NCBI GenBank assembly: GCA_021292105.1
Contig: CM037865.1
Location: 72,033,356 to 72,097,355, forward strand
DNA from: Anadara kagoshimensis
Lineage: Eukaryota; Mollusca; Bivalvia; Arcoida; Arcidae
DNA: 64,000 nucleotides
Direction: 5' to 3'
Shown here piece after piece: positions 1 through 64,000 of this stretch. Made by a program: the position numbers and the translations under genes. The notes below the pieces were generated by a model. It had not been told where the DNA came from, searched no databases, and saw nothing but the letters and a program-made list of their open reading frames with translations. Each line of letters opens with the position of its first letter. The stretch's first letter is position 1.

Positions 1-300
1 TTTACCCATGGGTATTGCAAGCCTGGGCGGCTTATCAAGGCCCCCAAAAAGTTTTATGGCCGTCATCACAGCATTGTTGATAAGTTTGATGTCTCTGTGT
101 CCAGGATTTCCTGAGTATATTTGACGTTCCATAGTTCCATGTTCCTTTCACACAATTTTGATTACACACGTGTTGGGTTGGAGGTGCTTACCCTTCCGGA
201 GCACCCGGTCTCACTAACCTGACTTGTCAGTTCCAAAGTTTTTACTTTGCTTCTGGATTGTGATTCGGACATGGATTAGTATATTTGTTTTTGAATTTTT
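1..300 (+). mobile_element. 3' part of a decayed reverse-transcriptase retroelement
   Basis: A reverse-transcriptase C-terminal tail is readable in pieces on the + strand, for example RHHSIVDKFDVSVSRIS then a stop near 65-115. It is followed by a non-coding 3' region containing 'CTTACCCTTCCGGAGCACCC' (about 189-208) and 'GGATTGTGATTCGGACATGG' (about 254-273). The same order of blocks recurs at 10990, 13576, 15205, 41330 and 58637, so this is a dispersed family. The element class is uncertain (Penelope-like or another non-LTR type). The left end runs off the window. Confidence 0.65.
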
Positions 301-429
301 GATTACACAATAGCAATCAAAATGTTTCACCAAATCTTAATCAAACTTGCCCAGAGTGATCCTTTTGAAAAAAAGATACTTCAACAACATATATGGCCTC
401 TTTGGACCAATATATAGGTCGCTATAGGC

Positions 430-1160
430 CACATTTTTTATCCATCTTCCATGAAACTTACCTAAAACGATCATCGTGACAAAAGCTTATCGACAAAATC
501 GTGATGACAACCATAACACTTTTTGAGGACCCTGATAAGTCTAGGCTTGCAATATCCCTGACTGAACAATTTATTTCTGACTCAACCATTTATTTGTAAG
601 CAGCTTGCTTCGTTGTATAAAACCGTGTTGGGAACAATAGTATTAACTGCACGAAACAATCAGTACACTAGAAGCAGAGAAGCAGTTAATATATTGATTA
701 ATTGACAATAGAAAATTGAAGATAAAACTTCAAGTGTAGCCTTTCTTCGTTATAATTGAGGTGTAAAAAAAACTTGAAGATTCAGTCGTATCTGTTATTT
801 CAATAGGATAGATGACATTGACATACTAGTAATCTCCAATTAGGATTATTAAGAGAAGAACGTCTTCTATATATCTGTTATGTGGAGTTGAATTATTTGG
901 TGGCAATCTGCTCTCCGGATTTAACAAGGTTATGCATAAATAAATCAGCAAGCAATGGTGCACAGTTTGTGTTCATTGGAATACTGATTATTTTCTTTAA
1001 AATTAAATTATCAAACGCAACAAATTTAATGTCTATTAAAAACTGTAACATTCTGTTGGTGGTATCTTCGGTATCTTTTTGTTTGCAATCCGTGTGGTTC
1101 TTGACAAAATAATAGACGAAATGACAAGCGAATCCATTTAGACGTTCGTGCAATTATGAA
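430..1160 (-). pseudogene. Decayed reverse-transcriptase fragment of the same retroelement family
   Basis: On the - strand about 890-1153 encodes a stretch with IPMNTNCAPLLADLF, which resembles the conserved IPMGTNCAPLLADLF-type box of an RT palm region (family knowledge). Further along the same strand, 650-490 matches the RT C-terminal block seen at 13760-13930 and 15450-15610. The reading frame is interrupted, so this is a dead copy. It lies head to head with the fragment at 1-300, forming a loose inverted pair. Confidence 0.6.
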
Positions 1161-1969
1161 TGAGACATGGTGGTGTAAAGTACAGGAAAATCACGTACTT
1201 TTTACACGAGATAAAGTATAAGAACTAAGACGTTCAAGTAAATTTTAAGAATTTTTTAACAATCCACATTTAGTTGATGTTGATGTAGAAAAGACTTTAT
1301 CTGAACAAGACTCGAGGCATCTTCATTGATGACTTTCAAAAACTTGTGTTAGACCGAAATTGGATATTTATAGGCTTAAGACAATTTTAGATTGGCCTGT
1401 CTTCTTAAAGATATGAAGCAGAGGCGATTTTCTCAATGATATTGCATATTGCATAAATGCTGTCCTTGACCTGTAGAGTAAAAGTGGCCATTATGGGTAG
1501 GTGACCATATAGACAGGTTAAAATAACACGGGTAGAGGGAAATTGAGATCGATTACATGTCACAAGCCTTTAAGGCAGGTTTGACTGCAATTTTTGTCCT
1601 TGATCTGTCGATAAGCAGGTTAGCTTGTTCCTCTGATAACACTTATAACATGTCTATGTCCATCTACACTTCATTTTACTATCTTTATACCAGTGTATAC
1701 ATGTACTGGATCCTTACTCTATATAATCTTATGATTTGGAGCTATTTCTGAGTGTTATCGTTAAATTTTACCTTTTACTCCGATTATGTATAACCAGATA
1801 TAGGAAAATCTGTCCTTAAAATCTATAATATAGCAACCTGTCACTTATCTCAGTATCTTATGATAACGTATCAATGTATCATTAACCCCTATGGGCTTCC
1901 ATACCAGTGTATAATTTTTGTTTGTGCAGTTGGTTGTAGTTTTGTAGAAGACAAGTCGACGAAAGCACG
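1161..1969. other. Upstream flank of the BHMT-like gene, no recognised feature
   Basis: AT-rich sequence. The only recognisable item is a solo transposon end around 1569-1592 ('AAGGCAGGTTTGACTG'), matching the terminal repeat of the small TA-flanked elements at 44774 and 53755. A promoter and 5' untranslated exon should lie here or farther left, but I cannot place a start site. TTTGTGCAG at about 1921-1929 could be a splice acceptor for the first coding exon. Confidence 0.4.
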
Positions 1970-1982
1970 ATGCCAGTGAAAG
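1970..1982 (+). CDS. BHMT: BHMT-like exon 1, start codon
   Basis: ATG CCA GTG AAA G followed by the donor GTATGT gives Met-Pro-Val-Lys and the first base of a glycine codon completed by exon 2. Only 13 coding bases are present. The start was chosen because it joins in phase to exon 2 and sits in the context CACGATGC. An upstream non-coding part of this exon is likely. Confidence 0.75.
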
Positions 1983-4900
1983 GTATGTAATGTTATAGAT
2001 AAGTGCATGTGTGCATAGCAGGGAGTTTGATATATGTCTGAAACACAGGTGTAGAACACTGAACTTGATTATTTGGTATCACCGTATCTAGTATATTGTG
2101 CTCATCAACGTATATATTTGCACAGTTGTCAAACCATAAATCAACACTCTAACTGCAGGGTAATCCTACACTATGGTCATTTATTTTGCTGTTATGAACG
2201 CAACTTGGCAGGGGGGGGTATGGTAAGGTTCACAAAGAGAAATTCTATAAGATATATGCTACTTTATGATAGTGTCATATACCGCTTTTTAATTTATTCA
2301 TAAAATGCATTCAAAAAGTGGTATATGACAATAGTAAAACAACGTAGTACATAATTACTTATGAAACAGGCATTTTAGTTCCGCCGCGCTAACCATGGTT
2401 GATACTGTAGATTCTAAGGCCAACTCCAATTTCCTTTCGTCAACGTATGTGCCATTCAGGGTCCAAGGTCATGAACTATAGAAAACAACATGCGATACTG
2501 ATCTATATTATTATGAACAGCGATAAACAATAAACAACTAAGATTGTCCCAAAGAAGACCTCAGTCATATATTAAATTCTTCTGAAACTCTCATTTGTTT
2601 TTAAAACCAATGGACTCTGTATTAAAATGATGTTTTTCCATTGATGGATAAACTATTTTAATTTACCATAAAAACTGTTTGTCGAGAATGACTAAAAAAG
2701 TCAATTAAATGTATAATTTCAAACATTTGAAAAAAGAAATTACAATTTATGTTTTCTATCATTAAGTGACATATAATATATAGCTATAATATAGAGGCAT
2801 TAACATTCATTATGGAAAACCACATGAACTTTTTCTTTCTGCTTTTTACCCGTTAAGAATTATCACTTTAATCATCATTTAAATAATCATTGTAATTTTA
2901 CGTTTAATTTGATTGCTATGATAAATTATTACATTTGTATCGATGGACAAAACAGTTTTATCATCACACATATCTACCTTAATTGATGCATATAAATTCT
3001 AACTATTCAAAAGTTGATTCAAAACAAATAGCTTGTGTATATTATTAATACAATTTATAAAAATATTTATATATACTACTATGTGAAAAATATATGTTTG
3101 GATTAGTTGATGATGGTGTTTTGACACACGTTTTGTTGAAAAATGTTAAAAATCTGCCAGCTATATTTGTTTTAAAATGACGATGCATTTAAAATACAAT
3201 AAACTGAATTGGTAAATAAAAAGGTGATTTATTTTTATGACCCAGTTTGTGACCCTATTAATTGATGCTACGGCCACGCACAAGGAACCCGAGTATTTAT
3301 GTATTTACCAAGGTTAATCAGTAATGGCATAAATGACATTGAACTTTGAGTTACAATATGCTTTTATTAAATGTAAATAAATTATATGTACCTTGATCTT
3401 ACTGCACACGCGATTCTGCGGAATTGGTTTTTGTACCACTGTGGTTTATTGGCCTGTTTTAATACCACGATTCTATTGACATGGTTTCATTTGTATTGCA
3501 ATTCTATTGACCTGGTTTCATTTAGATACCACGGTTATATTGACCTGGTTTTATTTGTAGCACGAATCTGTTGACCTGGTTTCATTTGTATTGCAATTCT
3601 ATTGACCTGGTTTCATTTGTATTGCAATTCTATTGACCTGGTTTCATTTGTACCGCGATTCTTTTGACCTGGTTTCATTTGTATCGCGATTTTATTGACT
3701 TTATTTCATTTGTACTGCGATTCTGTTGACCTGATTTCTTTTGTACCGCGACTCTATTGATCTTGTTTCATTTGTATCGCGATTCTATTGACCTGTTTTC
3801 TTTTGTATCGCGATTCTATCGACCTGGTTCCATTTGTACCGCGATTCTATTTGTACTTTTATTACTGGTTTTTATTCTACCGAATTTATTTGTATTTTAG
3901 GATTAGTAGAAAGATTTAAAGATGGAGAAAATGTTATTATTGCCGAGGGATATATGTGGGAGTTTGAGAGAAGGGGTTTTTTGAAAGCAGGTGGTTTTAT
4001 ACCGGAGGTTGTTCTAGAGCATCCCGAGAGGGTTAGAAGTATGCATGAAGAATTTGTATATGCCGGTTCAGACGTTGTCGAAGCATTCCAGGTGAGTTAA
4101 GTTGAGTAATGGTGTTAAACGTCCCAGTCAAGAATATTTCACTTATATCGAGACGTCACCAGCTATAGGCGAAGGTGCAGAAATTTTGCCTGTGCGTTGC
4201 GCTGATGGCATTATACAGCATTGTTCTTTAGCGTACCAAGCCGACCGTGACACTGAACCTCGTTTATTTTAAGTTCCCATTCGAAAGAACCGTGAATTCA
4301 TTTCGTAATGCCGAGCGCTTGGCGAAAGAACAGTTACTACCCACTTTCAAGTCTTGGGTCAGACCCGGCCAGGGTTCGAACCCACGACCTCCCACTTACG
4401 GAGCGAGCACTCTATACTAACTGAGCTACCGCAGTGGTCCATTCCAGGTGAGATATAGATCATAGATGCTAAGTGCAATGAGGTAATGAGGACTTCTAAT
4501 ACTCTTAAAGTTAATGGTTCAATCATCCTGCGTGATTGTAAGTGTCAAAGTAACATTACGCGCACTTTGAACAAAAGCCTACTTGTTTAAAATAGGCCCA
4601 GTTATAATCAAAAAGTAAGTGTCAGTCAGGTTGTATAAAATTACCCAGCCTTTGTATCTATTATTTTAGTATGTTGAGGTTACCAATAGTTCTAGAACCT
4701 TGTGGTCACGTTGTCATTTGTGTCATGATATTTTGAAGCACGTACTTTTAAATGATCAGTTGTAAATTAGAAAGGACCGTCTATCGAACACGTGATCTCG
4801 CATTAAGTAAGCGTTATATGTTTATCTTAAGTAATGTCGACCTTATTTTCAGCAGTTTATAAATACTCCCGGGTATCCTATCTTAGCAGGGAGATTAACT

Positions 4901-7900
4901 ACTGTTATATCGACTTTTATAGACCAGATAGGCTAAAGTCGAGCAATGTAATAATAATTATAAGATATTGTTCAAGGCCAATACTATGTCTTTTGTTTTG
5001 CCAATCATCTACAATACCATCTCCAACAATACCATCCACTTCTTACTACATCCGCGAACTGCCATTGCCCAACTGACTCTAATAGTGAAACGTAGGTAAA
5101 CGTATGCATATAAGGGATTTTGTGAAAAGCATACACATAACAACCTTGATACCTATAGTAGAAAACAAACATACCAGTCCATGTCCAAATCACAACCACA
5201 AAGCAAAGTAAAAAGCAAAAGCAAACATATCAATCCATGTCCAAATCACAACCACAAAGCAAAGTAAAAATCAAAAACAAACATATAAGTCCATGACCAA
5301 ATCACAATCCCAAAGCAAAGCAAACATGAAAAACAAACATACCCGTCCATGTCCAAATCACAATCCCAAAGCTAAGCAAACATGAAAAACAAACATACCC
5401 GTCCATGTCCAAATCACAATCCCAAAGCTAAGCAAACATGAAAAACAAACATACCCGTCCATGTCCAAATCACAATTCCAAAGCTAAGCAAACATGAAAA
5501 ACAAACATACCCGTCCATGTCTAAATCACAACCCCAAAGCTAAGTAAACATGAAAAACAAACATGCCCTTCCATGTCCAAATCACAACCCCAAAGCAAAG
5601 CAAACATGAAAAACAAACATGCCCGTCCATGTCCTAATCACAATCCCAAAGCAAAGCAAACATGAAAAACAAACATACCCGTCCATGTCTAAATCACAAC
5701 CCCAAAGCTAAGTAAACATGAAAAACAAACATGCCCTTCCATGTCCAAATCACAACCCCAAAGCAAAGCAAACATGAAAAACAAACATGCCCGTCCATGT
5801 CCAAATTACAATCCCAAAGCAAAGCAAACATGAAAAACAAACATACCCGTCCATGTCCAAATCACAATCCCAAAGCAAAGCAAACGTGAAAAACAAACAT
5901 ACCCGTCCATGTCCAAATCACAATCCCAAAGCAGAGCAAACATGAAAAACAAACATACCCGTCCATGTTCAAATCACAACCACAAAGCAAAGTAAACATG
6001 AAAAACAAACATGCCCGTCCATGTCCAAATCACAATCCCAAAGCAAAGCAAACATGAAAAACAAACATACCCGTCCATGTCCAAATCACAATCCCAAAGC
6101 AAAGCAAACATGAAAAACAAACATACCCGTCCATGTCCAAATCACAATCCCAAAGCAAAGCAAACATGAAAAACAAACATGCCCGTCCATGTCCAAATCA
6201 CAATCCCAAAGCAAAGCAAACATGAAAAACAAACATAGCAGTCCATGGCCAAATCACAATCCCAAAGCTAAGCAAACATGAAAAACAAACTTACTGATCC
6301 ATGTCCAAATCACAATCCCAAAGCAAAGCAAACATGAAAAACAAACATGCCCGTCCATGTCCAAATCACAATCCCAAAGCAAAGCAAACGTGAAAAACAA
6401 ACAGCAGTCCATGTCCAAATCACAATCCCAAAGCAGAGCAAACATGAAAAACAAACATACCCGTCCATGTTCAAATCACAATCCCAAAGCAAAGCAAACG
6501 TGAAAAACAAACATGCCAGTCCATGTCCAAATCAAAATCCCAAAGCAAAGCAAACATGAAAAACAAACATACCCGTCCATGTCCAAATCACAATCCCAAA
6601 GCAAAGCAAACGTGAAAAACAAACATACCCGTCCATGTCCAAATCACAATCCCAAAGCTAAGCAAACATGAAAAACAAACATACCCGTCCATGTCCAAAT
6701 CACAATCCCAAAGCTAAGCAAACATGAAAAACAAACATACCCGTCCATGTCTAAATCACAACCCAAAGCAAAGCAAACATGAAAAACAAACATAGCAGTC
6801 CATGCCAAATCACAATCCCAAAGCTAAGCAACATGAAAAACAAACTTACTGATCCATGTCCTAATCACAATCCCAAAGCAAAGCAAACATGAAAAACAAA
6901 CATACCCGTCCATGTCTAAATCACAACCCCAAAGCTAAGTAAACATGAAAAACAAACATGCCCTTCCATGTCCAAATCACAACCCCAAAGCAAAGCAAAC
7001 ATGAAAAACAAACATGCCCGTCCATGTCCAAATTACAATCCCAAAGCAAAGCAAACATGAAAAACAAACATACCCGTCCATGTCCAAATCACAATCCCAA
7101 AGCAAAGCAAACGTGAAAAACAAACATACCCGTCCATGTCCAAATCACAATCCCAAAGCAGAGCAAACATGAAAAACAAACATACCCGTCCATGTTCAAA
7201 TCACAACCACAAAGCAAAGTAAACATGAAAAACAAACATGCCCGTCCATGTCCAAATCACAATCCCAAAGCAAAGCAAACATGAAAAACAAACATAGCAG
7301 TCCATGGCCAAATCACAATCCCAAAGCTAAGCAAACATGAAAAACAAACTTACTGATCCATGTCCAAATCACAATCCCAAAGCAAAGCAAACATGAAAAA
7401 CAAACATGCCCGTCCATGTCCAAATCACAATCCCAAAGCAAAGCAAACGTGAAAAACAAACAGCAGTCCATGTCCAAATCACAATCCCAAAGCAGAGCAA
7501 ACATGAAAAACAAACATACCCGTCCATGTCAAATCACAATCCCAAAGCAAAGCAAACGTGAAAAACAAACATGCCAGTCCATGTCCAAATCAAATCCCAA
7601 AGCAAAGCAAACATGAAAAACAAACATACCCGTCCATGTCCAAATCACAATCCCAAAGCAAAGCAAACGTGAAAAACAAACATACCCGTCCATGTCCAAA
7701 TCACAATCCCAAAGCTAAGCAAACATGAAAAACAAACATACCCGTCCATGTCCAAATCACAATCCCAAAGCTAAGCAAACATGAAAAACAAACATACCCG
7801 TCCATGTCTAAATCACAACCCCAAAGCAAAGCAAACATGAAAAACAAACATAGCAGTCCATGGCCAAATCACAATCCCAAAGCTAAGCAAACATGAAAAA

Positions 7901-10900
7901 CAAACTTACTGATCCATGTCCTAATCACAATCCCAAAGCAAAGCAAACATGAAAAACAAACATACCCGTCCATGTCTAAATCACAACCCCAAAGCTAAGT
8001 AAACATGAAAAACAAACATGCCCTTCCATGTCCAAATCACAACCCCAAAGCAAAGCAAACATGAAAAACAAACATGCCCGTCCATGTCCAAATTACAATC
8101 CCAAAGCAAAGCAAACATGAAAAACAAACATACCCGTCCATGTCCAAATCACAATCCCAAAGCAAAGCAAACGTGAAAAACAAACATACCCGTCCATGTC
8201 CAAATCACAATCCCAAAGCAGAGCAAACATGAAAAACAAACATACCGTCCATGTTCAAATCACAACCACAAAGCAAAGTAAACATGAAAAACAAACATGC
8301 CCGTCCATGTCCAAATCACAATCCCAAAGCAAAGCAAACATGAAAAACAAACATAGCAGTCCATGGCCAAATCACAATCCCAAAGCTAAGCAAACATGAA
8401 AAACAAACTTACTGATCCATGTCCAAATCACAATCCCAAAGCAAAGCAAACATGAAAAACAAACATGCCCGTCATGTCCAAATCACAATCCCAAAGCAAA
8501 GCAAACGTGAAAAACAAAAACAGCAGTCCATGTCCAAATCACAATCCCAAAGCAAAGCAAACATGAAAAACAAACATAGCAGTCCATGCCCAAATCACAA
8601 TCCCAAAGCTAAGCAAACATGAAAAACAAACATACCCGTCCATGTCCAAATCACAATCCCAAAGCAAAGCAAACGTGAAAAACAAACAGCAGTCCATGTC
8701 CAAATCACAATCCCAAAGCAAAGCAAACATGAAAAACAAACATAGCAGTCCATGGCCAAATCACAATCCCAAAGCTAAGCAAACATGAAAAACAAACTTA
8801 CTGATCCATGTCCTAATCACAATCCCAAAGCTAAGCAAACATGAAAAACAAACATAGCAGTCCATCCAAATCACAATCCCAAAGCTAAGCAAACATGAAA
8901 AACAAACATACCCGTCCATGTCCAAATCACAACCCCAAAGCAAAGCAAACGTGAAAAACAAACATACCCGTCCATGTCAAATCACAATCCCAAAGCTAAG
9001 CAAACGTGAAAAACAAACATACCCGTCCATGTCAAATCACTACCCCGAAGCAAAGTACAAATGTAAAAACTAGAATTAAACAACTTAATATTGTTTATTC
9101 TGTCATTATTACATACAGTCTAACTTGTGCTAGCGACCACTTGTATACAGCGGCCACCTGCCTATAACGGCCATAAAAAATCCCCCCGACTAGCTTTGTT
9201 CTTTATTTAACCTCTATATTATACCAGTCCTAATTTTAACTAAATACAGTACTTCTATAAATTTGAGGTTTAATGTATCAATAACTTTCTTGTTTGTATG
9301 TTTATTTCAGTACTATGGCCACAGAGAGAAACTGCGTACAATTGGCCGTGAAGATGACTTGGAGAAACTGAACAGAACTGCACTGAAGGTGGCAAAAGAA
9401 GTGGCTGTAGCAACAGGAACATTAATGGCCGGTGGCTTAAGTAACACGGGGTTATATTCCACAGACCCCAAATCTATTGAGGCCGTAAAGGAAATGTTTA
9501 AGGTACATGCGTGTTGTACATAGGTGTTAACTAGTGTTATAGATAATATGGATCGAGCGACACCTATTCACAGAGAATATTGTCACTATTAGATGTTCCA
9601 TTTGGCATTGTCTGCAGGCAAATCCATGACAATAATGTTATTATTACAACAGACTTGCATCTGTTACTGGTTGATTTCTTCATGGTTATTTTTTCAACTA
9701 AATAATATTTTAACAAACAGCAGAAGCGAAGACATAAAAAAGTTGCAAAAAAAAAAAAAAAAAACAACAAAAAAAAAAAAAAAAAAACCTCAAAACCCCG
9801 CTTTCTTTGAGACACGAACCATTCCATGTTGGTATGTGATTTAAGGAGCGACATCTAAGTGACGGATTTTGATTTGTTTTATGTTTAAAATGAAATAGGC
9901 ATTGGTTTTAGTGTTTTGGAAGGTCTGTCCTACACATTTTATCTACCAATAATCTCTAAACACGTAACATGATTTGCATTTTAACAACAGGAACAGGTGA
10001 TATGGTGTGTGGAAGAAGGAGCTGACTACATCATAGGAGAAACTTTCAATGACTTGGGAGAAGCCATGCTTGCTCTAGAAGCCATTAAAACTTACGGCAA
10101 AGGTATTTAAGTATCATTTTCATTATAGTCTTTCACTAAATGTTTATTTTAAAAAAAACAACGAAGCATGTCACGGTATACCAAAACGAACAAAAAGGTT
10201 GAAGCAATTGTTCAATCGGATTTTCCTTTCGAATACATTTTTATTACAATTCCTTTTCAAATTTATCTTGTTGGTGAAACATATCAGCATTAACAAAATG
10301 AGAACCTTACTTGTGTTTCTATTCAGCTTTGCCCACCTATTGAGTTCTGATGTCATATCCGATGACGCCTGACCACTTTATTTTAACCTTTTATGAACAC
10401 TGCAAACCCTTCAAAGGAAATCCATGGCTCGGTTATACATCATTTATGTTATCAAACAAAAAAATCCCTTCAAAATATTGCAAAGCTTTAAATTTATTTT
10501 GGTCCAATTCTCCACCAGGAGAGATGGAATTAAGTCAAATTTATTTGGTATTCTATGGTGTATATATTAGGTGTACCAGCTGTGATCACATTAGCTGCCT
10601 ATGTACCAGACAGAACTACTGATGAAGTACCAATACCGGAAGCTTGTCGTAGGCTAGAGGAAGCAGGGGCTGCTGTTGTTGGTTTGAACTGTGGACGTGG
10701 TCCACGTACAATGCTTCCTTTATTGAAGGAGATTAGAAAGGCTTGTAAGGTAGGTTTTGACACAACATTAGCTACATGACTCTGGTTCACCAAATATTTA
10801 TCTTGCTTTTAAATTTTCATTCATATTTTATAACCAAAAAACAAACAAACAAATAAATAAATAAACCAGCTTTTGACTGACCATGGATAACATGCTCACT

Positions 10901-13900
10901 AATGATTCACGTGATATGTCTTCTAGTGGTGGTTGTCATATTGTGTTATTGTCATCTATCCGTCGTGCTAAAAGATAAACTGATACACGTTTCAATATAC
11001 CAATAATATAATCAAACACAAACATACCAATCCATGACCAAATCTCTATCCCAAAAGCTAAGGGAAAAAATTAAAGTTAAACACATGAATTTCCACCTGG
11101 GAAGTAAGGTCGGGTGCTCTTGAAGGGGAAACACCTTCTGTCCAGCTAGCTAAACCCATAAACTGTAACAATGGTTTGTTCAGATAAAATATTTTGGATG
11201 GAAGAATCTATGAGCAAGTTTTACTGAAATGCACAATGCATGGCAAACACTACACAATGTGGTAAACAAATGATATATCTAGGTATTAGACGGTTAATAG
11301 TCGAATCTAGTCAGTGTAACTAATTTAAACATTTGTCGGTATTTTTTCAGGGACCAATTGGTGCAGTTCCTGTTCCATTCCGCACCGGAGAACAATGCAA
11401 ATCATTCCAGTCCCTTAAGGATCCTGAAACTGGTATGTACTAGTAATTGATAAACATACTAGTGTTTATTATCCTTGGTTATACATTTTATGGGGTTGTT
11501 CCATTTCGTGCGCACATTATGTGGGTTTATCAGATGCAGACATATATCTTGCTTATCTTTATCGTAGTTATTTCTGTATATTCTCCTACGTGCTAGAGGT
11601 TTTGCAGACAATATACTCTTAAGCAGTTTTACATAATGCATAGATCATATGAACTCGGTATAGTTGGAATTATGTGACAATATTCGGAACTATGTGAGAT
11701 ACAAAATAACATTTTAGACATCTGATGCGTCGTTATTTCATAAAATCACATTTCTCTTTAAATATTTGAATCAAACTAGATCACAGATCATCTCCAAGAA
11801 AGACGGAGATTGTTAGGTTTTTAGAATGTTTTTATTTCTTTATATCAATGCTGACTGACATTAAGAGTATATTGTTTGTTTTTCTCCAGGTAAATACCTA
11901 AACCTATTGGACCTTCAGTGTATCATGTGTAACCGCTCAGATATCAGACAGTTCGCCAAAGAAGCCAAAGAGATAGGAGTCAACTATATCGGTCTGTGTT
12001 GTGGAAACGCTGCAAATTATATGCGCGAGATTGCGGAAGTGTATGGTAGAAGTCCGGAAGCTTCTCGGTTCAGACCGGATCTTTCTCAGAATATTCTCTT
12101 TGGTGACAAAGCATGCTCCAAGACAAGGGAACATGTGATGGGAATTGATGATAAAACCGTCTTCCAGGAACACAAAGAATGGTAGACGGCAGATAACTGT
12201 TGTCTTAAATTACTATGATGTGTTGATTCTTGATGCGTTATATCATTCATACAGCACATGTCATTACAACTAATTTCATGACAAACTGTTTTTCGGAATA
12301 GCAGACACACAATAAGCACTGCTTTATGTTGTTTATGTCAATGTGTCGTCTGCTTGTTGCTTTCAGTAAAATGCTGTCTGAGGTCCAAGACCTCTTGGCT
12401 GTACTTTACCTATATCTTTGCACCGCGCTGTCTTTTCAATTTTTGCTCTCTTAGCAACAGCTATTGTCTACATCATTAAAATGACAGCAAATAAAGAGTA
12501 GATGATATGATAAAGGTATTGAATCCTAGAATCAAATGTGCATAATTTAATGTCTTGCTTTATCGGAAATAAAACACTTTACAATAGAAGAGGACATGTT
12601 TGTCTTGATTTTATATCTGTAAATAAAGTCGCTTGAATTAACTGTTTTAAAATGGCAATACATGCACATATGTATGCACAGTTTCAGTGTGTGGTTGAAA
12701 GCATCTTGATCAGTATTGGAGGTGCAGATACGCCACTCTTTCTTATGTTTAAATTGGGTATTGTCAACAACCAATGCTCATTTAAACATTGTTGTATCAC
12801 AGTCAAACATACTAATACATGCCCGAATCAAAATTTCCAGACGACAATGTGTCTAAATCTCATTATGGATTTACTTTAGTAATTCTCGAGAGACATGTAT
12901 TGTCTTAGACGAATGTATGATAAAAGATCGACAATATTTGTTATATTGTGGTCATCATTTACCCAAAAAGGTTTACATCTTGCATCGGAGAAAAGATCTT
13001 TTCAAAATGCATTTAATTTACCCAAAACGTATTTTTTTATTATTGAGAAGTTTGTAGCTGGAAAATATACACATGGCAAAGGCACAAAACACACTTACAA
13101 CACAATTTAACTCGACAAAATAAACCAAAACGAAGACCGATGATTATAATAAATACTATAGATCAGCGTTACATGTACATGTATATATGGAATGTGTAGG
13201 AATAGTATCGAGAACGGAAAGAGAGGCAATGACAAGGGCAGCGTTTGCAGTTATACAGAAATTTTGAATACGAGTACAAGTAAACTAACTTGATACCGAT
13301 ATATTCCAATGATCTTCCATTTGTGTGCGGAAATGTTGTGAAGTTAACGAGAATGCAGGTGCAAGTCGCTAAGCAAAGGATACCCAATAAACACATTTGC
13401 AACGAGGTAATATTATTTAAGACTAAAGTTACACAAGTCAGCATCATAGGTATAAAATTAAAACTAATACCCATGGTACTCTTTTATATACCATTGTTAT
13501 TTTCAAATTTTATATTGATTCTGGCCCCTGCGGTCATATTTTTAACAATTACGGGGACACGCTTTCTTTATTCATAATGAAAAACAAACATACTAATCCA
13601 TGTCCGAATCACAACCCAGAAGCAAAATAAAAACTTTGGAACTGACAAGTTAGGTTAGACACGTAAACTTCCACCAAGGAAGTGAGGCCGGGTGCTCCGG
13701 AAGGGTAAGCACTTGTTTATCAGCTACATCCGTCACGTAAAGGAAAGGAACATGGAACTATGGGACGTCAAATATATCCAGGGCAATCTTAGACACAAAG
13801 ACATCAACAATGCTGTGATGACGGCCATAAAACTTTTTGAGTGCCTTGATAAGCCTAAGCTTGCAATATCCCTGGGTCAATTAATTTGCAAACAGCCTGC

Positions 13901-16529
13901 TTCGTTGTACAAAGTCCCTGTAGTGGGAACTAGCTCTACCATAGCGTATTAATTAGGAAACAAAAACATCACAAGCAGAAGGAGCAGGTATATTGCTGCA
14001 TAGAAAAGGAAAGTTGACAATAGAAAAATTGAAGTCATCACGTTAAGTATTTTCTTTGAGAATAAAAGATGATTCAATGTGTAAAAACGAAAGTAACAAC
14101 ATATTCTATATCGACATACCGACACAGTATACTATACCTTCATCTCAATTACATGTATTATCATTATCACAAAAAACAGTAGAGTACCTATAGACGTAAA
14201 GAAAAGGTTATCATGGGTTTGCAAGCTGCATCTGCTGAACCAGGAGCGGAAGTTAGTTCTGGCGACCAATAGAGTGCCTAATTTTTTAAGGACGACTTGC
14301 TGTCACTATGTCAATGAAATGTATAATAAATATATGGCTTTCTTAACCTGTGTCATCACTTGTATGCTTAAATTCTTATTGTCACATGACTTGCTTTGAG
14401 GACATTTTACTTAGTTTATTTTACTCTGCACATTAACGTTCAGTGTTTAATTGCCTTCGTTGCACTCACTTGCCTGCTAAAGTAAGGGTTTGAATATAAA
14501 TTGTAGATCTCTCGAGATAGGCAACAGTCCACGTTACCATTTTCTTTGTTAGTTGAATCTGTGTATCATTGTGTAAAGACCTTATTTCTGTTTCTAGGAA
14601 CAAACATTTATCCAAATGACCTTGAATGCATTTCTTGTAATCGAGAGGACATAAGGATATTTGCTGATGAAGTCAAAGCTATTGGTGTAAATTACATCGG
14701 TCTGTGTTGTGGAAATTCTCCAGCATTTACTCGGGAACTGGCAAAGAAATTTGGTCGAAATCCAGCATCCATGAAGTATTATCCGGACCATTCACAGAGT
14801 GTAATATTTGGAAGGAAATACACGAGATCCGATAAAACAGCAAGATTTATGACCGGGGATATTGATAATTAGGGACTAATAAAAACCCACATACGTCATC
14901 CGCATTTATTTATTCACTATGTACATTCAAAATGACACTCACATACCATGTTCAATATCAGTTTCACTATGGTAACTATAGAACAAATAAAGTTACTCTA
15001 CATCCAATTGTGGTTTTTGTCTTTTGAATTCTCTGTCGTGATTGATTAAGCATCAAACGGTTATATTTGGAAAACAAATTATAACTTGGTTGTGTTGCAT
15101 ATAATGTTCTTTGAACTTCGAACAATTGGTTTCACTAGACGGATGCAAACCAGATTTCTAAATATAATCTACAAACAACAAACCGATAAATAACAAAGAC
15201 ATAATAATACAAATCGAAAAACAAACATACCAATCAATGTCCAAATCACAATCCCAAAGCAAAGTATGTAAAAACTTTGAAAATTGGCAAATACAATTAA
15301 ACAGTGAACTTCCACCAGGGAAGTAAATCCGGGTGCTCCGGAAGGGTAAGTATGTCTTGTTTAGCCGGCTAGATCCATCATGTGTGTAATCAAAATTGGG
15401 AATGACAGGAACATGGAACGTCAAATATAGCCAGGATTATTTTGGATACAGGGGTCTCATATTTATCAACAATATTGTGATGACGGCCACACACCTTTGT
15501 GAGGGCCTTGATTAGCATTGGTTTACAATATCCCTGGGTCAACAATTTATTTGTAAGCAGCTTGTTTCGTTGTATAAAGTTCTCGCCGTGGGAACAAGCT
15601 CTACCATAGCGTAGAACTAAACAAATTTGAAACAAAAACACCATAAGCAGGAGAAGCAGGCTTATTGCTGCATTGAAAAGGAAAGTTGGCAATAGAACAA
15701 TTGAAGTCATGATGTTTGTCATAAAGCTTCAAATGCGGGCTTTTTAAATAAGTTCAAATATGAAGCATACCTAAACTAGTAGACAAATAATTAAGTACTT
15801 GAAAAGACGGAATTAATGTTAAAGGCACCGTAGCAATAAAGATGGCAAGTCTTTGATGTAACAGCTGTCTAGTGGTATAATATGCAATTTAAACCATTTG
15901 GTCGTTATCTCTGCTAGTAGATTAATACCATCGAGAATGACATAATCTCAGTGGGCAATACTTTTTTGTTGTCATAAATATACACCTGCCTAAATGTGCT
16001 GCCAGTTAAATTTGAAAATCCTAAATCCCTCATGCAAAGTATTTCCTGAGCTAAATTGGGTTAAATGAATTTTGGTCCTTTGAATATTTATTCAACCCAT
16101 TGAAAAAATAGTTTCACAATTTTTGTCGAACCACTACTGGTGAGGAATTGTATTCCGAAATGGCGGTCTAGTGCTGTACAATTAACACTGGTATACGAGA
16201 TATGTAATAATGTTACAGTTCCATTTATGATTTACTTTTCATTTTCAGGTACCTGGATCTATCCAAATGACCTTGAGTGTATATCCTGTAACCGTAACGA
16301 CATCAGAGAATTTGTAGAAGCTGCCAAAACCATAGGTGTGAATTACATAGGCCTTTGTTGTGGAAATTCTCCTGCTTTTACGCGGGAAATAGCACGTGCG
16401 TTTGGTCGTAACCCACCTTCAATGAAGTATTACCCAGATACATCCATGAGTTTTGTATTTGGAAATAAGAAACAACATTATAAACAGAGTTCTAAACTAC
16501 GGGATTTCATGATGGGAGACAACCAGTGA
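1970..16529 (+). CDS. BHMT: Betaine-homocysteine S-methyltransferase-like gene with three alternative last exons
   Basis: The enzyme family transfers a methyl group from betaine to homocysteine, giving methionine and dimethylglycine, in the cytosol. The model is exons 1970-1982, 3901-4091, 9311-9502, 9991-10102, 10571-10749, 11351-11432, then one of 11890-12185, 14598-14872 or 16249-16529. All junctions are GT-AG and all phases agree, giving 354, 347 or 349 residues. Visible family marks are GLNC with C210 and GLCCGN with C293 and C294, which align with the three zinc cysteines of vertebrate BHMT, and E149 in GETF, aligning with the homocysteine-site glutamate. The first-strand motif is AEGY (19-22) rather than the vertebrate GDGG, so this is an invertebrate-type branch and betaine as methyl donor is inferred. 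It is shorter than the roughly 406-residue human enzyme, lacking much of the C-terminal oligomerisation arm. Confidence 0.92.
3405..3851 (+). repeat. 31-bp minisatellite in BHMT intron 1
   Basis: About 14 diverged copies of a 31-base unit containing 'TTGACCTGGTTTCATTTGTA' followed by a short variable CGCGATTCTA part. The copies drift (GACCTGG or GACCTGA, TTGCAATTC or TCGCGATTC). The array ends about 50 bases before the exon 2 acceptor and is pyrimidine-rich on the sense strand. Confidence 0.85.
3901..4091 (+). CDS. BHMT: BHMT-like exon 2
   Basis: The acceptor is TGTATTTTAG at 3891-3900 and the donor is CAG|GTGAGT at 4089-4097. It encodes residues 5-68, including [17 protein letters not shown] and the conserved [11 protein letters not shown] segment that starts the TIM barrel of the homocysteine methyltransferase fold. 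A SINE begins five bases into the following intron, and its target duplication repeats this donor at 4441-4452. Confidence 0.93.
4097..4440 (-). mobile_element. tRNA-derived SINE next to BHMT exon 2
   Basis: On the - strand the right end reads as a tRNA-like head with an A box (TAGCTCAGTTAG) and a B box (GGTTCGAACCC). The body carries 'GGTGTTAAACGTCCCAGTCA' (on +), shared with other SINEs here. It is flanked by a 12-base target duplication, ATTCCAGGTGAG, at 4085-4096 and 4441-4452. The duplicated bases are the end of BHMT exon 2 and its splice donor. Related copies lie at 24090, 48878, 53698 and 57905. It resembles the mollusc SINEs with a shared central domain. Confidence 0.85.
5160..9062 (-). 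repeat. 56-bp satellite array in BHMT intron 2 (about 70 copies)
   Basis: A head-to-tail array of a 56-base unit reading on + ACATACCCGTCCATGTCCAA, then ATCACAATCCCAAAGC, AAAGCAAAC and ATGAAAAACAA. The unit matches the 3' terminal block of the dispersed retroelement ('CATGTCCAAATCACAATCCC' at 15235), whose coding orientation is the - strand. Variants (GTCCATGGCC, CTTACTGATCC, CCCTTCC) recur every 1059 bases (for example GTCCATGGCC at 6241, 7300 and 8359), showing a higher-order repeat of about 19 units. Open frames across it are repeat artefacts. Confidence 0.95.
9116..9250. mobile_element. Degraded copy of a small TA-flanked DNA transposon
   Basis: It begins TA|CAGTCTAACTTG and contains CGACCACTTG and CGGCCACCTGCCTATA, the same body as the elements at 44774-44950 and 53755-53916. 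The right terminal repeat is not recognisable, so this copy is diverged or truncated. Confidence 0.5.
9311..9502 (+). CDS. BHMT: BHMT-like exon 3
   Basis: The acceptor is TTTATTTCAG ending at 9310 and the donor is AAG|GTACAT. It is 64 codons in phase 0 at both ends, residues 69-132. It carries the YYGHREKL and [12 protein letters not shown] segments typical of the family. Confidence 0.93.
9749..9786. repeat. Poly-A tract
   Basis: Long A homopolymer interrupted by CAAC, in intron 3 of the BHMT-like gene. It could be the tail of an old retroposed sequence, but no body is recognisable to its left. Confidence 0.7.
9991..10102 (+). CDS. BHMT: BHMT-like exon 4
   Basis: The acceptor is TTAACAACAG and the donor is AAAG|GTATTT. 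It encodes [20 protein letters not shown]149 aligns with the glutamate that contacts homocysteine in vertebrate BHMT (family knowledge). It ends one base into a glycine codon. Confidence 0.93.
10498..10534 (+). mobile_element. Small LINE 3' remnant
   Basis: 'TCCACCAGGAGAGATGGAAT' at 10511-10530 matches 'TTCCACCAGGAGAGATGGAA' at 22049-22068, which follows the RT remnant there. It is a short 3' piece of the same non-LTR element, about 40 bases before BHMT exon 5. Confidence 0.5.
10571..10749 (+). CDS. BHMT: BHMT-like exon 5, first zinc cysteine
   Basis: The acceptor is TATATATTAG and the donor is AAG|GTAGGT. It encodes [15 protein letters not shown] and later [14 protein letters not shown], where C210 aligns with human Cys217, one of three zinc ligands. 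The sequence just upstream (about 10498-10534) is a small LINE remnant lying roughly 40 bases from the acceptor. Confidence 0.93.
10990..11180 (-). mobile_element. Retroelement 3' region fragment in BHMT intron 5
   Basis: Reads on + ACAAACATACCAATCCATGA, then a CACCTGGGAAGTAAGGTCGG block and GAAACACC, the 56-bp-seed and 37-bp-seed blocks in the order typical of this family. It is diverged and partial. Coding orientation is the - strand. Confidence 0.6.
11351..11432 (+). CDS. BHMT: BHMT-like exon 6
   Basis: The acceptor is ATTTTTTCAG and the donor is ACTG|GTATGT. It encodes [15 protein letters not shown] to SLKDPETG and ends one base into a glycine codon. This is the last exon common to all forms. 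Each of the three terminal exons begins with two bases (GT, GA, GT) that complete this glycine. Confidence 0.92.
11890..12185 (+). CDS. BHMT: BHMT-like terminal exon 7a
   Basis: The acceptor is TTTTTCTCCAG ending at 11889. It encodes residues 257-354: [14 protein letters not shown], then NYIGLCCGN with C293 and C294 (the paired zinc ligands), and a tail ending HKEW before TAG. The tail is distinct from those of 7b and 7c. A candidate AATAAA lies at 12490-12495. Confidence 0.9.
12490..12495 (+). terminator. Candidate poly(A) signal for exon 7a
   Basis: AATAAA about 305 bases after the exon 7a stop codon, the first canonical hexamer seen downstream of it. Its presence supports 7a as a true last exon, but cleavage here is inferred. 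Confidence 0.45.
13576..13960 (-). mobile_element. Retroelement fragment between BHMT exons 7a and 7b
   Basis: Contains the 3' terminal block (ACAAACATACTAATCCATGT at about 13582), the CCGGGTGCTCCGGAAGGGTA block at about 13688-13707, and the RT C-terminal block antisense to about 13930. It is the best-preserved single copy showing how the seeds of the two satellites are arranged side by side. Confidence 0.7.
14598..14872 (+). CDS. BHMT: BHMT-like terminal exon 7b
   Basis: The acceptor is CTGTTTCTAG ending at 14597, in the same phase as 7a. It encodes 91 residues with [31 protein letters not shown] and SMKYYPD, ending GDIDN then TAG. It is closer to 7c than to 7a (shared [29 protein letters not shown]). 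An AATAAA overlaps the region just after the stop (14878-14883) and a better-spaced one is at 14986-14991. Confidence 0.88.
14986..14991 (+). terminator. Candidate poly(A) signal for exon 7b
   Basis: AATAAA 114 bases after the exon 7b stop, followed by T-rich sequence. It is a plausible 3' end for the 7b transcript. Confidence 0.5.
15205..15722 (-). pseudogene. Retroelement RT C-terminus and 3' region between BHMT exons 7b and 7c
   Basis: On the - strand 15722 to about 15450 encodes a mostly open piece with [22 protein letters not shown] and [11 protein letters not shown], the C-terminal part of a retroelement RT. The 3' non-coding blocks follow, down to 15205. It is truncated at its 5' side, as is usual for retroposed copies. 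Confidence 0.7.
16249..16529 (+). CDS. BHMT: BHMT-like terminal exon 7c
   Basis: The acceptor is TCATTTTCAG ending at 16248, in the same phase as 7a and 7b. It encodes 93 residues with [31 protein letters not shown] and SMKYYPD, ending GDNQ then TGA. I see no clear canonical poly(A) hexamer close behind it. The open frame and intact Cys-Cys pair argue against it being dead. Confidence 0.86.
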
Positions 16530-16965
16530 ACAATAGTAACCAGTGTCAATCTGTAAGGAACTCAATTCTACAGGTTCAACATTTGTGAAAAATATCCCAT
16601 ATTATCCCTTTTGATTCACGGAATCGCATTAGTCAGTAAATTCGTTATAGAAATAGTAAAACCAAAACAATTGTGCATCAAATTTGATAAATTACATATG
16701 AAGTTTTTAGAATGATTAAACCCTACTATTCACAAGAAATGATTGGGGTCAAGCTTGTATATGCACGACAGTTCTAATGAAATAGAATTTGAAAGTTTTT
16801 CATTGAGTTTGTTTGGTTTTAAAGGGTTTTTGTTGGTGTGTGTTTAACTTGTGGATCTGATTATATCCCAAGTGTATTCATTCACTGGTACAACCTTCAA
16901 ATAATAAGTTACTGTAAAAGGCATACAACAATAGATTACAAAAAGAGATTACCAAAGATATAGGC
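16530..16965. other. 3' flank of BHMT-like exon 7c
   Basis: AT-rich sequence that probably includes the exon 7c 3' untranslated region. No canonical AATAAA is obvious (AATAAT at about 16901). Nothing else is recognisable. Confidence 0.35.
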
Positions 16966-17215
16966 GTCGAATAGAGTGGAGTAATAGTGCTTTACTCCCC
17001 AATCAAGATTTTGTAACTTATATTTACATACCATAAATCTTGGATGGTAGAGAAAATCTGACTACACAGAGAAAACCACTGACCTTCAGTGAGCAAACTG
17101 ATAAACTTTTTCACAGAATGGTTTGCTACAGATGGATTCGCACCTGGACTGCAAGAGGCTCTGTGATCTGAAAGCACATGGTATATACCACTTGACTACC
17201 TGCAAAAAAGGAATT
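16966..17215 (-). mobile_element. SINE with a second type of tRNA-like head
   Basis: GTGGAGTAATAGTGCTTTAC and CCCCAATCAAGATTTTGTAA at the left match the SINE tail seen at 53698 and 57905. The right end reads on the - strand as a tRNA-like head (GGTAGTCAAGTGGTATATAC). The body pieces ACCACTGACCTTCAGTGAGC and GATTCGCACCTGGACTGC parallel those at 53940-54090. A partial second copy of its body follows at 17290-17480. Confidence 0.55.
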
Positions 17216-17560
17216 CCTTGGCTGTTAAAAATAAAAGGAGTTAAGAATGCCAAGTAAAGGGGTCAATTATTTTCAACATGTAGAATAGTTCATGAATAAC
17301 ACATTATATACGCCTTTGCCATACACATTTTTTCACACTTAAATCTGTCACGGAGGGTTTTGTACCTAGGCAGTGAGAGGCACTGTGAACTGTAAGCACA
17401 TGTTTCAGAGCACTCAGCCAGAGGAGTGTCCTTGGCTAGTAAAAAATAAAAAGGGGTTAGGGATACAAAAGGGAAGTTTCCTAAAAAAAAAAAAAAAAAA
17501 AGATTAACGAGAAACACAATATATACACCTTTGCCATACAAATTTATTTTCTGCATGTGT
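17216..17560. repeat. Partial duplication of the preceding SINE body
   Basis: GAGAGGCACTGTGAACTGTA, AGCACATG, TTCCTTGGCTGTTAAAAATA and CCTTGGCTAGTAAAAAATA recur in parallel with 17150-17240, and ACACCTTTGCCATACA occurs twice (about 17310 and 17525). This looks like a local tandem duplication. It includes an A18 tract at about 17484. Confidence 0.5.
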
Positions 17561-17949
17561 AGTTTGAATACAAATTAGAACACTTTGAATTATTTTGTGA
17601 GGCAGTGCACATTAATCATAAAATAATATATAACAAAAATAAATAAAATTTATCATCAAAACCATCAATTTTTATCACTTTTAGAAAAGGTGATTGTTTT
17701 CTATTACTTATCTGTTGTACAAGGCACTTACAATATTATTTATCATAATTAAATTTCTAGTACTGGTCTAAATGCCAGGGACATTCCTTTACTTAGATTT
17801 TCCTCAACATAATGGTATCAAATTTTTAAAAACATTTGGGTTAATACATATAAAAATGTTCACCCAAACTTTTGTAATTGTTTTTAAATGAAAGAATTTT
17901 TTATTTGTTTGATGCAAATATTATTCAACGAACCAAATAAGAAAATATT

Positions 17950-18300
17950 CTGACAGGATGTTCACTAACATCAAGGCAAAAACTACAAGTCCAAGTGAAA
18001 ATAATCACATTTCACATACATTACAGGATTTGAAATTCCGAAAATATATTTCATCTATATTGAGACAATACCAGTTTCAATGCAAAAACTAGTAGTCCAA
18101 GAGAAAACAATTATGTATTGCATTTAGTTACAGGATTTGACATTCATGTAATAGATATTTCATCTATATTGAGACATTACAAGTTTGAAGGCAAAAACTA
18201 CAGGTCCAAGAGAGAACAATTATGTACTATTCAAATTACAGGATTTGATATTCATGTAATAGATATTATTTCATCTAAATTCAGACATTACTATATGCTA
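17950..18300. repeat. Short tandem repeat of about 107 bp
   Basis: 'CAGGATTTGA' starts at 18024, 18131 and 18239, and each is followed by TTTCATCTATATTGAGAC-type sequence and GGCAAAAACTA. About three diverged copies are present. No coding content. Confidence 0.8.
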
Positions 18301-21300
18301 AAGAAACAGTAAAAATCATTGACAATTTTCCATTACATCTTGTCCAACACAACATAGGAATGCAGTTTTCAAAATTTTAACATCTTATTTCTTTGGAGAT
18401 GTTCATCATACTGATTATGGGGTGGTCAAAACATGTACCCCAATATAAGCCTTAGATCTTTGATCAAGCACATGCAAATGAATTTCAGAAAGACCAAAAT
18501 GACAAATTGTGATATAACATTACTGTTCTTCATCAACATTTGGATATAAGCATGTTTTAATTGTTGGAAATTGTTTTCTTCATAACAATATTACTGCAGT
18601 GTAAATATGTAATGTCTGTGTACATACCATTGATACAGTGAATGTAAAACAAACAGTAATATATATCATATAAATATTCTTGTATAGGCAAACATCATTG
18701 ACCTGTCCACTTGACCTTTGATTAGGAATATCCATACAGATGCATTCACCCAATATATGGGTCATGTTAGGATTTGCAGTACACAGTACAGCACCTAACT
18801 TACATTCTAAGTGTTTGAATAATGTAGACTAAATGAACACCTGTGTTTCCTATAAATAAATGCACTGGCCCATAACAAATATTTAAATCAAAGGTCAACC
18901 AGACAGGTCAATGTTGTTAACCTATATGTTAATACTAGATTTACTTAATGCTTGTATATGAGCACCAACCAATAACCTATATAAAACATACACAAACACA
19001 CCATATAACAAACAAAATAACAACAACACATAAATAAAATAAACAACAACTACAATAATGTCCTAATGTCTCTATCACCAACCAGTACGAAGGGACCTGT
19101 CACTGACATGTATACTAAAATAAACAGTGACAATAAAGTCATTATTATATCTCTATCACCAACCATTACACAAGTACCTGTCACTGACATGTATACTGGT
19201 ACATTTTTGTATATTTACTAAAATATTACAAATATTCAATATGATAGTGCAAGTAACAACCGCATGTTGTATAATGACATGGTTCATACAGAAAAATAAG
19301 AAGGAATTTTTAAGGACTTTTCAATGTTTTTGGTCTATTTTACAATTTTTTTCTTAGGCCAAGAAAAAAATTTGTTTCTGCTTTCTCTACATGCCCTATT
19401 TTTTAGCCTAAGTGAGGTGAAAGTAGAAACTTTTACTTCTAGGCCCTATTTCTAAGTTCAATAAAAACATACTAGATGATCTATATACTTTCTATTATGT
19501 ACGGACTACTAGTCAGTACCTTAGGTCTTTTAAGTTGCACAAGTTTCATATTTTTTTTCTGACAATTTTTTCCTCCAAAAAATATCCTGTACTCCTGAAG
19601 CAATTAAATGTTTTTCCCCACAAATTTCAATGTTTTGTCTGTAATGGTGTTTCAGACCTTTTTATTTTCTGTATGAAGCATGCATACAATATATACTGAT
19701 ATGTAATTATTTATCACAATGACTATGGAATGTGCTACAAAATAGATATGATAGTGTCAATAACAACCACCTTTTACACAATATATTACAACTGATATGT
19801 AACTACATATCACAATGACATATTGACTACCATTAGTCTATAGCATGATACAAAATATATACGATAGTGTCTGACAATATTCATTATAATTTATGTATTA
19901 CAATAAATGATATGTAACAATTTATCAAAATTGACTAAAATGATACAAAAAATATAGAGTTCAACTTTGACAATTGAAGATCAAGTCCAAATTCAAAATA
20001 ACTCATTAAAATGTTGGTAAAATACATATACTGACTTCATTTACCCATATATGAGAAAATGATGATAAAGTTAAAATTCTCTTGTTTGTAACATCACAAA
20101 CACTCATTGTTCAAAATATTGTAACAAAATGTTAATGTCATGCCAAGCAATTTTATATATATTAAAAAGATGCATGTACATGTATATAAATATAATGAGA
20201 CAGTGTAAAAAATATATATGTATAATTGTGCTTGGCTCAAAACTTTAGAGTATTATTGAATTCATTTTATAGAAAGTTAACATTCATCAAGACCATCATA
20301 TTTGGGGCAGCGGTGGAGGTTAGGGCCGTGGTGATGGTTGATAATTATGTTAAAGTTCCTCACAAGGATCTTATGTCAAAAATCCCAAAACAACATACTG
20401 AATTCCCTAAAAATGTATTGAAAGTACTTACCAAAATATATTGAAAATGATTAACACTGGTACAACAAAAATGTACTATAACACAAATAATTCATCAAAT
20501 TCCCTCCTTATTTCACAGATAATGGATTACACTAAACCCATAATGGTAACTTATTTCATGGGGAATGGATGAAATGACAGTCATTGGGGAAAAAAAGAGA
20601 GTAAAATCATTCTAAAATTATATTGCTACTTCTAATATATTACTGAACACAAGAATAATATAAGTTTGATAAAAAGACTTTTAACTAACATAACACAGAA
20701 AAAAACCTTTTAAATCAGATCTGATAAAACTATTAATTGCTTTTCAAATAATACTGAACACTAGTAAATAATTAAAGGAACATTTTCTAGTTTTGTATCA
20801 GCACCACTCTATGTATATGTAATGAAAATAAGAAATCTAACGAGACATTAAATGATGACCCACCATAGTATAAATATATACACATACATTGAATTTTTTA
20901 TTTATTTATTCATTGATTTTTTCTTTTCATTATAGTACTATACAATTAATATGTATCCTTCCCTCTGCCTTCCATTTTTGGGGCATTTGTTTTTAAAATA
21001 AAATCAGAAAAAAAGATTTTGCTGAAATTTTTCATAGTAACTAAAAATTTAAAAATTTCAATTTAATATCTGTTTGTAAGTATAAAATCTGGAAACCACA
21101 TCAGAAAACCAGAGAACAGACAGATGGACATACATACACACCTGTCAATGAAAATAGAGGGTATCAAATAATTCCTGGCCACTATGTGCAGCGGGTATAA
21201 AAATAGTTTTTTTTTATTCTGAAATACTTTGGAATGATAACTATATCTTTTTATTATAAAAAATCAAAAATAATTATGAACATATTGAAAAATAACATTA

Positions 21301-21810
21301 AATGTAGTGCTGGAAACTGAACTTGTTTCCAACAGTCTAAAAATTCTACTGAACAAACCAGATATGACAATCCAAATAGCACTACAATATTTCAACATAC
21401 GTGTAAATGTACTTGATAAAACTATTCCAATACTTGTACATGTACCAAACGAAATATAAATGTAAATATATAACAATTGTTCATTTAAATCGTTGCCAAT
21501 AAAAATGATAATCTCTTCTGTTCTGTATCAAGTTAGAAATTATACATAAAAACCTTGTAATAATGTCATTCCAAAATATTACCACTTTTATTATCCCACA
21601 TATATACCGTTTTTTAGGCCTTATAAAAAATGATTTCTTAAGTCTCTCCCCTCAATTTAAATTTCTTAATTTGGCTTGATGAAGACATGCTACATTCCAA
21701 CATAAATGCCTCTGTATGATCCTTAAAATACATTGGACAATGAGAATTATGAATGAAGAGATCAGGAAACGAACAACAGCTTAAACAATAAGTAAGCAAG
21801 TACATTTGTA
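18301..21810. other. AT-rich intergenic region
   Basis: No gene recognised. Small local duplications include CTATCACCAACCAGTAC and CTATCACCAACCATTAC (about 19070 and 19153) with CCTGTCACTGACATGTATAC after each, and a loose repeat of about 100 bases with ATATACTGATATGTAA at 19690-19930. Several TTTATT hexamers (AATAAA on the - strand), for example 21587-21592, could end INSC transcripts. Confidence 0.5.
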
Positions 21811-21811
21811 C

Positions 21812-22080
21812 AAGTTTGAAGATGGAGATGGTTCGGTCATGTATTGCGAATGAATAATACCAAACATCCAAGGATCTCTTTATCATGGCAACCAGCTGAA
21901 GGAAAGAAGAAAAAAGGACTGCCAAAACAGATCTGGTGTAGGACATAAAAAGGAAAAGAAAAGAGCTAAGAATGAAGACATGGCAAGAGGCAGCCACACT
22001 TACAAGTAATAGGGATGACTGGAGAGGAAAGTTAATTGGCCCAATTTTCCACCAGGAGAGATGGAATGAAGTGGTAAGTG
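21812..22080 (+). pseudogene. Decayed LINE reverse-transcriptase C-terminus
   Basis: The + strand reads WRWFGHVLRMN, then LPKQIWCRT and, after stops and shifts, a tail near WRGKLIG. It resembles the 'RWxGHVLRM...RPKxTWRRT' C-terminal signature of many LINE ORF2 proteins (family knowledge). It is broken by stops. It lies just past the INSC stop codon, probably inside or near the INSC 3' untranslated region and antisense to it. Confidence 0.65.
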
Positions 22081-22312
22081 GTATCCATTTCAGTGATATT
22101 ATCTGGTCTTTGAGGAAATATCTTTGATAGTTGTAGTGTATCAATATTTACTTTTAAACTTTCAGTAAATATTAAGACGGAATCAATTAGTTTATGTTGA
22201 ATTTATGTTGAGAATCCACATCAGATAAAACATCTCGTTTAAAGCATGGTGTTTGGAGGAGGAAGGGGTGTTGTCGGGATGGAGGTCGTTATATGTTCAC
22301 TGTGAATGGATT

Positions 22313-22444
22313 TCAGACAAAGTTTTCGTCTGTATTTGTACATATTAGGAAGGAATCCATTAACTTTGGCTGTATTAGCTGTTGATAATCCACGTCCGTT
22401 ATATCGTTTGGTCTATACAGTGATATAATCTTCCTCAAAGCAGC
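22313..22444 (-). CDS. INSC: INSC exon 13, C-terminus
   Basis: Acceptor TTGTTTCAG. Encodes AALRKIISLYRPND, YQQLIQPKLMDSFLICT and NTDENFV, then TGA. The vertebrate tail EESFV is a PDZ-type ligand. Here position -2 is Asn rather than Ser, so the ligand class is less clear. Confidence 0.95.
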   Translation of the reverse strand, partial: AALRKIISLYRPNDITDVDYQQLIQPKLMDSFLICTNTDENFV

Positions 22445-25400
22445 CTGAAACAAAAGTGTTATATAATAAATAAATATTACACCTGATGACCTTAAATGAT
22501 TGTTACATGCGTGAATTATCCAATTTCATAACAAAAAGGAAAAATAACTTCTCATCTTATAATTCAAGTTATAGAAATTTTCAACAAAAAATCAACAATT
22601 TAACAAATAATATAGCTGTAGCAAGTTAAAAAAGCATTGCTATTGCATAGGAATTAAGATATCTCTGGCATCCTCCATAACGAGATGACATCACTTGAGC
22701 CAATCCATTCATGCAAATGTAACAGAAAGGAGAATTGAATTATATACACAAACATTTATGTGTACATGTATGGTACATGTGTATATTCAGATTTATTTGT
22801 TTACTGGAAATCTATATTGTAGAAAGGAGGTCTTTCTGAAAGAACAAGGATGTAGTTTTCACTATTCCATCTGTTTGAAGTTTTCACAAGAACCATTTCA
22901 ACTGTACCAGTACTTCATGCATAATTCATGCAATTAAAATAAAATTTCTTTCTTTACCCCTGAACCTGTCTAATATAAGGTGGTCAGATTATCAAGAGGA
23001 TGTGTGTTATATGATAGTCATTGCATGGCTTTATTATGTGGATTTTGTTGGTGATTATACAATATAAGTTAATACATACCAAACAAGCCACTAATACAGC
23101 ATCACTTTTATTTCTTTCCTTTGTATTTTTACATAACTGTACCAATCTAGGTACACCTGTTAAACAAAAAATACATGGGCATCATCACTAACGAGTCAAA
23201 ACATTCATGAATAAGGGTGACAATGTCCTGGATTTGTTCATTCAACTTTGGGCATGATCACTTTAATAAGGGGAAACTACTCCTGTATTTTGTTTAGTTA
23301 CAGATACTGTACTTCCTTTTAGTCAGACGATCTGATCTTACCAGTATGAAAAAAGAATTTGTTCATCATGCAGAGTTAGATTTTTCTAACCAACGTGATT
23401 GATACTTTCATTCATCTCCTGCCATTGTAAATCCCCAAAGGATTTTAAAAAAGCGCTGCATTTTTTTCTGACCAAGATGGTATGTAATTTGTGTTCAGTA
23501 ATTACAAAAAATGTACAACTGTACATAACATGATACAAAATTTATTGATTTTCATATCTAAAAGCTTGAAAAACTGGTGCTATGTCAGGCATGAATTAAA
23601 CAGCAGACTAACCTTGAAATTCAGTAATGGTCTGGGCCGTTTCAACATCTCTACATATTCTTGTAAGAGCAATGGCTGCTTTTTGTTGTATTCTTTCACA
23701 AGCTGCTAACTCTGTTGGTTTTTTATAGTTTGCTGGGTGTTCTTCAAGAAGACCCAGACAGGCTTCTATCCCATTATTCTCTATAACTCCCACTCTACAG
23801 CTATCAGCGGCCACCATATTGGCAAGAATCGTGGCAACCTGTAAAATTTTATTTTGCAGATTAATTAATTAATTCTCATTACATCTGGAGTTTTTCCCTA
23901 CTTCAAAGGTATTTGTTGTTACAGGTAGTAAGGATGTACAAATTTCGATAAAAATCAACTTTATTTTCATTGTTCCACCCTATTTTTTTTCCCAGTAGTT
24001 GATTCAGCACACCTGATTTATGTATCCACAGTAATCCTGAATTTAATTATTGCATGTGTTTTCAATTTATTGTTTGATTGAACAGGGTCCTAGTCAAGAA
24101 TATTTTACTTATATCAAAGAGATTACCAGCAATTGGTGGTGTCAGAAGTGCAATTGGGTTCAATTTTATGCAAGAAATGTCATTGAAAAGACTTTATTTG
24201 GATCTAACAATGACCCAAACTAACACTATAAAACCACTTACCTGATCTTTAACAAAGAGACTATCTGCTATCTGAGTACCACAGGACTGTATGAGGATTC
24301 TAGGTGTAATACTGTAAAGCCATTTACCTCATCTTTAACAAAGAGACTATCTGCTATCTGAGTACCACAGGACTGTATGAGGATTCTAGGTGTAATACTG
24401 TAAAGCCATTTACCTCATCTTTAACAAAGAGACTATCTGCTATCTGAGTACCACAGGACTGTATGAGGATTCTAGGTGTAACACTGTAAAGCCACTTACC
24501 TGATCTTTAACAAAGAGACTATCTGCTATCTGAGTACCACAGGACTGTATGAGAATTCTAGGTGTAACACTATAAACCACCTTACCTGATCTTTAACAAA
24601 GAGACTATCTGCTATCTGAGTACCACAGGACTGTATGAGAATTCTAGGTGTAACACTGTAAAGCCTCTTACCTGATCTTTAACAAAGAGACTATCTGCTG
24701 TCTGAGTACCACAGGACTGTATGAGGATTCTAGGTGTAATACTGTAAAGCCATTTACCTGATCTTTAACAAAGAGACTATCTGCTATCTGAGTACCACAG
24801 GACTGTATGAGGATTCTAGGTGTAACACTGTAAAGCCACTTACCTGATCTTTAACAAAGAGACTATCAGCTATCTGAGTACCACAGGGCTGTATGAGGAT
24901 TCTAGGTGTAACACTGTAAAGCCACTTACCTGATCTATAACAAAGAGACTATCTGCTGTCTGAGTACCACAGGACTGTATGAGAATTCTAGGTGTAATAC
25001 TGTAAAGCCACTTACCTGGTCTTTAACAAAGAGACTATCTGCTGTCTGAGTACCACAGGACTGTATGAGGATTCTAGGTGTAATACTGTAAAGCCATTTA
25101 CCTGATCTTTAACAAAGAGACTATCTGCTATCTGAGTACCACAGGACTGTATGAGGATTCTAGGTGTAACACTGTAAAGCCTCTTACCTGATCTTTAACA
25201 AAGAGACTATCTGCTGTCTGAGTACCACAGGACTGTATGAGAATTCTAGGTGTAATACTGTAAAGCCTCTTACCTGATCTTTAACAAAGAGACTATCTGC
25301 TGTCTGAGTACCACAGGACTGTATGAGGATTCTAGGTGTAACACTGTAAAGCCACTTACCTGATCTTTAACAAAGAGACTATCAGCTATCTGAGTACCAC

Positions 25401-28400
25401 AGGACTGTATGAGAATTCTAGGTGTAACACTGTAAAGCCATTTACCTGATCTTTAACAAAGAGACTATCTGCTATCTGAGTACCACAGGACTGTATGAGA
25501 ATTCTAGGTGTAATACTGTAAAGCCACTTACCTGGTCTTTAACAAAGAGACTATCTGCTGTCTGAGTACCACAGGACTGTATGAGAATTCTAGGTGTAAT
25601 ACTGTAAAGCCACTTACCTGATCTTTAACAAAGAGACTATCTGCTGTCTGAGTACCACAGGACTGTATGAGAATTCTAGGTGTAATACTGTAAAGCCTAC
25701 TACCTGATCTTTAACAAAGAGACTATCTGCTATCTGAGTACCACAGAACTGTATGAGGATTCTAGGTGTAACACTGTAAAGCCTACTACCTGATCTTTAA
25801 CAAAGAGACTATCTGCTATCTGAGTACCACAGGACTGTATGAGAATTCTAGGTGTAAACACTGTAAAGCCTCTTACCTGGTCTTTAACAAAGAGACTATC
25901 TGCTGTCTGAGTACCACAGGACTGTATGAGGATTCTAGGTGTAACACTGTAAACCACCTTACCTGATCTTTAACAAAGAGACTATCTGCTATCTGAGTAC
26001 CACAGAACTGTATGAGGATTCTAGGTGTAACACTGTAAAGCCTACTACCTGATCTTTAACAAAGAGACTATCTGCTATCTGAGTACCACAGGACTGTATG
26101 AGAATTCTAGGTGTAACACTGTAAAGCCTCTTACCTGGTCTTTAACAAAGAGACTATCTGCTATCTGAGTACCACAGGACTGTATGAGGATTCTAGGTGT
26201 AACACTGTAAAGCCTCTTACCTGATCTTTAACAAAGAGACTATCTGCTGTCTGAGTACCACAGGACTGTATGAGAATTCTAGGTGTAACACTGTAAACCA
26301 CCTTACCTGATCTTTAACAAAGAGACTATCTGCTGTCTGAGTACCACAGGACTGTATGAGAATTCTAGGTGTAATACTGTAAAGCCTCTTACCCGATCTT
26401 TAACAAAGAGACTATCTGCTATCTGAGTACCACAGAACTGTATGAGGATTCTAGGTGTAATACTGTAAAGCCACTTACCTGGTCTTTAACAAAGAGACTA
26501 TCTGCTGTCTGAGTACCACAGGACTGTATGAGAATTCTAGGTGTAATACTGTAAAGCCACTTACCTGATCTTTAACAAAGAGACTATCTGCTATCTGAGT
26601 ACCACAGGACTGTATGAGAATTCTAGGTGTAATACTGTAAAGCCATTTACCTGATCTTTAACAAAGAGACTATCTGCTGTCTGAGTACCACAGAACTGTA
26701 TGAGGATTCTAGGTGTAACACTGTAAAGCCTACTACCTGATCTTTAACAAAGAGACTATCTGCTATCTGAGTACCACAGGACTGTATGAGAATTCTAGGT
26801 GTAATACTGTAAAGCCTCTTACCTGATCTTTAACAAAGAGACTATCTGCTGTCTGAGTACCACAGGACTGTATGAGAATTCTAGGTGTAACACTGTAAAG
26901 CCACTTACCTGATCTTTAACAAAGAGACTATCTGCTATCTGAGTACCACAGGACTGTATGAGAATTCTAGGTGTAACACTGTAAAGCCACTTACCTGATC
27001 TATAACAAAGAGACTATCTGCTGTCTGAGTACCACAGGACTGTATGAGAATTCTAGGTGTAATACTGTAAAGCCACTTACCTGATCTTTAACAAAGAGAC
27101 TATCTGCTATCTGAGTACCACAGGACTGTATGAGAATTCTAGGTGTAACACTGTAAAGCCACTTACCTGATCTTTAACAAAGAGACTATCTGCTATCTGA
27201 GTACCACAGGACTGTATGAGAATTCTAGGTGTAACACTGTAAAGCCTCTTACCTGGTCTTTAACAAAGAGACTATCTGCTATCTGAGTACCACAGGACTG
27301 TATGAGAATTCTAGGTGTAATACTGTAAAGCCTACTACCTGATCTTTAACAAAGAGACTATCAGCTATCTGAGTACCACAGGACTGTATGAGAATTCTAG
27401 GTGTAATACTGTAAAGCCACTTACCTGATCTTTAACAAAGAGACTATCTGCTATCTGAGTACCACAGGACTGTATGAGAATTCTAGGTGTAATACTGTAA
27501 AGCCTACTACCTGATCTTTAACAAAGAGACTATCAGCTATCTGAGTACCACAGGACTGTATGAGAATTCTAGGTGTAATACTGTAAAGCCACTTACCTGA
27601 TCTTTAACAAAGAGACTATCTGCTATCTGAGTACCACAGGACTGTATGAGAATTCTAGGTGTAACACTGTAAAGCCTACTACCTGATCTTTAACAAAGAG
27701 ACTATCAGCTATCTGAGTACCACAGGACTGTATGAGAATTCTAGGTGTAACACTGTAAAGCCTACTACCTGATCTTTAACAAAGAGACTATCTGCTATCT
27801 GAGTACCACAGGACTGTATGAGAATTCTAGGTGTAATACTGTAAAGCCTCTTACCTGATCTTTAACAAAGAGACTATCTGCTATCTGAGTACCACAGGAC
27901 TGTATGAGAATTCTAGGTGTAACACTGTAAAGCCTACTACCTGATCTTTAACAAAGAGACTATCTGCTATCTGAGTACCACAGGACTGTATGAGAATTCT
28001 AGGTGTAACACTGTAAAGCCACTTACCTGGTCTTTAACAAAGAGACTATCTGCTATCTGAGTACCACAGGACTGTATGGGGACTCTAGGTGTAACACTGT
28101 AAAGCCTCTTACCTGATCTTTAACAAAGAGACTATCTGCTATCTGAGTACCACAGGACTGTATGAGAATTCTAGGTGTAACACTATAAAACCACTTACCT
28201 GATCTTTAACAAAGAGACTATCTGCTATCTGAGTACCACAGGACTGTATGAGAATTCTAGGTGTAACACTGTAAAGCCACTTACCTGATCTTTAACAAAG
28301 AGACTATCTGCTATCTGAGTACCACAGAACTGTATAAGAATTCTAGGTGTAATACTGTAAAGCCTCTTACCTGATCTTTAACAAAGAGACTATCTGCTAT

Positions 28401-31400
28401 CTGAGTACCACAGGACTGTATGAGAATTCTAGGTGTAACACTGTAAAGCCTCTTACCTGGTCTTTAACAAAGAGACTATCTGCTGTCTGAGTACCACAGG
28501 ACTGTATGAGAATTCTAGGTGTAACACTGTAAAGCCTACTACCTGATCTTTAACAAAGAGACTATCTGCTATCTGAGTACCACAGGACTGTATGAGGATT
28601 CTAGGTGTAACACTGTAAAGCCTACTACCTGATCTTTAACAAAGAGACTATCAGCTATCTGAGTACCACAGGACTGTATGAGGATTCTAGGTGTAACACT
28701 GTAAAGCCACTTACCTGATCTTTAACAAAGAGACTATCTGCTGTCTGAGTACCACAGGACTGTATGAGAATTCTAGGTGTAACAATGTAAAGCCACTTAC
28801 CTGATCTTTAACAAAGAGACTATCTGCTGTCTGAGTACCACAGGACTGTATGAGAATTCTAGGTGTAACAATGTAAAGCCACTTACCTGATCTTTAACAA
28901 AGAGACTATCTGCTGTCTGAGTACCACAGGACTGTATGAGAATTCTAGGTGTAACAATGTAAAGCCACTTACCTGATCTTTAACAAAGAGACTATCTGCT
29001 GTCTGAGTACCACAGGACTGTATGAGAATTCTAGGTGTAACACTGTAAAGCCTCTTACCTGGTCTTTAACAAAGAGACTATCTGCTGTCTGAGTACCACA
29101 GGACTGTATGAGAATTCTAGGTGTAACACTGTAAAGCCTACTACCTGATCTTTAACAAAGAGACTATCTGCTATCTGAGTACCACAGGACTGTATGAGGA
29201 TTCTAGGTGTAACACTGTAAAGCCTACTACCTGATCTTTAACAAAGAGACTATCAGCTATCTGAGTACCACAGGACTGTATGAGGATTCTAGGTGTAACA
29301 CTGTAAAGCCACTTACCTGATCTTTAACAAAGAGACTATCTGCTGTCTGAGTACCACAGGACTGTATGAGAATTCTAGGTGTAACAATGTAAAGCCACTT
29401 ACCTGATCTTTAACAAAGAGACTATCTGCTGTCTGAGTACCACAGGACTGTATGAGAATTCTAGGTGTAACAATGTAAAGCCACTTACCTGATCTTTAAC
29501 AAAGAGACTATCTGCTGTCTGAGTACCACAGGACTGTATGAGAATTCTAGGTGTAACAATGTAAAGCCACTTACCTGATCTTTAACAAAGAGACTATCTG
29601 CTGTCTGAGTACCACAGGACTGTATGAGAATTCTAGGTGTAACACTGTAAAGCCACTTACCTGATCTTTAACAAAGAGACTATCTGCTGTCTGAGTACCA
29701 CAGGACTGTATGAGAATTCTAGGTGTAACAATGTAAAGCCACTTACCTGATCTTTAACAAAGAGACTATCTGCTGTCTGAGTACCACAGGACTGTATGAG
29801 AATTCTAGGTGTAACAATGTAAAGCCACTTACCTGATCTTTAACAAAGAGACTATCTGCTGTCTGAGTACCACAGGACTGTATGAGAATTCTAGGTGTAA
29901 CACTGTAAAGCCACTTACCTGATCTTTAACAAAGAGACTATCAGCTATCTGAGTACCACAGGACTGTATGAGAATTCTAGGTGTAACACTGTAAAGCCAC
30001 TTACCTGATCTTTAACAAAGAGACTATCTGCTATCTGAGTACCACAGGACTGTATGGGGACTCTAGGTGTAATACTGTAAAGCCACTTACCTGATCTTTA
30101 ACAAAGAGACTATCTGCTATCTGAGTACCACAGGACTGTATGAGAATTCTAGGTGTAACACTGTAAAGCCACTTACCTGGTCTTTAACAAAGAGACTATC
30201 TGCTATCTGAGTACCACAGGACTGTATGAGAATTCTAGGTGTAATACTGTAAAGCCACTTACCTGGTCTTTAACAAAGAGACTATCTGCTATCTGAGTAC
30301 CACAGGACTGTATGAGAATTCTAGGTGTAATACTGTAAAGCCACTTACCTGATCTTTAACAAAGAGACTATCTGCTATCTGAGTACCACAGGACTGTATG
30401 AGAATTCTAGGTGTAATACTGTAAAGCCACTTACCTGGTCTTTAACAAAGAGACTATCTGCTATCTGAGTACCACAGGACTGTATGAGAATTCTAGGTGT
30501 AACACTGTAAAGCCACTTACCTGGTCTTTAACAAAGAGACTATCTGCTATCTGAGTACCACAGGACTGTATGAGAATTCTAGGTGTAACACTGTAAAGCC
30601 ACTTACCTGATCTTTAACAAAGAGACTATCAGCTATCTGAGTACCACAGGACTGTATGAGAATTCTAGGTGTAACACTATAAAGCCTACTACCTGATCTT
30701 TAACAAAGAGACTATCTGCTATCTGAGTACCACAGGACTGTATGAGGATTCTAGGTGTAACACTGTAAAGCCACTTACCTGATCTTTAACAAAGAGACTA
30801 TCAGCTATCTGAGTACCACAGGACTGTATGAGAATTCTAGGTGTAACACTATAAAGCCTACTACCTGATCTTTAACAAAGAGACTATCTGCTATCTGAGT
30901 ACCACAGGACTGTATGAGAATTCTAGGTGTAATACTGTAAAGCCACTTACCTGATCTTTAACAAAGAGACTATCTGCTGTCTGAGTACCACAGGACTGTA
31001 TGAGAATTCTAGGTGTAACACTGTAAAGCCTCTTACCTGATCTTTAACAAAGAGACTATCTGCTATCTGAGTACCACAGGACTGTATGAGAATTCTAGGT
31101 GTAATACTGTAAAGCCTACTACCTGATCTTTAACAAAGAGACTATCTGCTATCTGAGTACCACAGGACTGTATGAGAATTCTAGGTGTAATACTGTAAAG
31201 CCTACTACCTGATCTTTAACAAAGAGACTATCTGCTGTCTGAGTACCACAGGACTGTATGAGAATTCTAGGTGTAACACTGTAAAGCCTCTTACCTGGTC
31301 TTTAACAAAGAGACTATCTGCTATCTGAGTACCACAGGACTGTATGAGAATTCTAGGTGTAATACTGTAAAGCCTCTTACCTGATCTTTAACAAAGAGAC

Positions 31401-34400
31401 TATCTGCTATCTGAGTACCACAGGACTGTATGAGAATTCTAGGTGTAATACTGTAAAGCCACTTACCTGGTCTTTAACAAAGAGACTATCTGCTATCTGA
31501 GTACCACAGGACTGTATGAGAATTCTAGGTGTAACACTGTAAAGCCACTTACCTGATCTTTAACAAAGAGACTATCAGCTATCTGAGTACCACAGGACTG
31601 TATGAGAATTCTAGGTGTAATACTGTAAAGCCTACTACCTGATCTTTAACAAAGAGACTATCTGCTATCTGAGTACCACAGGACTGTATGAGAATTCTAG
31701 GTGTAATACTGTAAAGCCTCTTACCTGATCTTTAACAAAGAGACTATCTGCTATCTGAGTACCACAGGACTGTATGAGAATTCTAGGTGTAATACTGTAA
31801 AGCCACTTACCTGGTCTTTAACAAAGAGACTATCTGCTATCTGAGTACCACAGGACTGTATGAGAATTCTAGGTGTAACACTGTAAAGCCTCTTACCTGA
31901 TCTTTAACAAAGAGACTATCTGCTATCTGAGTACCACAGGACTGTATGAGAATTCTAGGTGTAACACTGTAAAGCCTCTTACCTGATCTTTAACAAAGAG
32001 ACTATCTGCTATCTGAGTACCACAGGACTGTATGAGAATTCTAGGTGTAATACTGTAAAGCCTCTTACCTGATCTTTAACAAAGAGACTATCTGCTATCT
32101 GAGTACCACAGGACTGTATGAGAATTCTAGGTGTAATACTGTAAAGCCACTTACCTGGTCTTTAACAAAGAGACTATCTGCTATCTGAGTACCACAGGAC
32201 TGTATGAGAATTCTAGGTGTAACACTGTAAAGCCTCTTACCTGATCTTTAACAAAGAGACTATCTGCTATCTGAGTACCACAGGACTGTATGAGAATTCT
32301 AGGTGTAACACTGTAAAGCCTCTTACCTGGTCTTTAACAAAGAGACTATCTGCTGTCTGAGTACCACAGGACTGTATGAGAATTCTAGGTGTAATACTGT
32401 AAAGCCACTTACCTGGTCTTTAACAAAGAGACTATCTGCTATCTGAGTACCACAGGACTGTATGAGAATTCTAGGTGTAATACTGTAAAGCCACTTACCT
32501 GATCTTTAACAAAGAGACTATCTGCTATCTGAGTACCACAGGACTGTATGGGGACTCTAGGTGTAACACTGTAAAGCCTACTACCTGATCTTTAACAAAG
32601 AGACTATCTGCTGTCTGAGTACCACAGAACTGTATAAGAATTCTAGGTGTAACACTGTAAAGCCACTTACCTGATCTTTAACAAAGAGACTATCTGCTAT
32701 CTGAGTACCACAGGACTGTATGAGAATTCTAGGTGTAATACTGTAAAGCCACTTACCTGGTCTTTAACAAAGAGACTATCTGCTATCTGAGTACCACAGG
32801 ACTGTATGAGAATTCTAGGTGTAACACTGTAAAGCCTACTACTTGATCTTTAACAAAGAGACTATCTGCTATCTGAGTACCACAGGACTGTATGAGAATT
32901 CTAGGTGTAACACTGTAAAGCCACTTACCTGATCTTTAACAAAGAGACTATCTGCTATCTGAGTACCACAGGACTGTATGAGAATTCTAGGTGTAACACT
33001 GTAAAGCCACTTACCTGATCTTTAACAAAGAGACTATCTGCTATCTGAGTACCACAGGACTGTATGAGAATTCTAGGTGTAACACTGTAAAGCCACTTAC
33101 CTGATCTTTAACAAAGAGACTATCTGCTATCTGAGTACCACAGGACTGTATGAGAATTCTAGGTGTAACACTGTAAAGCCACTTACCTGATCTTTAACAA
33201 AGAGACTATCTGCTATCTGAGTACCACAGAACTGTATGAGAATTCTAGGTGTAACACTGTAAAGCCACTTACCTGGTCTTTAACAAAGAGACTATCTGCT
33301 GTCTGAGTACCACAGAACTGTATGAGAATTCTAGGTGTAACACTGTAAAGCCTACTACCTGATCTTTAACAAAGAGACTATCTGCTGTCTGAGTACCACA
33401 GGACTGTATGAGAATTCTAGGTGTAACACTGTAAAGCCACTTACCTGATCTTTAACAAAGAGACTATCTGCTATCTGAGTACCACAGGACTGTATGAGAA
33501 TTCTAGGTGTAACACTGTAAAGCCACTTACCTGATCTTTAACAAAGAGACTATCTGCTATCTGAGTACCACAGAACTGTATGAGAATTCTAGGTGTAACA
33601 CTGTAAACCACCTTACCTGGTCTTTAACAAAGAGACTATCTGCTGTCTGAGTACCACAGAACTGTATGAGAATTCTAGGTGTAACACTGTAAAGCCACTT
33701 ACCTGGTCTTTAACAAAGAGACTATCTGCTGTCTGAGTACCACAGAACTGTATGAGAATTCTAGGTGTAACACTGTAAAGCCTACTACCTGATCTTTAAC
33801 AAAGAGACTATCTGCTGTCTGAGTACCACAGGACTGTATGAGAATTCTAGGTGTAACACTGTAAAGCCACTTACCTGATCTTTAACAAAGAGACTATCTG
33901 CTATCTGAGTACCACAGGACTGTATGAGAATTCTAGGTGTAACACTGTAAAGCCTACTACCTGATCTTTAACAAAGAGACTATCTGCTGTCTGAGTACCA
34001 CAGGACTGTATGAGAATTCTAGGTGTAACACTGTAAAGCCACTTACCTGATCTTTAACAAAGAGACTATCAGCTATCTGAGTACCACAGGACTGTATGAG
34101 AATTCTAGGTGTAATACTGTAAAGCCACTTACCTGGTCTTTAACAAAGAGACTATCTGCTATCTGAGTACCACAGGACTGTATGAGAATTCTAGGTGTAA
34201 TACTGTAAAGCCACTTACCTGGTCTTTAACAAAGAGACTATCTGCTATCTGAGTACCACAGGACTGTATGAGAATTCTAGGTGTAATACTGTAAAGCCAC
34301 TTACCTGATCTTTAACAAAGAGACTATCTGCTGTCTGAGTACCACAGGACTGTATGAGGATTCTAGGTGTAACACTGTAAAGCCTACTACCTGATCTTTA

Positions 34401-37400
34401 ACAAAGAGACTATCTGCTATCTGAGTACCACAGAACTGTATGAGAATTCTAGGTGTAACACTGTAAACCACCTTACCTGGTCTTTAACAAAGAGACTATC
34501 TGCTATCTGAGTACCACAGGACTGTATGAGAATTCTAGGTGTAACACTGTAAAGCCTACTACCTGATCTTTAACAAAGAGACTATCTGCTGTCTGAGTAC
34601 CACAGGACTGTATGAGAATTCTAGGTGTAACACTGTAAAGCCACTTACCTGGTCTTTAACAAAGAGACTATCTGCTGTCTGAGTACCACAGGACTGTATG
34701 AGAATTCTAGGTGTAACACTGTAAAGCCACTTACCTGGTCTTTAACAAAGAGACTATCTGCTATCTGAGTACCACAGGACTGTATGAGAATTCTAGGTGT
34801 AATACTGTAAAGCCATTTACCTGATCTTTAACAAAGAGACTATCTGCTATCTGAGTACCACAGGACTGTATGAGAATTCTAGGTGTAACACTGTAAAGCC
34901 TCTTACCTGGTCTTTAACAAAGAGACTATCTGCTGTCTGAGTACCACAGGACTGTATGAGAATTCTAGGTGTAACACTGTAAAGCCACTTACCTGGTCTT
35001 TAACAAAGAGACTATCTGCTGTCTGAGTACCACAGGACTGTATGAGAATTCTAGGTGTAATACTGTAAAGCCATTTACCTGATCTTTAACAAAGAGACTA
35101 TCTGCTATCTGAGTACCACAGGACTGTATGAGAATTCTAGGTGTAACACTGTAAAGCCTCTTACCTGGTCTTTAACAAAGAGACTATCTGCTGTCTGAGT
35201 ACCACAGGACTGTATGAGAATTCTAGGTGTAATACTGTAAAGCCTCTTACCTGGTCTTTAACAAAGAGACTATCTGCTATCTGAGTACCACAGGACTGTA
35301 TGAGAATTCTAGGTGTAATACTGTAAAGCCTCTTACCTGATCTTTAACAAAGAGACTATCAGCTATCTGAGTACCACAGGACTGTATGAGAATTCTAGGT
35401 GTAACACTGTAAAGCCTCTTACCTGATCTTTAACAAAGAGACTATCTGCTGTCTGAGTACCACAGGACTGTATGAGAATTCTAGGTGTAACACTGTAAAG
35501 CCTCTTACCTGGTCTTTAACAAAGAGACTATCTGCTGTCTGAGTACCACAGGACTGTATGAGAATTCTAGGTGTAACACTGTAAAGCCTCTTACCTGGTC
35601 TTTAACAAAGAGACTATCTGCTGTCTGAGTACCACAGGACTGTATGAGAATTCTAGGTGTAACACTGTAAAGCCTCTTACCTGGTCTTTAACAAAGAGAC
35701 TATCTGCTGTCTGAGTACCACAGGACTGTATGAGAATTCTAGGTGTAACACTGTAAAGCCACTTACCTGATCTTTAACAAAGAGACTATCTGCTATCTGA
35801 GTACCACAGGACTGTATGAGGATTCTAGGTGTAACACTGTAAAGCCTACTACCTGATCTTTAACAAAGAGACTATCTGCTATCTGAGTACCACAGAACTG
35901 TATGAGAATTCTAGGTGTAACACTGTAAAGCCACTTACCTGATCTTTAACAAAGAGACTATCTGCTATCTGAGTACCACAGGACTGTATGAGAATTCTAG
36001 GTGTAATACTGTAAAGCCACTTACCTGGTCTTTAACAAAGAGACTATCTGCTATCTGAGTACCACAGAACTGTATGAGAATTCTAGGTGTAACACTGTAA
36101 AGCCACTTACCTGATCTTTAACAAAGAGACTATCTGCTATCTGAGTACCACAGGACTGTATGAGAATTCTAGGTGTAACACTGTAAAGCCTACTACCTGA
36201 TCTTTAACAAAGAGACTATCAGCTATCTGAGTACCACAGGACTGTATGAGGATTCTAGGTGTAACACTGTAAAGCCTACTACCTGATCTTTAACAAAGAG
36301 ACTATCTGCTATCTGAGTACCACAGAACTGTATGAGAATTCTAGGTGTAACACTGTAAAGCCACTTACCTGATCTTTAACAAAGAGACTATCTGCTATCT
36401 GAGTACCACAGGACTGTATGAGAATTCTAGGTGTAATACTGTAAAGCCTACTACCTGATCTTTAACAAAGAGACTATCTGCTATCTGAGTACCACAGAAC
36501 TGTATGAGAATTCTAGGTGTAACACTGTAAAGCCTACTACCTGATCTTTAACAAAGAGACTATCTGCTGTCTGAGTACCACAGGACTGTATGAGAATTCT
36601 AGGTGTAACACTGTAAAGCCTCTTACCTGATCTTTAACAAAGAGACTATCTGCTATCTGAGTACCACAGAACTGTATGAGAATTCTAGGTGTAACACTGT
36701 AAAGCCTCTTACCTGATCTTTAACAAAGAGACTATCTGCTATCTGAGTACCACAGGACTGTATGAGAATTCTAGGTGTAACACTGTAAAGCCTCTTACCT
36801 GGTCTTTAACAAAGAGACTATCTGCTGTCTGAGTACCACAGGACTGTATGAGAATTCTAGGTGTAACACTGTAAAGCCACTTACCTGGTCTTTAACAAAG
36901 AGACTATCTGCTGTCTGAGTACCACAGGACTGTATGAGAATTCTAGGTGTAACACTGTAAAGCCTCTTACCTGGTCTTTAACAAAGAGACTATCTGCTAT
37001 CTGAGTACCACAGGACTGTATGAGAATTCTAGGTGTAATACTGTAAAGCCTACTACCTGATCTTTAACAAAGAGACTATCTGCTATCTGAGTACCACAGG
37101 ACTGTATGAGGATTCTAGGTGTAACACTGTAAAGCCTCTTACCTGGTCTTTAACAAAGAGACTATCTGCTATCTGAGTACCACAGAACTGTATGAGGATT
37201 CTAGGTGTAATACTGTAAAGCCACTTACCTGATCTTTAACAAAGAGACTATCTGCTATCTGAGTACCACAGGACTGTATGAGGATTCTAGGTGTAACACT
37301 GTAAAGCCACTTACCTGATCTTTAACAAAGAGACTATCTGCTATCTGAGTACCACAGGACTGTATAAGAATTCTAGGTGCATCATACTGAAGAAGTATGT

Positions 37401-40400
37401 CACATGCTAGACTATCCATAAAGGTAATGTTAGCTATTGCTGCTGCTGCTAGCAGGAAAATCTCATGTGATCTAGTAGAATTACACAGACCTAAAACAGA
37501 ATCACTAAGCTTATAGAACCTTAATGGTAACCAGAGAAGCAAACAGTAATTTTTAGATTACTTATGAAACATTAATGGTCAACTGTGAAGTAAACAGTAT
37601 TTTTTGCAGGGAAATTATTTACTTATGAATTTTTGTTTTGCTTGAAAGGTGTGTTCTTAGTGAATTGTTGTCCTTTTTCAATGCAGCATTTTTAGACCAT
37701 ATTTGTGATCTGTAGATTTCTTATTATTATTTAACAGTTGAAAATGTAAAAACTAAAAAAAAATTAAAAAATTCAGGTAAAACCAAAAAGTTAAAGATAT
37801 TTTTAATTTTATGATTAGAGATTATTCATTTTTTCAAAGTCATTTTGATCCCTTTTCTCCATTTATTAGCCCATATTGGGATCTGTCCCTTTTTGTTGCA
37901 ATGATAGAGCAGCTTCTTGAGGTAAAATTTTCTACCAAATTTAAATAAATTTGATCCATCAATTCTTGAGAAGTACAGACAATGTGAAACACTAAATAGA
38001 TTAAAATATTAAATAATATTTGTTGAAGTATAATTACCTAATAGAGCTCTCAATATATCCTCCATGTTGTCAACTAGTCCAGATAGCTGCTGGAGATTTT
38101 CTAAACAAGGGGAGGTAACTTGTGCTATAACACCCGCTACTTCTCCCTTTACATTCTCTTTACATTTAACATCACATAAAATATCTGTTAGACAATCTAC
38201 ACCACCTTCCTGTATAATGAATAAAGGATACTGCATGAGTGAGTATGCAATTTTAGATTTATCCAACAAGTGTAATAAATTATTACAATAAACACAAATG
38301 TATGATTCTGTTTATTGCATAATACATGTATAAGAAAAGTGTTTGTATCTGTAAAGTGTTTTCTCGGGTATAACAGAACAGCCAAAATGGCATAAAGTAA
38401 CAAGTTATGTCGGGTATAACAGAACAGCCAAAATGGCATAAAGTAACAAGTTATGTCGGGTATAACAGAACAGCCAAAATGGCATAAAGTAACAAGTTAT
38501 GTCGGGTATAACAGAACAGCCAAAATGGCATAAAGTAACAAGTTATGTCGGGTATAACAGAACAGCCAAAATGGCATAAAGTAACAAGTTATGTCGGGTA
38601 TAACAGAACAGCCAAAATGGCATAAAGTAACAAGTTATGTCGGGTATAACAGAACAGCCAAAATGGCATAAAGTAACAAGTTATGTCGGGTATAACAGAA
38701 CAGCCAAAATGGCATAAAGTAACAAGTTATGTCGGGTATAACAGAACAGCCAAAATGGCATAAAGTAACAAGTTATGTCGGGTATAACAGAACAGCCAAA
38801 ATGGCATAAAGTAACAAGTTATGTCGGGTATAACAGAACAGCCAAAATGGCATAAAGTAACAAGTTATGTCGGGTATAACAGAACAGCCAAAATGGCATA
38901 AAGTAACAAGTTATGTCAATTAAAATATGTCATAATATGCTAAAATGATTGCATGATAAAATTGTGTGGATTTCGGCAGAAAGCATACAATAAAACTTAA
39001 GATTTTCTGATAATATTAGGAAAATCATGTGCGTATGACACTGGTAAACACTTATGTAGTCTAGTCTGTTAAGAATACATGCACCTAAATAATCCAAACA
39101 CTTAATGAAAGTGGTGTCCAAATTAGGGTTACTGGTAATAGTTCAATAGGTTGTAATGGAAATGCTCAATGTTTCTATCTTTTCTCCTGCTCATATTTTA
39201 ATGGTACCGTAAATCAACTTTTTTCAAAAATATTGCTTAGAAAACAGGAAATTTTTAGTGACACAATGTACATTTGTACCTTAACTACTGAAAGTATAAA
39301 TTAAGTCATAATACCTTGAATGTAAGAAAGAATAATTCCAAAGCCCTTTATTTACCTTTTCTATCTCAAATATGCTTTCAGCTACACAGCATATAGTAGC
39401 CAATGCTCTGAGTGCATGAGCATGTGCAAAACCTAAGCCACTCATTTTACATATGTCTAACAATGCTCGAACTCCACCTTCCTACAATGAATATAATTCA
39501 TACATAAAACTTTCCTGTAATGAGTTAATTGCATAAATATGAAATGTGTTACCTATATAACCGATTCATATTTAAAAGAAAGAATCAGTTCAATTTTGTT
39601 TGGCCACATCAGGTAATTATATACTCTGGTTCACAGACACAAATATTTAACTTTGATATTATTTCTCTGCCTTAGAAATGACCATTGTGTCATGACACAG
39701 AAATAAAATTATGGAAATCCCTTGAAATAATAATAATCCTAAAAATTAACTGTTGCAAAAATGTTCTAATGTTCTAGAATTATTTATGAATAATCGGTGA
39801 TTTCCCAATCCCAAAACAACATTTTTGCACAAGCAAATGAAACCTAGTTTCCCTTATATACAAAAATGCATATAATGTAACGCCACAAAGGATCCTAACT
39901 ATTGCAACCATGTCATATCATAGCAGAATTTTCCAAATTTTAAAGGCATAAGGTAGGTTTTTTTTAATGTAATAAAATCACTGATAATGCTAGGCAACTC
40001 AATGTGTATGTATATCTGTGTATTGTTTTAGTGTCTAATAAAACTTACCCTAGCAATAATATAACACATGTGTTCACCCTCCAATCCAAGACTGACAACA
40101 GTTCCAATGGATGTTGACAAACTAATGGGATTATTGGCATCATCAAGGGCTGTTATTACTTTCTGTAAATACAAGTAAAATATTCAATATGAATTTGGAA
40201 CCACAAATATTTTTAAAATACACTTATTCATGGCTATTTCCCTTCAAATATGCAACAAAATTTAGGATTACAAAGTTATCATTCCCAGGTTTATAAACTT
40301 AGTAGGGCTGCAGACACAGACGGTATATTTTCAACACTTTTTATCATGATAAAAAGATGATTAATATTACTGTGACCTTTAAGTTTAGCAAACTTTGTAA

Positions 40401-43400
40401 AACTTCATGCATTAATGCTACATATGTATAGGAAGTTTCAAGATTCAAAGTCTACCAGTTCATTAAAAGACTTTTTACGGAAACTGTGACCTTAAACGAA
40501 TGTTATGTTTAACAAGCCTTACAAAATTGCAAGGGAGGTGGATAGGGAACATTCTTCAAATTGCATTGCCATTGCTTTATTGGTTCTGTAAAGTTGTTTA
40601 AGTAAGAAAACTGACAAAGGACACTAGACAAATTGTGTTACAATGACTCATCTTGAACATTTGATGAGGTTAGGCAATATATTCAGATTTAAACAAATGG
40701 AATAAAATATATTTTACACATGTTAATTTTATTCTCTCCAAATGGCACACTATGAAATAAGTGTTCCAGCAATTTTCTAAGAATAAGACTACCTAAAGCT
40801 TATTTTATCATGTCATTAACAGTGAATATTTTATTCTAGTATTGCTTTGTGGTTTCTACCTTCGATTTTCCATCTTTCTATAATGACAAGATAAACAAAT
40901 TAAATTAATGTGTTTTATTCTAACAAGAAATTGTACTGTCAGAACAGAGAAAGAACTGAATTCTATCTTAATCATTAAACAGATTCCACTGTTCTTACAA
41001 TCAGAATTGTCAAACAAGGATCTGCAATCAGATTTCAACCTTGTCATCGACAGGAAGTGTGATACCTGTTCATTCAGATAACTTTATACATTGAAAAACT
41101 TACCTGTACCAGAAATCCCAAGGCAAGGTCTACTAAACGACTGAAAGACTGACCAAGGAATGTCAACTGATTAACAACTGGAATCTTCAATGGAGTCTTA
41201 TTATCAGCAAGGACACTAAAAAGAGAATGAATTATTAATAAATCTCTGTGCATGCAGGTATTTTTGTCTTTCTTTGAGTAAAATGTTTACATGAACATGT
41301 GATTATATATAGGCACATTTGTGGTTTTATAGTTCATAGCTAAACAGGAAAGTTAACCTTCCAGAGCACCCAGCCTCACTTCACTGGTGGAAGTTGACTT
41401 GTTAAACTTAATTTGCAAATTTTCAAACCTTTCACTTTGTTTTTTTATTGGACTGTGATTTGAACATGAACTGGTATGTTTGTATCTGAATCTTGCTATG
41501 TAAGTTTAATATACATGTACTATATTTTCTATTTGCGCCTTGCACTTCCAAGGTAAAACACCCAATCCTCCTTCAGTACAAATGTAGGGTCAATCTCTTG
41601 ATCCTGCCGTACATGTCGTACATTTTATTTCATCACTTCAATAATAATACTGATAAAATTTATGCAAGATCTTGCGTTAGAAATTATGTAATATTGGTTT
41701 TATAACCTCAATATAATGTTAGATTCTGGTTATTATATAATTTGAGAAAAGTAGATTTTTCTGTAAAGTGATTTCTCAAGTGTAACAGAATGGCTAAAAT
41801 GGTTGGAAAAACACAAGTCACAATGACTAAAATATGACGTCATAATATGTTACAACATTCATATGACATCATTAACCAAAGATACATGAGGTATATTACA
41901 CACGTGTAATATTATTTTTATTACATGACTTTGGTGTACGGATTTAGAGGTGTTAATAAGTATTAATATGTAATGTGATCTCCGAGCCTTTTTTATACTA
42001 GGTAAAAACTGATGTCTGTATGTAAATGTATGGTACCAGAATTTCTATAATAAAAAATATTCAAATATGATCTGAATTTATGATTGTGTCAATTCATGAA
42101 ATTATGTGAAACTAAATATTATGTGAAATAAGAGTACAATATAATCTACACGTATACAGTTAGTGTTAGATTATTACCTTTCAACATGCTGGGCAAGTTT
42201 AGCACATTCTCCCATTACAACTTCTTGTTGCTGAAATTAAAATGAGTAATCAGAAATATATAGATAATTGACCTATATACATGTATATATGACGATTAGA
42301 AAAAAAGCTGTAATTATATGAAATACAACATGAAATACAACATGTATATATTATATATTGCTTTAACACTTTATGTAGGTCATGTTAATTAAATCCTATA
42401 GACAAGTACAATTAGTTTAAAGATATTTCAGCAGAAAATTGAATAGTTATCAAAGACTAATTTCAGATAAATAGAATCTTACACAGTAACAATGCAAGAC
42501 AGAGAATGAATATTTTTCTGACCAGAATGAGCTTTAGCATGTTGTGGTCATTGAAAATATTAATCTGAGTTTGTGATATCTCCGTCTTACTGTGTTACTG
42601 GTGTATGATTCTTTTTCTCACTCATGTACAACATACAAAGATGATTTGTAAACAAAGATTTGCATCAAATGTTCCATTTTAATGCCACTCTCTGTGTCTT
42701 ATTGTAATTATGTAATTAACTTTTGTTGCTGTTTTAATGAGTAAACAATTATGGCATCATCAGTTAACCATGTGTAAGTGATTGTGACACTGGGAAATTT
42801 GTTGGTTGGAAAAAAAAAGTTTTTCAAGTCACAGGTGTGAGAAACATGTATCTCACATCACCAAGTGACCGTTAGTGATGTCATAATAAAATGACAATCA
42901 CATGACATCATTCTGTTAGGAGCATGATGTCATCTTGCAGGAAAATGACACCTGAGTCTCCAAATTTAGAAATTTACAACATGTTTCAATTGTCAGTTCT
43001 GGTAATTTAGAGTGATTGACTTTGTATTGTAATTTATACATGTTGTATAAACCAAAATTAGGTACATTCTTTCTGATGGTCATATTTATCTGAATGTATG
43101 TAGAATGTTGAATAACAAAGTTAGATTTTACAAACATGGCATCAATGTCTGTGTAAATCACATTTGAATCCAAAAATTGACATTAAAATGGAAGAAAAAG
43201 AATGGATTTTTATATTCTAGATCATTCCATTAGAATAAGAACAATAACGACAAAACAGAAACCAGAGGTCTATGGACCTTAGACCGCTCACCTACATTGC
43301 GGAAATTAGAATTATAATGAAAATATCTTAACAAGATCAGCCAGGTTCACAAACTTGGTGAACATGCTGCTATATAGTTTCAAGCTTCTAAGTATTTCAG

Positions 43401-43777
43401 CTCACGACAAGACAATGTTTGAGGGTTTTAATTCTTCAGGTCACAAGGTCAACCAGCTTTAAAAAAACAGTAAACATTTATGCCTTGATGTTTCAAGTTC
43501 CCTGACCTTTCTGTTCACGGGAAGATGTTTAAATGTTTTACTACTTTAGGTCACTGTGACCTTGAATGTTGGTTCAATAATCATCAAAAACTTGTTAGAG
43601 CTTTATAATTTATTATGCAGGTGCTATAAATTTAGATGATACATGATGTATGTAACTTAACATGTGGTTTAATGTATCATGACTCTACATTAAAAGACAT
43701 GACTTGATGGTGTCACTTTTTTCAGATTTTAGACGAAAATATACATTTGTAATTTTTTCTCTCCAAAAATAATGTAC

Positions 43778-43817
<40 letters not shown>

Positions 43818-46800
43818 TGTGTCAACGAGTAATCAAGAACCTGAGTACTGGATCAGAAAACTGATACTCAATTCTAAATTTGGTACTCCAGTACTTACTG
43901 ATATCGAGTCTATGTGAACTATTTGTTTTTTCAAATACATGTACTTGTAAACATAGTAAACACACTGTTTTGTTTATTGTCAATTATTATGTTATCAAAA
44001 TTCATTCATAGCATATATAATTAAACAATTAATTAGCATGAAATATACTTATCGAACAGGTGAATCTTGGTTGATTACAACACATTTGACAATAAAAGCT
44101 AATCTATGACAAATGAAGACCCGGCTATTCATTCATTGAACAATCTATTATGATCAGCATGTCTACTGTACAAAGCCATGTTATGTTGACATATTTATTT
44201 CACTGTAAACATTTTCAGATTCATCAACACAACTTTTTGTCAACCTAACATAATGAATATTCTTGCTTTAATATAACTAAGTTTTGATTGGATTATTCGC
44301 ATATACATATATATTATATATATATTGTGACAGACTTTGTATCTTGTGCAACTCCGGTCAAATTGAAAACAAAATTCACTTCCTGCTTCACTGTTCTCTT
44401 TATTCTCCTTTAAGAAATGTTTTGTTTACCAATGCTAACCTGAACTTAAGTACAACAACACTGGATGATAATGACATTCTTGCTTACATAATTAAAAACT
44501 TTCCGAGACAATCACCTAAATTCATTTTATCAGCATTTAATTTCATAAAGAAACTATTTCCAAGCCACGCATGTAATATTGAAATATATATATATTTAAA
44601 GTGACTTATAGGTCCATTGGGCCGGGTGTATCATACATTGGTTTCTATGTAATGTAACTTAATGTTATTGGTATATATTATACACATGTCACTCTAATAA
44701 AATAATTACTTTCTTACTTACCTATACCAGTAATCAAATTTGTATAGATGTGTGGTTTAACTATATACATGTACAGTCCAACCTGCCTTAAAGACCACCT
44801 CTATATAGGGACCACCTGATTATAAAGACCAGTAGAATTGTATCCCAATTGTTCTTTATTCATATTATTTGAACCTCTATAACGGTCACCTGTCCATAAA
44901 GGCCAAATTTACTAGTTCCCTTGGGTGGCCTTTATAGATAGGTTTGACAGTACTTATAAAACTGGTAGCACACATGTTTATCAAATTTGTCTTCATGTTG
45001 TCTTTTATGTTATTTATGTTTCTATTCCTGGTAGCCAAAATCCCCACTAGCTACAAATTTCTGAGAAATATTTCAAAAGTAACCTACCAGGTATTTTAGC
45101 AAATTTGTGAAACATAGCAGCACTTTAGTGCTGATCTACAATGAAATTGCAACAGATATTTTCCATTCACATTCATTTCCAGGGTGTCTTTTTCTGACAT
45201 GCACTTATTTCATGGTGAGGGAGACTTTCGGCAAAATCTAAGTGACAGCAATGTAATGTCTACATTGCACTTTAGTGGCGTAGCGCGAAAGGAATGAATG
45301 TGCAAGCCTGGTGCAAAATCCAGTCATAGTCGCATCCTTGCTAAGTTGCTACATGGGCATGCTAACACCCACCCCCCAATTTTTTTTTTTAAAAAATGGA
45401 GCAATTTATTGCATTTTTTAGCATTCTAAATCACTATTTACACGGGTAAAAAAGGTTTAAATTTGTCTTTTTGTCACGAGTCTTTCGGACGAGACATTAA
45501 AACTGATGCCCATCTCACAATGGGTGTTGCAACCTTAAAGAACCTTGATTGCACATTGCCCAGAGTGCACTGTGAATGTCAAAATTCTGTTACTTCACCT
45601 ACAGCTGGTGAGGTCTTCATAGCCATTACAAGTGAAATAATCTTCACTTGGACTTAAAATCTCATTCAGTCAATAAATCTTGCTCTCTGATGTAATGTGT
45701 TAAGCAACACCTCTATTGATAAAGATGTAGACATTTCTACCATGTACTAGGTCTATGGATTATGGGTTACCCTTTAGCTCATTCAGAATAATGTCCCGCT
45801 TAACAAGAAGTTAAGCAACCTTGAGCGTGGTCTACACCTGGATGTGTGATCATGGTTTCAACAGCCCAAACAACCAGTCCACTTTCTATAATCCTATTTT
45901 ATTCTGTTCGGAATCATATAGGGCCTCAGATTAAAACTTAATTCACCTAATTGGGAAACTGAAGTTGTTTACCCAAGCTGAAGATGCCATAAAAAGTTAT
46001 GGTTTAATGCTTTCATCACTCATATCTTCAGGAGTAATTTGAGCTGGATCTGGGTATTTGAGCTCACATGTATCCCAGGAAAATGTATACAGCTTATCAT
46101 CTGAGTTAGACCAACACATAGGCTTATAACTACTAGACTTGGAACGAGACGAAATTTTCTGTTTAAGACTCTTAAAGTTTGAAAAAAAATCATTATTTTA
46201 TTTTCCCAATATTTTATATTTTATTTTCATTTGTAAATAATGACAGACTGAATTAGTTTTTATTTTTTTTATCAAAAAATTATGTTCAAGCACAGGATTA
46301 TTGGTGTATACGCATGCTACGCCACTGCATTTTGATGTACAATACAACTTTCAAAAGGACCATATTTATGCAAACTTTTTAAATTTGGCTGCTAACAATT
46401 TAAAAATTGTTGAAACCTAGGTTATGATAACTTACCTCTAGTATATAGGATGGCGAGTTGGTAATAATCTGGTTACACTCATGTATAAGTGATCTGATAT
46501 GACAGGTTATCTGAAGTGTGTATGGTCTCACATTCTTCCATTTTTCTGATTCCAAAAATCTGAAAAATAAGAAATAAATAAATAAATATTTATTTTACTA
46601 CACTGTGTGTTGTGTTGAACATAACCTAATGCCAATAACCCCATTTTGTTTATTTATTTATTTATTTTTTTTTTTAATTTCCAAGTCAATTAAATTAACT
46701 CTAATTGTAAGACCACCATGAATTTTCTCTTGGATCAGTCCAGAATTTTGTATAAAATGCAAATTACTGAGAAATAAATGGCCACTTAAATGATTAACTG

Positions 46801-48489
46801 GATTTTTGTTTTGGACTAATAAATTTCAGAAGTAGCTTGTCCACAACTTGTAGGTAAAAAAATACATACATGTATAAGATAAAGGGTAATCAACACTTAT
46901 GATCAATCAAATCTCCGAGGCATCGCAGGAAAACCTCTCAAATGTGGTAAACTGAGACATGACAGGAAGAGCCTATCTAATGTGGCAAAATGGGGCATAC
47001 ACGTGACAAAGTGACAAAGTTCTGAACTGAGGTAAGACAAAAAATAACCTCTTTAATGTGCTCAAATCAGGACGACAAATTGAGGTGACAAGAAGCATCT
47101 GTTTCATGTGCAGAAATTAAATCGATGGCTGTGAGAACTACCTCAAGGATTTAAAGGATGGACATTTTACTTAAAACTAGTTTTTGGGAAAGACTGAAAG
47201 CAAAAGATTCAAAATAAAATAAATAAAGCTGGCTTTATAAGATTTTGGACAGGTTTCAAATTTAAATATCAGAACATTTTGTAATACAATCCAAGTGGTT
47301 AAAATTTGTCTTATTTCACATTTATTCATTAACAAAAACACACTTTTAGGAAATGAACCCTTATTATAACACTTGTAACTAAGTTTACTTTTAATGTAGT
47401 CACAAAAATGATCAACTTACTTGAATAATTTTGAGAATTCACTGCTGATGAGATGTGATTCACTTCTTATAGTGTCAATTCCATCTAAAATAAAAAGGAA
47501 AATGCTGATTAAAATACTAACAAAAGGATCACTTACATATTGTTAAACATCACATTAGCTCTTTGTGACAAGACATAGTTTGTCTTCATAGAATATGACT
47601 TAAGGCAATGACTTTTATTTGAAGCATCATTTTTCTGACTTATATGCAATAAATGTAGGTCAATTTTTTAGTATGGTGTCTCAAGATAAAAGTCTTTAAA
47701 ATGTTAAATAATTTTTTCATGAATATTTTTTTGCACTTGCACTTGCATTATCATCCATTTGCATGAAGTGATGATTCATTGATGTGAAAGTTTCCTATTT
47801 AACAGTTGTCAAATACGTCATGTTCATCTAAGATCATGAAATGTTTCTAGTTAAAGTTGTTTACATTACTTACTTTTAACAGCTGTAGCATTGAGAGAGT
47901 ATTTATCTAACTGTTGTATGATTGATTTCCCCTGCAGTACACACATACATTCCATGTCAGCGTTAAATCTGAGATCTGACAACCAGAACTGGACAGGATC
48001 CCTCTCAATTTTCTTAGGGGCAGCATGATGATACCTGATATATTAATAAACAAATATTGACATAAATTAGTGTTGTGTGGATAAGCAATATCATTGAAAT
48101 AAAATATAAATAATGTATTACTGTATATACTATACTAATTTCTGCAGTTCAATGGCAGTGTTCATTCTAGGATTTTTCAGATGGGACCACTATCAAAATA
48201 GTTCCTCTGAAACAACATAACATCAATATCTTTGCCTTCATGTAATACATGTATTAAATATGACCCACTTAGGCCTTAACAATGGGGTCATTTGGCAAAA
48301 AAGGGGACCAATGGCCCCATCCAGAATTAACACTACTGACTGATTAAATATTCTATAAATGAAAATCATGTATATGGGATATAATCTGATATACCATATC
48401 AGGTTATACTGTCATTTGTATATGGTTTAAGGAATGTCAATAATAACTTACATGTATTTTTGAGCTGTCTTTCTAGTATGTTGTAACAT
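22313..48489 (-). CDS. INSC: Inscuteable spindle-orientation adaptor
   Basis: INSC links Par polarity proteins to the LGN/GPSM2-Galpha complex and orients the mitotic spindle at the cell cortex. Thirteen coding exons on the - strand (48452-48489, 47874-48034, 47421-47484, 46436-46559, 42178-42230, 41104-41215, 40049-40162, 39356-39481, 38038-38209, 37315-37490, 23613-23838, 23080-23156, 22313-22444) all have GT-AG borders and sum to 1575 bases, 524 residues plus stop. The LGN-binding peptide lies at about residues 25-49 (DPVQFWLSDL, then ECMCVLQGKS). A helical region and Armadillo-type repeats fill most of the remainder (for example ALRALATICCVAES, VAGVIAQVTSP, FLLAAAAIANITFMD, ERIQQKAAIALTRICRD). 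The C-terminus is DENFV, parallel to vertebrate EESFV. Length is close to the vertebrate protein. Intron 10 is 13.5 kb, nearly all satellite. Confidence 0.95.
23080..23156 (-). CDS. INSC: INSC exon 12
   Basis: Acceptor GTTTAACAG and donor TTG|GTATGT. Encodes VPRLVQLCKNTKERNKSDAV and LVACL, aligning with vertebrate SRLIELCRSPSERNSSDAVL. Confidence 0.95.
23613..23838 (-). CDS. INSC: INSC exon 11
   Basis: Acceptor ATTTTACAG and donor CAAG|GTTAGT. Encodes VATILANMVAADSCRVGVIE and ACERIQQKAAIALTRICRD. It joins KDQ of exon 10 in phase 0, giving KDQVATILANM, parallel to vertebrate RDQIVTILANM. Confidence 0.95.
24075..24190 (-). mobile_element. SINE tail fragment in INSC intron 10
   Basis: CAGGGTCCTAGTCAAGAATA, TTTTACTTATATCAAAGAGA and TTACCAGCAATTGGTGGTG match the tail of the SINE at 4097-4200. 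No tRNA-like head is visible. Confidence 0.55.
24221..37379 (-). repeat. 86-bp satellite made of INSC exon 10 end plus its splice donor (about 153 units)
   Basis: On the - strand each unit is 65 bases of exon 10 (from CACCTAGAATTC to AAAGATCAG) followed by 21 bases of intron 10 (GTAAGTGGCTTTACAGTGTT and A). The unit at 37315-37379 is the real exon end. From CCTGATCTTT at 24241 to the same word at 37314 is 13073 bases, which is 152 x 86 + 1; an extra A near 25859 accounts for the odd base. Variation is mostly single-base (GAT[A/G]GCAGA, CAGTCC/CAGTTC, GTAAG/GTAGTA). Almost every unit keeps a usable GT donor. The intronic part also holds a weak acceptor-like CTTTACAG. Confidence 0.97.
37315..37490 (-). 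CDS. INSC: INSC exon 10, source of the 86-bp satellite
   Basis: Acceptor TTCTGTTTTAG and donor CAG|GTAAGTGG. Encodes LCNSTRSHEIFLLAAAAIAN, ITFMDSLACDILLQYDAPRI and LIQSCGTQIADSLFVKDQ. Its last 65 bases plus 21 bases of intron are the unit repeated about 152 more times downstream. If the next donor (86 bases on) were used, the frame would run VSGFTVLHLESSYSPVVLR and stop. Confidence 0.95.
37560..38030. other. INSC intron 9
   Basis: AT-rich intron between coding exons 10 and 9, with no repeat or element recognised. Confidence 0.5.
38038..38209 (-). CDS. INSC: INSC exon 9
   Basis: Acceptor ATTATACAG and donor TTAG|GTAATT. Encodes EGGVDCLTDILCD and VAGVIAQVTSP, aligning with vertebrate LADILTDN and VVAQVTSP. 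Confidence 0.95.
38364..38915 (+). repeat. Perfect 46-bp tandem repeat, 12 copies
   Basis: Exactly 552 bases = 12 x 46. The unit starts TCGGGTATAACAGAACAGCC, continues AAAATGGCATAAAGTAACAA and ends GTTATG. I see no difference among copies. Flanking sequence (TCTGTAAAGTGTTTTCTC before, AAAATATGTCATAATATG after) matches a single-copy relative at 41760-41850. It lies in INSC intron 8. Confidence 0.95.
39356..39481 (-). CDS. INSC: INSC exon 8
   Basis: Acceptor TCATTGTAG and donor AAG|GTAAAT. Encodes EGGVRALLDICKMSG and ALRALATICCVAES, an Armadillo-type repeat aligning with vertebrate QALRTLASICCVEE. Confidence 0.94.
40049..40162 (-). CDS. INSC: INSC exon 7
   Basis: Acceptor GTATTTACAG and donor AGG|GTAAGT. 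Encodes KVITALDDANNPISLSTSIG and GLEGEHMCYIIAR, aligning with vertebrate GAPLCRIIAK just before the EGGV turn. Confidence 0.92.
41104..41215 (-). CDS. INSC: INSC exon 6
   Basis: Acceptor CTCTTTTTAG and donor CAG|GTAAGT. Encodes VLADNKTPLKIPVV and FLGQSFSRLVDLALGFLVQ, parallel to the vertebrate LGQHFGQLLELAL segment. Confidence 0.92.
41325..41490 (+). mobile_element. Retroelement 3' region fragment in INSC intron 5
   Basis: TTAACCTTCCAGAGCACCCA, GCCTCACTTCACTGGTGGAA and GATTTGAACATGAACTGGTA are the 37-bp-seed and 56-bp-seed blocks of the dispersed retroelement, here in + orientation and unamplified. Confidence 0.65.
41755..41890 (+). repeat. Single-copy relative of the 46-bp repeat element
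   Basis: TCTGTAAAGTGATTTCTC, AAGTGTAACAGAATGGCTAA, AACACAAGTCACAATGACTA and ACGTCATAATATG follow the same order as 38345-38940, but with one diverged internal unit. It ends near a short inverted repeat (ATGACGTCAT / ATGACATCAT). Confidence 0.6.
42178..42230 (-). CDS. INSC: INSC exon 5
   Basis: Acceptor TTAATTTCAG and donor GAAAG|GTAATA. A 53-base exon encoding QQEVVMGECAKLAQHVE, predicted helical. Phase fits both sides. Confidence 0.85.
43255..43610. mobile_element. Probable dispersed repeat in INSC intron 4
   Basis: CCAGAGGTCTATGGACCTTA, GACCGCTCACC and repeated 'CTGACCTTTCTG...TCACTGTGACCTTGAA' phrases resemble a repeat common in bivalve genomes (from memory). No ends or duplications are visible here. 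Confidence 0.35.
43783..43814. repeat. (TA)n microsatellite
   Basis: Sixteen TA dinucleotides in a row in INSC intron 4. Confidence 0.95.
44330..44604 (+). pseudogene. LINE ORF2 C-terminal fragment
   Basis: An open stretch with CDRLCILCNSGQIENKIHFL, LHCSLYSPLRNVLF and FILSAFNFIKKLF. The C-x2-C, H, C spacing matches the C-terminal zinc-finger-like tail of non-LTR RT proteins. It is followed by a short 3' region (GTGACTTATAGGTCCATTGG) and is 5'-truncated. It lies antisense in INSC intron 4. Confidence 0.7.
44774..44950. mobile_element. Small TA-flanked DNA transposon (MITE)
   Basis: Ends CAGTCCAACCTGCC and GGTTTGACAG form imperfect terminal inverted repeats flanked by TA on both sides. The 177-base body includes AAAGACCACCTCTATATAGG and GTTCTTTATTCATATTATTT. 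The same family occurs at 53755-53916 and, degraded, at 9116. The size and TA target suggest a Tc1/mariner-type non-autonomous element. Confidence 0.75.
45460..45900 (+). mobile_element. SINE-like sequence with a 5S rRNA-derived segment
   Basis: 45811-45858 reads AAGAAGTTAAGCAACCTTGA, then GCGTGGTCTACACCTGGATG and TGTGATCATGG. This parallels the internal promoter part of 5S rRNA (GAAGTTAAGCAAC, GGGCGTGGTCAGTACTTGGA, TGGGTGACCA). The preceding block (45470-45550) has the TCTTTCGGACGAGACATTAA phrase common in mollusc SINE tails. Two SINEs next to each other is an alternative. It lies in INSC intron 4. Confidence 0.55.
46436..46559 (-). CDS. INSC: INSC exon 4
   Basis: Acceptor TATTTTTCAG and donor GAG|GTAAGT. 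Encodes FLESEKWKNVRPYTLQITCH and then IRSLIHECNQIITN, parallel to vertebrate DRWARVHSMSVRLTCHARSM. Confidence 0.92.
47421..47484 (-). CDS. INSC: INSC exon 3
   Basis: Acceptor TTTATTTTAG and donor TTCAA|GTAAGT. Encodes GIDTIRSESHLISSEFSKLF. Phases (2 bases in, 2 bases out) fit both neighbours. Confidence 0.88.
47874..48034 (-). CDS. INSC: INSC exon 2, LGN-binding peptide
   Basis: Acceptor ATATATCAG and donor AAAA|GTAAGT. Encodes YHHAAPKKIERDPVQFWLSD and then ECMCVLQGKSIIQQLDKYS. The W30/L31/D33 and ECMCVLQ pattern matches the vertebrate INSC peptide that winds through the TPR groove of LGN/GPSM2. Confidence 0.93.
48155..48340 (+). repeat. Dispersed repeat, copy 1 (inverted relative at 63170-63350)
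   Basis: GACCCACTTAGGCCTTAACA and GGGGTCATTTGGCAAAAAAG here match, in reverse complement, ACAAGGCCTAAGTGGGCCTT and TGACCAAATGCCCC at 63200-63240. A TACATGTATT segment lies next to the match in both copies. Class unknown. Confidence 0.5.
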
Positions 48490-48602
48490 CCTGAGTATCT
48501 GGACCAGATTTATTACTTCAACTCTTTATAGTACTACATACATTACTACATACAAATCAATTTCATCTTTGGTAGGCCATAATACTGATTTATGACTCTC
48601 AT
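48452..48602 (-). CDS. INSC: INSC exon with start codon (coding 48489-48452)
   Basis: Acceptor ATTTATTTTTAG just above 48602 and donor CAT|GTAAGT at 48451. The reading frame set by the next exon is open back to the ATG at 48489 (MLQHTRKTAQKY), with a stop farther upstream in frame. A second methionine (residue 13) is split AT|G across the splice. It could be the true start if the first ATG is skipped. Confidence 0.7.
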
Positions 48603-48877
48603 CTAAAAATAAATAAAGATTTATGTGAGTATGGCATGCCACTTCTTGTATAACATCAAATTGTGTTTTTTAAGAACTTGAACTTCCACTACAGCCATGC
48701 TCATGATATCTATACTGGGTTTATACTGTAGTAAGCATTTTCTACATTGACATGCATATAGAACATGTTTATAATGATGAACAAGATTAATTCAGATTTA
48801 TTCAGAATATGATTGATTTTGCTCTTTAACAAGCTGGTAATTGATTCTTCCTGATTATCATTTTATCACTATCAATC

Positions 48878-49178
48878 GACTTGATTGATTGAATGGTGTT
48901 TTACGCCTCAGTCAAGATTATTTAACTTATATCAAGTTGTCACCATCTATAGGTGAAATGGCAGGAATTTTTACCTTTGCAGTAAGCTCAAGCCTCAAGG
49001 CAATGTGCAGGAAGAGTTCTTAAATGTGCGATGCCTGCCATGACATAGGGCATCAGTCTGTGACTTTCATTTCTAAACGCTGATCGATAACAAGTGCTTG
49101 GTGAAAGAACAGTCATTACCTATTTTTAAGTCTTGGTCAGACCCTAGCCAGGGTTTGAACCCACAACCTCCCAAGTAC
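48878..49178 (-). mobile_element. 5'-truncated SINE in the INSC 5' intron
   Basis: GAATGGTGTTTTACGCCTCA, GTCAAGATTATTTAACTTAT and CAGGGTTTGAACCCACAACC match the SINE at 4097. Flanking copies of CTATCAATC (48869-48877 and 49179-49187) look like a target duplication. The tRNA-like head is cut at the B box, so the copy is 5'-truncated. Confidence 0.75.
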
Positions 49179-49532
49179 CTATCAATCAATTTATCATGTC
49201 TCTTCTACATGTGTTATAATACTACTGTATTCCTGAAACTTTGGGGAATGCATAATTTAGATGTGCAAGATTCTATATGTAGCTTTCCCAGATTTAAAAT
49301 CCACACTCTGAAATTCAGATGTAGTTAAAAAAAATGACGCTCCTGTAAAGTTGTTATCATAACACAAAACTGAAATAAACAACATTTCTGTTGACTCCGT
49401 GGGAGTCCTATTTCATAATTTGTGTATGTTCAAATACAATCACCTGTTATAACATGGTCAAGCACGTGTAAGCTTAAATCCCAATGACAATATTCTTAAG
49501 ATTAAACGCTTCTAAAAATGATTTCAACTTAC

Positions 49533-49640
49533 CTTTTGCCTTAGTTGTAAACACACCCGTGCTGCCAGTGTTTGGTTTGTCAATGTTCTAAGCGAACACG
49601 CATTCTAAAATTCAGGCTGAAATCCGAAAATGACTCTCAA
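49533..49640 (-). other. INSC: Putative INSC 5' untranslated exon
   Basis: On the - strand the sequence ends AAGGCAAAAG|GTAAGTTG with the donor at 49532-49531. No long open frame is present. The transcription start is inferred near 49600-49650, where a GC-richer patch with ACCGGAAATA (ETS-type core, 49641-49650) occurs. It would splice to the acceptor TTTTTAG at about 48603. Confidence 0.55.
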
Positions 49641-49826
49641 TATTTCCGGTAGACGGGGAAATATTTCACCAAAAATATTTTTACGGGGTTTCAAATTGCA
49701 TTTACTTTAAAAATGAATTTATACAATACTTTTAAAAAGTTGAGAAAGAACAAAATTTTCACTCTCCATACATAATACTTTAAGGTTCCGTTTTCTCGGG
49801 TTTTTAATGTCACGGGTTTTTTCCAT
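49641..49826. promoter_or_regulatory. Probable INSC promoter remnant, left of the foldback element
   Basis: Between the INSC 5' exon and the foldback insertion. It includes the ETS-type ACCGGAAATA (- strand, 49650-49641). The rest is AT-rich. Promoter function is inferred from position only. Confidence 0.35.
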
Positions 49827-51674
49827 GGGTGCAAGACGTTTCGTCCCATAGGACTTTTCGTCCCATGCCATTTCGTACCATATTCAGGACTTTTCGTCCC
49901 ATACTCGTAAGACGTTTCGTACCATAGGACTTTTCGTCCCATGATATTTCGTAACATTTTCAGGACTTTTCGTTCCATAATTTTAAGATTAACCATAACA
50001 TTTCGTAGCTTGTCCTTGGTTTTTCGTACCGTTACATTCGTTTTAACGTTTATCTTGGTGTTATTGTGCGATTTTTAATGGAAATTTGACGATGCATTAT
50101 TTAGTTTATTTAAAGTGTTCAATAATTTTCCCATGTCCGTGAAACAAAAATGTGAGTTGTTCGATTCTATGTGTGTTTCAATACTTTGTTATGCATCAGA
50201 AATTTGAGGCTTCCACAAATCTGAAAATATTGATATTATTCATAATAAATTTTGCAGAAATGTTCTTAATGTAAACCAACGCCTGTTGATGCAATGCTTG
50301 GCGAACTGGGTCGTTATCCTATGTTTATTAAACGACAAGAACGTATTATTAAATATTAGTTTAAAATTTTACAAAACCATGATAGTATAATTTTTAAGAT
50401 TTATAGTGTATTATTGTTTGATGCTAACAATGGTAAAATGAACTGGGTGTATAATGTAAAAAATCTTATATGTAGTCTCGGATTTCCAGAATTTTGGAAT
50501 TGTCAAAACCCAAATTTGGATTAGTGTGGAATTAATATACAACGTTTACATGACCAGTACATTGAACACTGGCATTATTCTATTAGTACCAAATCACAGT
50601 TATTGTTATACCAAAATGTTAAACGTAATTTTAAATTTGAATCGTATTTAGACTTATTGTGTATAGACCATTCTTCTTTAATAGCACAACTTAGATGTGG
50701 GTCTTTAAAATTATCTATAGAATCGGGTAGATACCCAATATTCCGAGAGAGCAGAGAATTTGTAGATGCTGCAACATGAACTTTTTAGAAGACGAATATC
50801 ATTCTATACTCATATGTCCACTATATCAAGAAATAAGGAAACAGTTTTTACCAAAATATTATAATCATTGGCCTAGTATATATAAACTTTATAATCTTAT
50901 TATTTGTAATTCAGAGTCTCTTATTTTAAAATTATCAAAGTATTTATTTCATGCATTTAAATTAAGACAAAATTATATTCAACAGTTTAATTAAGTATAA
51001 CACACTGTACCTAATATATGTATTTGAGGTTAATTGTATTCTGTCGCTATCTTGCTACAAGTTGTTAATACTTTATGCAAATAAACTATTATTGCTATAT
51101 TTACATATACAATACCCTTTTCATAAGATTTATTTGAAGTATGTCTCTTTTGATGCCCGTGCTTCTTTGTGTTTGTAGAACGTTCCCTGTGAAATGACTA
51201 TCCCAATATTTTGCATCTTAACCCACGCTGCTTAACAAACATACCGAACAACAAAAGCTTGTGGAAAAATGGTTTGTTTTCATTTTTCATGAAAAAAAAA
51301 AAATAATAATCAGTATTCCCGATCAGTGTTATCTGTTTATGGCTTTAAAGTTTATTCAACTTCACTTAATATGAAAATAATTAAATTTTATTAAAAAAAA
51401 ATAATAAAATAAAATAAATATCTCCAAGCTGTGTTTGACTTAATATAAAAATAATTAAATTTTATTCACAAAATAATAATAATAATAAAACAAAAAACAA
51501 ATGAATAAATAATATTTATTTATCTCTTTTAGATAATATAACAATGTTACGAAATGTCTTGGGACGAAAAGTCCTATGGTACGAAACGTCTTACAAATAT
51601 GGGACGAAAAGTCCTGAATATGGTACGAAATGGCATGGGACGAAAAGTCCTATGGGACGAAACGTCTGTAATCC
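49827..51674. mobile_element. Foldback-type element with long inverted repeats and 8-bp target duplication
   Basis: The left arm (49834 to about 49985) and right arm (51541-51667) are near-perfect inverted copies built of sub-repeats such as GGGACGAAAAGTCCTATGG and GGGACGAAACGTC. The termini GGGTGCAAGACG and CGTCTGTAATCC pair partially. The flanks carry TTTTCCAT at 49819-49826 and 51675-51682. The interior holds a decayed LINE piece (50110-51000) and AT-rich sequence. No transposase is visible, so the element is non-autonomous. It separates the INSC and SVIP 5' ends. Confidence 0.85.
50110..51000 (+). pseudogene. Decayed LINE ORF2 C-terminus inside the foldback element
   Basis: Reads in broken frames: MSVKQKCELFDSMCVSILCY, then after a frameshift MLGELGRYPMFIKRQERIIK, later RCGSLKLSIESGRYP, and DEYHSILICPLYQEIRKQFL. 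This follows the order of invertebrate LINE RT C-terminal regions. Several stops and at least two frameshifts are present. Confidence 0.7.
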
Positions 51675-51682
51675 TTTTCCAT

Positions 51683-51789
51683 TTAGATAGTACAATCACC
51701 TGTCAGCTGGCCGCTTGTGTCCCGTCAAAAATAACAACTATAAAGACTGGTTGTGGAGGCGTGAAAGTAAAAGCCGTGTAGCTGTCACG
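51683..51789 (+). promoter_or_regulatory. Probable SVIP promoter and 5' untranslated region
   Basis: About 107 bases between the right target duplication of the foldback element and the SVIP ATG. It is richer in GC than its surroundings (GTCAGCTGGCCGCTTGTGTC). There is no clear TATA box. Function is inferred from position. Confidence 0.4.
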
Positions 51790-51849
51790 ATGGGGATTTG
51801 TCTACCGTGTTTAAGTGGTCAAGTTGATGATTACAGTCAACCAAGCCCA
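51790..51849 (+). CDS. SVIP: SVIP exon 1
   Basis: ATG in context CACGATGG. Encodes MGICLPCLSGQVDDYSQPSP and ends at CCA|GTAATT. The donor is weaker than consensus, but it is the one that keeps phase with exon 2. Confidence 0.88.
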
Positions 51850-54667
51850 GTAATTATCATTCTTTTCTAATTATTTTGAAATTTTCATGTTGGGATGTTA
51901 AAGAGTCCGTCTGGTCACCCACACTTTTCCCCCGTGAATTTTGAACAGATTTACTAACACCATTATTTGAACATACTTACCTAAGTGTGTCCAAAACCCA
52001 GAAAATCACCTTGATCACCTATATTTGGCTCTATTGTATCTATGCTATTGTTAAAAATAAAGTATGATCAATTGGATCTTCTTTGTTCATTGCATATAAA
52101 TTATGAAACTTCTGTTATATGCAGTACTTAATCAAATAAATTTCATTTGCATTTATAACAGGAAAGAGAAAAGTGCAGTGTCCAAACAAGGACTTAAACA
52201 TAGACTTGAAGATCATAGCTTTTGAACAGAAATTTTAAAAAGACATTTATGAACCATGAATTTCAGTCTAGACTCAAACCCAGGTCTGACCTTCTCATTT
52301 GTAGTAGGACGCATGCTCTTCTGACTGAGGTACTCTTCCACTTATGGAGTCAAGCCCAGTACATCCCTCCCTTTCTTTTTTGGTACAACTACCTTGAATT
52401 CAAGTCTCGGGATCAGGTTATACCCTGGGACCAACCTATTACTGTAAACCGTGTTTTTTTAGCGGCAGTTTTATTTTAGCGCAATTGGCGATAAGAGTGA
52501 CGGCGCTAAAATAAAACTGTCGCTAAAGTTTCAAACTAAATAGGTACTGTACAGCGCTTAGAACGGGTATGAATGACGTTGAATGGTTACATAATCACTT
52601 TTCAAATAATAGGATGTCACAGGTGTAAAAATAGTGGTATGGCTTCCATCAATATACTCACGTATGATAAGTAATTAGGGATTAATGACCAAGTAAACTG
52701 ACCACCGACAAGCGGATTAACGGATAAAATAGGGGATGTTAATCATTGTCATTGTGATGCTTACATTGTGACAAGTCTTATTGTCACGTAATTAAGTTTA
52801 ATTGACCAGTTCACCTAACAGTAATGGACTTCAATAATTAAAATCTTAATAATGAATATCAACAATAAGACCCATTGCTTGGGAATTGTTTTTTTCTGTG
52901 ATGTCGGCAACATCCTGTAAGTCCTCATTGTTGACCTCTAATGATCTAAGCGGCTATTATCAGGGTTACATCGACAATGTGTGGAAACATTTGAAATGGA
53001 TTAGTATGTTTGTTTTTGATTGTATTTGAAATACAAACAGTTGATATTAAAAAAAAATAGGTAATTGTCGATTTGAATATGTTTTCAGTAAAATATGTAA
53101 TCGACTATGATGCAAGCGTCCTCCAGACAACTGTCTGTCTTGTGACTTACCGAGATTTTCTCTCAGTAAAAGTCAAACAAATTAAAACACCATTTATTAC
53201 ATAGTTATTTTTATTTTTTTTTTCTTGTAACTTGCCGAATACTGGCACCCTCTTCTTAAATTTTTGGGTTTTTTGGCTAAAAGTTGCGGTAATATAAAGA
53301 CGTATTATATGTCTCAGTCTGGAATTGATTACGCTAAAATTAAACTGCGCTAATATGTTTACCATTCATCAATCGCTAAAATAAGTATGCGCTAATATAA
53401 AGCGGTTTACAGTATATAGATGAGACATTTTAAGGCAGGTTTAACTGTATGGATAAAAATGTAGATTCAGACCCATTTATTCTGTAGAAACTCATTTAAC
53501 AGCATTATTGTAAATATATTTAAATAGGAAACAAGACGAAGGCAACAGGCAGAGGCAGCAGAGAAAAGAAAGCATGATAATGAAGCAAGAGGTGTAAAAG
53601 ATCCAGAAGCTCTGAAAAGAAAACAACAGAGAAGAGAAGAACTGGAGAAGAAAGAACAGGGTGGAAATAGCAGTGGTGATGGTTTAAAGGTAAAATTTTC
53701 AGATTGGATTGGATTAATGGTGTTTTATATCCCAGTCAAGATTTTTTTCACATACAGTGCAACCTGCCTTAAAGGCCACCTCTGTATAAGGGCCACCTGT
53801 TTATATAAAGGTCAGTAGAATTGTATCCAAATTGTTCTTTATTCATATTTTTTGAACCTGTATATAAAGGCCACTTACTGATTCCTTTGGATGACCTTTA
53901 TTGACAGGTTTGACTGTATATTAAGACAACCTGTTCTAGGATGGCAGAGGAAACCTGAGCACCTGGAAAAACCCACCAAATTCCCTAAAGCAAACTGACA
54001 ACTTTTTCTCACACTAGGATCTGCACACGTGTGATTCCAACCTAGTAGATGAGAGGTGCTGTAATTTATACCACTTAGCCACTGAGGCCACCAAGATAGA
54101 TGATAGAGTACATGAAACTGTAAATAGATTATAGAATTTATATGGAGATGTCACCAGCTATGGGTGAATTATGTTGCAGAAACCTGTGAGTAATGTGCTC
54201 ACAACAACTAGCACTTAGGGAGTGGGGTTCTTTTTGTACCACACCTACCATAAAATGGCATCATGTTCTTAAGGTAGAATATTTGCAGGGTTCCTCTGTG
54301 TCACACCTACCATGATGCAGGTCATTAATTGATGGAACCTGTTATGACTTTCATTTTTACACTCAGTGTTTTGATAAAGAAAGTCACTAATGGCATTCTA
54401 CTTATGTAGGGAACATTTTACCAATTTATTGACACTATTGCTAGGTTCGTTTTAAGGGTTACATAAATTTCAACAAAATATGTTTTCTTGTTTTATGAGT
54501 TATGACTAGATAAAATAACTTTAGTTTATAAAATGCTTAGAAATAGATGCTTAGAATTAAGAAGCTTATCCAGTAGAAATTAAATGATGAATTAATTTTA
54601 AGAAGCTTACCCAGTTTATGGTTAATTTTTTTTATTGTTATTATTTTTCCAGTGGCAGGTTGGATGA
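51790..54667 (+). CDS. SVIP: SVIP, small VCP/p97-interacting protein
   Basis: SVIP is a membrane-anchored cofactor that binds the N domain of the p97/VCP ATPase and inhibits ER-associated degradation; it also acts on lysosomes in muscle. Exons 51790-51849, 53528-53689 and 54653-54667 join in phase 0 to give 78 residues (the human protein is 77). The N-terminus MGICLPC offers Gly2 for myristoylation and Cys4/Cys7 for palmitoylation. The VCP-interacting motif R-x5-AA-x2-R is at R24, A30, A31 and R34 (RRQQAEAAEKR), followed by an acidic/basic helix and the conserved ending GDGLKWQVG, parallel to vertebrate EGGLRWTVS. It is divergent from INSC with a foldback element between them. Confidence 0.93.
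52442..53412. mobile_element. TA-flanked DNA transposon in SVIP intron 1
   Basis: Ends CTGTAAACCG and CGGTTTACAG are perfect 10-base inverted repeats flanked by TA (52440-52441 and 53413-53414). Near the left end is a hairpin: AGCGGCAGTTTTATTTTAGC against GCTAAAATAAAACTGTCGCT. Related GCGCTAATAT words lie near the right end. 971 bases with no transposase visible. Confidence 0.75.
53528..53689 (+). CDS. SVIP: SVIP exon 2, p97-binding helix
   Basis: Acceptor ATATTTAAATAG and donor AAAG|GTAAAA. 54 codons starting ETRRRQQAEAAEKRKHDNEA, followed by LKRKQQRREELEKKEQ and ending SGDGLK. Highly charged and helical, containing the VCP-interacting motif. Confidence 0.93.
53698..54110 (-). mobile_element. 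SINE with second tRNA-like head, SVIP intron 2
   Basis: The left side GGATTAATGGTGTTTTATAT and CCCAGTCAAGATTTTTTTCA is the shared SINE tail. The right side reads on the - strand GGTGGCCTCAGTGGCTAAGT and a B-box-like GGTTGGAATCACAC. It is split by the small transposon at 53755-53916. Confidence 0.65.
53755..53916. mobile_element. MITE nested in the SINE
   Basis: Ends CAGTGCAACCTGCC and GACAGGTTTGACTG are inverted repeats flanked by TA on both sides. The body matches 44774-44950 (GTTCTTTATTCATATTTTTT). 162 bases. Confidence 0.8.
54653..54667 (+). CDS. SVIP: SVIP exon 3, last four residues
   Basis: Acceptor TATTTTTCCAG, then TGG CAG GTT GGA TGA (WQVG stop). The tiny coding part matches the position of the vertebrate C-terminal RWTVS. 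Confidence 0.88.
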   Translation, partial: WQVG

Positions 54668-57360
54668 TGAATGTGAAGAAACAATAATCGAGTCAGCATT
54701 TAGAGAATGGAGTAAAAGATATTGTGTGCAACTGTTGAAGAATGGAATCTATACTTTAATCCATGAAGTAAATGACATTAAAATATTTTATACCAGTAAC
54801 TTGATCCAGAAAAAGTTCCAAATTATGTCATTAGTTTCAGAATCATTTAATAACTATCATAACAAAATTGTCCGCTTGAACTTGTAATACGCAACATGCT
54901 GCAGTGGTCATATTGGATTTCTATTCTAACTAAACAGATAATATTATAATGGTTTACTCACATGTTTTTATGTGCTAGTCATTTCATTTAGTAGTTTATT
55001 ACAAATATTACATAGTATTTACATATATATTCCCATATACATGTATAAACTTTAAATAGAGCAAATGCTATTTCAGTTTAATTTTTTTAACTTGGATATC
55101 TCAAGCTGTTAAACAATTCTGTTATTATAAATTTTAGCTTGCCTTATTAAAAGTAAAGAAGTTATGTGACTTATGTCATAACCCCTGTCTAGGGATGAAT
55201 GTTGATACCCAGTTTTAAGGGTTTCTTTTTGTGGTCTAGGTGTGCATGTGAGTCGGAGCAAAACTGTTCTTCGGATAGCTGTTGTTATAGAGGCATTTAC
55301 ATATTGGTCAGTTGTAAGTACCAGGTACATGTATTTACAAATATTTTACAACTACATTGTAGTATAGGTTTTAATTGCTTTTATTATTTTGTATTTTACT
55401 ATTTGTACTATATTTTTCTATCTATCATTGGAGTGTTAATCATATCACTGTAACTCAACTGCATTGGCTTTAAAATTATTTTAACTTCAGTTACATGCAT
55501 GCATACACCAATTTGAATTCAAATAGATGTTAATAAATTGTCTGTTCATTGTAAAAACATGTAACGATAGGTAATATTTGATATCCATCTTTGTTGTTGG
55601 TTATATATTTGAATCAAAACCCGTTATTGGTATATACAATGTACTGGTATATTTGTCTTCCTGTCTTGATCTTGTATAATGCCATTTGTTTGTCTGTGAT
55701 TGACTTGTATCTATGGAAACAAATCATCCCAGTGCCTAGTGGAAGAAAAAAAAACCACATGGCATTCAGAAATTTTACTCATCCCACACAATTTTTCACA
55801 ATATTTGCATAAAATTACAAGAATGTAGGACAATTTTAGCTTCAACTGTTACAAGTGATTGAGAAAAAAATCACTCATCTCAATATACAAATGTAATTTA
55901 ATTTCTATTTATCTGACATGTATAATTCAAGTCCTAGATTTTTCTTTTCAAAATATGAGATAATTTTTCATTTATGTATAAAGTTGATATATAACCGCTG
56001 TTAATGAATACACATATGACCGCTACATATTTTTTTCATTACAACTTCATATTTATATTTTATCATATTTTATGGGATGTTGAAAGAGGGTCAGGGAATT
56101 TCTGCGTATTTCCATAATTCAAAATAATGTTAGAATAAATTAATTTTTAAACTCTTTACCTCTAATTTGACCATCCACCTATTACTTATTATAAGCCAGT
56201 ATCTAGAAACGGAATTAATATTTATGTTAAGGCATTGTCCGTCCATCCACCTGTAATAGAGTTTGTTGGACTTACTTATCCAACAATGTCGAATAAAGTT
56301 AAATTTACTTGGTATACATGATGATTAGGATATGATGGTGTACGTGCCAGAATAGGAGATAATTCTGTGTAAATGTCTCGCACCTTTGTAATTTTAATCA
56401 TGTCTTTTCTTATCCGGCCTACTTTTCTCACACTACTGAAGAGTACAAGACATATTATGGACTAGCCCGTACTTTTTGTTTCCCTTTCACCTCATACTAC
56501 TTAAATATGTTATGCCCCTTGGTACTATGTTATCACTGTAATCTTTACAAAAAGTTTAATGGCAAAAATGTAGGTGGGTGTATCTTGTTGTGCCTAGTGG
56601 TGTTCTTGTTTTAAAACTAGAAATGAATGTTATGTTTTGGCATAATAACTTATAATGCATTTATACTTCCTTGTGTTGTGTTACTTTAATCCTGTTGTTA
56701 TTTAATAATATTGTTTAATATTTTAAAGTTATATGTTTACATTAATATATATTTATATAAATAAAATATAAGTTATAAATAATAACCATGTATGGAATCT
56801 GTGGATGTGATGTTAATAATGGAAGTGGCGATGGCCTATACAAATGTATAAATTATTTTGATATTGTTTGACTTTAGACTGTTTTAGATGCATAATACAT
56901 GTCTATTTTGTAAGTCAAGAATTCGGTGTGTAAATTCTTCTTTGGCATAAATTAACATGAGAGAGAAGGGAGAAAGATGCTGAATAAAATTTTATTATCA
57001 TTGCATTTTTGGTTATGTGTTGATATAAAAATTATCAGTAAAAAACGAGAAAATAGGCAAGTGCCTTGTTTAATGGAAATTGACACAACAATTTCTTGAT
57101 TTGCAATGACATGTTTATAATATATGCTAATCACATGATTTATGTACAACTCTCCCAGTACTACATATAGATGTCTGTGCCCTTTATAATGCTGGAGTTT
57201 CTTATGACTAGAGACATAATGTAACCATTAGATGGTCAAACTTGTAAGCTTGTTGTGATTCATTGTGTAACTTGTTGAATGGATAAAGAATGTACATATT
57301 TGTTGAAATGGAAAGAAAATTCCCTGAAATAAAATGTAAAGATATTACAAATAAAATCTG
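54668..57360 (+). other. SVIP: SVIP 3' flank, probably a long 3' untranslated region
   Basis: AT-rich sequence with no coding signal that I trust. Candidate poly(A) hexamers AATAAA occur at 57328-57333 and 57350-57355, close together and followed by CTGTCTTTTATTC. If used, the 3' untranslated region is about 2.7 kb. An earlier end cannot be excluded. Confidence 0.45.
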
Positions 57361-57423
57361 TCTTTTATTCTTTAAAATTTAAAGCAGCACTGAGCCACTG
57401 ACCAAGTCATCCAACATCAATGT

Positions 57424-57719
57424 GTGTACTGGCTCCAGTTTTACAATAATTCCATAGCTAAGATTGTCCTTAACTTGAATCTGGTAAATTTGATACTTTA
57501 ATAATTAGCTGTAATCAGCTAAAAATTATTAAAATTAAAGATAATGGGTATTCAAGAATTTGAGGTGTTATTTTGTTGATTAGTTAAAGCTGATTACAGC
57601 TACCGGGTCTAATTTTGTCAATACTTTTTATTCCTAGTACAAATGTATCATAAAATGATGCCAAAATTTACCAAATTTAGATCTTAAGTAAGGAATGAAT
57701 GTGAAACTGGGCCTGGTAC
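57424..57719. mobile_element. Palindromic MITE-like element
   Basis: The left GTACTGGCTCCAGTTTTACA ... ATTCC ... TAAG and the right end, read in reverse complement (GTACCAGGCCCAGTTTCACA ... ATTCC ... TAAG), form terminal inverted repeats of about 40 bases. Internal TAGCTGTAATCAGCT pairs with AGCTGATTACAGCTA. No coding content. Target duplication unclear. Confidence 0.6.
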
Positions 57720-57904
57720 TCTCTTAGTCTCCTGTGACTCATAGAAATATCTATTAAGTTTGACTGGTAATGTTTTTATAGACACTCTTGTTTATACTTC
57801 CTCAAACTAAAGCTGAAAATTTTTTCAGCATCTTTGTTAACTCTATTCTTCTTCATACCATCCATTGCATACTACATAACACTTTCAATGCCTGCCTAGG
57901 ACAC

Positions 57905-57970
57905 TTATATAGATTGGAGTGGAGTAATGGAGTTTTACATCCCAGTCAAGATTGTTTCGCTTACCAGTAT
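57905..57970 (-). mobile_element. SINE tail fragment
   Basis: GATTGGAGTGGAGTAATGGA and GTTTTACATCCCAGTCAAGA match the tail of the SINEs at 16966 and 53698. Only the tail is present. Confidence 0.55.
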
Positions 57971-58185
57971 AATTAGGCATTCAGTTCATGGATGTTCATG
58001 ATGCAGTGAGATCACATTTCCTAGGTATACATTAAGTTTATTTAAAGGATAGACAAATGTTGGTGATGGTTCCTTCATCAAATATATTAGAGAAATTAAA
58101 AATAAAAAGTTCACCAAACTTTATGTGAAATCTTAAACAAGTACCCCGGTACCCATTTCATTAAAGTCAAGCCCCAATCAAGATT

Positions 58186-58465
58186 TTAGCTCACCTGAGC
58201 CAAAGTCTCAGATAAGCTTGCTATCTATCTTCTTCCATTGTGTGTTGTTCATCGTCCACTTCATATAAACTTCACATTTTAATCAACTCCTCTAAAACTA
58301 CTGGCCTAAATTGGATATTTGGCAATGATGATGTCTAAAGTAGTTACAGAGGAGAAGTGGAAAATGTGAAAGTTTATGGTGCCTACGGCACGGACAACAA
58401 CAACAACTAACGGCAAACTTTGATCAGAAAACCTCACTTCAGCCTTCCGCTCAGGTAAGCTAAAA
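58186..58465. mobile_element. Dispersed repeat with complementary ends
   Basis: Begins AGCTCACCTGAGCCAAAGTC and ends TCCGCTCAGGTAAGCTAAAA, which are roughly inverted. The interior has AACTTCACATTTTAATCAAC and TCTAAAACTACTGGCCTAAA. It resembles a very common mollusc repeat (from memory). Confidence 0.55.
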
Positions 58466-58636
58466 CACTGCGGTGGGTGGAAATTTATCTATAAACTTGT
58501 GCTGTACTGTAGGTCATCCCATGGTTTATGACATGACATTTTGAGTTGCACATTTTATGACAAGTCATTTTATGGCACATGGTTAATGACATGTAATTTT
58601 GAGTTACAGGTACTTGGTTTATGACATGTTCATTTT

Positions 58637-58734
58637 GATTAACAAAATAAACATACTGATCCATGTCTTAATCACAATCCAAAAGCAAAGTAAAAACTTT
58701 GAAAGCTAGCAAATTATGCTAAACATGTAAACTT
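58637..58734 (-). mobile_element. Retroelement 3' block leading into the 37-bp array
   Basis: AACATACTGATCCATGTCTT, AATCACAATCCAAAAGCAAA and GTAAAAACTTTGAAAGCTAG match the 56-bp-seed block of 13576 and 15205 in single copy. The adjacent block is the one amplified as the 37-bp satellite. Confidence 0.75.
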
Positions 58735-59991
58735 CTGCCAGTGAAGTGAGGTCAGGGTAAGCACCTCCTGTCTGCCAGTGAAGTGAGGTCAGGTTCAGCA
58801 CCTCCTGTCTGCCAGTGAATTGAGGTCAGGGTAAGCACCTCCTGTCTGCCAGTGAATTGAGGTCAGGGTAAGCACCTCCTGTCTGCCAGTGAAGTGAGGT
58901 CAGGGTAAGCACCTCCTGTCTGCCAGTGAAGTGAGGTCAGGGTAAGCACCTCCTGTCTGCCAGTGAAGTGAGGTCAGGGTAAGCACCTCCTGTCTGCCAG
59001 TGAAGTGAGGTCAGGGTAAGAACCTCCTGTCTGCCAGTGAAGTGAGGTCAGGGTAAGCACCTCCTGTCTGCCAGTGAAGTGAGGTCAGGGTAAGACCTCC
59101 TGTCTGCCAGTGAAGTGAGGTCAGGTTCAGCACCTCCTGTCTGCCAGTGAAGTGAGGTCAGGGTAAGCACCTCCTGTCTGCCAGTAAAGTGAGGTCAGGT
59201 TCAGCACCTCCTGTCTGCCAGTGAAGTGAGGTCAGGGTAAGCACCTCCTGTCTGCCAGTGAAGTGAGGTCAGGGTAAGCACCTCCTGTCTGCCAGTGAAG
59301 TGAGGCCAGGGTAAGCACCTCCTGTCTGCCAGTGAAGTGAGGTCAGGTTCAGCACCTCCTGTCTGCCAGTGAAGTGAGGTCAGGGTAAGCACCTCCTGTC
59401 TGCCAGTGAAGTGAGGTCAGGGTAAGCACCTCCTGTCTGCCAGTGAAGTGAGGTCAGGGTAAGCACCTCCTGTCTGCCAGTGAAGTGAGGTCAGGGTAAG
59501 CACCTCCTGTCTGCCAGTGAAGTGAGGTCAGGGTAAGCACCTCCTGTCTGCCAGTGAAGTGAGGTCAGGGTAAGAACCTCCTGTCTGCCAGTGAAGTGAG
59601 GTCAGGGTAAGCACCTCCTGTCTGCCAGTGAAGTGAGGTCAGGTTCAGCACCTCCTGTCTGCCAGTGAAGTGAGGTCAGGGTAAGCACCTCCTGTCTGCC
59701 AGTGAAGTGAGGTCAGGGTAAGCACCTCCTGTCTGCCAGTGAAGTGAGGCTAGGGTAAGCACCTCCTGTCTGCCAGTGAAGTGAGGTCAGTGTAAGCACC
59801 TCCTGTCTGCCAGTGAAGTGAGGTCAGGTTCAGCACCTCCTGTCTGCCAGTGAAGTGAGGTCAGGGTAAGCACCTCCTGTCTGCCAGTGAAGTGAGGTCA
59901 GGGTAAGCACCTCCTGTCTGCCAGTGAAGTGAGGTCAGGGTAAGCACCTTCTGTCTGCCAGTGAAGTGAGGTCAGGGTAAGCACCTCCTGT
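58735..59991. repeat. 37-bp satellite, about 34 copies
   Basis: The unit is CTGCCAGTGAAGTGAGGTCA followed by GGGTAAGCACCTCCTGT. 1257 bases = 34 x 37 within one base. Variants are few (GGTTCAGC for GGGTAAGC in several units, AATTGAGG early, GGGTAAGAAC). The unit is homologous to the retroelement block ACTTCCACCAAGGAAGTGAG / GCCGGGTGCTCCGGAAGGGT at 13669-13706. Confidence 0.93.
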
Positions 59992-62900
59992 GTAATTAGC
60001 TAGCGAATGAATACAATTTGTATCATCAAAATAAAACAAAACAAAATAAAAATTCTCCAAATATATTTTTATTTATACTTCTACTTTGTTTTTCTAACAA
60101 TAGAAATAACTAACCAAATTCTTAATTAGCACCAACATGTGTCTAGAGAGAAAAGACCATTTACTCTTAACAAAATGGTGATTATTTACAATTCATAATC
60201 TTCATTATTTAAAAAAAAAACTAAATTATATATTCTATATTTATTATTTTGATTACTAGTAAACATCTATGGTAAATGCTTGGCCTGGTTTTGTTATTTA
60301 CTTTTCACCGGTGCATTTAATTTAAATCATGTAAAATTGAAAACATGATTTTTGTGAAAAAGAATTGTTGAAATTCAATGTGCCATTTTCCCCCCTTTTA
60401 CTGTTTTATTGACCAGGAAGAAAAAATCAAATTTTATTGCTAAACAATAAATGATAATCTTGTTTTTTATTTGCATTTGTTTGATTACCCATGTTAAATG
60501 GCACTGAAAAAAAATACAGTTTATGATAATTTACTGAAATGAGTTTGTGTTTACTTGTTTAAGTTTGACACAAATTAAAGTAACTTGGTCTAACTAAGTG
60601 CTTGATTTGATTGCAATCTTGCTTGAAAAAAGTTGCCAATTTGTCAAGAATGCAAACATTAAAATCAAGCGAGTTGATGACATCCTTGATATAGTAATAT
60701 ACTTTATAACAATCTGATCTTACCTTTTCATATATTAAGTTAAAGCATAAAATTATCAACATAATTTTAAACATTCAAATAAAATAACTGATCTGATAAT
60801 TTTTTATTATCCATGAAAACAAATTAAATATACTTTACAAAGCTAAATAAAGTAAATAATTTTATACATCCTCACATGTTCTCATAACAAAATCTAAAAT
60901 AGCTGGTTTAATACATGCATGGCTTTCTTGTGCATTTTACTAAATCATGATCCAGATTAAGAATAATCAAATCAAACAGAAGCAGATCTACAGTTGACAT
61001 ATAAAAAGTATGTATGTACTATATTACATATAAAATGTACATGTTGCTTACAAAACACACATGTACTGTACAGTGTACAGTGTACAATCATATATTTTTC
61101 AGACAAAAGAATATAAGTTGTCTAACATAAAATATAATACATGTACTACTCCTACAACCTAGGGTTAATTAGCTGTGATGGGATTTATATTGTTGACTCA
61201 GTCAGGAAGTACACCACAATTTTTCCAAAATAAAAATGTCTAAACCCATTCTGAATCGGTCATAAGCTTGTTTGTACACCCTAGTAACATTTACTACAAT
61301 AGACCCCAAGAACTACTCGGCATACACAATGATCGATGGTAAAAAAATTTGAGCTCTTACTTAGAAGTTATACATGTAATGATATCACTAATTATTCTTT
61401 TAGCATTTAGAAAATCATTTATGTAATAAATTGAATTATAAGGCGATTATAAATGATATTTTGATTTATTAATTATAGAGCTGTCAGTTAAAGACAAACA
61501 TATGTTATATAATAAAGAAACAACTGATTAAAAGCAGTCAATTATCATATACATAGAAATATAGTGTATGCTGTATCAGGCTATCAGGAACATTCATTAA
61601 AAACACTCATGTCCAGGGGAAAATGTACATTACATACTTAAAAATGATTAGTTATTAAAGAGATAAACATACATTTGCACACAAAAGTCAAAACAAACCT
61701 CCTGATGGTAAACACATCATAATAACAAATATTTATGTGTACAACTTTATCTTATAAAGGGAATATGTAGTATTATCAGAACAGATTCAACCTGGTTTCA
61801 GTATAAAAAGTAGAAATATTAAAAAGAAAATATTCTAAAATACACTCTCATACTCATACTATTTAGCAATAATAGTTTAAAATAATACACTGCATAAATG
61901 ACCTTCACATTCAGATGTCATTATAAACAAGGAAGCAAGGTCAACATGGAAGTCAGAGGTGAAATGTTTATGTTGTTTGTTACAACAGGTGTCCCTTGTT
62001 ATTAGATATAGTTGCTCTTCAATGGCAGGTTTGATTATACTCTCAATGGTGGCTCTATACAATCTTCATATCTCCAGTACTTTGACTGGTGCTGACATCA
62101 ACACAGTTTTCTTTACATAAGATGGAAGTGTTACAATGTACTTCAATACAAACCCTTGAAACTAATATGTACCTAGTAGTTATATCATAGTCATAGATAA
62201 GATATTCAACTCAAAATTAGCTATTACAACTCCAGACAAAGAAATCAGATCTAGTCATCCATCAAAATAAACATAATGATGAAAATAATCAATTTAACAA
62301 CTGTTAAAACACACTTTGAATGGACAGTCAAAAGGTTCCATCCTGTTATATTTATAGCTGGTAAAAAACCCATCAAATTTGAAGTGCCAAGGGTCAATAT
62401 GGAAGTGACAGAGTTCACTAAACTAAGGCAAAACATTAACATTAGAATGAAATTAGACATGAATTTGTAAACAGAATTTGTTCCAACGCGAAAAAGTTCC
62501 GGATAACATAAAATCCCGAGTGATTTTGAACCAAGTATGGTACCTAAACAGAGTAGAAATCACTAGCGGCTGGTAACTAAATCACTAGTGAAAACTCTCG
62601 TTTGGAACTATTTCACTTGCATAACAAATATTCTTTTTACAAAATAACTCATGATGATCAGTAAATGTATTCTAAATCAATAAATAACATTAATTAAAGA
62701 CTCAAATTTATACAACTAACAATTATGTTATTACAAAGATTACAACATGGCCTTTGTTTCTTAGAACAAGAAGAAAAACAGCAATCAACAAAATACATCA
62801 GTACATGTTGATCATGGCTTAATAAAAAATGTCAGGGACTAAAAATGCTTCTGAGACAAATTCATTAGTTTCCTCCCTGCATTTATTTTTACCCCAAAAT

Positions 62901-63468
62901 ATTTTTAATTACATAGTAATTTTAGTTATTTAACATCCAGGCAAATATAACAATATTTATGGATATGCATATCTAACAAGAATTGGGTTCACCTCTTTAT
63001 CAACAGTATATCCTATAATGTTTTTGAGATAAACTCATTTAATTTTAGAAAACCTTGGATATATGGAACATTTACATGTTACATTTTACCAAATAAAGCT
63101 GATACTGTGAAGCTAAGCATGTCCTTTAATACAAACATTACAGGGTATATTGTGTTATGTACTCTGTGTTCAATCTATAAGGGGCCATTGATTCTTTATT
63201 CTGACCAAATGCCCCAATTGACAAGGCCTAAGTGGGCCTTATTTAGCATAACATGATATTAAAATACATGTATATCAAAGTATTGATGTTATAGCGTTTT
63301 AAAGAAAAATGTTTTAAAAATGGCCCTTTCTGAATTTTTTTTAGATTGAGCTTTGATGTACTACAGGTACACGGATGAACCCATTCATAGAAGATCACAG
63401 AAACTTTTAACTATCTTTATTGTAAGTACCGGTAATATACTGTACTGATGATCTCCAATCTGACTGTC
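59992..63468. other. AT-rich region between the 37-bp satellite and TALDO1
   Basis: No gene recognised. The right part may be the TALDO1 3' untranslated region; an AATAAA on the - strand (63421-63416) lies 48 bases after its stop, and others lie farther left. The dispersed repeat at 63170-63350 is the inverted partner of 48155-48340. A short TGTACAGTGTACAGTGTACA run sits at about 61070-61090. Confidence 0.45.
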
Positions 63469-63632
63469 TTACTGGGATAATTTTTTCCTAAACATATTCT
63501 CTAACTTAACAGCATCTGCACCAAATTTTCTTATTCCATCAGCTAATTTGTCTGTTGCCATGGCATCCTCATTCATTTCCCAGCGGAATTTGTTTTCATC
63601 TACTGTTCCCTTTTCAAGGTCCATTGCTTTGG
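63469..63632 (-). CDS. TALDO1: Transaldolase, last coding exon
   Basis: Transaldolase moves a dihydroxyacetone unit between sugar phosphates in the non-oxidative pentose phosphate pathway, in the cytosol. The exon begins after the acceptor TATTTTCTAG (just right of 63632), reads two bases of a split codon, then [36 protein letters not shown] and [17 protein letters not shown], then TAA. The FRWxxNEDxMA and KLxDGIRKFxxDAVKLE patterns match the C-terminus of animal transaldolases. The catalytic lysine lies in earlier exons outside the window. The rest of the window to 64000 is intron, with no further exon seen. Confidence 0.94.
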
Positions 63633-64000
63633 CTAGAAAATAAGAAGACCATGAGCAATACTTGGTTGTTTTCTTAGATACCAGTATTTATCCTCCTAAT
63701 TTTAAAGATGTCTTCCTTAACTTTTTTCATTTTAACTGTAGAGATACCCATCTTTATGTTGTTTATATGCATAGATTTGATTAATTTTAATAAATATTAT
63801 AACATTATAATCTTTTAACTTAAAGTTTGAACTTTGCAGGGATTTATCAAGGGCCTATTTAGGGCCGAAATTCGGCCCCATTCCCAATTGAAAAACATTG
63901 ATTTTTTCCCAAAATGGGCTGAAAAAAATTCCAATTAGAAAATCGTACCAAATACATAGCTGCAATATTACCATAGATGTGGCTGCTTTTCTCAATCTTC

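Follow-up and report, generated by a model that had tools for sequence, protein, structure and literature searches.

The tandem array within the INSC gene, in the 64,000-nt stretch of DNA analysed here (the window), is probably an exon-end minisatellite, tolerated since exon definition uses the first of its donors. This reading builds on the array and the anatomy of its junctions (Table 1), on exons that read open, on a single Insc_C gene and on recurrence at six other exon ends of the same genome. An 86-bp tandem duplication taking in the last 65 nt of an INSC exon and the first 21 nt of its intron would have started the array, and unequal exchange together with conversion may have led to its growth to 153 units, with an intron of about 0.4 kb expanding to 13.5 kb. 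Tolerance of the array would follow from recognition of the whole exon as one unit, U1 bound in excess at the decoys being discarded.

Table 1. Positions of the INSC exons, the array and its donors in the window
Feature	Position	Strand	Description
INSC gene	22313..48034	(-)	12 coding exons in window; C-terminal end ENFV, then stop
INSC exons with exact ends, first five	48034-47874, 47484-47421, 41215-41104, 40162-40049, 39481-39356	(-)	
INSC exons with exact ends, last five	38209-38038, 37490-37315, 23838-23613, 23156-23080, 22444-22313	(-)	
Two further INSC exons	near 46.5 and 42.2 kb		protein match only
INSC exon 10	37315..37490	(-)	176 nt, ends ...SLFVKDQ
Real 5' splice site CAG/GTAAGT of exon 10	37309..37317	(-)	U1 duplex -13.3 kcal/mol
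In-frame stop on reading past the real donor	37255..37257	(-)	58 nt beyond last exon base
Tandem array	24221..37379	(-)	153 x 86 bp, each 65 exon nt + 21 intron nt
152 decoy 5' splice sites	24236..37231	(-)	one per unit, 86-nt spacing, one 87
Next INSC exon (VATILANM...)	23613..23838	(-)	acceptor TTTTACAG/GTTGCC; Insc_C E 1.5e-15

The array and the exon end that it repeats

TRF delimits the array exactly as in Table 1 (length as assembled), with a period of 86, and splitting it unit by unit gave 153, of which one is 87 bp long. As in a minisatellite, these 153 copies are near-identical (96% match) and stand head to tail. Unit 1 (37379-37294), consisting of exon bases 37379-37315 (65 nt) and intron bases 37314-37294 (21 nt), is the real INSC exon end, and 152 decoys come after it, the last with its CAG at 24244-24242 and its GT at 24241-24240. 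The donor GT is intact in all 153 units. The 86-bp unit thus spans the 3' end of an exon together with its donor, which is the make-up of a boundary VNTR, and homology likewise indicates that the first unit is the exon end, with a KDQ/VATxLAN-type motif spanning the exon joint in 130 of 140 collected homologues.

Exon 10, in the numbering of the preliminary description of this DNA, was placed by tblastn to mollusc INSC proteins together with splice-consistent ends. By itself it matches Insc_C with an E of 4.3e-15 in a genome profile search, and the two exons flanking the array, when joined, match Insc_C (PF19427) with an E of 6.8e-37. All six Insc_C matches in the genome lie within this INSC gene, with none elsewhere. 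Ten exons joined give an open translation, free of stops, down to the terminal ENFV. As a 452-aa query these ten exons, leaving out the two near 46.5 and 42.2 kb, reached a best identity of 71% (a Logan contig) and identities of 68-69% with Pecten, Pinctada and Saccostrea, among the 120 of 259 matches listed. The intron ahead of exon 10 is 547 nt long and the intron from the real donor 13,476 nt. Nine INSC exon ends were tested, including that of the array, and none of the others is repeated. In Dreissena, one INSC gene model contains the end of a different exon about ten times over. The preliminary description had named the gene INSC, ended exon 10 at 37315/37314 and reported some 152 decoys in the sense direction, in units of 65 exon and 21 intron bases; gene, exon end, sense direction and count are borne out, the exon end by the Insc_C match of the joined exons and by the joint motif.

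Strength of the decoys and choice of the donor

The nonamer CAGGTAAGT is carried by 73 of the 153 units (the real donor and 72 exactly matching decoys); beyond the array, the sense strand of the window has it a single time. The remaining units carry CAGGTAAGA (35), CAGGTAGTA (30), CAGGTAAAT (6), CAGGTAAGG (5), GAGGTAAAT (2), and CAAGTAGTA and CGGGTAAGA (1 each), so that the term near-identical, earlier applied to all donors, is right for about half of the decoys and generous for the rest. Scoring, for which a splice-site model had been envisaged, was done by predicted U1 pairing: 72/152 decoys reach -12.6 kcal/mol or better, against -13.3 for the real donor, and 149/152 pair more strongly than the median of -7.15 for eight other donors of INSC (those of the two further exons were not scored). 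Among 970 stretches of 86 nt, from both strands of the window parts outside large arrays, none holds a GT site as strong as that of the unit, and seven reach -11. From one end of the array to the other, the strength of the donors does not change systematically (Spearman 0.08, p 0.33). Masking of decoys in particular by RNA structure was rejected, because the real donor, with an unpaired probability of 0.27, falls within the range of thirteen sampled decoys (0.15-0.67). Other large arrays of the window were also rejected as donor carriers; among five consensus units compared, a strong donor is found in the 86-bp unit only, the next best belonging to a 37-bp unit (-8.9).

About 150 U1 sites in one transcript, half of them perfect, might be taken for a platform that soaks up U1 or shields the long intron from premature polyadenylation. 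This is scarcely credible, and the titration of U1 that had been suggested for the array is unlikely. U1 far exceeds the nascent transcripts of one gene in abundance, and the array has nothing to protect internally, because AATAAA and ATTAAA are absent from its sense strand, five of them lying in the 0.4 kb after it.

From the sequence we infer that exon 10 is spliced at its first donor, which would be paired and committed because it is the earliest donor transcribed and the only one at 176 nt from a genuine acceptor. Given the open ten-exon translation and the absence of a second Insc_C gene, a working INSC requires use of the first donor. Leakage to decoy 1 or 2 may affect a minor fraction at most, which would be lost as truncated mRNA. 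Reading on past the real donor, a stop follows VSGFTVLHLESSYSPVVLR ahead of decoy 1, so that any decoy use truncates INSC, as had been stated before. In minigenes whose flanking introns measure 365 nt, competition between two identical CAG/guaagu donors is reported to end in exclusive use of the upstream one, a result belonging to those minigenes, and a preference for smaller exons is described (PMC9225289); both introns flanking exon 10 are longer than 365 nt. Multiple U1 occupancy of 5' sites is described as harmless to efficiency unless the sites are close enough to clash (PMC5389562). Counting against first-donor use, the classical intron-centred rule (Reed and Maniatis, cited in PMC9225289) gives preference to whichever donor is closest to the acceptor. 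In INSC this would be the last decoy, whose distance to the exon at 23838 makes from coordinates a 403-nt intron. In the human database presented there, about 60% of all events show a preference for the downstream donor; a preference for the upstream one, in 60%, is confined to donors that are nearly equally strong (PMC9225289).

A decoy might also act as an acceptor fused to a donor, with the intron removed stepwise, or scarless re-splicing might correct a wrong junction, the exon end doubling as an acceptor. Each decoy CAG/GTAAGT has a pyrimidine stretch upstream, and an AG stands at the unit end in 151/153 units, giving the juxtaposed AG/GT of a ratchet point. This unit-end AG scores 3.04, above 97.4% of 535 background AGs, and beats 4/10 real INSC acceptors (leave-one-out), although the acceptor model was built on ten sites only, six of which score higher; by the same ten-site model, the best other AG of the unit (column 20), a candidate acceptor for a cryptic exon that would end at a decoy donor, lies at the 79.6th percentile. 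For 10 human cassette exons, lariats are reported to support AG/GT recursion at the distal exon end (PMC10156609); in Drosophila, regenerated sites are described as being spliced again once the EJC is lost (PMC8184009). However, re-splicing is normally blocked by the EJC, three units of the GACCAG type among the first six have scores near 0, two of the 153 are unscorable for want of an AG, and the sequence just ahead of the AG is purine-rich, with further AGs closely upstream. Recursive or corrective splicing is regarded as very unlikely.

Variation among units and sister arrays

The array contains 67 distinct unit sequences in mosaic order, and no higher-order repeats beyond one repeated 7-unit block were found among blocks of at least 4 identical units. 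Units far apart differ hardly more than close ones (about 3.7 against 3.3 differences), which is what homogenisation of a neutral array would produce. Codon-position bias is absent from the decoys, the 13 variable exon-derived columns comprising 3 first, 5 second and 5 third positions. Donor columns vary more than the rest of the unit (6/9 against 15/77, hypergeometric p 0.006, a post hoc comparison in which adjacent changes are not independent), and the donor window ranks third among 86 windows by variable columns and ninth by the share of units changed. This excess could hint at selection against strong decoys and counts against the preferred reading of a tolerated exon-end minisatellite.

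It is highly improbable that the array is an artefact of assembly, far shorter or absent in the animal. Long arrays are prone to assembly error, and contig C2 has paired stretches that point to haplotypes left uncollapsed or to duplications; the diversity and mosaic order of the units, with their single 7-unit block, nevertheless argue for a genuine array, as do the INSC exons on either side of it, which stand in the correct order.

Pattern searches of the genome revealed many donor-bearing arrays. Six of the 15 that were fetched begin inside a homology-verified exon end, in the genes DYNC1H1, PNPLA6/7-type, NOA1, SLC16, RGS7 and SCG5, so that with INSC at least seven genes carry exon-end donor arrays, in which about 5 to more than 150 copies of the donor stand behind one exon. 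Two places of the PNPLA6/7-type array, either allelic or duplicated, align at 97% and hold 62 and 4.9 copies. Among other exon-like peptides, L036 and L039 have no PDB match, L036, L038 and L045 no Pfam match, and none of L036, L038, L039 and L045 an NCBIfam match; L039 was rejected as Actin, its Pfam match being at chance level (E 0.14).

A splicing rheostat, in which a set share of transcripts uses decoys and copy number would tune INSC output because these transcripts are truncated and decay, is unlikely. It gains from the strength of the decoys (149/152 above the median of the eight other donors), from the stop that every decoy use meets, from the difference in copy number of the PNPLA6/7-type array, and from the human CBS boundary VNTR, where more repeats are reported to go with lower CBS activity (PMC5188458). 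The minigene data, as far as described, predict near-exclusive use of the first donor, however, and a 60-aa read-through peptide of the unit, a weak test, gave as a query no candidate in relatives or transcripts. Truncation is also not common to the class, because the read-on frame stays open for 169 codons in the DYNC1H1 array and 139 in that of RGS7. Tuning by non-productive splicing, one of three functional options in the preliminary description, thus retains its reported precedent in CBS, yet neutrality is better supported, and best of the three, by the lack of codon bias and of a strength trend and by arrays elsewhere, including DYNC1H1. A broader claim appears rather improbable, namely that exon-end minisatellites form a large class of tens of genes or more, essential ones included, whose fast-changing copy number is a heritable rheostat. 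If true, each added decoy would add a little non-productive or frame-keeping alternative splicing, and array length would tune output gene by gene.

Reporters with a few competing sites are the usual means of studying how one of several equal 5' splice sites is chosen. INSC and its six sister genes are natural tests of correct splice-signal choice, and their differing array lengths a built-in dose series for first-donor fidelity, measurable against spacing, exon length and copy number and bearing on exon versus intron definition. The arrays also show that long repeats can arise from the ends of coding exons, and gene prediction may misread such arrays.

Comparison with known repeats

The architecture is already known from the human CBS gene, as reported for its 31-bp VNTR c.1444_1467+7(16_21), whose unit comprises the last 24 exon and first 7 intron bases (PMC2630376) and which lies where exon 13 meets intron 13 (PMC5188458). 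There too, as described, every copy bears an exon end and donor, with single-base variants between units; in contrast to its 31 bp, 16-21 copies and one human gene, here the unit is 86 bp, the copies 153 and the genes at least seven. Array size and recurrence within one genome seem to be new. That the INSC array is one of a recurrent genomic class, with a small human counterpart, had gone unseen in the earlier account. CBS 844_845ins68, a single 68-bp duplication of the intron 7/exon 8 junction (PMC2630376), is likewise described as a duplicated junction at which the machinery strongly favours one site, giving normal mRNA, but it concerns the other exon end and the favoured site is the more distal.

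Duplicated-donor minigenes, as described, share the competition of equal-strength CAG/GTAAGT donors behind one exon, though with two artificial sites in transfected cells against 153 natural ones (PMC9225289). Ratchet points and distal exonic recursive sites share the juxtaposed AG/GT and upstream pyrimidines (PMC10156609), whereas the acceptor strength of the INSC unit, judged here from sequence, appears marginal. Variable internal tandem repeats in human segmental-duplication genes likewise lie at exon-intron boundaries and are reported to alter gene structure and to be able to yield introns, but they average 30-bp units x 4, 160 bp in total (PMC2812944). Minisatellite and satellite DNA is similarly head to tail and homogenised; unlike in its usual form, the INSC unit is an exon-intron junction within a gene.

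The INSC array and its host gene

The tandem array at the INSC exon end occupies positions 24221-37379 with a period of 86 bp and 153 units, which confirms its place, period and count in the preliminary description. In gene sense, on the minus strand, a unit begins with 65 nt from the exon end and closes with 21 nt of the intron. The donor GT is kept in all 153 units; the nonamer is CAGGTAAGT in 73 (72 of them decoys), CAGGTAAGA in 35, CAGGTAGTA in 30 and takes other forms in 15. Predicted pairing to the 5' end of U1 amounts to -13.3 kcal/mol for the real donor and to -12.6 kcal/mol or better for 72 of the 152 decoys, and 149 decoys pair better than the median for a set of eight further donors of the gene (two more left out). 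Among 970 stretches of 86 nt taken from the window outside its large arrays, none holds a site as strong as that of the unit and seven reach -11. Given these counts, energies and background, the donor sites are real and strong by predicted pairing, but the earlier term 'almost equal' suits about half of the decoys and is generous for the others.

The ten exactly bounded INSC exons join into an open frame ending in ENFV*, and two exons joined match Insc_C (PF19427) with an E value of 6.8e-37. Of 140 collected homologues, 130 carry a motif of the type formed at the joint from the real donor, KDQ|VATILANM; several of the ten that lack it are short fragments or odd models. The nearest INSC proteins among the matches listed come from a Logan contig, a scallop, a pearl oyster and an oyster, which makes a bivalve source likely. 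When all 36 contigs of the genome (1.115 Gb) were searched with Insc_C, 8 candidates were scored and all six matches lay inside this gene, so no second INSC copy, and thus no stand-in, was found. The array-bearing intron measures 13,476 nt from the real donor versus 403 nt from the last decoy, and without the array would be about 0.4 kb; the remaining introns span 389 to 1146 nt, leaving aside one long gap with two unmodelled exons. A stop codon lies 58 nt beyond the real donor in the read-on frame, ahead of decoy 1, so that use of any decoy truncates INSC with loss of its C-terminal part, as had been proposed.

The array comprises 67 distinct units with a mean distance to the consensus of 2.5 of 86, while pairs of units differ by 3.3 when adjacent and by only about 3.7 farther apart. 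Since this difference is nearly flat and only one adjacent 7-unit block duplication occurs, the array appears to be a mosaic homogenised by exchange rather than an assembly error of the copy-paste kind. Among the columns derived from the exon, variable ones number 3/5/5 at codon positions 1/2/3, so no coding constraint on the decoys is apparent. Donor columns are more variable (6 of 9 versus 15 of 77 elsewhere in the unit, p 0.006), but in a post hoc comparison in which adjacent changes are non-independent, and the donor window ranks only ninth of 86 by share of units changed; donor strength has no trend along the array. Two INSC introns upstream, an array of 46-bp units that carry no strong donor has a 100% match, pointing to a very recent expansion.

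Predicted splicing of the array-bearing intron

Between near-equal donors, exon definition is reported to favour the site nearest across the exon, and intron definition that nearest across the intron (Carranza et al., PMC9225289). Minigenes that carried two CAG/guaagu donors and flanking introns of 365 nt used the upstream site exclusively; in a human database the upstream site was favoured in 60% among near-equal donors, whereas without a strength filter the downstream donor was ahead in about 60% (PMC9225289). INSC seems to fit the exon-definition case, because the introns are 547 nt (preceding) and at least 403 nt, the exon is 176 nt and each decoy would add 86 nt. Several U1 particles on 5' sites are reported to leave splicing efficiency unreduced unless the sites clash (PMC5389562), and a 2012 paper reportedly deals with the purging of surplus U1. 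On both grounds the first donor is likely to be chosen and the array removed with the intron, possibly with a small leak to decoys. The classical counter-rule, as cited in PMC9225289, gives preference to the donor closest to the acceptor, and by it the last decoy would be chosen.

The serious rival is that array copy number would set INSC output, since more repeats of the human CBS boundary VNTR were reported to lower activity (PMC5188458). Recursive or corrective splicing through the AG at unit ends has some sequence support, and distal exonic recursive sites are reported for some human cassette exons (PMC10156609), although re-splicing is normally blocked by the exon junction complex (PMC8184009). 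In a small model, which limits the score, the consensus unit-end AG outscores 97.4% of 535 background AGs and four of ten real INSC acceptors, yet the other six score higher and GACCAG-type units score about 0. U1 titration or polyadenylation control by the array has little support, because the array contains neither AATAAA nor ATTAAA.

Exon-end arrays across the genome and in other species

The whole genome was searched for three CAGGTRAGT at regular spacing, with the reversed pattern as control. Donor matches numbered 675 + 584 against 74 + 138 reversed at spacings of 51-81, and 506 + 544 against 143 + 128 at 82-112, where matches may cover multiples of a shorter period and one long array gives many. 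For spacing 51-81 over the initial 70.8 Mb (contig C1 plus C2 up to 18.97 Mb; C1 matches at 41.400/41.407 Mb counted as one array), nine donor arrays stand against three control arrays among the matches listed, two of the latter near-identical to each other. This excess may only reflect the abundance of real donors, which are common in any genome.

At least 18 donor arrays were placed from both spacing classes, and 15 (L032-L046) plus two more were retrieved; the frame into the first donor was inspected in 14 of the 15, L042 running off its locus. In six of the 15 the first unit lies inside a homology-verified exon end (see table). L035, L036, L038, L039 and L045 are exon-like by acceptor, open frame and donor, the last four with no homologue found, and L037, L044 and L046 are unclear or non-exonic. 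From the nine arrays in 70.8 Mb among the matches listed, three of them verified exon ends, the 51-81 class would very roughly extend to some tens of genes.

Read-on meets a stop within 1-24 codons in L033, L034, L040 and L043. Units of the dynein heavy chain and RGS7 arrays have lengths divisible by three, and there the frame stays open (169 and 139 codons), so that decoy use could insert in-frame protein repeats.

Features of the window and verified array loci elsewhere in the genome
Feature	Position	Strand	Details
INSC coding exons, n=12	48034 to 22313	minus	ten with exact ends, two by protein match only
Unit 1 of 86-bp array	37379-37294	minus	real INSC exon end; 152 copies behind
46-bp x 12 array	38364-38917		in INSC
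31-bp x 12 array	3468-3851		near exons of plus-strand homocysteine S-methyltransferase-like gene
56-bp x 70 array	5162-9070		near exons of the same gene
Terminal-exon-like frames	11865-12185, 14507-14872, 16104-16529		three, similar, tandem
Inverted repeats	49833-49979/51543-51667		96.8% alike over 125 nt
SVIP exon (small VCP/p97-interacting protein)	53528-53737		Pfam E 1e-9
37-bp x 34 array	58734-59991	plus	moderate donor AGG|GTAAGC, -8.9 kcal/mol
L032, cytoplasmic dynein 1 heavy chain			91 + 11 nt, 6 copies; PDB 4.5e-20, residues 2-62 of 62
L033, cyclic-nucleotide-binding exon, presumably PNPLA6/7-type			80 + 16 nt, 62 copies; Pfam 3.1e-11, 1-57 of 58
L034, NOA1			31 + 13 nt, about 68 copies; 5.8e-15, 1-44 of 44
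L040, monocarboxylate transporter			61 + 9 nt, about 46 copies to end of retrieved stretch; 1.8e-4, 2-49 of 49
L041, RGS7			63 + 12 nt, 8 copies; 3.5e-10, 1-33 of 33
L043, secretogranin V/7B2			37 + 23 nt, 12 copies; Pfam 1e-11, 1-34 of 35

The L033 array has a second place 0.81 Mb off, with 4.9 copies versus 62; across flanks and array ends the two share 97% identity in alignments of 2.4 and 1.7 kb. They represent either separately assembled haplotypes or a recently duplicated segment; under either origin copy number has shifted about twelve-fold against a 3% change in the flanks. Paired array loci lie 0.6-0.8 Mb apart on C2, at about 7.05/7.87, 7.34/8.16 and 11.65/12.25 Mb; the pairs L033/L053 and L035/L054 align at about 97% and 88-94%. 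Such pairs would be either uncollapsed haplotypes or recent segmental duplication.

In Dreissena polymorpha, one INSC protein model (P0019) repeats an EHMCYVLSR-like segment about ten times, in several cases as VSLGLEGEHMCYVLSR, and another (P0035) reads ...VISLGLEGEHMCYVLSR|EGCIRAL once only. The repeated segment is the end of another INSC exon than that of the 86-bp array, and 'VS' are the residues a GTAAGT donor would encode. At the level of protein models, this suggests that an exon-end array arose independently in a second bivalve.

The human CBS allele c.1444_1467+7(16_21), with 24 exon and 7 intron bases in 16-21 copies (PMC2630376), shares the architecture of the INSC array, a unit across exon end and donor. 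A tolerated 68-bp duplication of another CBS splice junction is also reported (PMC2630376), as are boundary repeats of human segmental duplications, in a set averaging 160 bp (PMC2812944). Titles and abstract openings, which cover few subscription papers and are weak evidence of absence, disclosed no exon-end arrays this long, nor any genome with a whole class of such arrays. Given the CBS precedent and this negative, the anatomy was already known, and the size and recurrence are apparently new.

Other features of the window

The homocysteine S-methyltransferase-like gene, presumably BHMT-like, has Pfam matches under the cut-off, and neither its 56-bp nor its 31-bp units contain a strong donor. 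The tandem terminal-exon-like frames, of which only the third has a Pfam match, a weak one, are possibly alternative last exons or gene copies of a BHMT-like gene. The inverted repeats, about 1.8 kb end to end and with short subrepeats, are probably the ends of a non-autonomous DNA transposon.
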